Assembly: GCA_947034885.2 (NCBI GenBank)
Contig: OX344754.2
Span: 25,541,369-25,605,368 of the forward strand
Reading direction: 5' to 3'
DNA length: 64,000 bases
Source: Thuidium tamariscinum
Lineage: Eukaryota > Streptophyta > Bryopsida > Hypnales > Thuidiaceae
A program made the translations under genes and the position numbers. This document shows, piece by piece, positions 1 to 64,000 of this stretch (the stretch's first letter is position 1; each line of letters opens with the position of its first letter). A model generated the notes under the pieces. The model was not told the origin of the DNA and did no database searches. It saw only the letters and a list, made by a program, of their open reading frames with translations.

Positions 1-15
1 ACAACATCCAACGTT

Positions 16-1955
16 ATGAACGTTTCTAAGGTTCATGTGAATGACCAAAACAAATCTCCCAACCGGGAAGACCTCGTCAACAAAAATGGTGGCTCGTCTC
101 CTCCAAAGACGGACCCCACGAACGAAGAGGTTGCCGGGGCCAATGTCACAATTGGACATTATGTAGACAGCGGTGTTTTAGATAGTTTGGGATATGCAAC
201 TCCAAATCCACAGTTGCCAACATCGGAGAGCCCATTGTGTACTCCAATCATTCAAGAGGACCTGTCAAGAACAAATGTGCAAGAACCCAATGTTGCTTCC
301 ACCAATGTAACAGTGGATACATATGAGTTTATAAAAAAGTATCCACATTTGTCAAGTTTAGACTCGACTAGCTTCAAGAATCTTGTTGCAATGCCACAGA
401 TTCCGCATTTGGAAGGCTTGCTTGACCTTAGTATCAAGTGGAAGACAGTCGAAGAACGTTTGTTTCCATTTGAGCGACGGACTCAGCAAAACGAGCCGGA
501 AAGCAGTACTCCACCGAAGAAAGTATATCAACCCGCTGACTTTCCACATGCCGCTCTGGCATTGACAAGAACTGCCACGTGGATAGATGAATTGGCTCCA
601 AGGGTTGGTGCGTTTGCCGATGAATTAGCGTCCCTAGCTCCTACACTATTGAGCGGTGCGACAGCTTTCCTGCACTTCACCGATCAAATGTTACCAATTC
701 TCACGTCCGCGATTCATTGTGAAGAAAGTCACGCTCAATTGAGGGAGGAGCTAAAAGAAAGTGAAAGAGAAATTATACGGTTGAAGGTTGCGCTCAACAG
801 TGAACGAGAAGAACATAAACTCAAGGAAAGGATGCAAAGGATGGAGGAATCATTGAAATGTATTGAGCCAAGTCAAGGGACTCAAGGTAGCGATCAACTC
901 TCTCTTCCAATGGACAAGGGCAAAGCTCATGTCGAGCCAGACCAACAAACTTTGCCAATTGGCCGTAAAAGTTGGCTTGACTTGCAAAAAGAATTGGACC
1001 AGTCCAATGCCGAAAAAGCCCTTCTTCAGTCCAAGTTGGATCAAATGATACGAGTGCAGGCCATGGATGAATATTTGCCTAGGAGCGGATCGGAGTCTCG
1101 TTGGTTGGGATGGGTACAAAAACTTCAAGACCCACCCTTATTAGCAACTCGAGAAATGAATAAGCTTCGTACAATTGCATTGAAGGGTAACGATGAATGC
1201 AATGCCGTCGAGAAACATTTCAAGAAGTTCGAGAGCGAGGTGGATCGCCATCCAATTGAGAGTGCTTCAATCACATGTTGGGGAAACACAGATGCTATGA
1301 TGGAGCGCTTGAACCACACAAAGAAAACGGAGGGTGGAAATATCAATTGGGCCTTGGAAGTAGAGGAAGGATGGGTCCCTTACCAAACGCTTTCAGCACA
1401 CATCAACAACAAGGAGAAGCGTGTTATGCATAATTTTGATGCAGGTCATAAAATGTTGGATGGTATTTGTACAATTTGCCAATACAGTTTTGGACCTGAA
1501 GGAGCCATAACCTTGGGCCATTGTGGCCACACTTTTCACGTGCGGTGCATCATTCAAGCATCAATGTTTAGCTCGGTTTGTGCCGAATGTCGTTCTCCTT
1601 TGAGTCCTAGGTTTTATGAATTGTTTGGACTCTTGGATGTTATGCCCCCCGGCCAGGAATACAACAGGTGGACCCTTCCATTGAACCAAGGGCCATACGA
1701 ATTTGTGAATTATAAGCATTGGGGAAAACCTCTACAATGGAACCCAACAGAACGGAGGCATGCATTGTACGATGACGTCCGTGGTCCAGTGGATGCTTTC
1801 AATTGGATGACCCAAACGAACGAGGTGGAAATACGTGCCCGTTCAATTGACGATGATGAGGGTCGTGAATTGTTTTGTCGCAACATGGGGGGGCATTGGA
1901 GCGTGCAACGTAAAAAGTTCTTCTGGTTTCCAGAGAAGCACGTGGAGAAAACGGA
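16..1955 (+). CDS. RING-H2 protein, 5' part, interrupted by element A
   Basis: Open frame of 646 codons from the first ATG, ending at an insertion. A RING-H2 finger is visible: C485-x2-C488-x14-C503-x-H505-x2-H508-x2-C511-x10-C522-x2-C525, the full C3H2C3 ligand set expected of an E3 ubiquitin ligase. Residues about 235-285 are a charged coiled coil and the first 130 residues look disordered. The target duplication ACGGA at 1951-1955 recurs at 5577-5581, and the reading frame resumes in phase after it, so the original protein was about 843 residues with the second part at 5582-6173. Ubiquitin-ligase activity is inferred from the finger only. The start could lie further upstream, outside the window. 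Whether this is a host gene or cargo of a large transposon is unclear; a hAT transposase lies 5 kb downstream on the same strand. Confidence 0.8.
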
Positions 1956-3222
1956 TGTCGCAACACAGGGTAAGTAAATTCCCTGTTATACTCACAAAAA
2001 TCACTGTAGAGTATAACTAAGTGACTCTAAAGATCGAACCCGCGAGATTCTGTGAAGTATCTGGCTTAGTTAAGCGATTAAGATAGGACAGCTCCCAAAA
2101 CTCTATAATCCAGTTCTAGATCTAGAACCGGAAATACACAAATAACCCGAGACGACAACCCGTTATCCCGTTCAAAAACTGATATTCTAGCAATCTGGTC
2201 CGGAACGGATCCGTTCCTTCACTTTTCCGGTTTCCCGGATTTTATCCGTTCCGTCAGACTGCAACGGATCCGCTCCCTAACGAGTTCCGCTCCTGGTTTC
2301 CTCTTCGGACCAATCCGTTCCGGATGATCCGTCCACACCCGTTCCTCAATCCGGTTTGGTTTTGCCTCTGTTTTACCATCAGAGGGGTCGCCGCTTGATT
2401 TTGTGAGCGGTAGGCCCACCGCTCCTTCCGTGACTTATAGTGGCTGAAGACCCACTTTCTACCCGTTAATTCTAAAATTACTTCAGATCCGGTTTGATCC
2501 CTCACAACAATCCAGACAAAGATCCGGACTGTAGGTCACACAGAGATCCCCCGTACGATCTTCTCATACTACAACGACTTTGACGCGACTTTCCGTTCCT
2601 GGGGAGCCAGGTGGCTACAAGTGTATCCGTCCGTTCCAACGTCAACCAGAACTCTTCCGTTTGCCACAAAGACAGTGAGACCTCACAGGAGATCGGACAC
2701 TCAACTGGGTTTCCCACCCAGGAGCTCTAGCACGATTAAGGAATCCCTCCCTCTCGTCTAGCCTAACAACGGCTTTCTCACCCGGAATCTTAAGTCCTAG
2801 AAGCGCTGAGGCGCTAGAGTTACACTCCCAACTCTTCTCTACCCGTTCTCATATACTCAGACACGGAAAATAAGCACCAAAGGGAGAATGTCGCCTGCAA
2901 AACCACTTGCGCCTTCCTAACTCCGCGTCACGCCGCCCTGCCAAACTCGGGAGATACACACGCAAAGTAAGAGAGAATAAAATACACAAAGATAATGCAA
3001 AGGAAAAGACTCCCAGTCCACCGCGAGGGGACTGACTTAAATAATGGGCAAAAAAGCAAAAAGCGCCATACAAGTCCGCCGCGATTAACGCTCGGCGGAT
3101 CCGTTCCTACCTACTTCTGAACCGGAACGGATTCCAACCCGCTCCAAGTTCCTAAACCGGACCGGATTTCCTCCTGATCCGTTCCTAAGTTAAAAACTAC
3201 AAAAACAGGAAAGTCCTAATAC

Positions 3223-4905
3223 CTACGTATCCGGCTCTGCTACCCTAGATCCTATAGTCGGGCTTTCCGCCCTACTGATCTGCTCGAAGACCTCGGTGAG
3301 GTTCCGATTCCGTTCTCCGTCTGTTGCAACCGGAGCTCCAGTAACCGGACTCGCAGGAGACTCCGACAACTGAATTGCCGCCTCCCGGTTGCCCGTTGAC
3401 GCTCGCCCTGACTTCTTGGATTGCGGCGTCCTGTCCTTCCCTGGTCTCTGAGGCAACCCTTCGGAAATATCCGGTAGAGACAGATCGGAGAGTTTGACCG
3501 GAATTTCCGTCAGTCTCCGGCTACAGTCTTCCATCCGTTCGGCCGCCTCCCGAACCTTCACCAAAGTCGTCTCCACCTTTTCGGAGAAGTCGGACAGAAT
3601 CCGGACTATCCGGCTTCCGGATAGTTTCTTCTCCTTATGCACCTCTTCGTCAAACAGTTGAGCCCGGATGACAGCCGATCCGGGTTCCCCGAATGTTGCC
3701 TTCACATGCTCCGCCAATTTGACGGTCTCCGCCGCCATCTCCTTGGTAGCGGCCTCGTTGTCCCTGAGAACAAGGAGCTCCGCCTTCAAACCGTCAACTT
3801 CCTCCTGAAGTTTCCGGTTTTCCTCCTCCATCTTGGCGAGATCCGCAGGCGAGGCGATGCAATTCCCTACCACGGTCGGGAGAGTATGATCCGATTTGCC
3901 ATTGACCATCTCCGCGATGTTCTCCAAGACGATCCGCTTGACCTCCCAATCCGCTCGGATGTTGCACAGGATTTCCGTCAGTTGCACGAACGGATCACTG
4001 GGATCCGTTTCCTCTGCTGCTGGTTCGGCCTGACCCGGTTCGGATGGTCCTGCTCTGCCTTCCGTTCCCGGATTGTGTCGGACCGGAGGAGATCCCCTCG
4101 TGTTCGGCAGTGTGGTCTTCTGCCGCTTCACGAGCGGAACTTCCGGTTCCTCTCCCTTATCCGAGTCCTCCCGCTCTGTCTCGGACTCGGAGCTCTCCTC
4201 ATCATCCGTTGACGTCTCCCCGTACGTCAAGACTATCTTCTGGGTGTGCCACGTCTTTTCTTCCGTATCCGAAAGGAGCTGTAGATGGTGGTAGAGGTGG
4301 AAGAGGTAGGGGGAGATCGGAGTTGCCCTACTCCCTCCGAGGTTCTTCAATAACCGGGTGATCAGGTCCTGTATGATCCGGCCCCAGTCCACTTTCCGGT
4401 CTCCGATCAGCGCACCGAAAATGGTGTTGGCCAGGCCGATCGTGATCCGGGTTGGTTTCTCCGAATGAAGGACCGGAAGCAGGAACTTCAACAGGCGCCT
4501 ATGCCTGTCTTCGTTGCAGTCCATGATCCGGTATCCGTCCTTCGGGTGAGGGGTGCCACTGAACTTGTTTTGGAGGAAGTCTACCTTCCTCCCGGCCGGT
4601 CCGTGCCCCTGGTGTTTGAACCCGTATACGGCCCTCCAGTGCGCCTCCGTCCATTTGTGCGGCATTCCCCGCGCCGTGTTGTCGAACTGATTCGACACCT
4701 TGCCCTTCAGCTCCTTCACCATCCGCTCCTCCTTGAAACCCCAGGGTATCTCTGCTAACCCTAGACACCCCATTGCGGTTAAGTCCGCCATCAAGTTGCT
4801 TTTCTCCGGCTCTGTGGAAGGGATGAGCGGAACTACTTTCTTCAGCTTTATCCCTGAGGGTGGGGGTGTAGTGGACTCGGTTCTCTTCCGGCGTAGCTGC
4901 GGCAT
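3223..4905 (-). CDS. Element A protein, gag-like or Transposase_32-like
   Basis: Intact 560-residue ORF from a true ATG. The first 200 residues form a globular region whose pattern (HRRLLKFLLPVL, NTIFGALIGDRKVDWG, PYLFHLYHHL) recalls the putative plant transposon protein domain (Transposase_32 type) seen in proteins of large plant LTR elements. This is recognition by pattern only. A low-complexity acidic stretch follows, then a coiled coil near residues 355-400 and a Ser/Pro-rich tail. There is no zinc knuckle, protease or reverse transcriptase, so the element cannot move on its own. The same ORF occurs with an internal stop at 8551-10230 and in diverged form at 47113-48996, which suggests it was maintained while the family diverged. 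Confidence 0.7.
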   Translation of the reverse strand: MPQLRRKRTESTTPPPSGIKLKKVVPLIPSTEPEKSNLMADLTAMGCLGLAEIPWGFKEERMVKELKGKVSNQFDNTARGMPHKWTEAHWRAVYGFKHQGHGPAGRKVDFLQNKFSGTPHPKDGYRIMDCNEDRHRRLLKFLLPVLHSEKPTRITIGLANTIFGALIGDRKVDWGRIIQDLITRLLKNLGGSRATPISPYLFHLYHHLQLLSDTEEKTWHTQKIVLTYGETSTDDEESSESETEREDSDKGEEPEVPLVKRQKTTLPNTRGSPPVRHNPGTEGRAGPSEPGQAEPAAEETDPSDPFVQLTEILCNIRADWEVKRIVLENIAEMVNGKSDHTLPTVVGNCIASPADLAKMEEENRKLQEEVDGLKAELLVLRDNEAATKEMAAETVKLAEHVKATFGEPGSAVIRAQLFDEEVHKEKKLSGSRIVRILSDFSEKVETTLVKVREAAERMEDCSRRLTEIPVKLSDLSLPDISEGLPQRPGKDRTPQSKKSGRASTGNREAAIQLSESPASPVTGAPVATDGERNRNLTEVFEQISRAESPTIGSRVAEPDT

Positions 4906-5254
4906 GGCAACTATCCGGGAAACTACCTCACTGCTCTCCTAGCCGCACGTCCCGTTCCTCACACACACTCACAACACAACTACAAAAGTAATCCGCCCGT
5001 AATAACCACCTGCACATACACACACACACTCCTCTCCACACACCAGCGTCTCAGCGCACAGTCTGAAACCCGCGCCGCTGACAACTGCCCGCTCTGACAA
5101 AACACCCGCTGCTAATACTGACAGCCGCGTCACAGAAAATTGCGCCACCAAACACGCGCGGAAAACCAACTCACAGAAAAGGCGGAAAACGCTGAGGGTT
5201 GAAAAACACACAACGAAGCGCCTGAGAGCAAATGGGCCAACTGAAAATGTCAGG

Positions 5255-5263
5255 CCTTATATA
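5255..5263 (-). promoter_or_regulatory. TATA box of element A
   Basis: The minus strand reads TATATAAGG here, 350 bp upstream of the ATG at 4905 and about 310 bp inside the element's sense-strand 5' end. The same sequence lies at the equivalent place in element B (10564-10572). The position fits an LTR U3 promoter driving the internal ORF. Confidence 0.5.
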
Positions 5264-5581
5264 GTTTCCAGAAATGGATCCGGTCTTCCGTTCCTGATCA
5301 TCCGTTCCCGTTCTCATCCGATCGGTCCAAGTCCGGAAATCATCCGTTCCGTTCTGGGACTGAATCCGGATAGAATCCGTTCTGTAGGGTCCGGAATTTT
5401 TCCGTTCCGGTATTCCGTCGTAATAAACCGGAATTATTCTGCCACCGGTCTCTACAACATTATCTGGTACTACTTCTGGATCTTACCCATTCCCTGAACA
5501 AATCCGGTTGCTAAATTTTCCACTTTCCGCTCCATACTGACTTTAAATGGAAAGATCAAAAATATGTCTTGCCACAACGGA

Positions 5582-6173
5582 AGATGGAGAATGGGTTGCC
5601 GTGGAGGATTCAGAAGAATTCAAGGAACAATATGCGGCATACGACCACGGTTTGATAGGTCGGGCCTTGTTGTTGTCAAAGCTGGAAGAAGCTGCCGAAT
5701 ATCGTGCTTCCGTGGACATAGATGCGGAATGGAACACAAGCGAACCAATGGTGGAGGTGGTGGAGGCGTTTGACCGGCGGGTTGGGGAAATCATAAAGCA
5801 GTGGAGGACACTTCTATTCGAAGGATGTACGACCGAAAAGTCATTGAATGAATTCTCATTTGAAGTGGCCAACAAAGTGGTAGAGGAGGTCTTACTTCGA
5901 TTGCAGTCTACTTTGTCAGCCTTGAAGTTGAGGTCTGTGGATTTGACTCCCAAAAGAGAGAAGAAACGGAAGTTGGAAGATGATGATGATTATACAGTGG
6001 ACACGGTAGAAGCATTCAAAATAGTTGAGCGGACTAACAAATCCGCACGGCTAGCTGGCCCTGAAAGCCCTAAGGCCCAAGCTCGTCGAGAAAGTCTAAG
6101 AAGTGCAGCTCGACGTACTAAAGATGAATCGTCTCGTGCTTCGGGAGAGGGTAGTAGTAGTAAAACAAAGTAG
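5582..6173 (+). CDS. RING-H2 protein, 3' part
   Basis: Continuation of the frame of 16-1955 after element A and its duplicated ACGGA. Joining 1955 to 5582 keeps the frame and reads on to a TAG at 6171-6173, giving about 197 further residues. This part is helical and acidic, then carries a basic KREKKRK motif followed by DDDD, a likely nuclear localisation signal, and ends in a Ser/Arg-rich tail. No stop or frameshift interrupts it, so the insertion is probably young or the gene is still under some constraint. An ATG inside the element's last 30 bp (5547) could start an independent short protein, but this seems incidental. Confidence 0.7.
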
Positions 6174-6744
6174 ACATGGACCTATACGTCTTATAAGAGT
6201 TTTTGATTGAACCATCGTATTGTATGGACTATGGATGGTTAGATGGTGATGTGTATTTTAGAAGGATAGAGCAATACTAGGTAAACGTGCACGGAATATG
6301 CTTTGAGTTATTATCAGTTTTTAATATGAACATATATATGGAATTATTTATCTATCTATTCATTTATCTATCTATTTATGTATGTATCAATTAGTCAATG
6401 TACGTATTCACTATGCACAATACTTTTTGATGTGGAATGTATGGTATTAGAGGCATGGTATTGGATGTAAGAAATTATGATTGCCTATTATAATCTTTGA
6501 ATTCTTAATTGATTTTGATTTGTTTTGTTCTTGTATATGATCTCTAATATGCCTAGTTTCAATTGGCACAGTTACCATGCAAAAAAAGAAATATAGAACT
6601 TATAAAAATGTTTGTTGTTTGTTAAATTTGAACAAATTCGTCGAAGCTCAAAATAGGCCTTGGATATTTATGGGTAAACACTAAAGGTGTTTTCAATAAA
6701 ATATTATTTTCAGTAAACATGTATAGTTGTGAAATAATTTCTAA
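6174..6744. other. AT-rich intergenic DNA
   Basis: No coding potential seen. It contains a short imperfect ATCTATCTATTTATGTATGT run near 6345-6385 (microsatellite-like) and otherwise plain AT-rich sequence between the RING gene end and the repeats at 6745. Confidence 0.6.
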
Positions 6745-7115
6745 GAACTACTTCCGTTGGTAGATTTGAAGTTGCTTTCTATGAACAAATCCTTAGAACT
6801 TGAAATTTGGCATACATATTATCAACATAGAGATGATCTCATGCCAAGAATTTCATGGCCAAATTTTTATTTCTCAATCTTTGCTTCTTTGGGAGGGTGT
6901 CAAAGTTGGTAGCATTGGAATTTTAGTCACAACCACACATGTACGTAGATTTTGAAACATCTTTTTCTGGGCAAATCTTTTGGCCTTGAATTTTGACGCA
7001 TGTGTTATTAACATAGAGATGATCTTGTGCAGAAAATTAAATGTAAAAATAATAATTTTTGAGCCCTAGGGAGGGCGTCAAAGATGGCAGCAGCAGGGGA
7101 TTTTTTTTTCCATGT
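6745..7115. repeat. Two diverged tandem units of about 200 bp
   Basis: Two units share AACTTGAATTTTG-like text, ACATAGAGATGATCT and GGGAGGGTGTCAAAG / GGGAGGGCGTCAAAG. The reverse complement of 50720-51090, downstream of the second hAT gene, is related (for example AAATCTTTTGGCCTTGAA in both). This links the flanks of the two hAT loci. Confidence 0.6.
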
Positions 7116-7159
7116 GACAACAAGAATTCGTAAATGAAGTAGACCTTCTGTATATGTTT

Positions 7160-7279
7160 ATGCACGGTCAGTCCGCCTGGACCAAAGTCGCCGTCCGCCC
7201 CGACCGACTAGGCCGTCCGCCCCGACCGAACTAGCCATCCGCCCCGACCAAATTGGGCGTCCGCTTCGATTCAGCGACT
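7160..7279 (+). repeat. CGTCCGCC subterminal-type repeat cluster
   Basis: At least five copies of a GTCCGCCCCGACC-like unit in an otherwise AT-rich area. Element B is inserted at its right edge, and the remnant (GACTGTCCGCC, CAACGGTCAG) continues at 10900-10940. A similar cluster lies at 17180-17400. Clusters of this kind near the ends of hAT elements are usually transposase binding sites; that role is inferred. Confidence 0.55.
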
Positions 7280-8550
7280 GTTGCTGTCGCAACACAGGGT
7301 AAGTAAATTCCCCATTATACTCACAAAAAATCACTGTAGAGTATAACTAAGTGACTCTAAAGATCGAACCCACGAGATTCTGTGAAGTATCTGGCTTAGT
7401 TAAACGATTAAGATAGGATAGCCCTGAAACTCTACAACCCGGTTTCTAGATCTAGAACCGGAAACACCAAAACGACCCGAACACAACAACCCATTATCCT
7501 GTTCAAAACCGGTTTTCTAACAATATGGCCCGGAAAGGATCCGCTCCTTGACTCTTCCGGCTTTCCGGAATTTATCCGTTCCGTCAGACTACCACGAATC
7601 CGCTCTCTAACGGATTCCGCTCCTTGTTTCCTCTCTGGATCAATCCGTTCCGGATGATCCGTCCACACCCGTTCCTCAATCCGGTTTAGCTTTGCCTCTG
7701 TTTTACCATCAGAGGGGTCGCCGCTTGATTTTGTGAGCGGTAGGCCCACCGCTCCTTCCGTGACTTATAGTGGCGGAAGACCCACTTTCTACCTGTTAAT
7801 TCTAAAATTACTTCAGATCCGGTTTGATCCCTCACAACATTCCAGACAAAGATCCGGACTGTAGGTCACATAGAGATCCCCCGTACGATCTTCTCATACT
7901 ACAACGACTTTGACACTACTTTCCGTTCCTGGGGAGCTAGGTGGCTACAAGTGTATCCGTCCGTTCCAACGTCAACCAGAACTCTTCCGTTTGCCACAAA
8001 GACGGTGAGACCTCACAGGAGATCGGACACTCAACTGGGTTTCCCACCCAGGAGCTCTAGCACGATTAAGGAATCCCTCCCTCTCGTCTAGCCTAACAAC
8101 GGCTTTCTCACCCGGAATCTTAAGTCCTAGAAGCGTTGAGGCACTAGAATTACACTCCCAACTCTTCTCTACCCGTTCTCATATACTCAGATACGGAAAA
8201 TAAACACCAAAGGGAGAATGTCGCTTGCAAAACCACTTGCGCCTTCCTAACTCCGCGTCACGCCGCCCTGCCAAACTCGGGAGATACACGCGCAAAGCAA
8301 GAGAGAATAAAATACACAAAGATAATGCAAAGGAAAAGACTCCCAGTCCACCGCGAGGGAACTGACTTAAATAATCAGCAAAAAGCAAAAAGCGCCATAC
8401 AAGTCCGCCGCGATTAACGCTCGGCGGATCCGTTCCTACCTACTTCTGAACCGGAACGGATTCCAACCCGCTCCAAGTTCCTAAACCGGACCGGATTTCC
8501 TCCTGATCCGTTCCTAAGTTAAAAACTACAAAAACAGGAAAATCTAACAC

Positions 8551-10230
8551 CTACGTATCCGGCCCTGCTACCCAAGATCCTATAGTCGGGCTTTCCGCCC
8601 TGCTGATCTGCTCGAAGACCTCGGTGAGGTTCCGATTCCGTTCCCCGTCTATTGCAACCGGAGCTCCAATATCCGGACTCGCAGGAGACTCCGACAACTG
8701 AATTGCCGCCTCCCGGTTACCCGTTGACGCTCGCCCCGACTTCTTGGATTGCGGCGTCCTGTCCTTCCCTCGCCTCTGAGGCAACCCTTCGGAAATATCC
8801 GGTAGAGACAGATCGGAGAGTCTGACCGGAATTTCCGTTAGCCTCCGGCTACAGTCTTCCATCCGGTCGGCTGCCTCCCGAACTTGCACCAGAGTTGCCT
8901 CCACCCGATCGGAGAAGTCGGTAAGGATCCGAGCTATCCGGCTTCCGGATAGTTTCTTCTCCTTGTGCACCTCCTCGTCAAACAGGCGAGCCCTGATGAC
9001 TGCCGATCCGGGTTCCCCGAATGTCGCCTTCACGTGCTCCGCCAATTTGACGGTCTCCGCCGCCATCTCCTTGGTAGCAGCCTCGTTGTCCCTGAGAACG
9101 AGGAGCTCCGCCTTCAAACCGTCAACTTCATCCTGAAGTTTCCGGTTTTCCGCCTCCAACTTGGCGAGATCCGTGGGGGAGGTGATGCAATTCCCCACTA
9201 CGCCTGGAAGATCTCTATCCGGTTGGCCATTAACTATAGCCGCGATAGATTCCAGGGTAATCCGTTTGATCTCCCAATCTGCCCGGATGTCACACAGGAT
9301 CTTCGTCAATTTGTCGAACGGATCCTTAGGGCCCTTCGCCTTCGGTGCCGGTTCGGATGGCCCCGGCTCTGACGGTCCCGGTCTGTCCTCCGTGGCCGGA
9401 TTCCGTCGGACCGGAGGTGATCCTCTCGTGTTCGGCGGTGTTGATTTATGCCGCTTCACGGGAGGAGCTTCCGGTTCCTCATCTTTGTCCTCCTCTTCCG
9501 AGTCGGAATCGGAGGGGGTCTCCTCGTCATCCGTTTCTGACTCTCTGTACTTCAGGACTATCTCCTGAGCGCGCCAAGTCTTTTCCTCCGTATCCGTGAG
9601 GAGCTGTAAGCTGTGATAGAGGTGGAAGAGGTAGGGAGAGATCGGGGTCGCCCTGCTCCCTGTAAGGTTTCTTAGTAACCGGCCGACTAGCTCATGGATG
9701 ATCCGGCCCTAGTCTACTTTCCGGTCTCCGATGAGCGCACCGAAAATGGTGTTGGCCAGGCCGATCGTGATCCGGGTTGGTTTCTCCGGATGAAGGACCG
9801 GAAGCAGAAACTTCAACAGGCGCCTATGCCTGTCTTCGTTGCAGTCCATGATCCGGTATCCGTCCTTCGGGTGAGGGGTGCCACTAAACTTGTTTTGGAG
9901 GAAGTCTACCTTCCTCCCGGCCGGTCCGTGCCCCTGGTGCTTGAATCCGTACACGGTCCTCCAGTGCTCTTCCGTCCATTTGTGCGCTACTCCCCGCTCC
10001 GTGTTGTCGAACTGATTCGACACCTTCCCCATCAGTTCCTTCACCATCTTCTCCTCCTTGAATCCCCAAGGTATCTCTGCTAACCCTAGGCACCCCATAG
10101 TGGTCAGGTTGGCCATCAGATTACCTCTCTCCGGCTCTGTAGAAGGGATGAGCGGAACTACTTTCTTCAGGCATACTCCTGGGGGTGGGGGGGTGGTGGA
10201 CTCGTTCCTCTTCCGGCGTAGCTGCGGCAT
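8551..10230 (-). pseudogene. Element B protein ORF with internal amber
   Basis: Same 560-codon frame as element A's ORF, starting at the equivalent ATG. A single in-frame TAG at 9709-9711 replaces the Trp codon (TGG) that follows GDRKVD in A. The frame is otherwise open to the same end, so the stop is the only obvious lesion. Either it is a recent C-to-T change on the opposite strand at a CAG (CHG) site, or the amber is tolerated by readthrough. The distantly related element C has TAG at exactly the same codon. Confidence 0.7.
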
Positions 10231-10563
10231 GGCAACTATCCGGAAACACTACCTCACTTCTCTCCTAGCCGCACGTCCCGTTCCTCACACACTCACAACA
10301 CAAACACAAACACAATCCGCCCGTAATAACCACCTGCACAGAACACACACAGTCCTCCCGCGCACACCAGCGTCTCAGCCCACAGTCTGAAACTCGCGCC
10401 GCTGACAACTGCCCGCTCTGACTAACACCAGCCGCAAACACTGACAGCCGCGCCACCAAACACGCGCAAAAAGACAAACTCACAGAAAAGGCAAAAAACG
10501 CTGAGGGTTAAAAAACACACAACGAGGCGCCTGAGAGCAAATGGGCCAACTGAAAATGTCAGG

Positions 10564-10572
10564 CCTTATATA
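10564..10572 (-). promoter_or_regulatory. TATA box of element B
   Basis: TATATAAGG on the minus strand, about 335 bp upstream of the ORF start at 10230, matching the location in element A. Confidence 0.5.
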
Positions 10573-11181
10573 GTTTCCCGAAATGGATCCGGTCTTCTGG
10601 TCCTGATCACCCGTTCCCGTTCCTATCCGATCGGTCCAAGTCCGGAAAAGGTCCGGTCCGGATCAAGAACTGAATCCGGATAGAATCCGTTCCTCTCCGG
10701 AAAGGGTCCGGAATCCTTTCCGATCCGGACTTCCGTTATCATGGACCGGATTTATTCCGTGACCGGTCACTACAAAATTATCCGGTACTATTGCAGGATT
10801 TTACCCGTTCCATGAGAAATTCCGGTTGCTAAGTTCCTGACTTCCGTTCCCAAAACATGCTTAAAGGAAAAAATAAAAAATATGCCTTGCCACAGTTGCA
10901 ACGGGTATTTGACTGTCCGCCTCAACGGTCAGCTGCGCTCAGTTTACAATAAGTAGACTAAGAGAAGTCATTTGTAAGCACTCCTGATGAATTGAACACT
11001 AAGATTTCCAAGGGCTAGGCGCTGCAAATTTATTTGTGTCCCTTGCTTGGTAATGCATAGTTTGGTGGAAGGGGGGGCTTTCATTTTGAAGGCTTTTTGC
11101 ACTGAGTGCTTATTTGATTGTGGACTTTTACAACACAGTGCTAATGTTACCAATTACAATTGAAGGGAAAAAGAATTCAAT

Positions 11182-11388
11182 ATGAGCAAAGACTTCACCA
11201 CTTGGTACATGATTCCGGAAACGAACAAAATACAATGCAAGGCTTGCAAGTGTGTGTTTGCCCGAAAAACTAGCCGTATGTTGAGCCACTTGGGATACGA
11301 AGGCCAGGGTTGTTCTGCCGGACATTGCGACATCGCGACAGACAGACGTCACGCAACGTCTAGTAGAGCCCTCGTGACGTCTCATTGA
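11182..11388 (+). CDS. BED zinc-finger exon of hAT transposase 1
   Basis: A 68-residue ORF with W8, C19-x2-C22 and H36 in the arrangement of a BED-type DNA-binding finger, followed by Gly/Cys/His-rich residues. BED fingers sit at the N terminus of hAT transposases, and the transposase body begins about 220 bp downstream on the same strand. An intron or a degenerate stretch must join them; I cannot fix the splice sites. Confidence 0.6.
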   Translation: MSKDFTTWYMIPETNKIQCKACKCVFARKTSRMLSHLGYEGQGCSAGHCDIATDRRHATSSRALVTSH

Positions 11389-11610
11389 CTAAAAATCAAG
11401 TTGACTTAAAAATAAATCATTAGAAATAAAAAATTTTGACATATATAAGTTGGGTTTCAATTAAGTGTTTCAATTTTATGAATACATATTACATTCTTCA
11501 TTTAGGGTCATAGTAATAGTAGGATTTTCATTTTTTTGAGCTGCTGAAAATGGACTTTTGCGACGAGGTGGGATGCCCTTCGTAACAAGTTGTCACCGTG
11601 ACACGCGACG

Positions 11611-14600
11611 TTGGATGTCATACACGACACCCAAACCCAAAAATATGTTCGACAAGACAACCTTGACGAAGGCCCTATGGAACAGGGTGATAGGGGCGTC
11701 GGCTTGTGCTCGCAGTTGACATCCAGAACAAAATCCTTATTTGTTAATTGCAATGGGTTGTTTCCAAAAAGACCTGTTGCGGACGGAACGGATGGCAACG
11801 ACATGCCTATGTCCACAAGCAATGTTTTAAATAATAGGGGCACGCCGTGTTCTACGCAAGAAGATTCATGCACCGCACCGGAAGAAGTGGTCGTTGTGGC
11901 TTCACAAATAACTCCGAATACGGAATCAATTGGTCATCGGCATACTTCGAGGGCATCAAGCAGTAGGCCTGCAACGCAGAGTAGGCTAGTGGATGGATTT
12001 GATGAAGTCAACAGACGCAAATTACATGCAACATGGGCCCATTTTTTTTATTCGACGAATATACCATTTTCAGTAGCTCGGAATCCAGCCTTCCGGGAAG
12101 CGGTGAAGTTGACGGCTGAGTTTAGAAAGTCCTACACTCCTCCATTGTACAATGATCTATGACATAAATTGCTTGAGCAAGCGAAGTCAGATATTCAAAC
12201 GAAGTTGCTTTTGAGGACTGAAGACAGTGTGAGGAAGTTCGGAGCAACACTGTCTTTTGATGGATGGAGCTTGGTGACGAACCGTCCATTAATAAATGCA
12301 ATGCTCATATCTTCAGCAGGTGAACAATTCCTTGGATCAGTGGATACGAGTGGACAAAAGAAGACAGCACCGTATGTGGCTTCTATCTTGGAAGAATTCA
12401 TAGAGCAAGTGGGCCCCAAGAATGTAGTGCAAGTGACTGCAAATAATACCAATACAAACCCCGCAGCATGGAATTTGGTGTCCCATAAATATCCACACAT
12501 ATATTTTCAAGGATGTGTGGTGCATGCCTTGAACTTGTTGCTTAAGGATTGGGCGAAGCAGCCATGGATCAAAGATTACGTGAAGGCTGCCGAGGTCGTT
12601 GTCAAATTCTTCAGGAAGAGGCACATGCCACTTGCCATATTTCGGAAGTACGAGACGAGGTTCAGTTTGTTGAAGCCGTTGGAAACAAGGTTTGCTTCTT
12701 ATTTCATCATGATTGACCACTTGTTGGAAGTGAAGGATGCGTTGAAGCAGAGTGTGGTAGATCCACAGTGGGTGGCGTATGTGAACACCTTGGATGATAG
12801 AGACAAAGGCAAATCACGATCACAGTCAAGGAACGTGTACAATACAGTTGTGGATGAGCATTTTTGGGACCGGTTGACCAATGTGCGGGAACTGACAGCC
12901 CCAGTTGTATTTGGTCTACATGATTTGGATGCAAAGACGCCGTGCATGGGGAAGGTATTGCATATTATGCGGAATTTAGAAAAACATGTGTTTGGTCTAC
13001 GAAGAGCACCTTTTTGTTTGGACCTTGACCGAGCAATACCACTGGAAGAGTCGTTCGTAAAACGACGGAAGATGGGGGAGACAGACCTGCATTATGCAGG
13101 CGCTCTTTTGAACCCGTATCTTCTCCACGACAAAGAACTAGCCGACGATCAAAATGCAACAGAGAGATGCAAGGAGGTTCTAACGAAGATATGTTCTATC
13201 GAAGAGTACGCAAAGGTGGTGAAGGAATTTGTAGCCTTCCGCCATAGGGAACCTCCATTCGACACCATGTTGGAGCCACAAGAACAAATGTTGTCGGCCC
13301 ATGCTTGGTGGGATTTTGAAGGTGCATGTGGGAAGCTAATTGCTCCCATTGCCAAGAGGATTTTGGCCCAACCGGTGTCATCATCTGCATGCGAACGAAA
13401 TTGGAGTAGTTACTCTTATGTTCACAACAAATCTCGGAACAAATTGGCAACAACCCGGGCAGCGGACTTGGTGTACGTGTACACCAATTCAAAAGTTGTG
13501 GGCGCGTCGAAGAACAAGGATGAGAAGAAATGGTACACAGACAATGTGGACTATGAGTCCTCCGATGCGGGAAGCGATGCGGAAGACATTGATGATGGAC
13601 CTCATCCACTTGACCAACGGGATGAAGGTGACGAGGACAATGACATGGACAATTTGTATGATGAAACGTACCATAGTCCTAATCCAACGAATGGTGGGTG
13701 GAGAGGCAATAATACAAGCATCTATGACTTTCACTCCGATGAGGAGAATGATGGGTACGGTGAAGATGAACCTCGTATAGCAAGATACGTGGATGGATCC
13801 GGGTTTTTGAATAGCGAATCCATTCTATCGCAAAAGGAGGACGCTTTCGTAGAGATAGCGGAGGCGGATGGGACAACACTTCCCGATGGTGAAGATGGTG
13901 GCACGGATGAAGGCATTCGTATTTGTCAATCTCCATCCACAGGAGGGGTTCAAGAAAAGAATAATGATGAAGAAAATGATGGAGAAAGGGGTTGTACGGA
14001 CAATGAAGAGGTCCCGATCAATACAATTGCAGTAAACAAAAATGGTACTGAACGTGTAGAAGAGGCCGAGAGTCCAAGCTTTGGCAATACACTCAAACGT
14101 AGGGAAGAGCTCGTGCAAGATTCCCCACAACCACCTCGGAGCGGTGCACCGGGTGCCATATTTGGAACTAATAGCCAAAATCCGGACGGTTCAAGGAGCT
14201 TAGGGCTTGGACATCGGCTTGTTAATGTTGGCAAGGCAAAGCAGCCTTGCATCGAATTTACTGCCACTGTATTATCATCCACTGATGATGATGGAGATCT
14301 GACATTGGCACAGATGAAACGTAATTTAGCTTTGCACATCGCACCGCCACAATGCAATCTGAAATCAGCAGGCTCTCCACCGCAATCTTCGAGGGCCACA
14401 AACATAATCGTTCATGGATGTCCCCAGGCTATGAAATTAGAGATCAAAGTAGGCAATGAAGGTAATAAAAAAAGACCTATGCAACCTTTTGCAGTTTCAC
14501 CAGTGAAGAAATTGAATGCAGGTAGAACCCCCCTTCATGCATGCCTACCTGTTGCGAAGAGGAAAATGAAATCGGTCGCGTGTCTGAATTCTAGGGAAGA

Positions 14601-14811
14601 AATGAGCAAAGCCATATTGACAGTAAAAGAGGAATACAAGAAGCCAATCAAGCGAAGGAAAGCAAAGAGAAGTAAGCAAGTAGAAGGTGCAGGATCTTCA
14701 TCAGATGGTATGGAGAACACATCGAGCGATGAAGACGTAGGATATAGACGAGGATGCGAGAGTAGTGGGGCAGAGGTGAAAGGAGATGATGATTATTGTC
14801 CTTCTAATTGA
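11611..14811 (+). pseudogene. hAT transposase 1, decayed
   Basis: One long frame broken by TGA at 12160-12162; another TGA at 11599-11601 may lie in the same exon. Order: linker, DUF659-like region, RNase H fold, hAT C-terminal dimerisation region (about 13290-13500), then some 430 residues of acidic and finally Lys/Arg-rich tail. The first catalytic Asp is in FDGWS (codon 12259). The second, normally in a TDN motif, reads VTANN, with Ala at 12439-12441. CVVHALNLLLKDW matches the conserved C..H motif. The catalytic Glu lies in SACERNW (codon 13393). Loss of the second Asp plus the stop argues that this copy is dead. The long acidic/basic tail is unusual for hAT proteins. The reading frame beyond hATC is fully open, so the decay is recent. 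Confidence 0.85.
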
Positions 14812-15021
14812 AGGGATGTAAGCTTAGGGCTTTAGATGCTCACATACACCAGGAGTAGGTGATTGCCATCTGTTGTTGAGGAAGACTTTAATAAACAAGG
14901 TTTGTTTTTGACTTCCATGAATGGTACAACATCTTTGCTAAATCGGAGTATTGGACATCAAATGCAATATGAATGTTTAAATGTGCGCCTAAGGGATTGT
15001 AGGTTGGAATGGGAATCGAAG
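14812..15021. other. 3' flank of hAT gene 1
   Basis: AT-rich; includes AATAAA near 14890, a plausible poly(A) signal for the transposase gene. Near 14970-15020 is a short motif (CCTAAGGGATTGTAGGTT) that recurs in related form near 15995, 16065 and 17070. Confidence 0.4.
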
Positions 15022-17069
15022 AAAACCTAAACTCCTAAAGTTCCATGACTATGTATTCTCCAAAAACGCTCGAAAACTACCATTTCTAGTGCAACTACCC
15101 ATTTCCTTGATAAAAACATTTTTTGATACATGTAACCATAGGATCTTGTAGTATAATGTCTACAAAACATGTGGTAAAAATTTCAAAAAATTCCACCATG
15201 TGGATCAAAAGATATAAGCATTCAAATTCCCCTAAACCATTTTTTCAGTCCTACAAAGAATTGGGCAGCTACACTTCACAAGCTCACTTCTCAAGGAAAA
15301 AATGTTGAAAATGGTGGTGCCTCTTTAAAATCAGTTTCCTAAACAAGATGGAGATATGCTCAAAAAATTTCATGTCATTTGGAATTGTACAACATATAGG
15401 AAAAAAATAGTAAGTAAAAAGAAATTGAGAATGATTCATAATACTAAATTGTTAAGAATTTAATAATAGAATTAGAAAATTACAATCCCAATGGTTTTAA
15501 TGTTGTAATTATCAATCTACATTGTAGGGTTTTATTTTTGTACAAAAATATTGAAATTTGAGTGAAATAAACAACTTCAAAGTTTCTTTGATAGTGGAGA
15601 ATCCATTACTACCCGCAAACAAAAAAACCTCATAACTTTTGACGCTTTGATTGAAATGGAATGATTCAAAGCTTTCCACTTATATATAAATGTAGAAAAC
15701 CAGTTTAAAATTTTCATTTTTTAAAAAAGTGATTTTTTCTGATGTGCCCGAAGTCCCGAAGACCCGAACTGCCCACTTACCAAAAAAAGCAACATATTAG
15801 GCCATAAGTTTTGAGTCATATTTCCAAATGTCATGAAATTTGATACACATGAAGATATTCCTCGCCCCCACCTTCTATTAAAATTTCAGCCCAAAATATT
15901 CAAATTTCTAATCACATGTACCTGCCCAAAATTTCTATACAGCCCCTAAACACATGTTGGTCCTTTAGGGGTTAAAATGTATAAATATTTGCCTAAAACC
16001 TAAGGGGTTGTAGGTTCACAAATCCTAATTCAATATCAATATTGAAATGTTTAAATGTGTGGTTAAGGGGTTGTAGGTTCATGAATGGGAACCTAAAGAA
16101 ACATAGAAATGTTTAACCCCTGAACGCCCAAACTGCGTTTTTTAGCAGCATAGCAATTTTGGGCAGCTCACTACGAATGGAGTTTTTATTTTTTTCCTTT
16201 GAAATTCTCATACAACGTGTGTTCAAGGAGTAGCTTTAAGGCCCAACAATTTTCATAACTTTTGACAACATGAATAAAAAGTTATTGCATGATATGTGAT
16301 TTCTTTTGCTTGGCGGGCAACCCGGGCAGCTGAAAACTTCTTCAAAAATCACTTTTTCTAGAATTTGAAATTTGAAATTCATTCTTTAGATTTTTATCTA
16401 CTTGGAAAGCTTTTAATTATTTCATTTTGATTTGTGAAATGAAAGTTATGGGAGTTTTAGTTTGAAGGTAGTTTGTGGGAAGTTATGGAATCTCTACTCC
16501 AAAATAAACTTTGAAGTCCATTATTTTACTCAATTTTTAATATTTTTGAAAAAAAATAAACACATTAGGTGAAGATTGTCTATTACAACATTACAACCAT
16601 TGGGATTGGAAATTTTCAATTTCAAAAATTAATTATTACTATTTTAATATTTTGATTCATTTTCTACCTCTTTCTACTTACTAATTGTTTTCTACATGTT
16701 GCAGAACTCCAAATGATTTGAAATTTTTTAGGCATGTAGCTTACTTGACTAAAAGAATGAATCAAAAGAGTAACAACCATTTTGGACTTTTTTTCATACA
16801 AAAGTGAACTATTGAAGTGCAGCTGCTCGGATTTTCGCAAGGCCAAAAAAAGCATTTTTGACAATTCAAACACTATTATCTTGCAATCTATACGGTGGAA
16901 ATTTCTGAATTTTTTGTCACATATTCTCAAACTAGTTTACTATAAGATCCTACGGTTACATTTGTCTTAAAATGTTTTTAAAAAAAGATTTTGCTAATGT
17001 ACTAGAAGTGGCAGTTTTGAAGTGTTTTTGGCAAAACATAGTCAAATACATTTAGGGGTTCAATATTCC
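15022..17069. repeat. Diverged inverted repeat of about 2 kb
   Basis: Plus-strand sequence from about 15022 to 15800 matches the reverse complement of about 16290-17069. Matched pairs keep the same coordinate sum (32091): GGATC at 15141 with GATCC at 16946-16950, TCCCAATGG at 15486 with its complement at 16597-16605, and CAAAAACGCT at 15061 with its partner ending at 17030. There are many substitutions but no net indel between these points. It lies between the hAT 1 gene and its presumed right end. It holds no ORF worth calling. Confidence 0.75.
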
Positions 17070-17179
17070 CTTAGGACGTTGTAGGTACACGAACCTGAAT
17101 CCCAATAAATATGTGAATGTTAAAGAACACTATGAACCCCCCTAAGGCCTGAGGTCGAGGGTTGAAAAATAAAAAGGGG

Positions 17180-17413
17180 TCCGTCTAAAGCCGTCCGCCC
17201 ATTCCCCCGCCCCGTCCACCAACGGACCGCCCGTCCGCCATCGCGTCCGCCTGTCGGTCCTCCCATCCGCCCATTACTCGACGTCCGACAGCCCGTCCGC
17301 CGGGAAAAACGCCGTCCGCCACGGTAATTTGGCCGTCCGCACGTCCGCTGCGGCTCGCTGCGTCCAGATTTTGGGTGTAATTTCCCAAAAGACGTAGAGT
17401 CCGCACAACCCTG
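17180..17413 (+). repeat. GTCCGCC cluster and probable right end of hAT element 1
   Basis: More than ten GTCCGCC/GTCCGCA motifs within 200 bp, then a terminus reading ACAACCCTG at 17405-17413, whose complement is CAGGGTTGT, a classical hAT end. The matching left end was not found; it may be degenerate near 7160 or lie outside the window. Confidence 0.55.
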
Positions 17414-17530
17414 GTCCAGAGCCAGCCCCAGACCAGAGCCAGCCCCAGTTCAGGCCAGCCCCACCGGAGCCAGCCCCGCAGAGCCAGCCCGGCAGAGCCG
17501 CACCGCAGAGCCAGCGTGGGTATTGGGGGG
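17414..17530 (+). repeat. CCAGAGCCAGCCCCAG tandem repeat
   Basis: About seven imperfect copies of a 14-16 bp unit of the form CAGAGCCAGCCC, immediately outside the putative hAT end. Confidence 0.65.
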
Positions 17531-17590
17531 CCGGGTATCGTGGGGGGGGGGGCGGGTATTAGGGGGGGGAAGGGCCGCAGTAGAGGGGGT
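17518..17590 (+). repeat. G-run tract
   Basis: Several runs of 5-11 consecutive G separated by short spacers (GGTATTGGGGGG type). It could form a G-quadruplex on the plus strand. Confidence 0.6.
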
Positions 17591-17790
17591 TGGGGAAAAA
17601 TATAGAAAATAGAGGGTTTAGGGGAAAATATAGAAATTAGATAGCTTAGGGGGAAATATAGGAAGTAGATAGTTTAGGGGAAAATATAGAAATTAGATAG
17701 CTTAGGAGGAAACATAGGAAGTAGATAGCTTAGGGGAAAACATAGAAACTAGGTAGTTAAGGGGATAGACTAGAAATTAGGGGAGCTAGG
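17591..17790 (+). repeat. Tandem repeat of about 27 bp
   Basis: Seven or so copies of a unit like AAATTAGATAGCTTAGGGGA with AAATATAG. The TTTAGGGG pieces resemble plant telomere units, but the spacing does not, so I treat it as a minisatellite. Confidence 0.65.
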
Positions 17791-18051
17791 GGCTATCGCA
17801 AAAGACTTGATTGTAAAAAGCACCTAGAGAGGGGCAACTAAAAGAGCCGGGTCCAAGGAAGGGCAACGATGGACATGGTGTGGAGTGAAGAGGACCGGGT
17901 CCACGGAACGGAGGTGGGCCTCTACAACTCCCCTTTGATTCAATGTGTTAATGCAATTAGGAATTAATTAGTAGGAAAAGGTTACCATCCCAAGTGGGAT
18001 TAAGGACCGTCCATTAGCCAACACAAATAGGAAGATAACCACCACTAGAAT

Positions 18052-18350
18052 AGAAAGAGGAAGAAGGAATACACAAACATAGAGAAGAAAATGTAGAGTA
18101 GAGGTACTCCATTAAAATACGTAAAGTAGAGGTAGAGCAAGACAAATACGTAGGGTAGAGGTACTCCATAAAAATACGTAAAGTAGAGGTAGAGCAAGAC
18201 AAATATGTAGGGTAGAGGTACTCCATTAAAATACGTAAAGTAGAAGTAGAACGATACCCATACGTAGAGTAGAGGTATTCAATTAGAGTATGTAGAGTAG
18301 ACTAAACCAAGACAATTACGTAGAGTAAAGGAAAACCAAGACAAATACAT
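18052..18350 (+). repeat. 57-bp tandem repeat
   Basis: Units beginning CCATTAAAATACGTAAAGTA at 18109, CCATAAAAATACG at 18167 and CCATTAAAATACG at 18224 are spaced 57-58 bp, with a decayed fourth unit from about 18281. Each holds two TACGTAGAG-like halves, so the 57-mer may be an older duplication of a shorter one. The short ORFs in it are repeat artefacts. Confidence 0.75.
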
Positions 18351-18892
18351 AAAATAGGATAGCAGTACAAAGACGTAGAGACGGGAAATACCATAGGAAA
18401 AGCGGGCCAAACAAACCCAAACACGTATAAGTAGGATAACCGAGAACAAAGCATAAAAGTGGGACAAGAGAATGAAACACGTAAGAAGTAAGCAGCAATT
18501 AAAAGTAGGACAAAGGAACAAAACAAACCTTAGTTAGGATAGTAAAAAAGATCCATTGCTTGGAAGGCACAATGGATTGACGCTTAGACACCCGTAGGTA
18601 GTAGAATTGTTAAGAGCCTGGTTGTGATCGCTTAATTCCAAAGGTGGGAATGAAGCGCCCACATGATGGTGCGTCTACCGGGAGACAGGCTGTCTAAAAA
18701 GCTTGCCTTTTTAGATTCAGTTCGGTAGATAGTTATCTTTTAGATTGGTTGTTTAGAGTTACTTTATTCGTTAGAAGATTTAGGTTTTTATTTTTGTGTT
18801 GTATCTTTGAATATATGTTAAGGATGAACAGTGAGACCCATATGGTAATGTGTTTGCTGGGGGATTCTTGTTTTCACTAGTAGATTTTTAAG
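18351..18892. other. Unassigned sequence left of the foldback element
   Basis: No gene seen. The middle part (18555-18720) is less AT-rich than its surroundings and contains a small hairpin (GCTTGCCTTTTTAGA region). I could not assign it to any RNA family. Confidence 0.4.
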
Positions 18893-21800
18893 CAGGGTTG
18901 TCATACCGGGCGGACGTCCGGTTCGCCCGTCCGTCCGTCCGGGACGTCCGATAGAGCTCTCGCCCGTCCGATAGGGTCAACACATAGTTGACTTTTTTAA
19001 AAGGTAATAAAAAATCCACGTGGATTTAAATTCATGCCACCTAGACACCACAGGCGCGGACACAACTAAACAAGGCGGGGACGTGAGACAGGGCAGGGAC
19101 GTGAAAAATGACAGGGCGCGGACGTCAACTTCTTTCTGCTTTTGCAATTGGAGTTTTGAGAATTTGGAGGCATGCAATATACCATTGGAAAGGTATTCAA
19201 AATACCTTTCCAATGGTATATTACACGCCTCTAAATTCTCAAAACTCCAATCACAAATTGGAAAACAAATCTACTACTAAAATCCACTATGCAGAGAGTC
19301 CATGAGCAGGCGCGGACGCAAGGCCGGGCGGGGACGTCAGGGCGGGGACGCAAGTCTGGGCGGGGACGCTAGGGCGGGGACGCAAAGACGGGCGCGGACG
19401 CTAGGGCGCAGACGTCAACTTTCTTCTGCTTTTGCGATTGGAGTTTTGGGAATCTGGGGGCGTGTAATATACCATTGGAAAGATATTTTGAATACCTTTC
19501 CAATGGTATATTACACGCCCCCAGATTCTCAAAACTCCAATCGCAAATTGAAAAACAAATCTGCTGCCAACATCTAGGGCGTGGACGCGAGGCAGGGCGC
19601 GGACGTGAGGCAAGGCGGGGACGTCAGGGCGCGGACGCGAGGCAGGGCGGGACCACAAACTGCGTGGGTGTTTTCAAATGGCCTTGGCCTTGGGATTCCT
19701 CTTCTTCACTAAACCCGCCCCCCCAAAAGGCCACATTAATTACTGTCAACTCATTTGTGCACGGTTGACTAGATCTCCAAGTACATGGAGGTCAAATGGA
19801 CACATTAAGAACTCCACCTACCAACTACAACTTGCACAAGGGTGGAGGCCTTTGAGAGCTAAGTGCATTTCTCTTTCTTGTGGCCTAATTCCTCAAATCT
19901 TCTTTCTCACAAGACCATGGATTCTTCATTCTTGAATTGAATCTTTGGGAACTTGGAGGGTAAAATAGTTCTTTTGTTTGTATTTGTTTTCCTCAATTTG
20001 ATTCTTGAAGGCTTTGGATGGGGTTATTAGAGGGTGATGTAGCCCTTGCTATTTATTTATACCAAAGCTTGGATATGTAGGTTATTTTTTTACTTTCTCT
20101 TATAGTAGTTTTACTTAATTATTTATTGTGTAAATTCTAAAGAAGGGATTTAGTGAAGGGCGCGTCTTTTTCCATTGCTTTTTTAAGTAATTTGAATGAA
20201 TGGTTTTTTTTCCCTTACCATTTCTTTATTTTACTTTAGAAAGTGTGAAGAATTAATTAATAATAGTGGAGGCCCTTGTTCTTCATTTATTTTAGGGCGG
20301 TGTACAATTGAGTTCCCCTAGGGATTGTTCATTTAGTTATTGAATGCATGAAGGAGGGATTTGGAAGAGAGGAGGAGGTGACTTTGTTGTATTTCTTAAA
20401 ATCTTGAAGTAGAGTTTTTAGTTCTTGAGGAATTTTTGTGTTTTTGGATGAATGTCTTAAAAAATGATACAATGGGGACCAAGGGCACTCTCTCCCCATT
20501 TTTCTTTCCATGTAGCATTTATATTGTTGAAGGGAATTTAGAATTTAATTTTTTAATGATTGAATGAAGGATTAATCACACAATTTTATTATCTCAATCC
20601 TTGAAGATCACAATGGATATAATTGGTAGGGACGCTAGGGCAAGGGCCTTACGGCTAGAACAACAATGGAGTGGAACCTTGGTAGGCCTTTCAAATGGAC
20701 TTGGGGTCATATGATTATTCTTCTCTCTAAAATTGAGGGATTACCTCAATGTTGTCAACCCATTTTTGTACTACAAACTAAATCTACAAGTTCATGATGG
20801 TGAAATGGTCACATTAATTACTTCACCTACCTCAATTTGCAAAAGAGTTGAAGAATGAATGCATTCTTATTTTTGGGGGCCTACATTTAATAGAACAAAT
20901 GATTGAGGAGTCGTAACCTTTTTAGATTCGTCCAAAAGAATATGAAAATGAAGTGCATATATAGTTATATATGAACATTACTCATTTATTTTCTTTTTCA
21001 ATATTCCTACATTTAATTGCTTAGGCAAAAAATAACCTTTGTCTCTATTGGGAAAAAGAAATCATAATAAATCAAATACCTTTGTTGCTTTTGTATTTGT
21101 ACAACTAAATGTTGATCCAAACTTAGGCAAGGAATATCCTTGGCTTCTATCATAGATAAAAAAAAATTAAATGGTTCAAGTGCCTCCCTTTTAATCCTTT
21201 CTTTTCTATTGCAACAACTAAATGTTAAAACAAGTTTAGGAAAGAAATAGCCTTTCTATCTATTAGGCAAATAGAAATATTAACAAATCAAAACCCTCCT
21301 TTTTAATTCCATTTATGCTATTTTCACAATCAAATATTAAACCAATATTAGGCTAAAAATAATCTTTCTCTTTATTAGGGAATTTTTTTCAATGATTCAA
21401 GTACCTCTTCTTCTTTTCAATTTCTACAATTCCACAATCCTAGCTTAGTCAAGATTCAAAAACTAACCTTTACTCCTATGGTGAAAAGAAGTGTAAAGGA
21501 TTCAAGTGTCCCCCTTCTTTTTCCATTTTTACAATTAAATGATCCAAACTTGGGTAAGGAAACAACCTTGACTCTTATTTTAAATAAAATAAAATAAAAT
21601 GATTTAAGAGTTCCCTTTCATTCCTATTCCTATAATAAAATGTTGAATCAACCTCACACAAAACATAACATTGACTGGTATTTTAAAAGAGAAAAAAAAT
21701 ATTCAAGTGTTCTCCGTTCTTTTCCATTACCACAATTCAATGATCCAAGTTTGGGCAAGAAATAACCTTGACTTATATTGTAAGAAAAAATTCAATGAAT

Positions 21801-23186
21801 CAAATGCTTTCTTGGAATTCCCTCTTTCTATAATTCCCACAATTAAATGTTAGACCAAACTTAGGCAAAAAAAAACTTGATTTCTATTGTAGGAAAATAA
21901 AATAAAATAATTCAAGTGCCTCCCCTTTTGTTCCTTCTTTCCTATTCCAACAATAACTTGAACCAAACTAAGCAAGAAATAACCTCAACCTCCAATGGAC
22001 AAAATTTTTTATTATTCAAAGTGTCTCTTTAAAATTTTTGGTGTTTAATTGAAGGTTGAAGTGGCAAGGTGCCTTGAGAGGAAACAAGACATAGAAAGGT
22101 AGGCCTTTAAAAATAAGAATGCATTTCTTCTTCAACTCCTTTGCAAATTGGGGTACGTGAAGTATTTAATGTAGCCATTTGACCATCATGTACTTGTGGA
22201 TTTGGTTCATAGTACAAAAATGAGTTGACAACATTCAAGTGATCCCCCAATTTTAGGGAGAAGAAGAATCCTATGACCCCAAGATCATTTGAAAGGCCCG
22301 CCAAGGTTCTTGTCCAAGCTGTAATGTCCACACCATAGCGTCCACGCCCTGTCGCGGACGTTGGGGCGCAGACGTCAACTTTCTTCTGCTTTTGCGATTG
22401 GAGTTTTGGGAATCTGGGGGCGTGTAATATACCATTGGAAAGATATTTTGAATACCTTTCCAATGGTATATTACACGCCCCCAGATTCTCAAAACTCCAA
22501 TCGCAAATTGAAAAACAAATCTGCTGCCAACATCCAGGGCGTGGACGCGAGGCAGGGCGGGGACGTTAGGGCGCGGACGTGAGGCAAGGCGGGGACGTCA
22601 GGGCGCGGACGCGAGGCAGGGCGGGACCACAAACTGCGTGGGTGTTTTCAAATGGCCTTGGCCTTGGGATTCCTCTTCTTCACTAAACCCGCCCCCCCAA
22701 AAGGCCACATTAATTACTGTCAACTCATTTGTGCACGGTTGACTAGATCTCCAAGTACATGGAGGTCAAATGGACACATTAAGAACTCCACCTACCAACT
22801 ACAACTTGCACAAGGGTGGAGGCCTTTGAGAGCTAAGTGCATTTCTCTTTCTTGTGGCCTAATTCCTCAAATCTTCTTTCTCACAAGACCATGGATTCTT
22901 CATTCTTGAATTGAATCTTTGGGAACTTGGAGGGTAAAATAGTTCTTTTGTTTGTATTTGTTTTCCTCAATTTGATTCTTGAAGGCTTTGGATGGGGTTA
23001 TTAGAGGGTGATGTAGCCCTTGCTATTTATTTATACCAAAGCTTGGATATGTAGGTTATTTTTTTACTTTCTCTTATAGTAGTTTTACTTAATTATTTAT
23101 TGTGTAAATTCTAAAGAAGGGATTTAGTGAAGGGCGCGTCTTTTTCCATTGCTTTTTTAAGTAATTTGAATGAATGGTTTTTTTTA
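18893..23186 (+). repeat. Left arm of the foldback element
   Basis: Contains an internal direct duplication: about 19401-20212 recurs at 22361-23186 (offset 2960-2974). After 23186 the match to the right arm stops abruptly at a poly-T tract. The arm holds three short hairpins (near 19138-19260, 19432-19546 and 22392-22506) and GC-rich GGGCGGGGACGT minisatellites. No genes. Confidence 0.75.
19432..19546. repeat. Short hairpin unit inside the foldback arms
   Basis: Stem of about 50 bp with ends GCGATTGGAGTTTTGGGAAT and the complement, and an apex around CTTTCCAATGGTATATTAC. It occurs six times in the foldback element in two sequence variants. It looks like a foldback MITE or a site where small RNAs are made. 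Confidence 0.65.
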
Positions 23187-24385
23187 AAGTGTCCCTTTAA
23201 AAGTTTTGGTATTGAGTTGAAAATTGAAGTAGCAAGGTGCTTGGATAGAAACAAGACATAGAAAGGTAGGCCCCAAAATTAAGAATGCATGCCTTTTCCA
23301 ATCCTTTCAAAGATTGAGGTAGGCGAATTATTTAATATGGCCATTTCAGCATCATGGACTTCTAGATTTGGTCTCTAGTACAAATATTACCTCGCAACAT
23401 GAAAGTAATTTTTTGATTTTAGGGAGAAGAAGAATCTCATTGCCCCAAGTCCATTGAAAAGGATTGTGAAGGTTTCTTCTATACTTTTATCCATTAATGC
23501 TGAAGCTTATACCTAGGTTTGCTTGATTCAAGTTATTGTTTGAATAGAAAAGAAGGAACAAGACGAGAGGCACTTGAATTATTTTATTTAATGGATTGAA
23601 TTGATTTAAATTTTTCTTTGAATGGAAAGAAAGATTATATGTTGCCTAAGTTTGGTTCAACATCTAATTGTGAATATAAAAAGGATGAAACTAAAGAGGA
23701 GGCATTTTAATCATTTAAATTTATTTATTTGTATCATAGAAATCAATGTTATTTCATATTCTAGATAACTATACAATTAATTGTGTCAATAGGATAAATG
23801 AAAAATATTAGTTTTACCTAATTTTTATCTTTCTTCTTGCAATTGGGAAAAAGGTTGTCTTTTATTCAAGCTAAACTCAACTCTCAATAGAATTTTATTG
23901 AAAAGAAAGAAAAGAGCTATTGAATTTAAGTTAAGAGTATCTAAGACTTTCCTTTGAAAATTTGGAAAAAAAATTATATCCATTGTGACCTTCAAGGATT
24001 GAGATATACTAAAATTGTGTGATTAATCCTTCATTCAATCATTAAAAAATTAAATTCTAAATTCCCTTCAACAATATAAATGCTACATGGAAAGAAAAAT
24101 GGGGAGAGAGTGCCCTTGGTCCCCATTGTATCATTTTTTAAGACATTCATCCAAAAACACAAAAATTCCTCAAGAACTAAAAACTCTACTTCAAGATTTT
24201 AAGAAATACAACAAAGTCACCTCCTCCTCTCTTCCAAATCCCTCCTTCATGCATTCAATAACTAAATGAACAATCCCTAGGGGAACTCAATTGTACACCG
24301 CCCTAAAATAAATGAAGAACAAGGGCCTCCACTATTATTAATTAATTCTTCACACTTTCTAAAGTAAAATAAAGAAATGGTAAGG
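23187..24385. repeat. Central spacer of the foldback element
   Basis: The part 23187-23970 has no matching partner in the arms. From about 23973 to 24385 it is an inverted copy of about 20213-20625 (coordinate sum 44598), and so a direct copy of part of the right arm near 26950-27360. The element therefore grew by at least two duplications. No ORF is convincing. Confidence 0.65.
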
Positions 24386-27300
24386 GAAAAAAAACCATTC
24401 ATTCAAATTACTTAAAAAAGCAATGGAAAAAGACGCGCCCTTCACTAAATCCCTTCTTTAGAATTTACACAATAAATAATTAAGTAAAACTACTATAAGA
24501 GAAAGTAAAAAAATAACCTACATATCCAAGCTTTGGTATAAATAAATAGCAAGGGCTACATCACCCTCTAATAACCCCATCCAAAGCCTTCAAGAATCAA
24601 ATTGAGGAAAACAAATACAAACAAAAGAACTATTTTACCCTCCAAGTTCCCAAAGATTCAATTCAAGAATGAAGAATCCATGGTCTTGTGAGAAAGAAGA
24701 TTTGAGGAATTAGGCCACAAGAAAGAGAAATGCACTTAGCTCTCAAAGGCCTCCACCCTTGTGCAAGTTGTAGTTGGTAGGTGGAGTTCTTAATGTGTCC
24801 ATTTGACCTCCATGTACTTGGAGATCTAGTCAACCGTGCACAAATGAGTTGACAGTAATTAATGTGGCCTTTTGGGGGGGCGGGTTTAGTGAAGAAGAGG
24901 AATCCCAAGGCCAAGGCCATTTGAAAACACCCACGCAGTTTGTGGTCCCGCCCTGCCTCGCGTCCGCGCCCTGACGTCCCCGCCTTGCCTCACGTCCGCG
25001 CCCTAACGTCCCCGCCCTGCCTCGCGTCCACGCCCTGGATGTTGGCAGCAGATTTGTTTTTCAATTTGCGATTGGAGTTTTGAGAATCTGGGGGCGTGTA
25101 ATATACCATTGGAAAGGTATTCAAAATATCTTTCCAATGGTATATTACACGCCCCCAGATTCCCAAAACTCCAATCGCAAAAGCAGAAGAAAGTTGACGT
25201 CTGCGCCCCAACGTCCGCGACAGGGCGTGGACGCTATGGTGTGGACATTACAGCTTGGACAAGAACCTTGGCGGGCCTTTCAAATGATCTTGGGGTCATA
25301 GGATTCTTCTTCTCCCTAAAATTGGGGGATCACTTGAATGTTGTCAACTCATTTTTGTACTATGAACCAAATCCACAAGTACATGATGGTCAAATGGCTA
25401 CATTAAATACTTCACGTACCCCAATTTGCAAAGGAGTTGAAGAAGAAATGCATTCTTATTTTTAAAGGCCTACCTTTCTATGTCTTGTTTCCTCTCAAGG
25501 CACCTTGCCACTTCAACCTTCAATTAAACACCAAAAATTTTAAAGAGACACTTTGAATAATAAAAAATTTTGTCCATTGGAGGTTGAGGTTATTTCTTGC
25601 TTAGTTTGGTTCAAGTTATTGTTGGAATAGGAAAGAAGGAACAAAAGGGGAGGCACTTGAATTATTTTATTTTATTTTCCTACAATAGAAATCAAGTTTT
25701 TTTTTGCCTAAGTTTGGTCTAACATTTAATTGTGGGAATTATAGAAAGAGGGAATTCCAAGAAAGCATTTGATTCATTGAATTTTTTCTTACAATATAAG
25801 TCAAGGTTATTTCTTGCCCAAACTTGGATCATTGAATTGTGGTAATGGAAAAGAACGGAGAACACTTGAATATTTTTTTTCTCTTTTAAAATACCAGTCA
25901 ATGTTATGTTTTGTGTGAGGTTGATTCAACATTTTATTATAGGAATAGGAATGAAAGGGAACTCTTAAATCATTTTATTTTATTTTATTTAAAATAAGAG
26001 TCAAGGTTGTTTCCTTACCCAAGTTTGGATCATTTAATTGTAAAAATGGAAAAAGAAGGGGGACACTTGAATCCTTTACACTTCTTTTCACCATAGGAGT
26101 AAAGGTTAGTTTTTGAATCTTGACTAAGCTAGGATTGTGGAATTGTAGAAATTGAAAAGAAGAAGAGGTACTTGAATCATTGAAAAAAATTCCCTAATAA
26201 AGAGAAAGATTATTTTTAGCCTAATATTGGTTTAATATTTGATTGTGAAAATAGCATAAATGGAATTAAAAAGGAGGGTTTTGATTTGTTAATATTTCTA
26301 TTTGCCTAATAGATAGAAAGGCTATTTCTTTCCTAAACTTGTTTTAACATTTAGTTGTTGCAATAGAAAAGAAAGGATTAAAAGGGAGGCACTTGAACCA
26401 TTTAATTTTTTTTTATCTATGATAGAAGCCAAGGATATTCCTTGCCTAAGTTTGGATCAACATTTAGTTGTACAAATACAAAAGCAACAAAGGTATTTGA
26501 TTTATTATGATTTCTTTTTCCCAATAGAGACAAAGGTTATTTTTTGCCTAAGCAATTAAATGTAGGAATATTGAAAAAGAAAATAAATGAGTAATGTTCA
26601 TATATAACTATATATGCACTTCATTTTCATATTCTTTTGGACGAATCTAAAAAGGTTACGACTCCTCAATCATTTGTTCTATTAAATGTAGGCCCCCAAA
26701 AATAAGAATGCATTCATTCTTCAACTCTTTTGCAAATTGAGGTAGGTGAAGTAATTAATGTGACCATTTCACCATCATGAACTTGTAGATTTAGTTTGTA
26801 GTACAAAAATGGGTTGACAACATTGAGGTAATCCCTCAATTTTAGAGAGAAGAATAATCATATGACCCCAAGTCCATTTGAAAGGCCTACCAAGGTTCCA
26901 CTCCATTGTTGTTCTAGCCGTAAGGCCCTCGCCCTAGCGTCCCTACCAATTATATCCATTGTGATCTTCAAGGATTGAGATAATAAAATTGTGTGATTAA
27001 TCCTTCATTCAATCATTAAAAAATTAAATTCTAAATTCCCTTCAACAATATAAATGCTACATGGAAAGAAAAATGGGGAGAGAGTGCCCTTGGTCCCCAT
27101 TGTATCATTTTTTAAGACATTCATCCAAAAACACAAAAATTCCTCAAGAACTAAAAACTCTACTTCAAGATTTTAAGAAATACAACAAAGTCACCTCCTC
27201 CTCTCTTCCAAATCCCTCCTTCATGCATTCAATAACTAAATGAACAATCCCTAGGGGAACTCAATTGTACACCGCCCTAAAATAAATGAAGAACAAGGGC

Positions 27301-28789
27301 CTCCACTATTATTAATTAATTCTTCACACTTTCTAAAGTAAAATAAAGAAATGGTAAGGGAAAAAAAACCATTCATTCAAATTACTTAAAAAAGCAATGG
27401 AAAAAGACGCGCCCTTCACTAAATCCCTTCTTTAGAATTTACACAATAAATAATTAAGTAAAACTACTATAAGAGAAAGTAAAAAAATAACCTACATATC
27501 CAAGCTTTGGTATAAATAAATAGCAAGGGCTACATCACCCTCTAATAACCCCATCCAAAGCCTTCAAGAATCAAATTGAGGAAAACAAATACAAACAAAA
27601 GAACTATTTTACCCTCCAAGTTCCCAAAGATTCAATTCAAGAATGAAGAATCCATGGTCTTGTGAGAAAGAAGATTTGAGGAATTAGGCCACAAGAAAGA
27701 GAAATGCACTTAGCTCTCAAAGGCCTCCACCCTTGTGCAAGTTGTAGTTGGTAGGTGGAGTTCTTAATGTGTCCATTTGACCTCCATGTACTTGGAGATC
27801 TAGTCAACCGTGCTCAAATGAGTTGACAGTAATTAATGTGGCCTTTTGGGGGGGCGGGTTTAGTGAAGAAGAGGAATCCCAAGGCCAAGGCCATTTGAAA
27901 ACACCCACGCAGTTTGTGGTCCCGCCCTGCCTCGCGTCCGCGCCCTGAAGTCCCCGCCCTGCCTCGCGTCCGCGCCCTGACGTCCCCGCCCTGCCTCGCG
28001 TCCACGCCCTAACGTCCCCGCCCTGCCTCACGTCCGCGCCCTGACGTCCCTGCCCTGCCTCACGTCCGCGCCCTGACGTCCCCGCCCTGCCTCGCGTCCA
28101 CGCCCTAGATGTTGGCAGCAGATTTGTTTTTCAATTTGCGATTGGAGTTTTGAGAATCTGGGGGCGTGTAATATACCATTGGAAAGGTATTCAAAATATC
28201 TTTCCAATGGTATATTACACGCCCCCAGATTCCCAAAACTCCAATCGCAAAAGCAGAAGAAAGTTGACGTCTGCGCCCTAGCGTCCGCGCCCGTCTTTGC
28301 GTCCCCGCCCTAGCGTCCCCGCCCAGACTTGCGTCCCCGCCCTGACGTCCCCGCCCGGCCTTGCGTCCGCGCCTGCTCATGGACTCTCTGCATAGTGGAT
28401 TTTAGTAGTAGATTTGTTTTCCAATTTGTGATTGGAGTTTTGAGAATTTAGAGGCATGTAATATACCATTGGAAAGGTATTTTGAATACCTTTCCAATGG
28501 TATATTGCATGCCTCCAAATTCTCAAAACTCCAATTGCAAAAGCAGAAAGAAGTTGACGTCCGCGCCTTGTCATTTTTCACGTCCCCGCCCTGTCTCACG
28601 TCCCCGCCTTGTTTAGTTGTGTCCGCGCCTGTGGTGTCTAGGTGGCATGAATTTAAATCCACGTGGATTTTTTATTACCTTTTAAAAAAGTCAACTATGT
28701 GTTGACCCTATTGGATGGGCGAGAGGTCTATCGGACGTCCCGGACGGACGGACGGGCGAACCGGACGTCCGCCCGGTATGACAACCCTG
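24386..28789 (-). repeat. Right arm of the foldback element
   Basis: Inverted copy of the left arm, with hairpins near 25066-25180, 28130-28245 and 28425-28545. The minisatellite at 27915-28105 has more units than its left partner. Rare substitutions (for example near 28570-28620 against 19080-19120) show the two arms are separate sequences, not simply one sequence assembled twice. Confidence 0.75.
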
Positions 28790-28924
28790 ACTAAGACCAC
28801 CTACGACTATACGAATGAAATTGTGCTTCTCAAAATGCCTCATTCATCTCATGAAAAATGAAAAGCCATTGACCATCACCAAATATGATTTAAGTTGTTC
28901 AAATACAAAAACAACAACAAATAT

Positions 28925-29350
28925 CGTACCTCATATACATGTATAAAATAATTTGAATAGATAAATTTAAATGCTATTATAGATATACAAATATAAATAT
29001 GAGATATGGATTACAAATACGTGATACAAATACAGAATATGGAATATGAGATTTTATTTTTCTAAATTCGTTTTTAAATTAATTAGATTCTGAAAATTAC
29101 AAAAAAATTCAAACGCGAAAGGATAAGCATGTAAAACTTTGTATTCCAAACATGAAACTAGAAATTGATTGTACAAGTATTGTACCTCATATAAACGTGT
29201 AAGATAATTCGAATAGATAAAATTAAATGCTAATATGGATATACAAATATAAATATGGAATTATATAGATTACAAATACGTGATACAAATACAAAATATG
29301 GGATATGAGATGAATTGTCCTAAATTGATTGTCAAAGCAATTGGGTTCTA
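28925..29350. repeat. Two tandem copies of about 248 bp
   Basis: GTACCTCATATA at about 28928 and 29176 starts two similar AT-rich units that share ATACAAATATAAATATG and ATTACAAATACGTGATACAA. Confidence 0.6.
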
Positions 29351-29989
29351 AAAATTACAAAGAAACGGGAATGCGGGAGGGTAATGTAAAATTTTTTACT
29401 TAAAACCCATTTGAAAATCAAATAACCTTTTTTTAATTTGATCGACACAGAAGATACAAAACTGTTACTGAATGCATCAAGTAGGCGTTGTAATAAGTAA
29501 CCCAAAATGTACTTCAAAATACTTCATTGAAATTGTCAATCAATTCATGGGAATAAAAAACAACAGCTATTTAGTTAAAATGGCGGTATGCCACAAACTT
29601 GGCAATTTCAAGGTTTAGACCATGTGGTCTTCATTGTACACCTCTTCTTGATTTCTAGAATTTGAAGTCTCAAATCTATATCAATCCTAGAAATTGAATG
29701 GAAAAGTGGTGTAGCAATACCATCATTTTAACGAAATACCTGTTAAAGTAGGGTTCCTTGAAGTAATTATTAGAAGAAAATGGTTATTATTTTCCATCAT
29801 GTACCATTAAAGATTGAGGAACTTCATAACCTAAGGTACAAGTTATTTGAGTGCTTTGCAATAAAATAAAGTATAGAGAATCCTATTTTCTAATGAAATC
29901 ATTCATCCCTCATGAACCTCTGCAATTTCGTGCATTTTCTTTATGATGGCCTATTAAATTGAAAATCAACGTGAAGGATAGACCCATAA
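29351..29989. other. AT-rich spacer before the satellite
   Basis: No coding potential or repeat period recognised. Confidence 0.5.
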
Positions 29990-32900
29990 AAATATGGAGA
30001 AGTTAGAATGTCATACAACATTCACAGTCTATGACAAATTCCCATTGAAACTTAACATAGTCTACTTTTTGTTGAATTTCGAAAAATAGAACACCTTGCC
30101 ATTTCTTGCGTTAATTTCCAAATGGCCTATAGAATTGGAAATCAATATGAATGGAGAATAAAAAAATTATGAAGAAGGTGAAATTTCATAGAGCATTCAT
30201 ATTCTATGACGAATTTTCATTCCTAACTTAAAATTGTCTACCTTTTGTTGGATTTTGAAAAAACAACTACCCAGCCCTTTTTGGGGTTTTCCTCTAAAAT
30301 GGCTTAAACACTTGAAAATCAATATGAAAGGGGGACAAAAAAAATATGGGGAACTTGAAATATTATAGAACATTCATTCTATGACAAATTTTCATTTTAA
30401 ATTCTAAACCCTAAACCATTTGTTGGATTTGGAAAAAAAAAACTACCTTACAATTTTTTGGGTTTTTTTTAAAAATGGCTTAAAGAGTTCAAAATCAACG
30501 TGCAGAGCTCACAAAAAGAATATGGGGAAGTTGGAATGTCATATAAAATAAATATTCTATGATCAATTTCCATTCCTAACATGAAATTGTCTATCTTTTT
30601 TTTGGATTGCCAAAAGAAAACTACATTGCCATTTTCTGGGTTTTTTTTTAACGTGCCTTAAAGAGTTCAAAATCAACGTGAAGGGGGGACGGAAAAAAAA
30701 ATGGGGAAGCTCGAAAGTCATAGAACATTCATGTTCTATAACAAATTCCCATTCCAAACTTCAAATTGTCTACCTTTTGTTGAATTTCAAAAAATGGACT
30801 ACCCGTCTATTTCTTGGATTTTTCCTATATGGTCTAAAGAGTTGGAAATCTACGTAAAGGGGGACAAAAAAAAAATATGCAGAAGTTGGAATGTTATAGA
30901 ACATGAATGTTCTATGACAAATTTCCATTTCAAACTTCAAATTCTCTACCTTTTGTTGGATTTGGAGAAAAGAACTACCCGGTCATTTTCTGGTTTTTTT
31001 ATAAAATGGCTTGAAGAACTGGAAATAATCGTGAAGTTATGACAAAAAAAGATATGCGGAATTTTGAATGTCATAGAGCATTCATGTTCTATGACAAATT
31101 CCCATGCCAAACTTAAAATTGACTGTCTTTTGTTGAATCTCAAAAAATAGACTACTCTGCCATTTCTTGGGTTTTTTTCTAAATTTCCAAAAGAATTAGA
31201 AATCAACGTAAAGGGTACATAAGAAAAATATGGGGAAGTTTGAATGTCATAGAACATTCATTTTCTATGATAAATTTTCCTTTCCTAACTTCAAATTGTC
31301 CACGTCCTCTTAGATTGGGGAAAAAAAACTACTCGGCCATTTTCTGTTTTTTTAAAATGGCTTAAAGAATTAGAAATGAACATGAAGTTATGACCAAAAA
31401 AATATGGGGAACTTAGAATGTCATTGAGCTTTCATATTCTATGAAAAACTTTCATTCTTAGCATGAAATTCTCTATTTTTTGTTAAATTTCAAGAAATAC
31501 TAGACTACTTTGTCATTTTTGGGGTTTATATGCAAATGGCCAAAAAAATTGAAAATCAACGTAAAGTGTGGACAAAAAAAATATGGGGAAGTTAGAATGA
31601 CATAGAACATTCATGTTCTATGACAAATTTCCATTCCCAACTTCAAATTCTCTAGCTTTTGTTGGATTTGGAGAAAAGAACTACCTAGCCATTTCTTGGG
31701 TGTTTTTTTGAAAATGGCTTAGATCATTGAAAATGAACGTGAAGTGATGACAAAAAAAAATATGGGGAACTTGGAATGTCATGGAGCTTTCATGTTCTAT
31801 GAGAAATTTCCATTCCAAATTTCAAATTCTCTACCTTTTGTTGGCTTTGGAGAAAAGGAGTACCCGGCCATTTCCTGGGCTTTTTTGAAAATGGCTTAAA
31901 GAATTGAAAATGAACATGAAGTGATGACAAAAAAAGCTATGGGGAACTTGGAATGTCATTGAGCTTTCATATTCTATGAAAAATTTCCATTACAAACTTC
32001 GAATTGTCAATTTTTTGTTAAATTTCAAGAAATAGACTACTTTGTCATATTTTGGGGTTTATATGCAAATGGCCAAAAAATTTGAAAATCAACGTAAAGT
32101 GTGGACAAAAAAAATATGGAGAAGTTAGAATGACATAGAACATTCATGTTCTACGACAAATTTCCATTCCCGACTTCAAATTGTCTATTTTTTCTTGGAT
32201 TTGGAGAAAAGAACTACCCAGCCATTTCCTGGGTGTTTTTTTGAAAATGGCTTAGATCATTGAAAATGAACGTGAAGTGATGACAAAAAAAAATATGGGG
32301 AACTTAGAATGTCAAAGAGCTTTCATGTTCTATGAGAAATTTCCATTACAAACTACAAATTGTCTATTTTTTCTTGGATTTGGAGAAAAAGAGTACCCGG
32401 CCATTCTGGGGTTTTCTTTTCAAATGGTTTAAAGAATTGAAAATGAACGTGAAGTGATGACAAAAAAAGCTATGGGGAACTTGGAATGTCATTGAGCTTT
32501 CATATTCTATGAAAAATTTCCATTCCAAACTTCGAATTGTCTATTTTTTGTTAAATTTCAAAAAATAGACTACTTTGTCATATTTTGGGGTTTATATGCA
32601 AATGGCCAAAAAAATTGAAAATCAACGTAAAGTGTGGACAAAAAAAATATGGGGAAGTTAGAATGACATAGAACATTCATGTTCTACGACAAATTTCCAT
32701 TCCCAACTTCAAATTGTCTATTTTTTCTTGGATTTGGAGAAAAGAAGTACCCAGCCATTTTTTGGGTTTTTTTTTTAAATGGCTTAAAGAATTGGGAATG
32801 GACGTGAAGTTATGACAAAAAAAAATATGGGGAACTTGGAATGTCATAGAGCTTTCATATTGTATGACAAATTTCCATTCCAAACTTCAAATTGTCTACC

Positions 32901-33330
32901 TTTTGTTAGATTTGGAGAGAAGGAGTACCATGTTTATTTTGGGGTGTTGTTCTAAATGGCCTAAAGAGTGGAAAATCAACGTGAAGGGGGGTCGAAAAGA
33001 AATATGTGTAAGTTTGAATGTCAACAAACATTCATGTTCTAGGGCAAATTCTCGTTAATAACATGAAATTGTCTGTTTTTCGTTGAATTTCAAAAAGTAG
33101 GGTACCTTGCTTTTTGTTAGGTTAATATATGATTGGCCTATTGAATTGTACATCAATGTGAATGGAGAATAAAAAAAAGTATTGGGAAGTTGGTTTGTCA
33201 TAGAACATTCATGTTATATGACAAATTCCCATGCCAAACTTGAAATTGACCCTAATTCCCATGTCAAACTGGTAATTCTGAATTTGTAGTTGAATTTCAA
33301 AAATTGGGCTACCATGTAGTTTTGTTTTGG
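29990..33330 (+). repeat. Satellite array, monomer about 177 bp
   Basis: About 19 monomers. A landmark TTCAT within GAACATTCATGTTCTATGAC recurs at 31081, 31256, 31431, 31610, 31789, 31966, 32143, 32322, 32499, 32676, 32854, 33031 and 33209, a spacing of 175-179 bp. Each monomer also carries TATGGGGAA, a TTGGATTTGGAGAAAA-type block and ATGGCTTAAAGAATTGAAAA. The length equals a nucleosome repeat, as in centromeric or pericentromeric satellites. Left-side monomers are more diverged. ORFs in the array are accidental. Confidence 0.85.
31430..32960 (+). repeat. Trimeric higher-order repeat of about 533 bp
   Basis: Three monomer types alternate. The type with AGAATGACATAGAACATTC lies at 31610, 32143 and 32676 (spacing 533 and 533). 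The type with TCATTGAGCTTTCATATTC lies at 31431, 31966 and 32499. The third type lies at 31789, 32322 and 32854. Copies one trimer apart are far more alike than neighbouring monomers. Confidence 0.8.
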
Positions 33331-34780
33331 ATTTCTTCTCAGAATTGTAGACCATGAAAATTTTTTAAGAACCAATTCAAATTTTTCCTACAAAATCTTG
33401 TTAGAATTTTCATTTAAGTTTTTTCAAAAATAGATAGAGAGCAACAGAAATAAAAAACTGTGATGGAAAATAATTGTCACTGAAGAAGTTCTAAAATTTT
33501 GTTCATGGTTCTAAACTCATTACATTCTTCTTAAGCCTAAACCCTAATACATAGGATATGCTAGAAGATGAGGAGACTCTAATTGGAAATCTTGCTAAAT
33601 TTATGAAAATCAAGAGCAGTAATTAAATAAATAAATTACAATCCTAAAATCCTAAACCCTAAATCCATGAACATAGAGACTATAATGTAAAAGTAATTAT
33701 GTAGTAGTTTTCAAAGATTTTTTGAAATGTAAAGAATCATAAAATAAACGTTTGAATTATTTATCATCTTTGAGGGCTTAGAATTTTTTGAGACATTCTG
33801 CTATTGGAATACATAGAAACAGAAGAAAAATAAAAACATTATTAGTTTTAAAAGTAGTGGCCTTTCAACTGATTTCTTTGGAATGGATGGTTTGGGTTAA
33901 TAATATGACACAAGCGACATCAATGCTTTTCCTTACAAGAATTATGGCATCATCATGCATGCCATGATAAGCTTCTTCATTATCAATTGTATTCATTACC
34001 TCGATCATGACTTACACGCTTCTAAATTGTTGTGCCTCATTTTAATATTAATTTATTTTTAATGGCATCAATGATTTAGGGCAAGGATACCTTAGTTTGA
34101 ATATAAAACCTTTACTAGTTCATCAAATTTAATCTCCGTTCAAAGTACAATGCCTAATTTGTGATTGAAGTTCATGATGTATTAACTAAGAGGTCATATT
34201 GAAGTACTTGGAACAGGACTTTGCTGTCCATCTAAAATGAGAACTATTAGACTTGCAGCTTGTAAATGTTCTTATGTAAGAAGCTTCTTCATAAACAATT
34301 TTGAACCTCTTGGAGCTACTTCTTTGAAGAAAATAACAACCTTTCTTAAAATCATTATTTGTGGGTCATACGAAGAAGGCGTGCAATCTCACAAAATCAG
34401 TTTCATTAATTGCAAATGTACAATTGCTCTTGTTTTAACCACCAATAAAACCAAATAAATAAATAAACAAATTACAATGTCCATTCTCTATGAAGAATAA
34501 GATTCTGTAATCAATTTCAATATAATGACAACTAATTTATAATCTCTGCCTAATTCAAAATAAAGAATCGCGTTGCTACTATGCTTTCAAATGAATTTGT
34601 ATAGAAGTTCAGAAATAATTAGAAACAAAGAATGAAAGAGTGAACTCATGTTGAATGACTTTTTTAGAATTCTAACATTGGTATTTAATTTCCAAAATAA
34701 TTCCTATGTAACATAGAACACTCTCTTCGTATAGTAGATAATTTCAAAGGCTTGTTAATGTTTTGAAATTTGCATGCAAG
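33331..34780. other. AT-rich sequence between satellite blocks
   Basis: No gene recognised. A few CCTAAACCCTAA-like strings near 33535 and 33650 resemble telomere units but are isolated. Confidence 0.5.
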
Positions 34781-34789
34781 AAAGTCAAC

Positions 34790-35380
34790 AACAAAAATAT
34801 TGAAGTGACAATGCTATGAAACATTCATATTCTATGACAAATGTTGTCTTCATGCAATCTAATTGCTTAAGCTGTATTTGATCCAGAAGTATGCACTTTT
34901 TTGCCACTGTTCGGTAGGAAACCATAGAAGCATGCAAATGTTTTAAAATTGACGTGCATGAAAGCCAAAAAATAAAATGTGTAAGTTGGAATGCCATTGA
35001 ACTTTTATTTTCTAAAACCCATTTGAATTTTTTTTGATCTTATTGCTCCATTCTCATTTAATGCAATACAAAGGGCAGCTCTACCATTTCTTTAGGAAAC
35101 CACAAAAGCATGCAAATGTTTTAAAATTCACGTGCATGGAAACCAAAAAACAAAATGTGTAAGTTGGAATGCCATTGAACATTTGTCTTCTAAAACCCAT
35201 TTACATTTTTTTTGATCTTATTGCTCCATTCTCATTTAATGCAACTAAAAGGGCAGCCTTGCCATTTTTTTAAGAAACCACAAAAGCATGCAAATGTTTA
35301 AAATTCACGTGCATGGAAGCCAAAAACAAAATTGTGTAAGTTCGAATGCCATTGAACGTTTGTGTTCTATGACCCATTTG
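34790..35380 (+). repeat. Diverged satellite units, about 178 bp
   Basis: GGAATGCCATTGAAC or its variant recurs at about 34988, 35166 and 35344 (spacing 178), with GCATGCAAATGTTTTAAAAT and ACGTGCATG(G/A)AA in each unit. The order of motifs parallels the main array, so this is probably an older branch of the same satellite. Confidence 0.65.
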
Positions 35381-38320
35381 GAATTTTATACTTTCTAACT
35401 TGTGCCTCATTCAGGACTATTGAATATTTCAAATTCAGTTGCTTTGGCAAACTTCTTCGAAATTGGGATGGCATATAATTATTTTCAAATGTACTTGCAT
35501 GAAGACAAAAGAAATGTAGATGACGAATGTTATAATAGGAATGTTTTATATTCAAATTAAATTCCGACAGGACTCTATTGTTTAATTACAAAGAACTAAT
35601 GGACACTATTTACAATCCCGAACTGTATATACAGATTCTACTATTTTCTCCTATGCCGAATTTCCCATTGCAATGTTCTTTGAATTTATTGAATCATATT
35701 ATAGGTTCAAGAAGATAATGAATGATTCGTTTGTATTGTTTTTGCACTTAAGGAAATCATGGTCGTAGTGTAAGTAATTAGTAATAGTGTACTAATAGGA
35801 GTAAAAATTATATAGAATTTGAGTTTTATTTTTTTCTCCCATAATTATTCAATTGCCTACTTTTGAAACTTGTTCAAGTGTGTTGGATTCTTTTAAAAAA
35901 GGAACCCATGAGTGTGATCTTATTTCTTGCAGGATTTGAATTGAGTCATGTCTAAAAAATAGATAGTAATTGTCTTTATTTGAATGTAAAAAAGTTACAT
36001 AAAAATTACTTACTTTTATTGTCATAGCAAAGTTAGTAAGGTATTTAGAAATAAATGAGACTTTCATCTTCATTCTCATTGTTTTTAAGATAATCCAATG
36101 AACTAAAAAAGTACTAGTGGCTTAAAAAGAGTAATGGAGTTTGGTCTCCATTCTTATTGTACATTATAATAAGATTAAATTCAATAAAAAATCAACTTGT
36201 AGAAATTATGTGTGTATAAGAATACTTCATGCAAATTGCATGTTATATTGTTCCAATCAAATAATTATAATTTAATTTTGTCTTAATGTTTAGGATGTTT
36301 AGGGAAATTGAATGAGCTTTAAGAGCTCAAAAGTTTAGGAGGCTACAATTTTGAATTTCCTATGTTTTTGAATTCCATTAAACATTAGCAACGTCTATAA
36401 TTATTTTAAGCATATTAGTCAAACTAGTCAAACTTAAGGACTTGAACAACCAAGTTTTACTAATGAAAAACCACTTCAAGTTTTATTTCAATTGTTCATG
36501 AATAATTTTCAAAGGGTATGATGTACAAATTGTAATTTCTTTGTGCTTCTTGTAGGACGTATACAAATATTTTTAAATTGTACGTTTTTTCCCCTATGCT
36601 TTGACATTGACAAAAATGTCCTTTACTAGATTTTTGTTCATAGAGTACAATGTCCCATTCATTTAGGATGATATAAATGTCGGAGTAGAAGAAAATAATG
36701 AACCCTACAATTTTTCTTCACTTGGTTTCATATTCTTTTTCAACAAAGGTCGGAAGACTTTGAATTGAGAACTTTAAAATTCCGTGGCAAAATGAAATTT
36801 GAAAGAACGTCTACATTCTACGCGTGAAAAGTTTTCTCCTTATGAAATTCTATGCCTTAAAGGGGACTAGTTCTAGACCATACAATTGTAAGAGAATGTA
36901 GTTATTATGTAGAATCTAAAAATCTCAATAATTTTAACCCTAAAACTCTAACTTTTGAATCTTAAATCCTAGACACTGGACCCTAAAATCCTAGAAGAAG
37001 AAATCTTAAATTTTGATTTTGAAATCCAATAGTTTCATAGAAAGAGGAGTCGTATTTCCCCTTATTATTCACCATTACCACGCAAAAACTATAATACTTA
37101 CTCCGAAGCAAAAGGATTCGAAATATCCCTTTCAATTCACAAACAATGTGGAACCTCAAAATTTACTTAGAAGATTTTTTCCTAAACTTAAAGTATTGTT
37201 TATTTCAAAATTTGGGATTGTAGATTATTTCCTGAATTGAGTGGCAAGGCAATATACAGTAGAAAGAATAACTGTGCTTTATTCCAATCATAGTACGGAA
37301 CGTGAATTGAAATTCTTGAGAGAATTTTATGCCATAATGACAACGGAGAAAAGGAAAAGCCTGTCAAAAAGCAGGGAATAAAGGGAAGATAAGAATTTGG
37401 ATACAAGCTGAGGTCAATGATCCTCCATAACCTCATATAATGGCCAAAAAAAGATTGGAATTTTGACCTTGGCTACATGCGGCAAACTGGACCTGTGCCC
37501 TTTTTTAACAATAGAATGTAGTTTTAGAAGTACTTGTTCAAAAATATACTGTAAACTTTGAGATACTATCAATGTTTTTCCGGATACAAATGAAACGGAA
37601 TACTATTTATGTTGAGTCTAGCCATGAAGTGTCTTACAGCTTTAGAAACGGACCGGAATCATTCAATGCCAGTATCCCGCGCCTGCCCTTTTCCAATAAC
37701 AGAAAAAGGAAGCCAACAAATTCCGATCAGCAACCAAGAAATTGCATGGGTTCCTTCCTAATTCAAACGTCTCAATTGTACTTGCCGCCTTCGTCCCTCC
37801 CGCCAAGAAATTATCATCATTCAACCTATATTCCAACTCCTTCCGGAGGGTGAGCGTTCTCTCATTTTCGTTAACACATTCTTGAGGTCTCTTGCTGCTC
37901 TTCGGTTTGCGCGCGGCGTGTTCTGCGAACGTTAGGTGTTGTGTGCATTTCGAAGGTTGTTTGTAGTACGTTGTAGAGTTCCGCGGTGTCGAAGGCTGTG
38001 GTGGAAAGCTTCGGTGACTTGGGTATGGCATACACTTTCTTGTAGTCTCCGCAGGGTTTTCTGAATTCGCTCTGAACATTTCTGTTGTCGGATACTGGAG
38101 TCTGTCAGCAGTCCTCGTCGATAGATGTATTTGCTTGTTGATTGTATATGCTAGTTTCACGAACCCCAGTGGTGCAAATTGCGATACATTGTTGTGTGCT
38201 ACGATTGTGCTATCGATGATCTCAGGGAATGCAAGAGGACTCCTATTTTCGCGCCGCAGAACCCGGAACATAGAAGTGTTCGATTGTACAGAATAACTTC
38301 CGTGAAATCCGGAGCTATTT
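35381..38320. other. AT-rich region and 5' flank of the DUF7869 gene
   Basis: Nothing coding is recognised in 35381-37560. From about 37840 to 38280 the sequence is richer in G and C and has the look of a promoter or 5' leader of the downstream gene (for example CGCGCGGCGTGTTC near 37910). A minus-strand frame across 37663-38271 has no recognisable features. Confidence 0.45.
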
Positions 38321-38515
38321 AGCTCGACTCAACCTAAATGTAGCCGATTGTCACGCCCAAGTTCATGTTGGGGACCCTTTTAGCTCGACTCGACCTAAAT
38401 GTAGCAGATTGTCACGTCCAAGTTCATGTTGGGACCCTTTTAGCTCGACTCGACCTAAATAAACCACTCATTAAGAATATATCTTTTATTACTATTGTTT
38501 AGGTCGACTCGACCT
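38321..38515. repeat. Upstream palindrome array, about 60-bp phased
   Basis: Cores start at 38321, 38382, 38442 and 38501 (61, 60 and 59 bp apart), with three more at 38624, 38792 and 38955. The best copies read AGGTCGACTCGACCT inside TTTA...TAAA, an odd-centred perfect palindrome of 21 bp. The second and third units are whole 60-bp direct repeats that include GATTGTCACG and AAGTTCATGTTGGG. Confidence 0.8.
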
Positions 38516-39059
38516 AAACTAGATATCAGATGAAATCCAGAAATTATCACCATCTATGATGAAGTACACCATGATTTTTCAGGTTATAAAAATTAATTAC
38601 AATGAATAGAGACTAAACAGTTTAGGTCGAATCGACCTAAATGGTGAATATATCACAATGTCCGGTTCACTGTTTTGTATTATTGAAATGAACAGAATGT
38701 TACTTTATATACGGTGATTATCTTTACTCAATACAAGAACAGTCATGTGATGACTATATAATAATGCCTTATCCTTAGATTTGATCTTTTTAGGTCGACT
38801 TGACCTAATTTACATTCTACAGTTACTCTGATTAGAAACTATGTTATGTTTGTCTTCCGAGATACAATTGTTGTTTCTATTGACAATTCATTTAATATCC
38901 ACTTGCTACTGTCTTGGAAAGATACTTCAAATTCTAGCGTACGATGGATGTTTTAGGTCGAGTCGACCTAAATGGTACATAGAAGAAGACTTTCTTCTGT
39001 GTTTCTATTACCTTCCAATTGTAGCTAATTTGAGAGTCTGATTGTTTGATTCAGATATC

Positions 39060-41897
39060 ATGTCTTCCTCGATCATTCCAGGGGGTTCTATGGACTCTTC
39101 AGACAACGAGTTTCAGGTTCTCGAGGGAATGAATATCGGCATTCCTGAGTGTGAAGGGTTGCCGCGCCGACTTTGGAATACAATGTGTGTTACGCTCTAC
39201 AACATTCAAGGAACGCTCGTTGGGGAGGGAACTTGTCATAGCGTATCCTCAGACCTTGTCCTGGGTGCAAATGGTCCTCTTGGAGACACACATGTTGCAA
39301 TTCACATCTCAAAGACGCACTCTGAGGAAGACATCCCCCGGGAGCGGGTCTATTCATTGATGGCCTGGTCAATTGATTACGTGCACTGTCGAGGGGCTAG
39401 TCTTCGCGACCACGAAGCTCGGGATAATTTCAACCGCCTCCAAGCAAGTATTTTGAATCCTCCATCACTTACATCTTCTCGACCTTACACAAGTGTCGTT
39501 CGAAATCCTCCACGTGAAGTTGGATTGAGGGCGAAGGAACTTCTCACACAAGAGTCCATCAACGCTGTCTCCAGCAAAATCTGCTGCGCCAAAAATTGCA
39601 TTCAGCCGTTTCCGAGGGAGAAGATAAAATCATTTCGGGAACGCATGTACCAGCGTTCGACGTTCAAGTTTAGGGCCCATATGAAGACGGAAGTTCATAG
39701 GTCCGTGCACCGTGATCCAAGTGGGAGGAAGATGGTTGTCGTGGAGGGGATCAGTGTGTGCATGCGGGCGTGGATGCTCATTTCTGGAGTCCCTGAGGCT
39801 ACATTCTACCGCTACCAAAGATATGCAAACAACAATCGAGAAGCAAGGGACCATGGCAACTTCGGTTTGCTGAAGCCAAGGCAACACACTGAACAGGCAG
39901 CCGCTACGCTAAAGTGCATCCTCGAAAACGAGGCAGACCACATGCCACATAAAACACGGAGTATGAAGTCTGGAGAGAAGGTGGTCTCTATGATTTTGCC
40001 ATCAACCTTTCAATGGAAGGGGCAGATGAAAACAATCAATGAAACAAACGCTGCCTTCGGCTTGAGAGATATCTCGCTCTCCAATCTGAGTAAAATAAGG
40101 TCCAAGAAATTCTCTGAATTTGAAGTGAAAAAGCCAGGGGACAATTTTGCTAGATGTGCCACTTGTGATCAGTTGCAGGAGTTGAGGAAGAGTGCTTTGG
40201 CTGGATCTGTCAGCGCATTGAAGTGGTCACGTAGGTTGGACAAACATCTGGCTATCGCACGTGCCCACAGAGAGTACTACTACGCCAATCGATACCGCTG
40301 TTTCAATTCTCCGCATGAGTGCCTCACGATCATGCACGACAAGATGGATCATGCCAAGACGGCTTGCCCAGTATTCTCACACAAGAGTAAGGACACCGAT
40401 GGCTTGGTGAAGTTGCCAATTTCTGTCACGGGCATGATTGCCCACGGACATGGTGACGTCCGGTATGCCCATTATGGCTTGGATATCTTCCCCCATGATT
40501 CAAACTACACTATCGGCTCCATGGCGAGGTTGTTACGAGATTTGGAGGAACCGCCAAAGTCTTCTTCAAGAATGTTGTTTGTGGGGTCAGGGTCCACCAA
40601 CTTATTTCAAAGGGTTTTGAAGGGTGCAGAAATGTGTGAAGCATCACTACCGCCGCCACCACAAACCTTTGTTTTTGGAACACCATTGCCTCCGATTCTT
40701 AATGTGCAGATGGACAATGCCACAGGTGACAATAAGAATCGGTATGTTTTTTGTTTCTGGTCTCTTCTTGTCGCCAACAAGATTTTTCGAGAAGTTTACG
40801 TGAACTTCATGATTGTTGGGCACACACACGATGACATCGATGCGTTGTTTGGGAGATGGAGTATGCTATTGAAGAAGGAGAATTTCCCAACAGTTCCAGC
40901 ACTCATGAAATCGTTCATGGACGTGGAATCTATTCCAACTATTCCCCACCTCATTGAGGAGGTGCCGGACTTCAAGGGATTTATAGCAGGTTCATTTGTT
41001 GATGGTGATGAGATCCTTGTTGGACATACAAAGCCACAACAAGTGAAGTTCTACTTGGATTCAAATGGAGTTCCAGTCATGAAGTACAAATTGCTTTGTA
41101 CTGATCTTGAATGGTTAGGGGAGGATGGTAGAGGTATCAAGTTGTGGAAGGAAGATTCTGAGGGACGTAGTCTGTGGCCTCGTGGAGTGCCATTGCCTGT
41201 TTCCCCCAAACCAATGAGAGGATTGGAAGACATTGAAAAAGGCATTGGAGGCTTTGTGAAGTATTGGGAAAACTTATGTAATGCAGATGTCACAGGAGAG
41301 TGTCGAAGGCGTTACGAGCATGTGGTACACTATTGGCGTGATGTGAAGAATGCTTTGCAAGAACCACTACTTCCATGCATGGTTTTGAAGGACGGTTTCT
41401 GGCCAAGTACTAGAGTTGAAGCCACTAAAGCCGATCAATTAGGAGAAGATGGGGATGAACTTGAGGAGTTTGGGGAGGACGATGCTTATGTTGGGCCTTT
41501 GCGTGGTCGTCCGCAACCATCTTTCAGGGTTGGTCGTGATCTCTTTGAAGGTTATTTTGTAGCAGTTCGTCCAGCAGATGGTGATACACGGCCAGTTTGG
41601 ATTGCAAGGGCATTGTCTAATCCGGATTGCAATCCGGAGCACCCGAATTGTGTGCTCATCCAATACTTCCGTCCGACATCAAGAGACCAGGATGTGCGAG
41701 ACTACTATACTGGTTGGGATAGTGCAAGAGGTCTGCGTTGGAAGGTGGACATAAATGATCCTCCAATTTGGGAGCATACTAATGCTTTGATGACAGCATG
41801 GAAGTCTCAAATCAAGAAAGATACTCGACAGTGCTTGTTGAAGATTCCACCTACTCAAATTGAAGTGATAAACCGGAGCCTTGAAATGTTTACTTGA
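39060..41897 (+). CDS. DUF7869-domain protein, possible transposase
   Basis: Intact frame of 945 codons from the ATG at 39060, with no introns or stops. The C-terminal half has the pattern I associate with DUF7869 proteins: QMDNATGDNKN with D552, then VGHTHDDID with H588, H590, D591, D592 and D594, within a region of alternating strands and helices. Spaced Asp residues of this kind suggest an RNase H-like metal-dependent fold; that is inference. C366-x2-C369 may be half of a zinc site. HGHGD near residue 460 is also typical of the family. The N-terminal 350 residues are unfamiliar, with a basic helix-rich stretch that could bind DNA. The gene sits between palindrome arrays. DUF7869 has no assigned activity that I know of; cellular location is unknown. 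Confidence 0.75.
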   Translation: MSSSIIPGGSMDSSDNEFQVLEGMNIGIPECEGLPRRLWNTMCVTLYNIQGTLVGEGTCHSVSSDLVLGANGPLGDTHVAIHISKTHSEEDIPRERVYSLMAWSIDYVHCRGASLRDHEARDNFNRLQASILNPPSLTSSRPYTSVVRNPPREVGLRAKELLTQESINAVSSKICCAKNCIQPFPREKIKSFRERMYQRSTFKFRAHMKTEVHRSVHRDPSGRKMVVVEGISVCMRAWMLISGVPEATFYRYQRYANNNREARDHGNFGLLKPRQHTEQAAATLKCILENEADHMPHKTRSMKSGEKVVSMILPSTFQWKGQMKTINETNAAFGLRDISLSNLSKIRSKKFSEFEVKKPGDNFARCATCDQLQELRKSALAGSVSALKWSRRLDKHLAIARAHREYYYANRYRCFNSPHECLTIMHDKMDHAKTACPVFSHKSKDTDGLVKLPISVTGMIAHGHGDVRYAHYGLDIFPHDSNYTIGSMARLLRDLEEPPKSSSRMLFVGSGSTNLFQRVLKGAEMCEASLPPPPQTFVFGTPLPPILNVQMDNATGDNKNRYVFCFWSLLVANKIFREVYVNFMIVGHTHDDIDALFGRWSMLLKKENFPTVPALMKSFMDVESIPTIPHLIEEVPDFKGFIAGSFVDGDEILVGHTKPQQVKFYLDSNGVPVMKYKLLCTDLEWLGEDGRGIKLWKEDSEGRSLWPRGVPLPVSPKPMRGLEDIEKGIGGFVKYWENLCNADVTGECRRRYEHVVHYWRDVKNALQEPLLPCMVLKDGFWPSTRVEATKADQLGEDGDELEEFGEDDAYVGPLRGRPQPSFRVGRDLFEGYFVAVRPADGDTRPVWIARALSNPDCNPEHPNCVLIQYFRPTSRDQDVRDYYTGWDSARGLRWKVDINDPPIWEHTNALMTAWKSQIKKDTRQCLLKIPPTQIEVINRSLEMFT

Positions 41898-42271
41898 GGG
41901 GTTATAGTTATGAAGACCTACTTCATATGGTAGTGTTGAGGTTGCATCACATATGTCCTCGAGTGTTTTTATTGCAGCAGTTGGTTTGGATTGGATTTGG
42001 TTTTGATTTGTCTCTGCTGTTAATTGTCTTACATTGCATATCGGTTTCTAACAAACCATTGCATTAGGTGTTAGTTTAATTGTTTTGATTTTCCAAGTAC
42101 TTTTAATAAAAACTATTTTTATAGCGAATGGAATTGTTACTGCAAGTTATCATTGAGTACTAGGTACCTTCAGCGTATTTTTGCATTCAATGTATGAATG
42201 CCTGATGTGGAGGTTGAATAAATCCATAAATTAATGGATTTATAGATGTATTTGGTGAAGAGTTACGTTTT

Positions 42272-42409
42272 AGGTTGAGTTGACCTAAATTGCATTTTCT
42301 TCGTAGTTGTTTTTTAGAGGTGCAATCAAATTAGGTTGATTCAAACTAAACAACAGTGCATTTGTGGATTAACTTTTGGCATAGGATGCTATTTAGGTTG
42401 AGTCGACCT
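42272..42409. repeat. Downstream palindrome array
   Basis: Cores at 42272, 42333 and 42395 (61 and 62 bp apart) read AGGTTGAGTTGACCT, AGGTTGATTCAAACT and AGGTTGAGTCGACCT. They are C-to-T decayed versions of the upstream core, at the same spacing. Confidence 0.75.
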
Positions 42410-43440
42410 AAAGTGTTAGTTCAGTTCTAGTTTTGGTTTCATGGAGCCGCCATCATGTTGTCTACGATTATTGATTGATGGGAGATTTTTTTATTTTTTT
42501 GAGTTCATTCAAATTGAATGGAATGTGTTTCTTCATCTTTGCAATTTAGGTTCGATCATTGTGAGCAATTAAGCTCTTCATTAATGAAACGAAGATTTGC
42601 AGCCCCTATCGCAGGATAATGTGTTCACTTTTCACTTTGGGGCTTCATATTTAATCAAGGAAATGTAGTTTGGTTGCATCCACTCATACAATTTTTATTT
42701 TCAAATATGAAGAAGATGGTGACAGTTTTACTATGTTCACAGTAAAAAAAATTAGGTTTTTATTATTATTTATATAACTACTTCTTTAAAAAATGACTAA
42801 ATTAGAAGAACGATTGAATTCCATTCTATCAAAAATGTTGTATTTGAAATACATTTTATTCTAGTGAAGCTGTTCTAATGGATATTCTGTAGTATGGAAG
42901 TCAAAATGGTATATGATCTTTGTTAAATATGTTTTAGTGAATGAAGCCGTTGGCTCAAATTGATTTTGTTGTAATTAGCTTTGACAAAGAATTATAATAG
43001 TTTTAGGTATTCTATGATTCTCTGAAAACGCTTTGAATTTCATTAATATCAAGTTTGGATCTTGAATGAGCTTTCTTTTATGAGCTTATCCTTTTTTAAT
43101 ATTGATTTATCATTTTTGAATTCTTGAGATAATTATTTCATTTATTTTCAAATAATGCTGAAAAGTGTTTTTTGTGCTATTAACACAGGTTCTGGAGTAT
43201 AGTTTTAGAATTTTAGAAAAGAATTCTATTTTCACTCTATATAATAATATAATTTCCACTTTCTATTTGTAAAATCTTATAAGTCTTATTTTATAAAGTG
43301 TTACTGTATTAGTGTCAATTGTAATATGTAGAATTCAATTGTCAGGTCTATATATATTCAATTAGGACATTAAAAAATTACAAAAAATTGTGTTTGAGTT
43401 CTAAATACAACCTTACTCTAGCTCAGTATCAGGATAGCGC
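42410..43440. other. AT-rich spacer
   Basis: No gene seen. A decayed transposon end may lie here, but I could not identify one. Confidence 0.5.
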
Positions 43441-43457
43441 CTACGGCTTAATTAAAT

Positions 43458-43560
43458 GGAGGTCAACAGGATTCGAACCCGGACCTCCAATCATACAACA
43501 ATCAGTCTCTTGCATCGCTTCCCGCAATATACCCTAACTGAATAGGGTGACTACCAAAAG
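43458..43560 (-). repeat. tRNA-like SINE remnant
   Basis: The minus strand holds GGTTCGAATCC (complement of 43469-43479), an exact Pol III B box, inside a GGAGGTC...GACCTCC stem. A box-like sequence upstream is weak and no acceptor stem closes around the whole, so it is not a functional tRNA gene. A tRNA-derived SINE or a tRNA pseudogene fits best. Confidence 0.4.
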
Positions 43561-43845
43561 GAAAGATTCACATATGAATAGGTAAAGTGCAACATTCACT
43601 AGGTACTAGTTTGTATGAAATATTGTAACTTTGAATAGAAACACGAAATTAAGATTAGAGATGCTATATTTCCACGACTTTAACCTATCATTTTAATGGA
43701 AATTACAATTTCTAACTTGTGAAATGAGATCCATTCGAACTAAATTAAATACAATTATAGATGGTTTTTTGGCCCTGCGAATGGATAATATTATTTTGGG
43801 AGGTCCTCAATCTACCAAATTAATGAATATGATGTTCTTGGGGCA

Positions 43846-45870
43846 TTGAGAGACATTATTCTAACCTATCCGCACATATTTGCGCAAGGCTGCATGGCAC
43901 ATGCATTGGATTTGATGTTGGAAGATTGGTCCAAGATTCAGGAATTTTCCGATTTAATTGACAGGGCAAGAAGATTGTGCCAATACATTCGAAACCATCA
44001 TGCAACCATGTCGGTTTTTCGTGAGTTGAGTCCAAACCTACAACTCGTAGTGCCTAGCGAAACTCGCTTTGCTTGTAATTTCCTCATGTTACAGCGAGTG
44101 GTGAAACTCAGAGGAGTCTTGGAGCAGTTGAATAACCACCCCCGTGTTATAAATTACTATGATACCCTACGAAACGAACAGAATGGACCACAGGCAGCTA
44201 CCGCTTCATGTAATGTCAGAAGAACCATTGAAGATGTGGCCTTTTGGCAATGATGTGTGAATTACGTGTACATGACTGAAGACGTATTGAAGGCTTTGCG
44301 TGTGTTTGATGGACGAGAACCAGCCATGGGTCGGGCGTGGCTCGTGATGCACAACTTGCGAAGACACGTGTATTCTTTGAGAGAACCGCCTTTTAGCTTA
44401 CGAGATGACATAGCAGTCACTTTGGAGAGATCTTTCAATGAAAGATGGGACATGATTTTTGAAGATACGTACTACGCCGCGGCCCTTTTGAATCCATACC
44501 TCTTGGATAACGTGGCGCTCAGGGTAGACGGAACTGCGCTACGTGCATTGTACAGAGTCATCCACAAAATGGAAGATGTAGTGGGTGTCACTTTTGATGA
44601 TGTGTTGGCGGAATTAACTCAATTTGAGGAGGGTAGTGGACCGTACAGTGCAGCTGAGACACCCAACATCCGTGTGACACAAATGCTTCCCCACCAATGG
44701 TGGCATAGGGTTGGAGATCGGGCTCTTTCAAAAATTGCCGTGCGTATTCTATCCCTCACGTGTTCGGCCAGCTCTTGTGAAAGGAATTGGAGTATGTATT
44801 CCTTTGTTCACAATAGGGTCCGAAATCGATTAGCCCCCGTAAAGGCAGAGTCATTGGTATATATTTATACTAATAGCCGTGTACTTCAGGAAAGACCAGG
44901 AGCCGATCCAGTTCGTTGGTATGATGCAAATATATACTCGGAGGATTCCGATCCAGATGCCCTTGGTCCGATCCCTTTGAATGAACGCAATCGGGAATTT
45001 GACGCAATGCAAGCAGAGGAAGAAGAAGAGGTTGGTGTGGAAGCCAATGAAGCACCTCAAGAGTATCCGGCGAACCCAGATCTTTGGAGGCGAGGTGCCG
45101 ATCACCTCGAGGAAGCGAGAAACTACTATGGAGATGTTGACGATGGAGAGGAAGAACCCGTTGGTGGTCGTTGGGGTCCTTGGGTACCCAATCCTCATCG
45201 TAATCCTTCACCTCCTCTTCCTCAAAATGAAGGGGTCGCAGAAGTCCAAGCTTTGTCATCTTCTTTAGAGGCCGCCAATCCAAATGACGATGACGTGGAT
45301 GATGGTATCTCCCATAACAACAACGACAATGATGACGACCTCCCTCCAAGAAATGGCGGCGGAAATGGAAATGGAAGCAATAATGGAAGTGGCGGTGAAA
45401 ATGAAAATCGCGGCGGAAATGGAAATGGTGGCGGAAACATGGGGAGGACTACAAATCCAAATTGTGGAGGATCTTCTCACAATCAAGATGGCAATACAGG
45501 GCCTACAAGAATGGGAGCATCAGTTCGTAGCAATATTGTTGTTGAACGACACCATGACAAAAACGTTAGAAATGCAAGAATGGCACGCCCCATTGGAAGG
45601 AATCAATCGGCAAGTAATGTGAGAAGGCGTTTTGATCCAGAGCATGTAGACTACAATGATGTTTTTGCATTTATTGACGCACCAGAAGACCTTGCGCGTG
45701 AACCCACTCCAGTTGGTTCTGACCAAACTAGCCAAGCGCCACATTCCCTAGACCCATCTTCACCAGCAACTTCCAATGCCATCCAAAGACCTTTTGAAGA
45801 AGGGTTAGGCTCTATGAGAAATGTTGATATGACTCCTCAAAACATTTCTCGTGGTACTGTTGGTGGTAGA
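43846..45870 (+). pseudogene. hAT transposase 2, truncated 5' end, split by element C
   Basis: Starts in the middle of the RNase H fold (YPHIFAQGCMAHALDLML, matching CVVHALNLLLKDW of hAT 1), so the BED finger, DUF659 and the first two catalytic Asp residues are missing. A single TGA at 44251-44253 stands where hAT 1 has Arg, as expected from CGA to TGA. The hATC region with SASSCERNWSMYSF is at about 44690-44880. It is followed by an acidic region and a Gly/Asn-rich stretch (about 45350-45450). The frame is cut at 45870 by element C, whose duplication GTAGA occupies 45866-45870 and 49657-49661; it resumes in phase at 49662. It is related to hAT 1 but clearly a different lineage. Confidence 0.85.
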
Positions 45871-48800
45871 TGTCGTAGCACAGGAAAGTCAAGTTGCTTC
45901 TCTAAGACCGAAAATGGCCCTAAAGTGACTCGTTTATCGTTCCCACAGAGATTTGGTTGCCAGATGACTAATATCCGGAAATCAGAATAAGGATTACCAC
46001 AAAACCCCAAGCACACTTATATACTTTTACCTTATCATACTCTAAAACTCTACAGACTCCCCTATTTACAAACTTACAAAATCCAAACCGGAACAGAGAG
46101 TGGGTAGCAAATCCAGCTCTCCTACATCCTAAGATACTTTTCGGTTTTTCCCAGTAACCAATGTCCGGAATCGAGTTTAACCTCTGAATAAAGAGGGATC
46201 TGCGTATTGTGATTAAGGAAGGAAGCTTACAACCTACCCTCTGCGTTTTAGAGTGTCAAGAGTGCCACTTAAATAAAGAAAACAGCAAAACAACATCAAT
46301 CCTATTCAACCTAATTTCCCTCACAACTAAACCGGATAACTATCTGGCCTAGCAGGTCACGCAAGGAAACTTCAGTCAAAGTCTAACTTACACTACAACG
46401 ACGGCCTACTGGGTTAGTCTAAACTCTGGGTAGAATCTGGGACGGGCGGATTGAGAAGTCGTCACCTTCCCTACACATTTCTGGTTACCAAAGAACCTGT
46501 CTACCGCTTGAACTGGAGTTGTCCGGAATCATCAACGGCTATGGCTCCAAGTGACTGGGACTATCTTTAGATAACGGGAAAACCGGAACCGATCGCACTG
46601 AGGGATCAGGAATCCACCATCACACACAGATTGCACTTACACTCCCAAGAATCCGGATAAACCCAATATCCGGGCACACTCTCTCCCTACCTATTCCTGC
46701 AACTCTACAGAACATACACCAACAGTGTCACCCACTGGAATACACGCCGTCACCTCAATGTGAACCAGAAACGCTGACTTGAATTGCAAAATGCTAGGAA
46801 AACAAGGTATGAAAATGCACCCCAAAAGAACTAAAAACAAACACCTAAATACTTTACAAACCAAGGGAAACTACAGCTCGAGGAAATCAAAGCTAACCAC
46901 CAGGGAATGACACCTGTCATTCGCCTTATCCTTCTCCTCAGTTGACTTCCACTGAGAGCCAAAAACTGCCGAAAAAGGTGGATCTCAGATCCGAAAAACC
47001 CGGATTCAGTTGAGTCCAAACTACCTACTCACCTAAAAGCCACTAGGAAAATGCTTCTTACCAAAAACTTAGGTTTTCAGCCTTCTAACTACTGCTACCT
47101 TTAACCCTAGATCTACTTTCTTGGCCGCTTCCTTGGAGTCTCTCCCGACTTGGCGGCACCCTTTCGTACTGGCTGTTTCCGGGTAGAACCGGAAGTGTTC
47201 TTGCGCTTCTTCGCCTGGGTGGACTTGGCCTTCAGTTGGGCTTTGACCTTGCGTGTCATAGCCAACTTGGCATCCGGATCAGAATCCGGTTCTGACTCCT
47301 CCCCTCCTGATCCAGAAGATTCGTCATCTTCTTCCTCGGATTCGTCTTCCTCTTCTTCTTCCTCTTCCTTGATCTTAACCGGAATTGCCTTCTTCTTCTA
47401 GCTGTCGGTTAACTTGCTCTTGGATGGAGAAGGTTTGGGGGACACTGTAGGTTTCTTACTCTGTGGAGTTCCCACACTCCCTTCCCAATGCTGTGATTGG
47501 CTCTTGGTCAAGGAAACCGGTGTCTCCTCCGTCCCGGATTCCAGTATGATGGCCGATTTGGGAGGTGTGGTCATAACCACATCCTCAGAGGGTTCTCTAG
47601 TAGTTTCCTTCGTCACCGGAGTTGCTGGCTTCCCTTTTGGCAAGGGTGGCTTAGAGGGTGTCACCTCTGTCACTTTCTCCTTTTCCGGTTTAGTTTCCGG
47701 TCGGATGGGCGGACCGACCTTTCCCATGACTTCCCTCATCTGTCCCAACAACCTTTCCATCTTTACGTTGAAGGAAACTAGGACATTGATCACCTTGTCC
47801 CCTATTTTCCCTGTCCCCTCTAAGACCTTCTCATCAAAGAGTTTGGCCTTGTTCAAAACCTCTGCCGGAACGCTAATGAATTCCTTAATCCGGTCAAGGG
47901 TTTCTACAGACTTGGCTGAGAACTTCCGGTTCCGCTCATTTTCCTGCTTTTGCTCACTCAGCTCTGCCTTAAGGGAGAGCAATTCCTCCATCATCTCCTG
48001 ATGCTTAGCCTTTCCGGATTTTCCCTCAACATCGTCTATCAGGTTCTGGAGCTGCTCTATACATTCACTCTCCGGAATGTCTCCCAACATCCCGCATACC
48101 CTTTTCAAGGTCTTCCTCTCTTGCTCATAACTCTCATGAACTTTCGTGAGCTCCCTTATGAAAGACCCTAACGGGTCACTGTTCCAGACAGGGTCCTTCT
48201 CCTTCTCCTGCTCTACCTTGACCCCTGCCCCGCTATCCTTTTCCGGTTCCGGTTTCCCGAGTAACCCGGAAGGTTCTCCCTCTCTCTCATCTTCCTCTTT
48301 CTCATCATCTGAATCCGACTTCATTCCATGGGCTAACTTCACCTCTCTCACCGTATACTCCTGTCTTTCAGTTTCCCTCATGCAATCCTGTGAATGATAG
48401 AGGTGATAGAGAAAAGGAGAAATACTAGAGGGCTTACTCTTGCCAATCCCCTTGCACAGCTTTACTACATAATCTCTCAGGGCTATACCCTAGTCTATCT
48501 TCCTGTCCTCGCTTAGCGCTCCAAAGAGGGTATTCCCCAAGGTGAGAGTCATCCGGTTTCCCCTATCCGGACTGAGAATTGGTACCATAAACTCTAACAC
48601 CCTCCTCTCTCTCGCGTTCTTACAATCACTTACAGTATACCCATCCTTGTTGTGAGGTGCTGCCCGGAACTTACCCACCATGAACTTGTCAGTTCGTGTG
48701 GCTCCTCCTTCCCCTTCCTTGGCGAAACCATACACTTCCCTCCAGATTCCGGCCGTCCATTTGTCCGGAAGTGCCCTAATCGTTTTCTTCCACTCGTTCA

Positions 48801-49656
48801 ACTGTGGGTGCAGCAACTCCCGCACCATCACTTCGTCCTTGAAGCCCCACGGCCGATCGACCAAGCCAGCGTAGCCCATCTGGCTAAGGTCCTCCAACAG
48901 GTCCGCCCGCTCCTCAGCATCCTCCGGAATAACCGGAACTACACTCCTCAACGAAACCTTGGTGGTGACCTCCTCCTCTGCCTCGCTCCCAGACATGGCT
49001 CCCACTCGTGAAACTCCCACGACTCTCGGAAAATCCCCAAAAGCCTTACACACCCAACTAACTCGCTCGGGTACTCTCGCTGTAACCGGAAATCAGGAAA
49101 CTAGCCTAAGCAGCAGTAGAGCGCGCGCACAACTCCCAAAACTCAGAGCTTCATAAGCAAACATAAGAATGAGGTCTAGAACCCCAAATAACAACCTAAA
49201 AAGACTTTACTCCGGTTTATCCCCCCCTTACTCTCGGCCGCTGGGAACGGAGTTCCCGACATTCTGACCGTTAAAATCCTGTAGTCCTGGGCTCCTCACG
49301 AGACTGACCGTTGGGTGGTACTTTCCCCAACTCCCGGTACGACTCCTATCGGATAGAAACATGGTCTAGTCTGTTTCCGATAGATTAAATATAATTTTAA
49401 GTACCCCTAGTGTTAGGATCCCACCTAGTTTCTGATTTTCTTTATCTGGATGGACTTTCCAGTTTTGATTCCGATAAGAGGACAATCCTCTTCTTAACAC
49501 TATTATCCCCTTATCGTTTCCCGACATTCCGGTTTTCCTTACTTCCACTATGACTTGGGATATGGACTAGAAAATCAAAAATAAATATGACAATTCGAAA
49601 AAATTAGAAGGTATTTTATACTACTTAACCTAAAGAAGGATTTTAGGGTTGTGACA
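45871..49656 (-). mobile_element. LTR-like element C, 3.8 kb
   Basis: Boundaries are fixed by the duplicated GTAGA and TG...CA ends (TGTCGTAGCACAGG at the left, GGTTGTGACA at the right). The left end and the minus-strand protein are distant relatives of elements A and B: TGTCGTAGCACAGG against TGTCGCAACACAGG, and a shared AAGTGACTC-like block inside the first 150 bp. No internal LTR copy is seen. It inserted into the hAT 2 coding sequence. Confidence 0.8.
47113..48996 (-). pseudogene. Element C protein ORF with two ambers
   Basis: One frame of 628 codons from the ATG at 48996 to the stop at 47113-47115, interrupted by TAG at 48490-48492 and 47398-47400. The N-terminal domain aligns with those of elements A and B (RPWGFKDEVMVREL against IPWGFKEERMVKEL; NTLFGALSEDRKID against NTIFGALIGDRKVD). 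The first TAG falls on the codon that is Trp in A and TAG in B. After it come SPFLYHLYHS, a coiled coil and a Pro/Ser-rich part. Beyond the second TAG the frame stays open for 94 codons: an acidic Glu/Asp/Ser tract and a Lys/Arg-rich tail ending KRPRK, a likely nuclear signal that A and B lack. Confidence 0.7.
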
Positions 49657-49661
49657 GTAGA

Positions 49662-50288
49662 CCACCTATGGCACCTCGGCCCTCCATTCATCATGAAGTG
49701 GGTGAATATCAACAAGGTCGTGGAAGGATGGGAGGCCGTGGAAGGGCTGGAGGCCGAGGAGGGATTGGAGGCCGTGGAGGGATTGGAGGCCGTGGAGGGA
49801 CTAGAGGTCGTGGAGGAAGAGAAGGTCCACATATTGGAGAAGCATCATCGTCAAGGCCTAGTCATCGTCCACTCCTTGGAATAGGGGCAAGAGACTCAAA
49901 TAGGGTGGTAGAACCGTTCTTGGATACATACGTACCAAGACCTAGTAGGTCAACCCCGGCATTTGTTGTTCCTCGAGTTTCAAGTGGGCCCACTATAAAT
50001 TCTGATGCAGAAGACCCCAACGCACTGCGACATAAGAGGTTCAAGCGCAAACGTAGTCAAGGTCAAACTATTGTAGAGCTTCGAAATGAAAACTCAGAGA
50101 TTGAGGGACATTGGACCACAGATAGTGGTGAAGCAGAAGATGAATATGACAGCAACGAAGATGCCAATGACGAGGATGATCCAAACTGCGATGAGGCACC
50201 ACAGGATGATGATGTTGTTGTTCGAGATGCTAATGTAGTGGATCCTAGTGCCCAAGAAGTTCGTAGGTCGAGTCGTTTTAATAACTGA
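49662..50288 (+). CDS. C-terminal part of hAT transposase 2, RGG-rich
   Basis: In-frame continuation of the hAT 2 protein beyond element C. It begins PPMAPRPS, runs through a Gly/Arg tract with about eight RGG or RGR units (49725-49830), the kind of segment that binds RNA or DNA, then an acidic region (50100-50220) and a Ser/Arg end. The open frame shows that the split by C is the main break in this half of the gene. An RGG tail is unusual for hAT transposases. Confidence 0.7.
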   Translation, partial: PPMAPRPSIHHEVGEYQQGRGRMGGRGRAGGRGGIGGRGGIGGRGGTRGRGGREGPHIGEASSSRPSHRPLLGIGARDSNRVVEPFLDTYVPRPSRSTPAFVVPRVSSGPTINSDAEDPNALRHKRFKRKRSQGQTIVELRNENSEIEGHWTTDSGEAEDEYDSNEDANDEDDPNCDEAPQDDDVVVRDANVVDPSAQEVRRSSRFNN

Positions 50289-51626
50289 GTTGCACCAATG
50301 GTAGATCTCGTGTCTTTAAGAGTTGAAGGTAATTGTAGCAATTAAAAGAAAGATGGACGAGAAGCCAAAAGAATGTCTTTTCCCTAACCGATGAGGAAGT
50401 GGGCATATTTTGGAAGTATAGATTCATTGTATTGTTATTGTACTTTGCAAATTGTAATGCATGAATTTTATAAATACTTTTGGTTATCATAAAGATTGAA
50501 GCCTACTAATATGTCTATAATGTTTTTGTATTTGACATTTTGACGTGCATGTTGGAAACATTGGTGAGTGCAATCATGTAATATATTTTGTAGGCTAATT
50601 CTATTTAATATGAGAGGCACTTTGACTTCAATGATGAATTGGGTTTGATAGTTGAATTTAATTTCAAGGTTTGTGATGTGGCTATTTTATTTTGTACAAT
50701 GGGGTACCAATAAAAAAAAAGTCTTTTTCGAATTCGCAGTGAGAAATTTTTTGGGATGGCCAACTTTGAAAGCCTCCCGAGAGCTCAAAAAGTAGTATTT
50801 AACCACAAAATTTTTACCACAGCTTAACCTTGAAGTTAATTATATGTATGACAAATTTCAAGGCCAAAAGATTTAGGAAAGAAAAGTTATTCAAAATCTA
50901 CCAAGATGGGTAGTAGTGAGAAACATTTCACTACTTTCAACTTTGACACCTTTTTAAGGAGTAAGGATTGAGTCTTGGTTTTTTTGCTGTGAAATTTTTG
51001 TCATGGAATAACCTCTATGTTCTTAATATGTTTTCGAACTATTTCAAGGTAAAAAAAGGTTTGGTGAAGAAGATATTTGAAATCTCTCAACCAATGACGC
51101 TAGCATTCGAGCGTGGAGCGGTGAGCCTGTGAGCTGCGAGCGGGAAACTTGTGAGCGGTGAGCATGAAGTAGCCTTTTTTTTAGAAATTTGGACTAAAAT
51201 TTTTTTTCAATCAATTTTTTTTCCAAAAATCAGAAAAAAATTACTATTTATAGTAAAATTTGCTACCTATGACCGTGTCTCCTATAACCGTGGATTTTCA
51301 TGAAATCTCATATTTTTGGACCTTTGATAATTTCATCTATACATTTGAGTTTAGGGATTTAGAATTTGGAAGGGAGATTAAAAACAGGCCAAACACTTCA
51401 AATACAAAAGTAAGTGTGCCTTGTTCTAGGGGTTAGGACTTTTTGGGAGTTAATAAAATGAAAATGGGAAACTTTAAAAATTGGATAGAAAAAAAAAGTT
51501 TGCATATATATGTATTGCAAAGAAAGTCAATGTTCATGATTGGACTGCATCTTTTCTTTATTTCATTTGCAGCACATGGAGAAGAATACAATATGAATGT
51601 ACTACACTCCAAATAACTAATCATAT
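50289..51626. other. 3' flank of hAT 2 with repeats
   Basis: 50720-51090 holds two diverged AT-rich units related in inverted orientation to 6745-7115. 51100-51170 is a GC-rich cluster of GTGAGCGGTGAGC-like units, comparable in position to the subterminal cluster of hAT 1. I could not find a clean terminus. Confidence 0.5.
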
Positions 51627-54600
51627 CTACCTTGAAATAATGATGATTCTTGCTCGAACTAGGAGTAGCTTCAACTCATTAAAGCTATAACTAGGTGCAT
51701 GAATGAATTTGTCATCATGGATATCCATCTTGCAGAAGTACCTATACAAATAATACAAGTGTTTACAATTCACGTATTGTGCTCGGCCTCCCACAACAGA
51801 TACTATCATATTCACAAAGTCAGGGCATGTGCATGTAGGGAATGTACCCATAGTAACTCGATATACATTTTTGTTGGGCTCCACTCCAGTCTGCAGCACC
51901 ACTATTGCACCAAGTCCAGGAAGAGGTACGAGGGTCACTCCTAGAATTTCCCCTCTAATATTTGAAGCACTTTCCCATTTGTTGCGGTGCTCTACAGTTG
52001 GAGGATTTGCAAGTCTTTTGATAGTTCGGTTGTTCCTCACAGTAGGGTGCACATCTGCATTTGGTGGACATGGTTGGGTGAAGAAGATAGGCTCAAAAAT
52101 CTTAGACATGGCAAAAAGTTCACGTGGTGACAATGTAGGCAATTCTTGAAGGTGGAAGCCGGCATGTTGTAACAGTAAGGTTTCTTCACGATTCAAATTG
52201 GTCCCCGATAGAATAGGCCAAATTTCAGGCAGCTCTGGTCTATCAATGACCCACTTCCTCTTTGTACCTTTCACGCATCGTTCAATGTCATCCCAACAAA
52301 ACCAAAAATCCACGAGCACCGGGCGCTTAGTTCCATACTCTTCTTTCCTTCCGCGATAAGTAGGAGCAGGGATTCCTTTTCCACCCTTGGCAATCCTTGA
52401 GGTACACTTGATATTTGATGTCCGTTGTTGAGCCCAGCATCTTGCATTTGATTTGTGGCTGATCCTTGCAATGTGCCACTTGGATGTGTCACAATCCGTT
52501 TTAAATGCTACCGTCACATAATTGGAGGTATTGACTTCATTGCGATTTCCAATGCCTTCCCTTGAATCTTCTACAACCTTTGTAGACCTAGTTCGGACCC
52601 GGGGTTGCGAAAAGTTGACTTTGTCTGGTCTATGTGAATCTCCAGCATCACCAATAGGTACATTAAGCCTCCTCTTGGTGCTCCCAAAAATTTCTTCTCC
52701 TTCTAGATGAGGTACTCGAGTTCCCACACCATGTGCTTCTGGCAATGTATTCAATGCCTCAGCTATTTTTTTTGGACACCCACTGCGCCTAGCCGCCCTC
52801 AACCTCAATTCTCCCTTTGATGGTCCTGACCCACATGCATGTCCTCTAAGGTATGCTCGGTAGTTTGTCATTTGCATCCAAGCTCGAATGCTGTCATCAC
52901 AAGTGGCGTCGAATAAATTGTTTCCTTTTTTCCCCGACATTTGCAGCCACTTATTATGGATCGTTTTCGACAGATTACAAAAAGGCATGTCTGCCATCTC
53001 TTCTAAAGTAAGACCCTAAAATTCCAACAACAAGCAGACATGAATCAAAATACAATTCACACTATTATTATACAAATTATATCTGAAATTCCTCTCTATA
53101 CTTCTAAGAATTTTAGTATGGTTTAGGAATTATGGATTCAAGGGTACAAAGAAGAAACAAATAGTATTATATAAATTGCAGAAACTGAATATTTCACTTG
53201 AGCAAAAAAATTGGAAATATAGTACCAGCAACTAGTACTTTAAGGGCAACCAATTTTGAACCTTGTAAAATTAACTAGGGTTGGGAATCCGTCGGATCCG
53301 ACGGATTCTATATATGATACCACTTTACAATACAGTAAAAATACTAAATGATTGAAACTTCAAGCAATTAGCACTTCCATGAATGCCTTATTGAAAGGTT
53401 CATCAAAAATATACTTATAGCTGTTGGATGCAACAACTGTCTCATTGATTCCCTACACTACTTCCTTTAATAAACCTTTTAATTCTCTACTATAAATTAT
53501 CTTACAAGAAAATTTTAAATTATTTGTATTCAAATTTCTGATTATAAAGACATTAAAAGTAAAAAGAATCATCTCTTCTATATAATTGAAGCAAACAATT
53601 GTCTAATTAAATAAGAATACAAAGTATAAATTTTAAACCAAAATAAGATTCACATACCATTGTCATGAAGCCTCCCCATTGTAAATAACGAAAATGCCAA
53701 AATGCCAACCAATGCTCCAAGTGATGAAGTGAGTCTTCCGTTGTAGCTCCAGATGATAGCCACCATGACCGAATTGCAAGATACTGCACCTCCGCTTCAT
53801 CCAAAGTTTTGGATTCTTTATATTGCTTACACAGTGCAATGTGTTGATGTTGTAGTCCTTGCTTGATGTGTTTCTGGGTGTGCTTCTGAAGAGAATTACT
53901 CCAATGCAATAGGCATGTTCTCTCGCGATTCTTCATAATGTCATCTCCTGAACCACTACCATAGACAATGCGAACTGCATTCCAATTGGCCATTGCGCTA
54001 TCTGCCATGAATTCTTTAAAATTTGGCTCTGCCACTCCGTGTTTCTCCATTACAGCATTCAATGACCTCCAGAACTGTACTTGAATCTCTGTATCTTCTG
54101 ATTGCATATCGCACACTGCAATGGTCATGACCTTCTTGTACTGAGAGTCGTACACGTGGCATGCCATGGTGGTCCAGTCCTTCACGCGCTTCACGTGGTC
54201 GAACATCATCCACGCATTTTGTAGATCACCTTCAGGTTGCATGCGCCTTACCAAGTCCACTCCACTTCCAGGTCCTTCAGTAAGTATTTTGAATACATAA
54301 ACCTTCTCTTTGCCTTGGCCTGGGAAGACACTATCGTGTATGAACTCGAACTTTGATTCCTTCTTCATGGTCATGATGTTGTCAATGACCCCTCCTTGGT
54401 TGTTTGATCAGAAAGAGGAGATAATATTTCGTATACTAGGACTACTTAGCAACTGAAAGCGATCCATGACCTCTTCCATTTCTTCTCCCTTCAATATCTT
54501 CTTCTCTCCTTCTCCATGGTGAAAAAGGTGGTTTGTAAGGAAGTCTTTGCTAGCAGATAAAGCTATGGCAGAGTTTGTAGCTGAAGGAGTTTTGGCAACT

Positions 54601-55817
54601 TGTTCTGCTATGAGTTCGGTAATTTCTTTTGTAGAATCTCTATACATGCCTTTTGCTACTGGGTGAGTGTGGTTTCCTAGGTGAATAGCAGCCCTAGTCA
54701 TATTTGCGTTATCACTGTAGCAGTAGTAAATTCTAGCATCATAGGTGCTCAGGCATGTAGGTATTATTTTGCAAACTTTACAAACTAGTTTGCAATCTTT
54801 TGGTGGAACGACTCCTACTGCAAAAGGAAGTATTGTAGAACCTATCCATTCTGTTTCATTTTTCCTAGAAGTCCTAGACAAGTACTCGCAGCTAGGGTTT
54901 TCACAAATAAGATGGCCAGCACAGAATGACTTACGAAACTTCAAATTGTCCGAGTTGTGGATGTTTGTTGTCACTAGCTTGCACCAACCATGTCCGTCGT
55001 ACCGCTTGTCCATTCCCTCCAAGTTCTTAGCTGCAAATGAAGAAAAAGAGGCACGATACGGCGGTAGTTCAAAGATGGCATCTCCGTCGTAAGTCGGTGG
55101 TAGGAACTCCACTTGGTGGTGCTTCACAGCGTTCATATCTAATGTTGAGAGTTCATTTCTTGAACGGTGAAGACCAGAAAGTCCCTTCAAGCATTTCATT
55201 ATACTAGTTATACTCGCCACACTTGAATGACAAACTTGTTGTGAAAAGGTACGTTGCTCAGAAGTACTAGTGGAGGTGTTCTGTATAGAGTACGTAAGAC
55301 TGATGTCATTGGACTCTTTCTTGACGAAGGAAGGTTCCATGTCAGGAGTCAAGGAAGGAAACTCGACTTCAGACTCACTAGATAGTTCAACAATAGTCCC
55401 TAACAACTCTACCTGTGCTTCAGTAGGCAATTCATTTCGTACTAATGTAGGGAAGCATCCTACAGGAGTAGTAGGATTAGCACTCTCAGGTCCAGAAGAT
55501 CTGTTCACTGTAGAATTATCAGACTGGCGACTTGCTATCTTAGTGGACGAAGCTAACATGGACAAAGGGAGACCGTAAGTCCTATAGTTCCCAAGACCTA
55601 GATACCAGTAATGCCCTTCATCAGAGAGACATTTTGAAAGCGGGATTGACTGAAGTAATTCACCAGACTCAGAATAGAGCTCTTCTTCAACGTAGATAGA
55701 TGACTCTACAAACTTAAATCGAACATGAAGCAAGTGGCTGAATACAGTAGCACGACCTTCTAGGTCTAAAGGAAAGACTAACGGAACCTGATGACCATCT
55801 ACGCGAATGCTTGCCAT
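51627..55817 (-). pseudogene. MULE-type transposase gene with zinc-finger, MULE and SWIM regions
   Basis: Exon 1 runs from the ATG at 55817 to 53658 and exon 2 from 53015 to 51627, in phase across a 642-bp GT-AG intron (GTATGTG donor at 53657, TTTTAG acceptor ending at 53016): 1182 residues. A single TGA at 54408-54410 interrupts exon 1. Order: N-terminal region, a Cys/His module (KLVCKVCK then GNHTHP) of the FLYWCH/GCM-like DNA-binding kind, a MULE transposase core (FMADSAMANW and nearby CLLHW), then a C-terminal SWIM finger (CTCPDF ... NCKHLYYLY). This is the normal order for Mutator-like transposases, some of which became host regulators such as FAR1/FHY3. The lone stop could be a recent mutation. 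Terminal repeats were not found, so a domesticated gene remains possible. Confidence 0.7.
53285..53308. repeat. 24-bp perfect palindrome with GTCGGATCCGAC core
   Basis: GAATCC-GTCGGATCCGAC-GGATTC in the MULE gene intron. The same 12-bp core is the centre of the three hairpins at 58.9, 59.2 and 59.7 kb. Confidence 0.75.
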
Positions 55818-56282
55818 GTCGCTCACAATTGCCTAAAAGATAGAAATGTAGGTAGAAATGGCTTGAGAGAGTGAAGAAAAGACATATGGATCTATATAGG
55901 GCTTTGAAGGGGGCATTGATTATCTGTAAATGATGGAAGCTAGGACAATATGGATTAAGGGTGGATGGTTTAAGGGTAGAGGAGCTATAAAGTTTAAACA
56001 ATAGTTTTACATGTGAACATTACATTAGAGTTAGTGAATGCAAAGTCTGTACAACAATAATTACTTAGTGTAGTAAAATGAAGCGCCCGTAATTTTATAT
56101 GTACTAATTAGGTTAAATTATAGAATGATCTTATTTGTATTGAATTGAAGCGGACTTAGATATTTTGCCGTTGGATTTGTGGCAGTTGGCAAAATAATTA
56201 TTATCCTGGCGAGTCAGTTGAAAGGGCTCCAAGTCTCCAGTAGATCTCATTCAATATACAAATCTATAATTCTACTGACATT
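55818..56282. other. 5' flank of the MULE gene
   Basis: AT-rich, no gene seen. Minus-strand promoter sequence for the MULE gene would lie here, but no clear TATA position is supported. Confidence 0.4.
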
Positions 56283-56453
56283 GATGGCGTTGTCCCTTCA
56301 TGTTGCCTCAAGCAGTGCAAATTTCGAATTTCAAGAATTGACGGCGTTGTCTCTTCATGTTGCCTCGAGCAGTGCAAATTTCGAATTCCAAGAATTGCCA
56401 GAGCTGTCTCTTCAAGTTGCCTCGGGTAGTGCATCCTTCAAATTTTGCGAATT
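56283..56453 (+). repeat. Three tandem 57-bp units
   Basis: Units start at 56283, 56340 and 56397, each about GCGTTGTCTCTTCATGTTGC followed by AGTGCAAATTTCGAATT. All three frames stay open and one translates to a 19-residue repeat (ALSLHVASSSANFEFQEL). The unit length is a multiple of three, so it might be coding or just an upstream minisatellite. Confidence 0.65.
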
Positions 56454-56734
56454 GGCGGCGCCGGAATTGATATGTCATATGACACGCGTGAAGTACAAAG
56501 GCGGCGCCTTGTAGAGAAGTATACAAGGGATTCTTGGAACACTGGAGTTCATTTCATTGTCACCTTCTGAGTGGAGCTTTCGTTTTTGTGTAGAGCAGGA
56601 GTACCTACTTGTTCTATATACTCATGATTTTAGAGCACTCAAGTGCACTTCCTGTCCTCTCGGAGCAAAGTAAGAGTCATAGGAAACACTACTCTTTCTT
56701 CTATTCTTCTAGGAAAGCTTTGAGGAGAGCGAAG

Positions 56735-56929
56735 ATGACTCGTGCGAAGAAGACTGTGTCGAAGCGAGGTCGTGGTCAATCAAGTCAGTCGCAGAGGTCT
56801 CATTCTTTCGAGGGAGAGGGAGGTGATCATTCGAAGAGTACTGAGGACCAGAATGCTGATTCTGTGCAAGAGTACTTGGAGGAGGTGCATGTCGAGGATG
56901 AGGGCACTAAGTCACCGGAAACGTATATT
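56735..56929 (+). CDS. Basic N-terminal exon, unknown protein
   Basis: An ATG opens 65 codons (MTRAKKTVSKRGRGQ start, Lys/Arg-rich, then acidic Glu/Ser-rich) up to a strong splice donor (GTAAGT at 56930). It is in phase 0 and could join directly to the exon at 58508. The basic patch may be nuclear or DNA-binding. I do not recognise the protein. It resembles the start of the exon at 58508 (MARTTRSRAR), so it could instead be the first exon of a paralogous gene. Confidence 0.45.
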
Positions 56930-58507
56930 GTAAGTTCATCGCACGCATCTATCTAGTCTCGTGCATTCCAAGTTGTTAGAGTTGTAAACATTGAATCAAT
57001 TCTGTGAACAACAGGTCTTTAGGTGCCGGCGTAGTTGTGCGCAATTATTCCGTTAATAAGAGCTATTGAAGGGGATGCAACAGTAGCAAGTAGAAACAGA
57101 GGAGCCATTCTTGTGCATGTTTGAATGCCAACTATGAGAGCATTGTCAGGACATTGCTTAGAGTAGAAATGACAGAGAGGAATGATTGCGAATAACGGTA
57201 AATCATATGAACAGTGAGTTCTGATTGAGACTTAGGGTCGGAGGAGAAGCTTAGACATTCAATTGTATAAATAAAAGAAATTCTTTGAGTACTATGTCGA
57301 CAAAGCAGAGAGATTTTCCTATACTCATTGGAACCTGTAGTGAAAATTGAGAGAATTCAGTATCAGGGAAGGTTTTGGGTTTAGAATATTAAACCAACCA
57401 TTTCCAACAACGCAATAGGGGCTCAAAAATGGACATGAGAATTCTAGAAAAGTCACTTCTCTCTAATGATGGAGCTTCATGTCATTTTTTTTATTCTTCA
57501 ATAAATGGTTGGAGAACAATACTTCATTTATTCCTAGCTAAGTGTCTAGGTGTCTACCAATTTACTTCAAATTAAAAATAGGTCAAATAACTGCTACACT
57601 CAAAATAATTAAAAATATGAATTCAAGCATTCACTTTAGAGGAAGTAAGATGCACATCAGGAAACCATTTCAATGACTTCATAAATAGAGCAATGCCATT
57701 TTTCAGTTTTATAATTCATACTTCTCTAAATATGCATAGATGCATTCCCAAGTGCAAATGATCACAAACAAGAATTCTAGCCAAGTTTGTGTTTGAGAAT
57801 TCGTAACTAATTCAATAATGATCAAAAAATTATGAAATAACTTGTGTTAGATTCCTGATTCATTTCTCTTAAAGTAAAAAATATACTAAATTTTTTTTAA
57901 GGTCAAGAAATACACCGTAAACCCGGATCAATCCAGAGCTGTTCGGTTTGTTAGCATCCTGGACTCAAGTAAAATTAGTTTTCCAATTTCGGATCCACGA
58001 GGCGAAGCCATGCCAGCGTACAGAAATCAAAAATAGCGTAGATCAAGAACATTCCTCGAGGAATGTTGGGAGAATTTCCACCGTACTTTCTCAAATTTTG
58101 AAGAGGCAAGCTATCGCACCTACCGAATTGAATTCTCTCACAAATTTCCAAAAGTACCCCACAGTATATCAGCGGCCACCCTATTGCGTGCCTTCATTGG
58201 CATTTCGGAAGTCAACGACTGCCGAAAGTTTTGCTCGAAATCTGGGCAAGATTCGGCCCTTAGTGGCGCCGCCACCATTCTAGCGCGCCATGCTTGCTTT
58301 CTCCTGCAACTACGGGACACCGTCAATCGGGAAGGACTGTGGAAGATACTTTCAGATGACAAATTCGCTGGAATGGTGGCGGCTTGAAATTAAGCGGCTT
58401 GGCGCTCCAAGCCTTCCTTTCGGTTTGATTTTTCTATCTAAAATCATCTTCTGCAGCACTCACATCCCATTCACTCCTCCCAGAGCTCTCATTCAGTGTT
58501 GTTGCAG
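56930..58507. other. Presumed intron or intergenic sequence
   Basis: AT-rich with no supported coding exon. Plus-strand frames near 57950-58390 lack recognisable features. An acceptor TTGTTGCAG precedes the ATG at 58508. Confidence 0.4.
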
Positions 58508-60780
58508 ATGGCGAGGACTACACGGAGCCGTGCACGACTCGGAGAGAATCCTGAGGAGCAGGTGGCGCAGCATGAGGTGATTCGGCCTCACTGATTCAAT
58601 TTTTTTTTGTTTCTCTGAGCCGCTTGGAGTGAGTACAGGCTTGTCTTGCAATCTGGAATGGTTTCACTTTCCCCCTGTGTCCGCGCGCCTCGTGACACGC
58701 CACGCCCATCGCGCCCGCGCTCGCGCTGCCACCGCGCCCGGCGCGCCCGCTACCCCCACGCTCCCGGCGCAACCAACGCGTCACTAGCGCGCCACCAGCG
58801 CGCGATCGTGCCCCCGCATCGTGCTTTGAGAATTTTTGACCGTTGTGAATGCAGAGTGTGGGTAGCACGAGCCAGCTTGAAAAACCAAGTCGGATCCGAC
58901 GTGGTTTTCCCGGTTGGCTCGTACTACCCACAGATGAAGTTCAAAATCAGATCTTGCAATTTTTTTCAAGTTCAGTAGGCACCTGGTTGATTTCAATTTC
59001 TGCATTTCCGATGTCATGGCGGCGTCTGGTTTTGACTTTGAGGTCCAGGTTGATCAAGTTCACGACTGAACTCATTTTATTGTGTAGTTCCTTTCCAGGT
59101 CGATGCTTTGAAACAAATTTCAAATGACGGCATTTCGGGGGTACCACGAGGCACCGCACGAAACCCCGTCGGATCCGACTTTGTTTTTTGCGGTGCCTCG
59201 TGGTACTCAAGAAAGTGCCGTCTTTTCTTAATTCAGTTAATCTGTTGTTCACTTTCAGTTCTTTGTTTGCCGACTTGGAGGCATCTGGATGTTTCGTTTT
59301 TGACTTCAAGCCTGCTGACCTGCGGAGAGGGGAGAGTTCACTGACTGATTCGGTAGCATCTGGAAGTTCCGTTTTTGAATTTGAACCCGCTGACCACTCA
59401 AACTTCAAGTTCTAGTTTGGATTTTGAATCAAGTGACCTGTAGTCAGGGGAGAGTTTAGTGACTGATTCGGTACTGAAACTTATTGAGAACCTCAAGTAT
59501 CAAGACACTAAGTCCGAGAATTTCACATAAAACATACACTGCTGTTTTCAGTTCATGGATACAGATTTGTCTTCATGGATGTCAAGACTTGCTAGAAGTC
59601 CATAATTTAGCCTGTCACTCTAGAAGTAATGGTATGAGAGAGAAATTTTGAAGATTTGCACAACCCTCATGCACTTATTTAAGGAAATTTCCAAAAAATA
59701 GTGAGAATTTGGGGTACTACGAGCTGCAGCAGAAAACCAAGTCGGATCCGACTTGGTTTTCTGCTGCAGCTCGTAGTACCCCAAAATCTCACCATTTTTT
59801 GGAACTTGGATGATTCTCGCACTTGAACTGGTCAAGAATATTTTGCTTTGGCAGTACTAAATCATCTTCAGAACGATGAAAGTTCTTTTTTATCCTCTAC
59901 CCCCACATTCTCTAACGTTTTGTTTCTAGGATGTTCCATAATTATCATTGGAACTCTATTTCATTGTCATTTTCAACTCTAGTTTCAGTTGTCAAAATAC
60001 TTCACTTGAAGTTCAAACTTTCTACCGTGCTTCTTGAAAGTATATGGAACATACAATCCTATTATCTATACATGCTAACCTTGATTGTTTTTGGATTAGG
60101 CCACTGCTGGAGCTACCAACGTGGGTGAAGGCAGTGAAGAATTTCAACAACAAGTATGCCATCCTACACTTGTCAATTTTCTTGAAGAAGTGTCTAAATT
60201 CTCTCATGATTGGAATAGCTAAGTCATTTGGCAGTATGATGTATTATACATTCAAAAAATTGGCCAAATTTCATTTACTTCCAAATATGACTTCAAGATT
60301 GATTGTAAAGTGTTGTACTTCATTGTCCAGAGTGACCAAGGAAGGGGAAAACGCCAGAAGGTATTATCTACAGAGAATCAAGGTCCTGTGGTGCAAGGTG
60401 TCCCAAGTATGGAAGTTGGTGGATCCTCTAAGCAACAGAAATCTCCACACTCTGGTGTTTCCCTCTCTACGGATGAAGGCAATTTGCATCAAAACTTGGT
60501 GAGTTTCGATGACGTCATGGATGTTGCAGAGCAAGCCGTTGATGCATTCGAAACTACTATGTTTAGTGGGACTAGGGGCAATGGCCCGTGGTTCTCATCT
60601 TTCAGTGAGGAGGAGGAGTATCCCTCTGATTATGAGCCCTCGAACTCCAGCAGTGTAGAGTTTTTTGATTTGTACACAAGGGAGAGTGAGGTGTCAAATA
60701 TGGACCTGTTTCAGTCAGATGAAATCATCATCCTCAGCTCTGATGAGGATGAGGATGATGATGTGCAGATCATAGATTAG
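58508..60780 (+). CDS. Multi-exon gene with acidic SIM-like tail
   Basis: Exons 58508-58576, 60100-60153 and 60331-60780, all joined in phase 0 by GT-AG introns, encode about 190 residues. The first exon is basic (MARTTRSRAR). The last ends in an acidic stretch with DEIIILSSDEDEDDD followed by VQIID, the hydrophobic-then-acidic pattern of SUMO-interacting motifs. A strong alternative donor (CTTG|GTGAGT at 60499) would end the third exon at 60498, keep phase 0 and splice straight to the exon at 61005, which itself follows an acceptor CCTAG. So this and the next entry may be one gene, with the SIM-like tail as an alternative 3' end. Function unknown; SUMO binding is inferred. Confidence 0.5.
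58680..58815 (+). repeat. GC-rich island of GCGCGCC motifs
   Basis: Dense CGCGCC/GCGCGC strings (GCGCCCGCGCTCGCGCTGCC type) in the AT-rich intron. It looks like a simple repeat or a CG island at the left of the hairpin region. Confidence 0.5.
58858..58931. repeat. Hairpin 1, 74-bp palindrome
   Basis: Perfectly centred on GTCGGATCCGAC (coordinate sum 117789). Outer ends GTGGGTAG and CTACCCAC; arm interior contains CACGAGCC and AAAACCAAG. A few mismatches in the stem. Confidence 0.8.
59126..59222. repeat. Hairpin 2, 66-bp core with extended stem
   Basis: Core 59141-59206 centred on GTCGGATCCGAC, with arms starting GTACCACGAGGCACCGCA. An imperfect outer stem (GACGGCA with TGCCGTC) takes it to 97 bp. 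Confidence 0.8.
59693..59800. repeat. Hairpin 3, about 108-bp palindrome
   Basis: Near-perfect stem with arms GGGGTACTACGAGCTGCAGC through AAAACCAAG to the centre GTCGGATCCGAC. The outer part pairs AGTGAGA with TCTCAC and continues into an A-run and T-run. Confidence 0.85.
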
Positions 60781-61004
60781 ATAGACTTGGAAACCTTAAG
60801 AATAGCAAATACTATTCCAGGATGTACCCTCACTAAGGCTAGTTTTATATTGTAAATGTGCTTGATCCTCGCTTTGCAAGTACTATTCTTTACTTGAAGT
60901 AAAGTATTTTCTTACAAATGTATCAATTTGTTTATATTAAATTTTATTACTGTTTTTGTTCACTGTGAATATTTTATTTATTAAATTTGAATTTGTACTC
61001 CTAG

Positions 61005-63876
61005 ATGGACATCTCCCCTTCAAAAACCACGAATGAAGAGACAATCTTGGAAACGCCAAACCCTCAAAACTAGAGACAGCCAGAGATTGAGCAAGGAGAA
61101 GGAGAAGGAGATGGAGATGAAGGAGAAGAAGACATGGAGATTGTCATTCAAGACCGTGAGGAGGAGAAGGTGATGTCCGAGGAAGAACTCCGGTACATTC
61201 AAAAAGGTGATGTTGTGAAGCTTTTGGGGCAACTTCGGATGAAGCCTGAGGAGGTATTTCGAATGCACATACCTTTGTGCAGGCTTGTGGCAATGCCAAT
61301 GGTCAGACCCGCATTGGCATCTGATATCCTGTAGCTAGAGCAAGAGTTTGCAGGTGGAGGGTACCGAGATGGTGCTGTGGTATTCTATGTGTCAGCTACA
61401 AACGAAGATGGGAACACTGAAGAGTTCACGCAACAGGAGATGGATAGTTGGGACCCCATTTGGAAGGAGAAGAATGAAGTCTTCAAACAGAAGTTCGAGT
61501 CCAAGCCAGAGCTTCAGTTCTTGAAGAACTTGAAGATCTTCATTTGCGATGGGAACCACAGACGAATTGCGTGGATGAACTACATCTCTAAGCACTCGGA
61601 GGAGCATTGCAGTGTCGATTCTATCATGTTAGACACGAAAGGTCGGAATGAACTTGTCATGCAAGTCATGCATGACGTAAACAAGTAAGTTCTCTCTTTC
61701 TTATTGTTTTTATTTTTCCAAAAAATATTCAATTTGAATGTTGTACTTTCTTGGAGGTAGTTTAGATCTTCGGCCTATGTTGCATTGAATGGTTTTCAGG
61801 TCTGTAGAAGACTCCCACGTGAAGACGAACTTGGTACACACCTTGTACCAAATTCAGAAGTACGGAATGCTTCCCATAGCAAAGTTTGCAGCTCTACTTA
61901 GGCCTGCAGAGAGGAAGAGGTGCCTTGAGCACAAGGTCACTAAAAAGTGGTACTCAATTCAACTCGAGGTCTTCACATCTTTCATCTTCCGAGTAAGCTC
62001 CTTCAACTTGTTTTTGGTAAATTTTTTTTTATTTTTAAAAAACCATCAATGTCCATATTGATTTCACATCTATTTGGGATTCTTGTGCAGCAAGAAATTT
62101 CACAAGCTGCAGATGCAGCTGTAAGAAGGTACATGGAGGCCACACAGGAGACTGGAAGTGTACCACTACAAGCAGCAGAAGCAATGAGGTTGGGAGCAAG
62201 GGAACGAACAAAGGCAGCCATGGTCAAGATGTTCAAATTGCTAGCGGTGGCCAACCCAGCAAACGGAGTGGACTTCCTTAAAGAGGTACAATTCATAATT
62301 TTATCTCCAACTTCACTTAAATTCTTCAAAAGTCAGTTCAAATCCGTTTTGAAAAACTAACTGAAATCTTCTTGTAGGTGGAAAAGCATTGGGGCAACTA
62401 CGAGGTGCCTGAAATGACTTTGGAGAAGCTTCAGTTGGTCGCCACCTGCAAGATGACTGCAAAGCACAAGACAAAGATACTTCAATGGTGGAACTCTTCT
62501 ACCCCAAACCGCGAATCAAGGAAGTTGCCACCAAAACCTGTCTCTGAACTCTTACTTCCTCAATTTCTGGTGAAGTGCACTTGGTACGCTGGGGTAAGTG
62601 TTCAATATCTAATTCCTTTCATTGAATAACAAAACATGTGGTAGTACTATTTCATTAAAATATTTGGTAATACCACTAAGCTTTTTCACTATATCCCATT
62701 TTTCAGATAGAAGATGTTGTAGTGGAGTTCTTCGACAAAATTGTAAAAGAAGACAACCTTTCCATCGACTACAACGTAAAACCAGAACCAGAGCGGCTAC
62801 GAGAGTACATTGAAGGATGGAGGCAGAAGATTTGGGAACATGGCTTCATGAATTACTTCAAGGGCTCGAAGTACTTCAAGAGGGGCCAAAATTTTTCATC
62901 TCACGAAGGCTCTAACGCTGTAGTGCGTAGAGTCCTTTATCGGTATGTCATTTTCTTTACTTCTTGGAATTTTGTGGCATCATTGTATACTTTTTAATTT
63001 TCGAAATTCTATAGCATCTTCTACTTCATTATAAATCTTGAATTTGTATTGTCTTGACATTTTTCCACCCTTCAAAAAACTGTAATTTACAACTTCCATG
63101 ATATATATTGCTCTTACTCTTTCATTTTGAGATTGAACAGTGCTCCATATAACTCATTATGATTGAATTACAGGTACTTCAAGTTAGAGCTTGAAGCAAA
63201 GGGGGCCATTGCAAAACTGGACCTCCCTCAATTCCTTCCACGCTTCCTCGACCGCAACTCGAGTTCATGCATGTTCAGCCCACATCAATTGCGCACCTAC
63301 ACTACTGCTCATCTCTCTGGCGCGGGTTGGTACTTGGACTGCACACTGGAGTTCACCCATAATTCGGAGGCTAAGCTGAGGGCATCATTGGAGGGCAAGG
63401 GGGTAGTAGATTTGGAGGATGTTGACGAGTTCATCGGCATAGATGATGATGCCAGGAAGAGGGCCATCAACAAGAGGGATGCACTGGACCGAAAGAAAGA
63501 AGTGAAGAATCAACTCATCGTGGAGGCCAAGGAGAAAAAGCAGGTGGAGAAATCAGCAAAGAAGGCGGAGAAAGAAGCAGAGAAGGAGAAGGAAGAGAAG
63601 ACTAAGGCCAAGGGAAAGAAGAAAGTGGAAGAAAAAGGGCAAGTCTTAGCTTCCTCCACTGTGGATCAAACACAAGGTGGAGTACCAAGGAAAGTCACCA
63701 TCTCACAACTCACTGAAGATGTCATTTCACGAGTCACTCAAGCCATGGTCCTCTCCGACGATGATGTGCCAGAGACTGAGGATTTAATCCTTAATATTTG
63801 CATTGAGGACATTGCCATGGATATGGAGGACAAAAGACAGGGTGCCTATGACGAGGTCTTGAAGTACTTGGTTAAG
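61005..63876 (+). CDS. ParB-like multi-exon gene, runs off the right end, two internal TAGs
   Basis: Exons 61005-61684, 61800-61992, 62091-62285, 62378-62593, 62707-62942 and 63174-63876 join in frame with good GT-AG sites; a donor at 63877 shows the gene continues. In-frame TAG at 61071-61073 and 61332-61334 interrupt the first exon; CAG (Gln) would fit both places. IPLCRLVAMPMVRPA, about 80 residues before ICDGNHRRIAW, resembles box I and box II (G-x-H-R) of the ParB/sulfiredoxin fold; this is pattern recognition only. The later part is helical, and the last exon contains a long Lys/Glu-rich coiled coil with possible nuclear signals (63430-63640). A strong acceptor lies before the ATG at 61005, so it is probably an internal exon of the gene that starts at 58508. 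Confidence 0.55.
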
Positions 63877-64000
63877 GTGATCTATTTGAACATCTTTGCT
63901 CAAATTTATTTTACTTGTTGTCAATGATATGGATGCAATGTACCAAAGTTGCTAAAATGAAACATTGAAGCAAAATTTCTATGTGCTCCACAATTACATT

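Follow-up and report, generated by a model that had tools for sequence, protein, structure and literature searches.

Features of the locus

The window, by which we mean the whole 64-kb stretch of DNA that was analysed, carries a DUF7869 gene within a damaged mobile DNA element. A preliminary description of the same DNA reported an intact 945-codon open reading frame (ORF) with ten palindromes beside it, seven upstream and three downstream, and both observations hold. The ORF (39060-41897) has no internal stop, and a scan of the window with TTTAGGTCGANTCGACCTAAA, allowing up to four mismatches, gave ten matches, every one beside the ORF (seven at 38318-38972, three at 42269-42412). The inner 15-mer of the palindrome matches the window nine times at two or fewer mismatches, against a chance expectation of 0.11 on average and a maximum of 2 among 100 shuffles. 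The features are listed below by window position, with strand where one applies; C2 and C3 denote two other copies of the element in the genome.

12320-12323 (+): GTGA, the empty site (uninterrupted target) of the C3 copy, within a hAT gene
28790-43836 (+): damaged copy of the 23.5-kb transposon, truncated on the left; in blastn it aligns with C2 bases 9714-23468
29957-33248: 177-bp tandem array within the window copy, also present in the C2 copy
38318-38338: palindrome 1, two mismatches to TTTAGGTCGANTCGACCTAAA
38379-38399: palindrome 2, one mismatch
38439-38459: palindrome 3, one mismatch
38498-38518: palindrome 4, exact
38621-38641: palindrome 5, exact
38789-38809: palindrome 6, two mismatches
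38952-38972: palindrome 7, exact
39060-41897 (+): the 945-codon DUF7869 gene, whose product, judged from sequence, is probably a DDD transposase
42269-42289: palindrome 8, two mismatches
42330-42350: palindrome 9, four mismatches
42392-42412: palindrome 10, one mismatch
43820-43836 (-): right terminal inverted repeat AACATCATATTCATTAA; the window copy is among the 40 scored right ends
43837-43840: CTTG, right-hand target flank of the window copy, a flank alone as its left partner is lost

The spacing of about 60 bp noted previously applies to the first four upstream palindromes (start-to-start gaps of 61, 60 and 59) and to the three downstream ones (61 and 62), but not to the remaining upstream gaps (123, 168 and 163). 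Because the regular upstream stretch coincides with a 61-bp tandem repeat (38318-38460), and because palindrome spacing in other copies differs from that in the window, strict 60-bp phasing was ruled out.

A DNA transposon of about 23.5 kb

Exact ends come from four further copies of the element in this 363-Mb genome. Perfect 4-bp target duplications flank all four (AATG, GTGA, AATC, and AGTT), and the terminal inverted repeats are 17 bp long and imperfect, with two mismatches. The C2 copy measures 23,468 bp, and 40 of 40 scored genome matches of its last 437 bases stop at the terminal base. One of the four copies, C3, has a recognisable empty site, a gapless 1196-bp match at 98.3% (window 11724-12919). 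The ends, the target duplications, and this one empty site show that the element is a DNA transposon of about 23.5 kb, as the preliminary description had proposed. Its picture of one gene bracketed by the element's ends did not survive, as the element spans about 23.5 kb and has at least one further linked gene. Homology between copies extends far beyond the palindromes in both directions, which rules out a single-gene transposon with ends near them.

The DUF7869 protein

The window protein matches PF25273/DUF7869 at E 4.7e-42 (144.2 bits against a curated cut-off of 26). This is its sole match in Pfam, where no Mutator-type (MULE) transposase was matched, and four relatives also exceed the PF25273 cut-off. 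The genome holds 852 candidate places for DUF7869, and all of the 150 that were scored passed the cut-off (150/150). The Pfam entry states no function, and a literature search on the word DUF7869 found no paper. Solved structures gave no match to the window protein in a sequence search, and only two rows, both at chance level, with a DUF7869 alignment. No relative was found among phages at E 0.01 or confirmed in IMG/VR, where 280 stretches fit a pattern, none encoding a relative.

DUF7869 is under purifying selection, with dN/dS of 0.05-0.12 in seven pairs. Across nine proteins, the acidic motifs D427/D430 and D592/D594 are invariant, and D552 is kept in eight of nine. The earlier suggestion that DUF7869 is a transposase is likely to be correct, with the purifying selection and the invariant acidic motifs in its favour, and DUF7869 is the best transposase candidate of the element. 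We infer that it has an RNase H-like DDD core with which it would cut the element ends.

The second gene and accessory proteins

Of the 48 copies scored, 39 carry a second gene in head-to-head arrangement with DUF7869, always on its 5' side and on the opposite strand (39/39); the other 9 of the 48 have no partner among the genes listed. The second gene diverges faster than DUF7869. Its exons gave nothing over the cut-off in Pfam (best, HEPN-like_int at E 0.034), its protein exceeded no curated family cut-off and gave nothing below E 0.17 in PHROGs, and there was no ParB match in Pfam, PHROGs, or NCBIfam. A weak resemblance over 38 residues to another, weakly ParB-like family was found at E 0.26. 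Phage searches with two accessory proteins were empty at E 10, and searches of solved structures with two accessory proteins gave one row each (E 0.3 and 1.4). A six-frame, intron-blind profile search of the genome for N6_N4_Mtase returned nothing over the cut-off.

The C2 copy appears to sit in a member of an abundant other gene family. That family weakly matches a ParB-like PHROG (E 0.27) and DUF1015 (E 0.074), and matches the NCBIfam transcription factor E model at E 0.00087, though its 18.8 bits fall short of the cut-off, 149.5.

Placement and conservation of the palindromes

At 30 loci, 137 palindromes lie upstream of DUF7869, 64 downstream, and none in its coding sequence. They extend to 741 bp upstream, flanking an uninterrupted ORF. 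In the C2 copy the second gene, too, has palindromes upstream of it and, it appears, within its introns, two of which each seem to hold a palindrome pair 86-88 bp apart. The outermost sites of C2 are some 1.2 and 1.4 kb away from its termini and others up to 7 kb inside; the palindromes are thus not end repeats, contrary to the subterminal-repeat view of the preliminary description.

Variable columns make up 14 of 120 in the palindrome arms, against 340 of 636 in the surroundings, and the centre column is variable in 5 of 6, i.e., a free base. Other subfamilies keep the core TCGANTCGA constant and have symmetrically altered arms, with at least four arm types around this one core in the genome. 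Exact sites of the window type number 316; of these, 50 were listed, all within 20 kb of element genes and 43 within 6 kb. The preliminary description would have taken sites at unrelated single-copy genes as evidence against a mobile element, and none of those 50 was so placed. Its view of the palindromes as protein-binding sites belonging to the element seems right. For two other arm types, with 50 sites listed for each, at most 5 and at most 15 sites are away from element genes, judged by the genes listed. Hardly any palindromes of this kind were seen in the stretch examined at L032 and L034 (81-82% class), and none at L045 and L046.

Relation to known transposons

Members of the Sola superfamily (Physcomitrella Sola1 and Ectocarpus Sola1-1_Ec32) are described with 4-bp target duplications, short inverted repeats, and large size, all shared by the element (PMC10741241, PMC9033089, PMC12477816); "Sola-like" here means a match to published descriptions, not to Sola transposase sequences. 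Sola terminal inverted repeats are reported at 11-1124 bp, a range that includes the element's 17 bp. The preliminary description's candidate new DNA transposon does not call for a new superfamily, since its 4-bp duplications and its short inverted repeats are both features that published accounts give for Sola. Ectocarpus Sola1-1_Ec32 carries an accessory ParB-like and methyltransferase gene on the opposite strand (PMC12477816). The present element likewise has an opposite-strand gene; here, however, no N6_N4_Mtase match exceeded the cut-off in the genome search and no ParB was recognised. Subfamily-specific palindromes, as found here, are not mentioned in the Sola accounts as cited (PMC10741241, PMC9033089, PMC12477816). 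Kolobok and piggyBac make TTAA target duplications (PMC9587614), and none of the four duplications listed above is TTAA.

Another likeness is to VANDAL elements and their VANC proteins, whose motifs lie in introns, intergenic regions, and terminal non-coding regions and differ between families (PMC5735166). Both systems have family-specific short non-coding motifs, partly in tandem, that diverge between related families (PMC5735166). VANC proteins bind their motifs and remove methylation. The transposase is Mutator-type in VANDAL and probably DUF7869 here, and the target duplication differs too. In contrast to VANDAL, the sites of this element are palindromes on a fixed core, and their putative reader is the product of a second gene without a recognised family.

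What the palindromes may do

We favour, with moderate confidence, the reading that this giant Sola-like transposon encodes a dimeric factor to which its palindromes would bind, and that the factor would probably be regulatory or anti-silencing, in the manner of VANC. The subfamily versions of the palindrome suggest that the element makes a protein able to recognise copies of its own kind.

The preliminary description took the palindromes for possible binding sites of the DUF7869 transposase itself, which in that case would use them to assemble the transposition complex. Ac and CACTA elements, known to have subterminal sites for their transposases, offer a precedent, and the palindromes accompany DUF7869 genes through several subfamilies; in C2, however, roughly the outer 1.2 kb at each end is free of sites, and its sites, reaching 7 kb inside and apparently into introns, are placed by gene and not by end, so that we regard this role as unlikely. 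Sites for a host transcription factor exploited by the element would explain arrays directly upstream of both genes, but less readily the further sites that follow DUF7869 or seem to lie in introns, arms that vary by subfamily within one genome around a constant core, or the proximity to element genes of all 50 listed window-type sites (of 316); such an origin seems improbable.

Highly improbable, in our estimate, is a parS-like function in which a ParB-like second protein loads on the palindromes and clusters or segregates copies. Their palindromic form, the ParB-like and methyltransferase gene of Sola1-1_Ec32 (PMC12477816), and the 38-residue likeness at E 0.26 point that way, whereas the missing ParB matches in three databases and the lack of an N6/N4 methyltransferase over the cut-off in the genome point away. 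We give very little credence to hairpins acting in RNA to guide splicing or small-RNA formation: the apparently intronic pairs of C2 would suit them, but sites also reach 741 bp upstream of DUF7869, around an uninterrupted ORF, and symmetric arm changes together with an unconstrained central position are what a protein dimer bound to DNA would lead one to expect.

In the favoured reading, of an element-encoded dimeric factor, DUF7869 would encode the transposase of a giant DNA transposon that moves by cut and paste and is Sola-like by its described features. The palindromes would be bound by a homodimeric protein that the element itself encodes, and the second gene is a likelier source of this protein than the transposase gene. 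This factor would cover its own copies at promoters, introns, and 3' flanks, and such coverage may switch element genes on or keep them free of silencing, as VANC does for VANDAL. Because the palindrome arms have shifted in each subfamily, the factor would act on its own kind alone. Support for this reading comes from the placement of the palindromes outside the DUF7869 coding sequence, their conserved arms and free centre base, and the symmetric arm changes around a constant core. Counting against it are the loci with few or no palindromes (L032, L034, L045, and L046), the sites of two arm types away from the element genes listed, the copies with no listed partner gene, and the failure of the second protein to match a family.

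Implications

The analysis links DUF7869, a domain without an assigned function, to a giant mobile element whose ends are defined. With one core, at least four arm types, and several proteins, the element also provides a natural series for the study of protein-DNA recognition. More tentatively, and at less than even chances in our view, a non-Mutator lineage may have independently evolved anti-silencing self-recognition through dimeric palindromes in which the TCGANTCGA core is fixed and the arms can change, forming non-cross-reacting subfamily codes, each read by its own fast-evolving second protein. If the anti-silencing reading is true, escape by means of a self-made reader of the element's own DNA would have arisen more than once in transposons.

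Palindromes around the DUF7869 gene

The intact DUF7869 ORF of the window (C6:25541369-25605368) has seven palindromes upstream and three downstream, as the preliminary description had observed; the inner 15-mer, at two or fewer mismatches, matches nine times in the window, against a chance mean of 0.11. The spacing of about 60 bp claimed for these palindromes applies only to the first four upstream and to the three downstream sites, and the upstream regularity coincides with a 61-bp tandem repeat. Genome-wide (363 Mb, 19 contigs), the exact 15-mer occurs at 316 sites and its reversed control at two.

Features of the window locus and of the reference full-length copy
Window 39060-41897: intact DUF7869 ORF, 945 codons
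Window 28790-43836: window copy of the transposon, corresponding to the C2 copy from its base 9714 through the right terminus
Window 11611-14811: hAT transposase gene 1 (Dimer_Tnp_hAT and DUF659), empty site of the C3 copy
Window 43846-45990: hAT transposase gene 2 (Dimer_Tnp_hAT), adjoining the window copy on the right
C2:8026827-8050294: C2 copy of the transposon
C2:8032300-8033592, minus strand: best exon of the second gene

Ends, target duplications and an empty site

The DUF7869 protein has 948 candidate places in the genome; the 48 scored are 77-100% identical, and homology among copies extends far beyond the palindromes. Comparison of copies on contigs C2, C3, C9, and C6 yielded the element ends: each starts with AACACTATATTCATTAA and ends in the complement of AACATCATATTCATTAA, with a perfect 4-bp duplication on either side (AATG, GTGA, AATC, and AGTT). 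All 40 scored matches (154 candidates) to the last 437 bases of the C2 copy end at the terminal base. Joining the flanks of the C3 copy gives a sequence that matches an uninterrupted hAT gene at window 11724-12919 (1196 bp, 98.3%, gapless), and this gene, with a single GTGA, is the empty site of that copy; joined flanks of the other three gave no uninterrupted-site match in the sequence searched. This is a mobile element with ends, target duplications, and an empty site; the earlier reading as a DNA transposon was right in kind. Its anatomy is larger than one gene bracketed by the element's ends, the C2 copy measuring 23,468 bp.

The left part of the window copy is missing, and its truncated edge adjoins a 9.9-kb foldback (window 18893-28789) whose arms match at 97-99.7%; it carries GC-rich 32-bp tandem repeats, and its ends read CAGGGTTGTCATACC. 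On C6 the window segment occurs in four copies, three of them besides the window copy itself (L005-L008, at 24.94, 25.16, 25.39, and 25.58 Mb); they are about 190-230 kb apart and >99.7% identical to the window copy over 5.8 kb, possibly through segmental duplication. Satellite-like arrays of 177-178-bp units lie within the element at window 29957-33248 and 34915-35387, the larger with about 18.6 units, and are matched in the C2 copy. A degenerate member of an abundant gene family (629 candidates, 150 scored) occupies window 60494-63502; the C2 relative has a DGNHRRIAW motif, and the resemblance to ParB is weak. The C2 transposon copy appears to sit in a member of this family.

Genes of the element

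DUF7869 dN/dS was 0.05-0.12 in seven of eight pairs, those yielding a value. Residues D427, D430, N558-K559-N560, and GHTHxDID (587-594) are invariant in nine DUF7869 proteins with identity down to 24%, and D552 is kept in eight of them. The predicted strands and the acidic residues appear, in their order along the sequence, to resemble an RNase H-like core, and transposase activity is a candidate function. A divergent type of 1069-1074 codons, 24% identical to the window protein, is found at L045:3394-6600 and L046:1681-4902.

Head to head with DUF7869 lies a second gene (97 scored of 448 candidates). Of the 48 DUF7869 copies, 39 have it within 45 kb, always on the 5′ side and on the opposite strand; among the nine that lack it are the window copy and two of its C6 sisters. 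Divergence is faster in the second protein: beside DUF7869 copies of 81-82% identity, the linked second gene mostly shows 43-47%, with one nearest match at 35%. It had no domain over cut-off in Pfam, PHROGs, or NCBIfam. An NIF-phosphatase-like ORF (E 4.6e-7) is likewise present in the left part of the C2 copy. A large share of the DUF7869 and second-gene copies listed, many with stops, lies on C11 (17.5 Mb), which is perhaps a heterochromatic or sex chromosome.

Placement and conservation of the palindromes

Over 30 loci, at up to two mismatches, 137 palindromes lie upstream, 64 downstream, and none within the coding sequence of DUF7869 (shuffles 0.0), counts that are not independent because several loci are near-identical. 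In older copies (L020-L030) palindromes persist, at different positions, despite non-coding flanks that are unalignable with those of the window save for at most ~230 bp following the ORF and a single stretch of 74 bp. In ten closer copies, variation affects 14 of the 120 columns in the arms and 340 of the 636 surrounding ones (Fisher p 9e-19, columns not being independent), and the centre base varies in five of six sites. Each palindrome contains two CpGs; in 100 distinct site sequences, C to T or G to A accounts for 45 of 53 changes at CpG positions, and the same change types number eight at the four other inner G/C positions. The CpG changes would fit deamination of methylated CpG, or tolerance of TTGA.

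At three or fewer mismatches the C2 copy has 20 palindromes and none in its ~10-kb middle: six precede the second gene, DUF7869 has six on its upstream and two on its downstream side, two pairs fall in apparent introns of the second gene, and another two are further left. Between the outermost palindromes and the termini lie ~1.2 and 1.4 kb, and these sites are probably not end repeats.

When DUF7869 relatives were searched for palindromes of any sequence, the core TCGANTCGA came up again with other arms.

Arms in DUF7869 relatives (protein identity)
L033 (82%): AGC-TCGANTCGA-GCT
L047 (49%): TATCT-TCGANTCGA-AGATA
L048 (47%): TATCG-TCGANTCGA-CGATA

For the window, AGC, and TATCT types, the neighbourhood counts below hold among the sites and genes listed. 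The TATCT type has 219 sites (control 0). Among the 50 listed, 45 have a DUF7869 match no further than 20 kb away, as against 1.2% for random places; as in the window family, they stand ~2-3 kb upstream of the domain or ~7-14 kb away. For the AGC type the genome contains 88 sites (control 0); of 50 listed, 35 are within 20 kb of one of 42 places in the 77-83% class (random 0.5%), and none is near 23 window-class copies. Conversely, none of 50 listed window-type sites is near the 77-83% class; all 50 lie within 20 kb of element genes and 43 within 6 kb (random 0.6%). Counter to this pattern, L032 has only two palindromes and L034 none in the stretch examined. L045 and L046 have no palindrome with the TCGANTCGA core in the 8-9 kb examined of each.

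Affinities and possible role

Published accounts of Sola elements describe a DDD transposase, 4-bp duplications, inverted repeats of 11-1124 bp, lengths sometimes >15 kb, and presence in Physcomitrella (PMC10741241; PMC9033089). The window element shares the 4-bp duplications, the short inverted repeats, and the large size, and is Sola-like in these described features. Ectocarpus Sola1-1_Ec32 (21.5 kb) carries on the opposite strand a gene encoding ParB-like and methyltransferase domains (PMC12477816). We do not claim an accessory gene of that kind here, because the genome gave no methyltransferase match over cut-off (N6_N4_Mtase; six-frame, intron-blind).

Conserved, palindromic, subfamily-specific sites occupy non-coding stretches beside the element's genes. 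Since the arms change symmetrically by subfamily and the centre is free, an element-encoded homodimer may read the palindrome. Its role would, at a further remove, be regulation or anti-silencing of the element's own copies, because the sites sit at promoters, 3′ flanks, and apparent introns, not at ends. The closest precedent is VANC21, which localises to introns and to intergenic and terminal non-coding regions of VANDAL21 via a family-specific motif and causes methylation loss; VANDAL motifs spread as tandem repeats and vary between families (PMC5735166; PMC10398659). As far as literature searches reach, two things are new: palindromes specific to each subfamily, and the link between DUF7869 and a giant mobile element.
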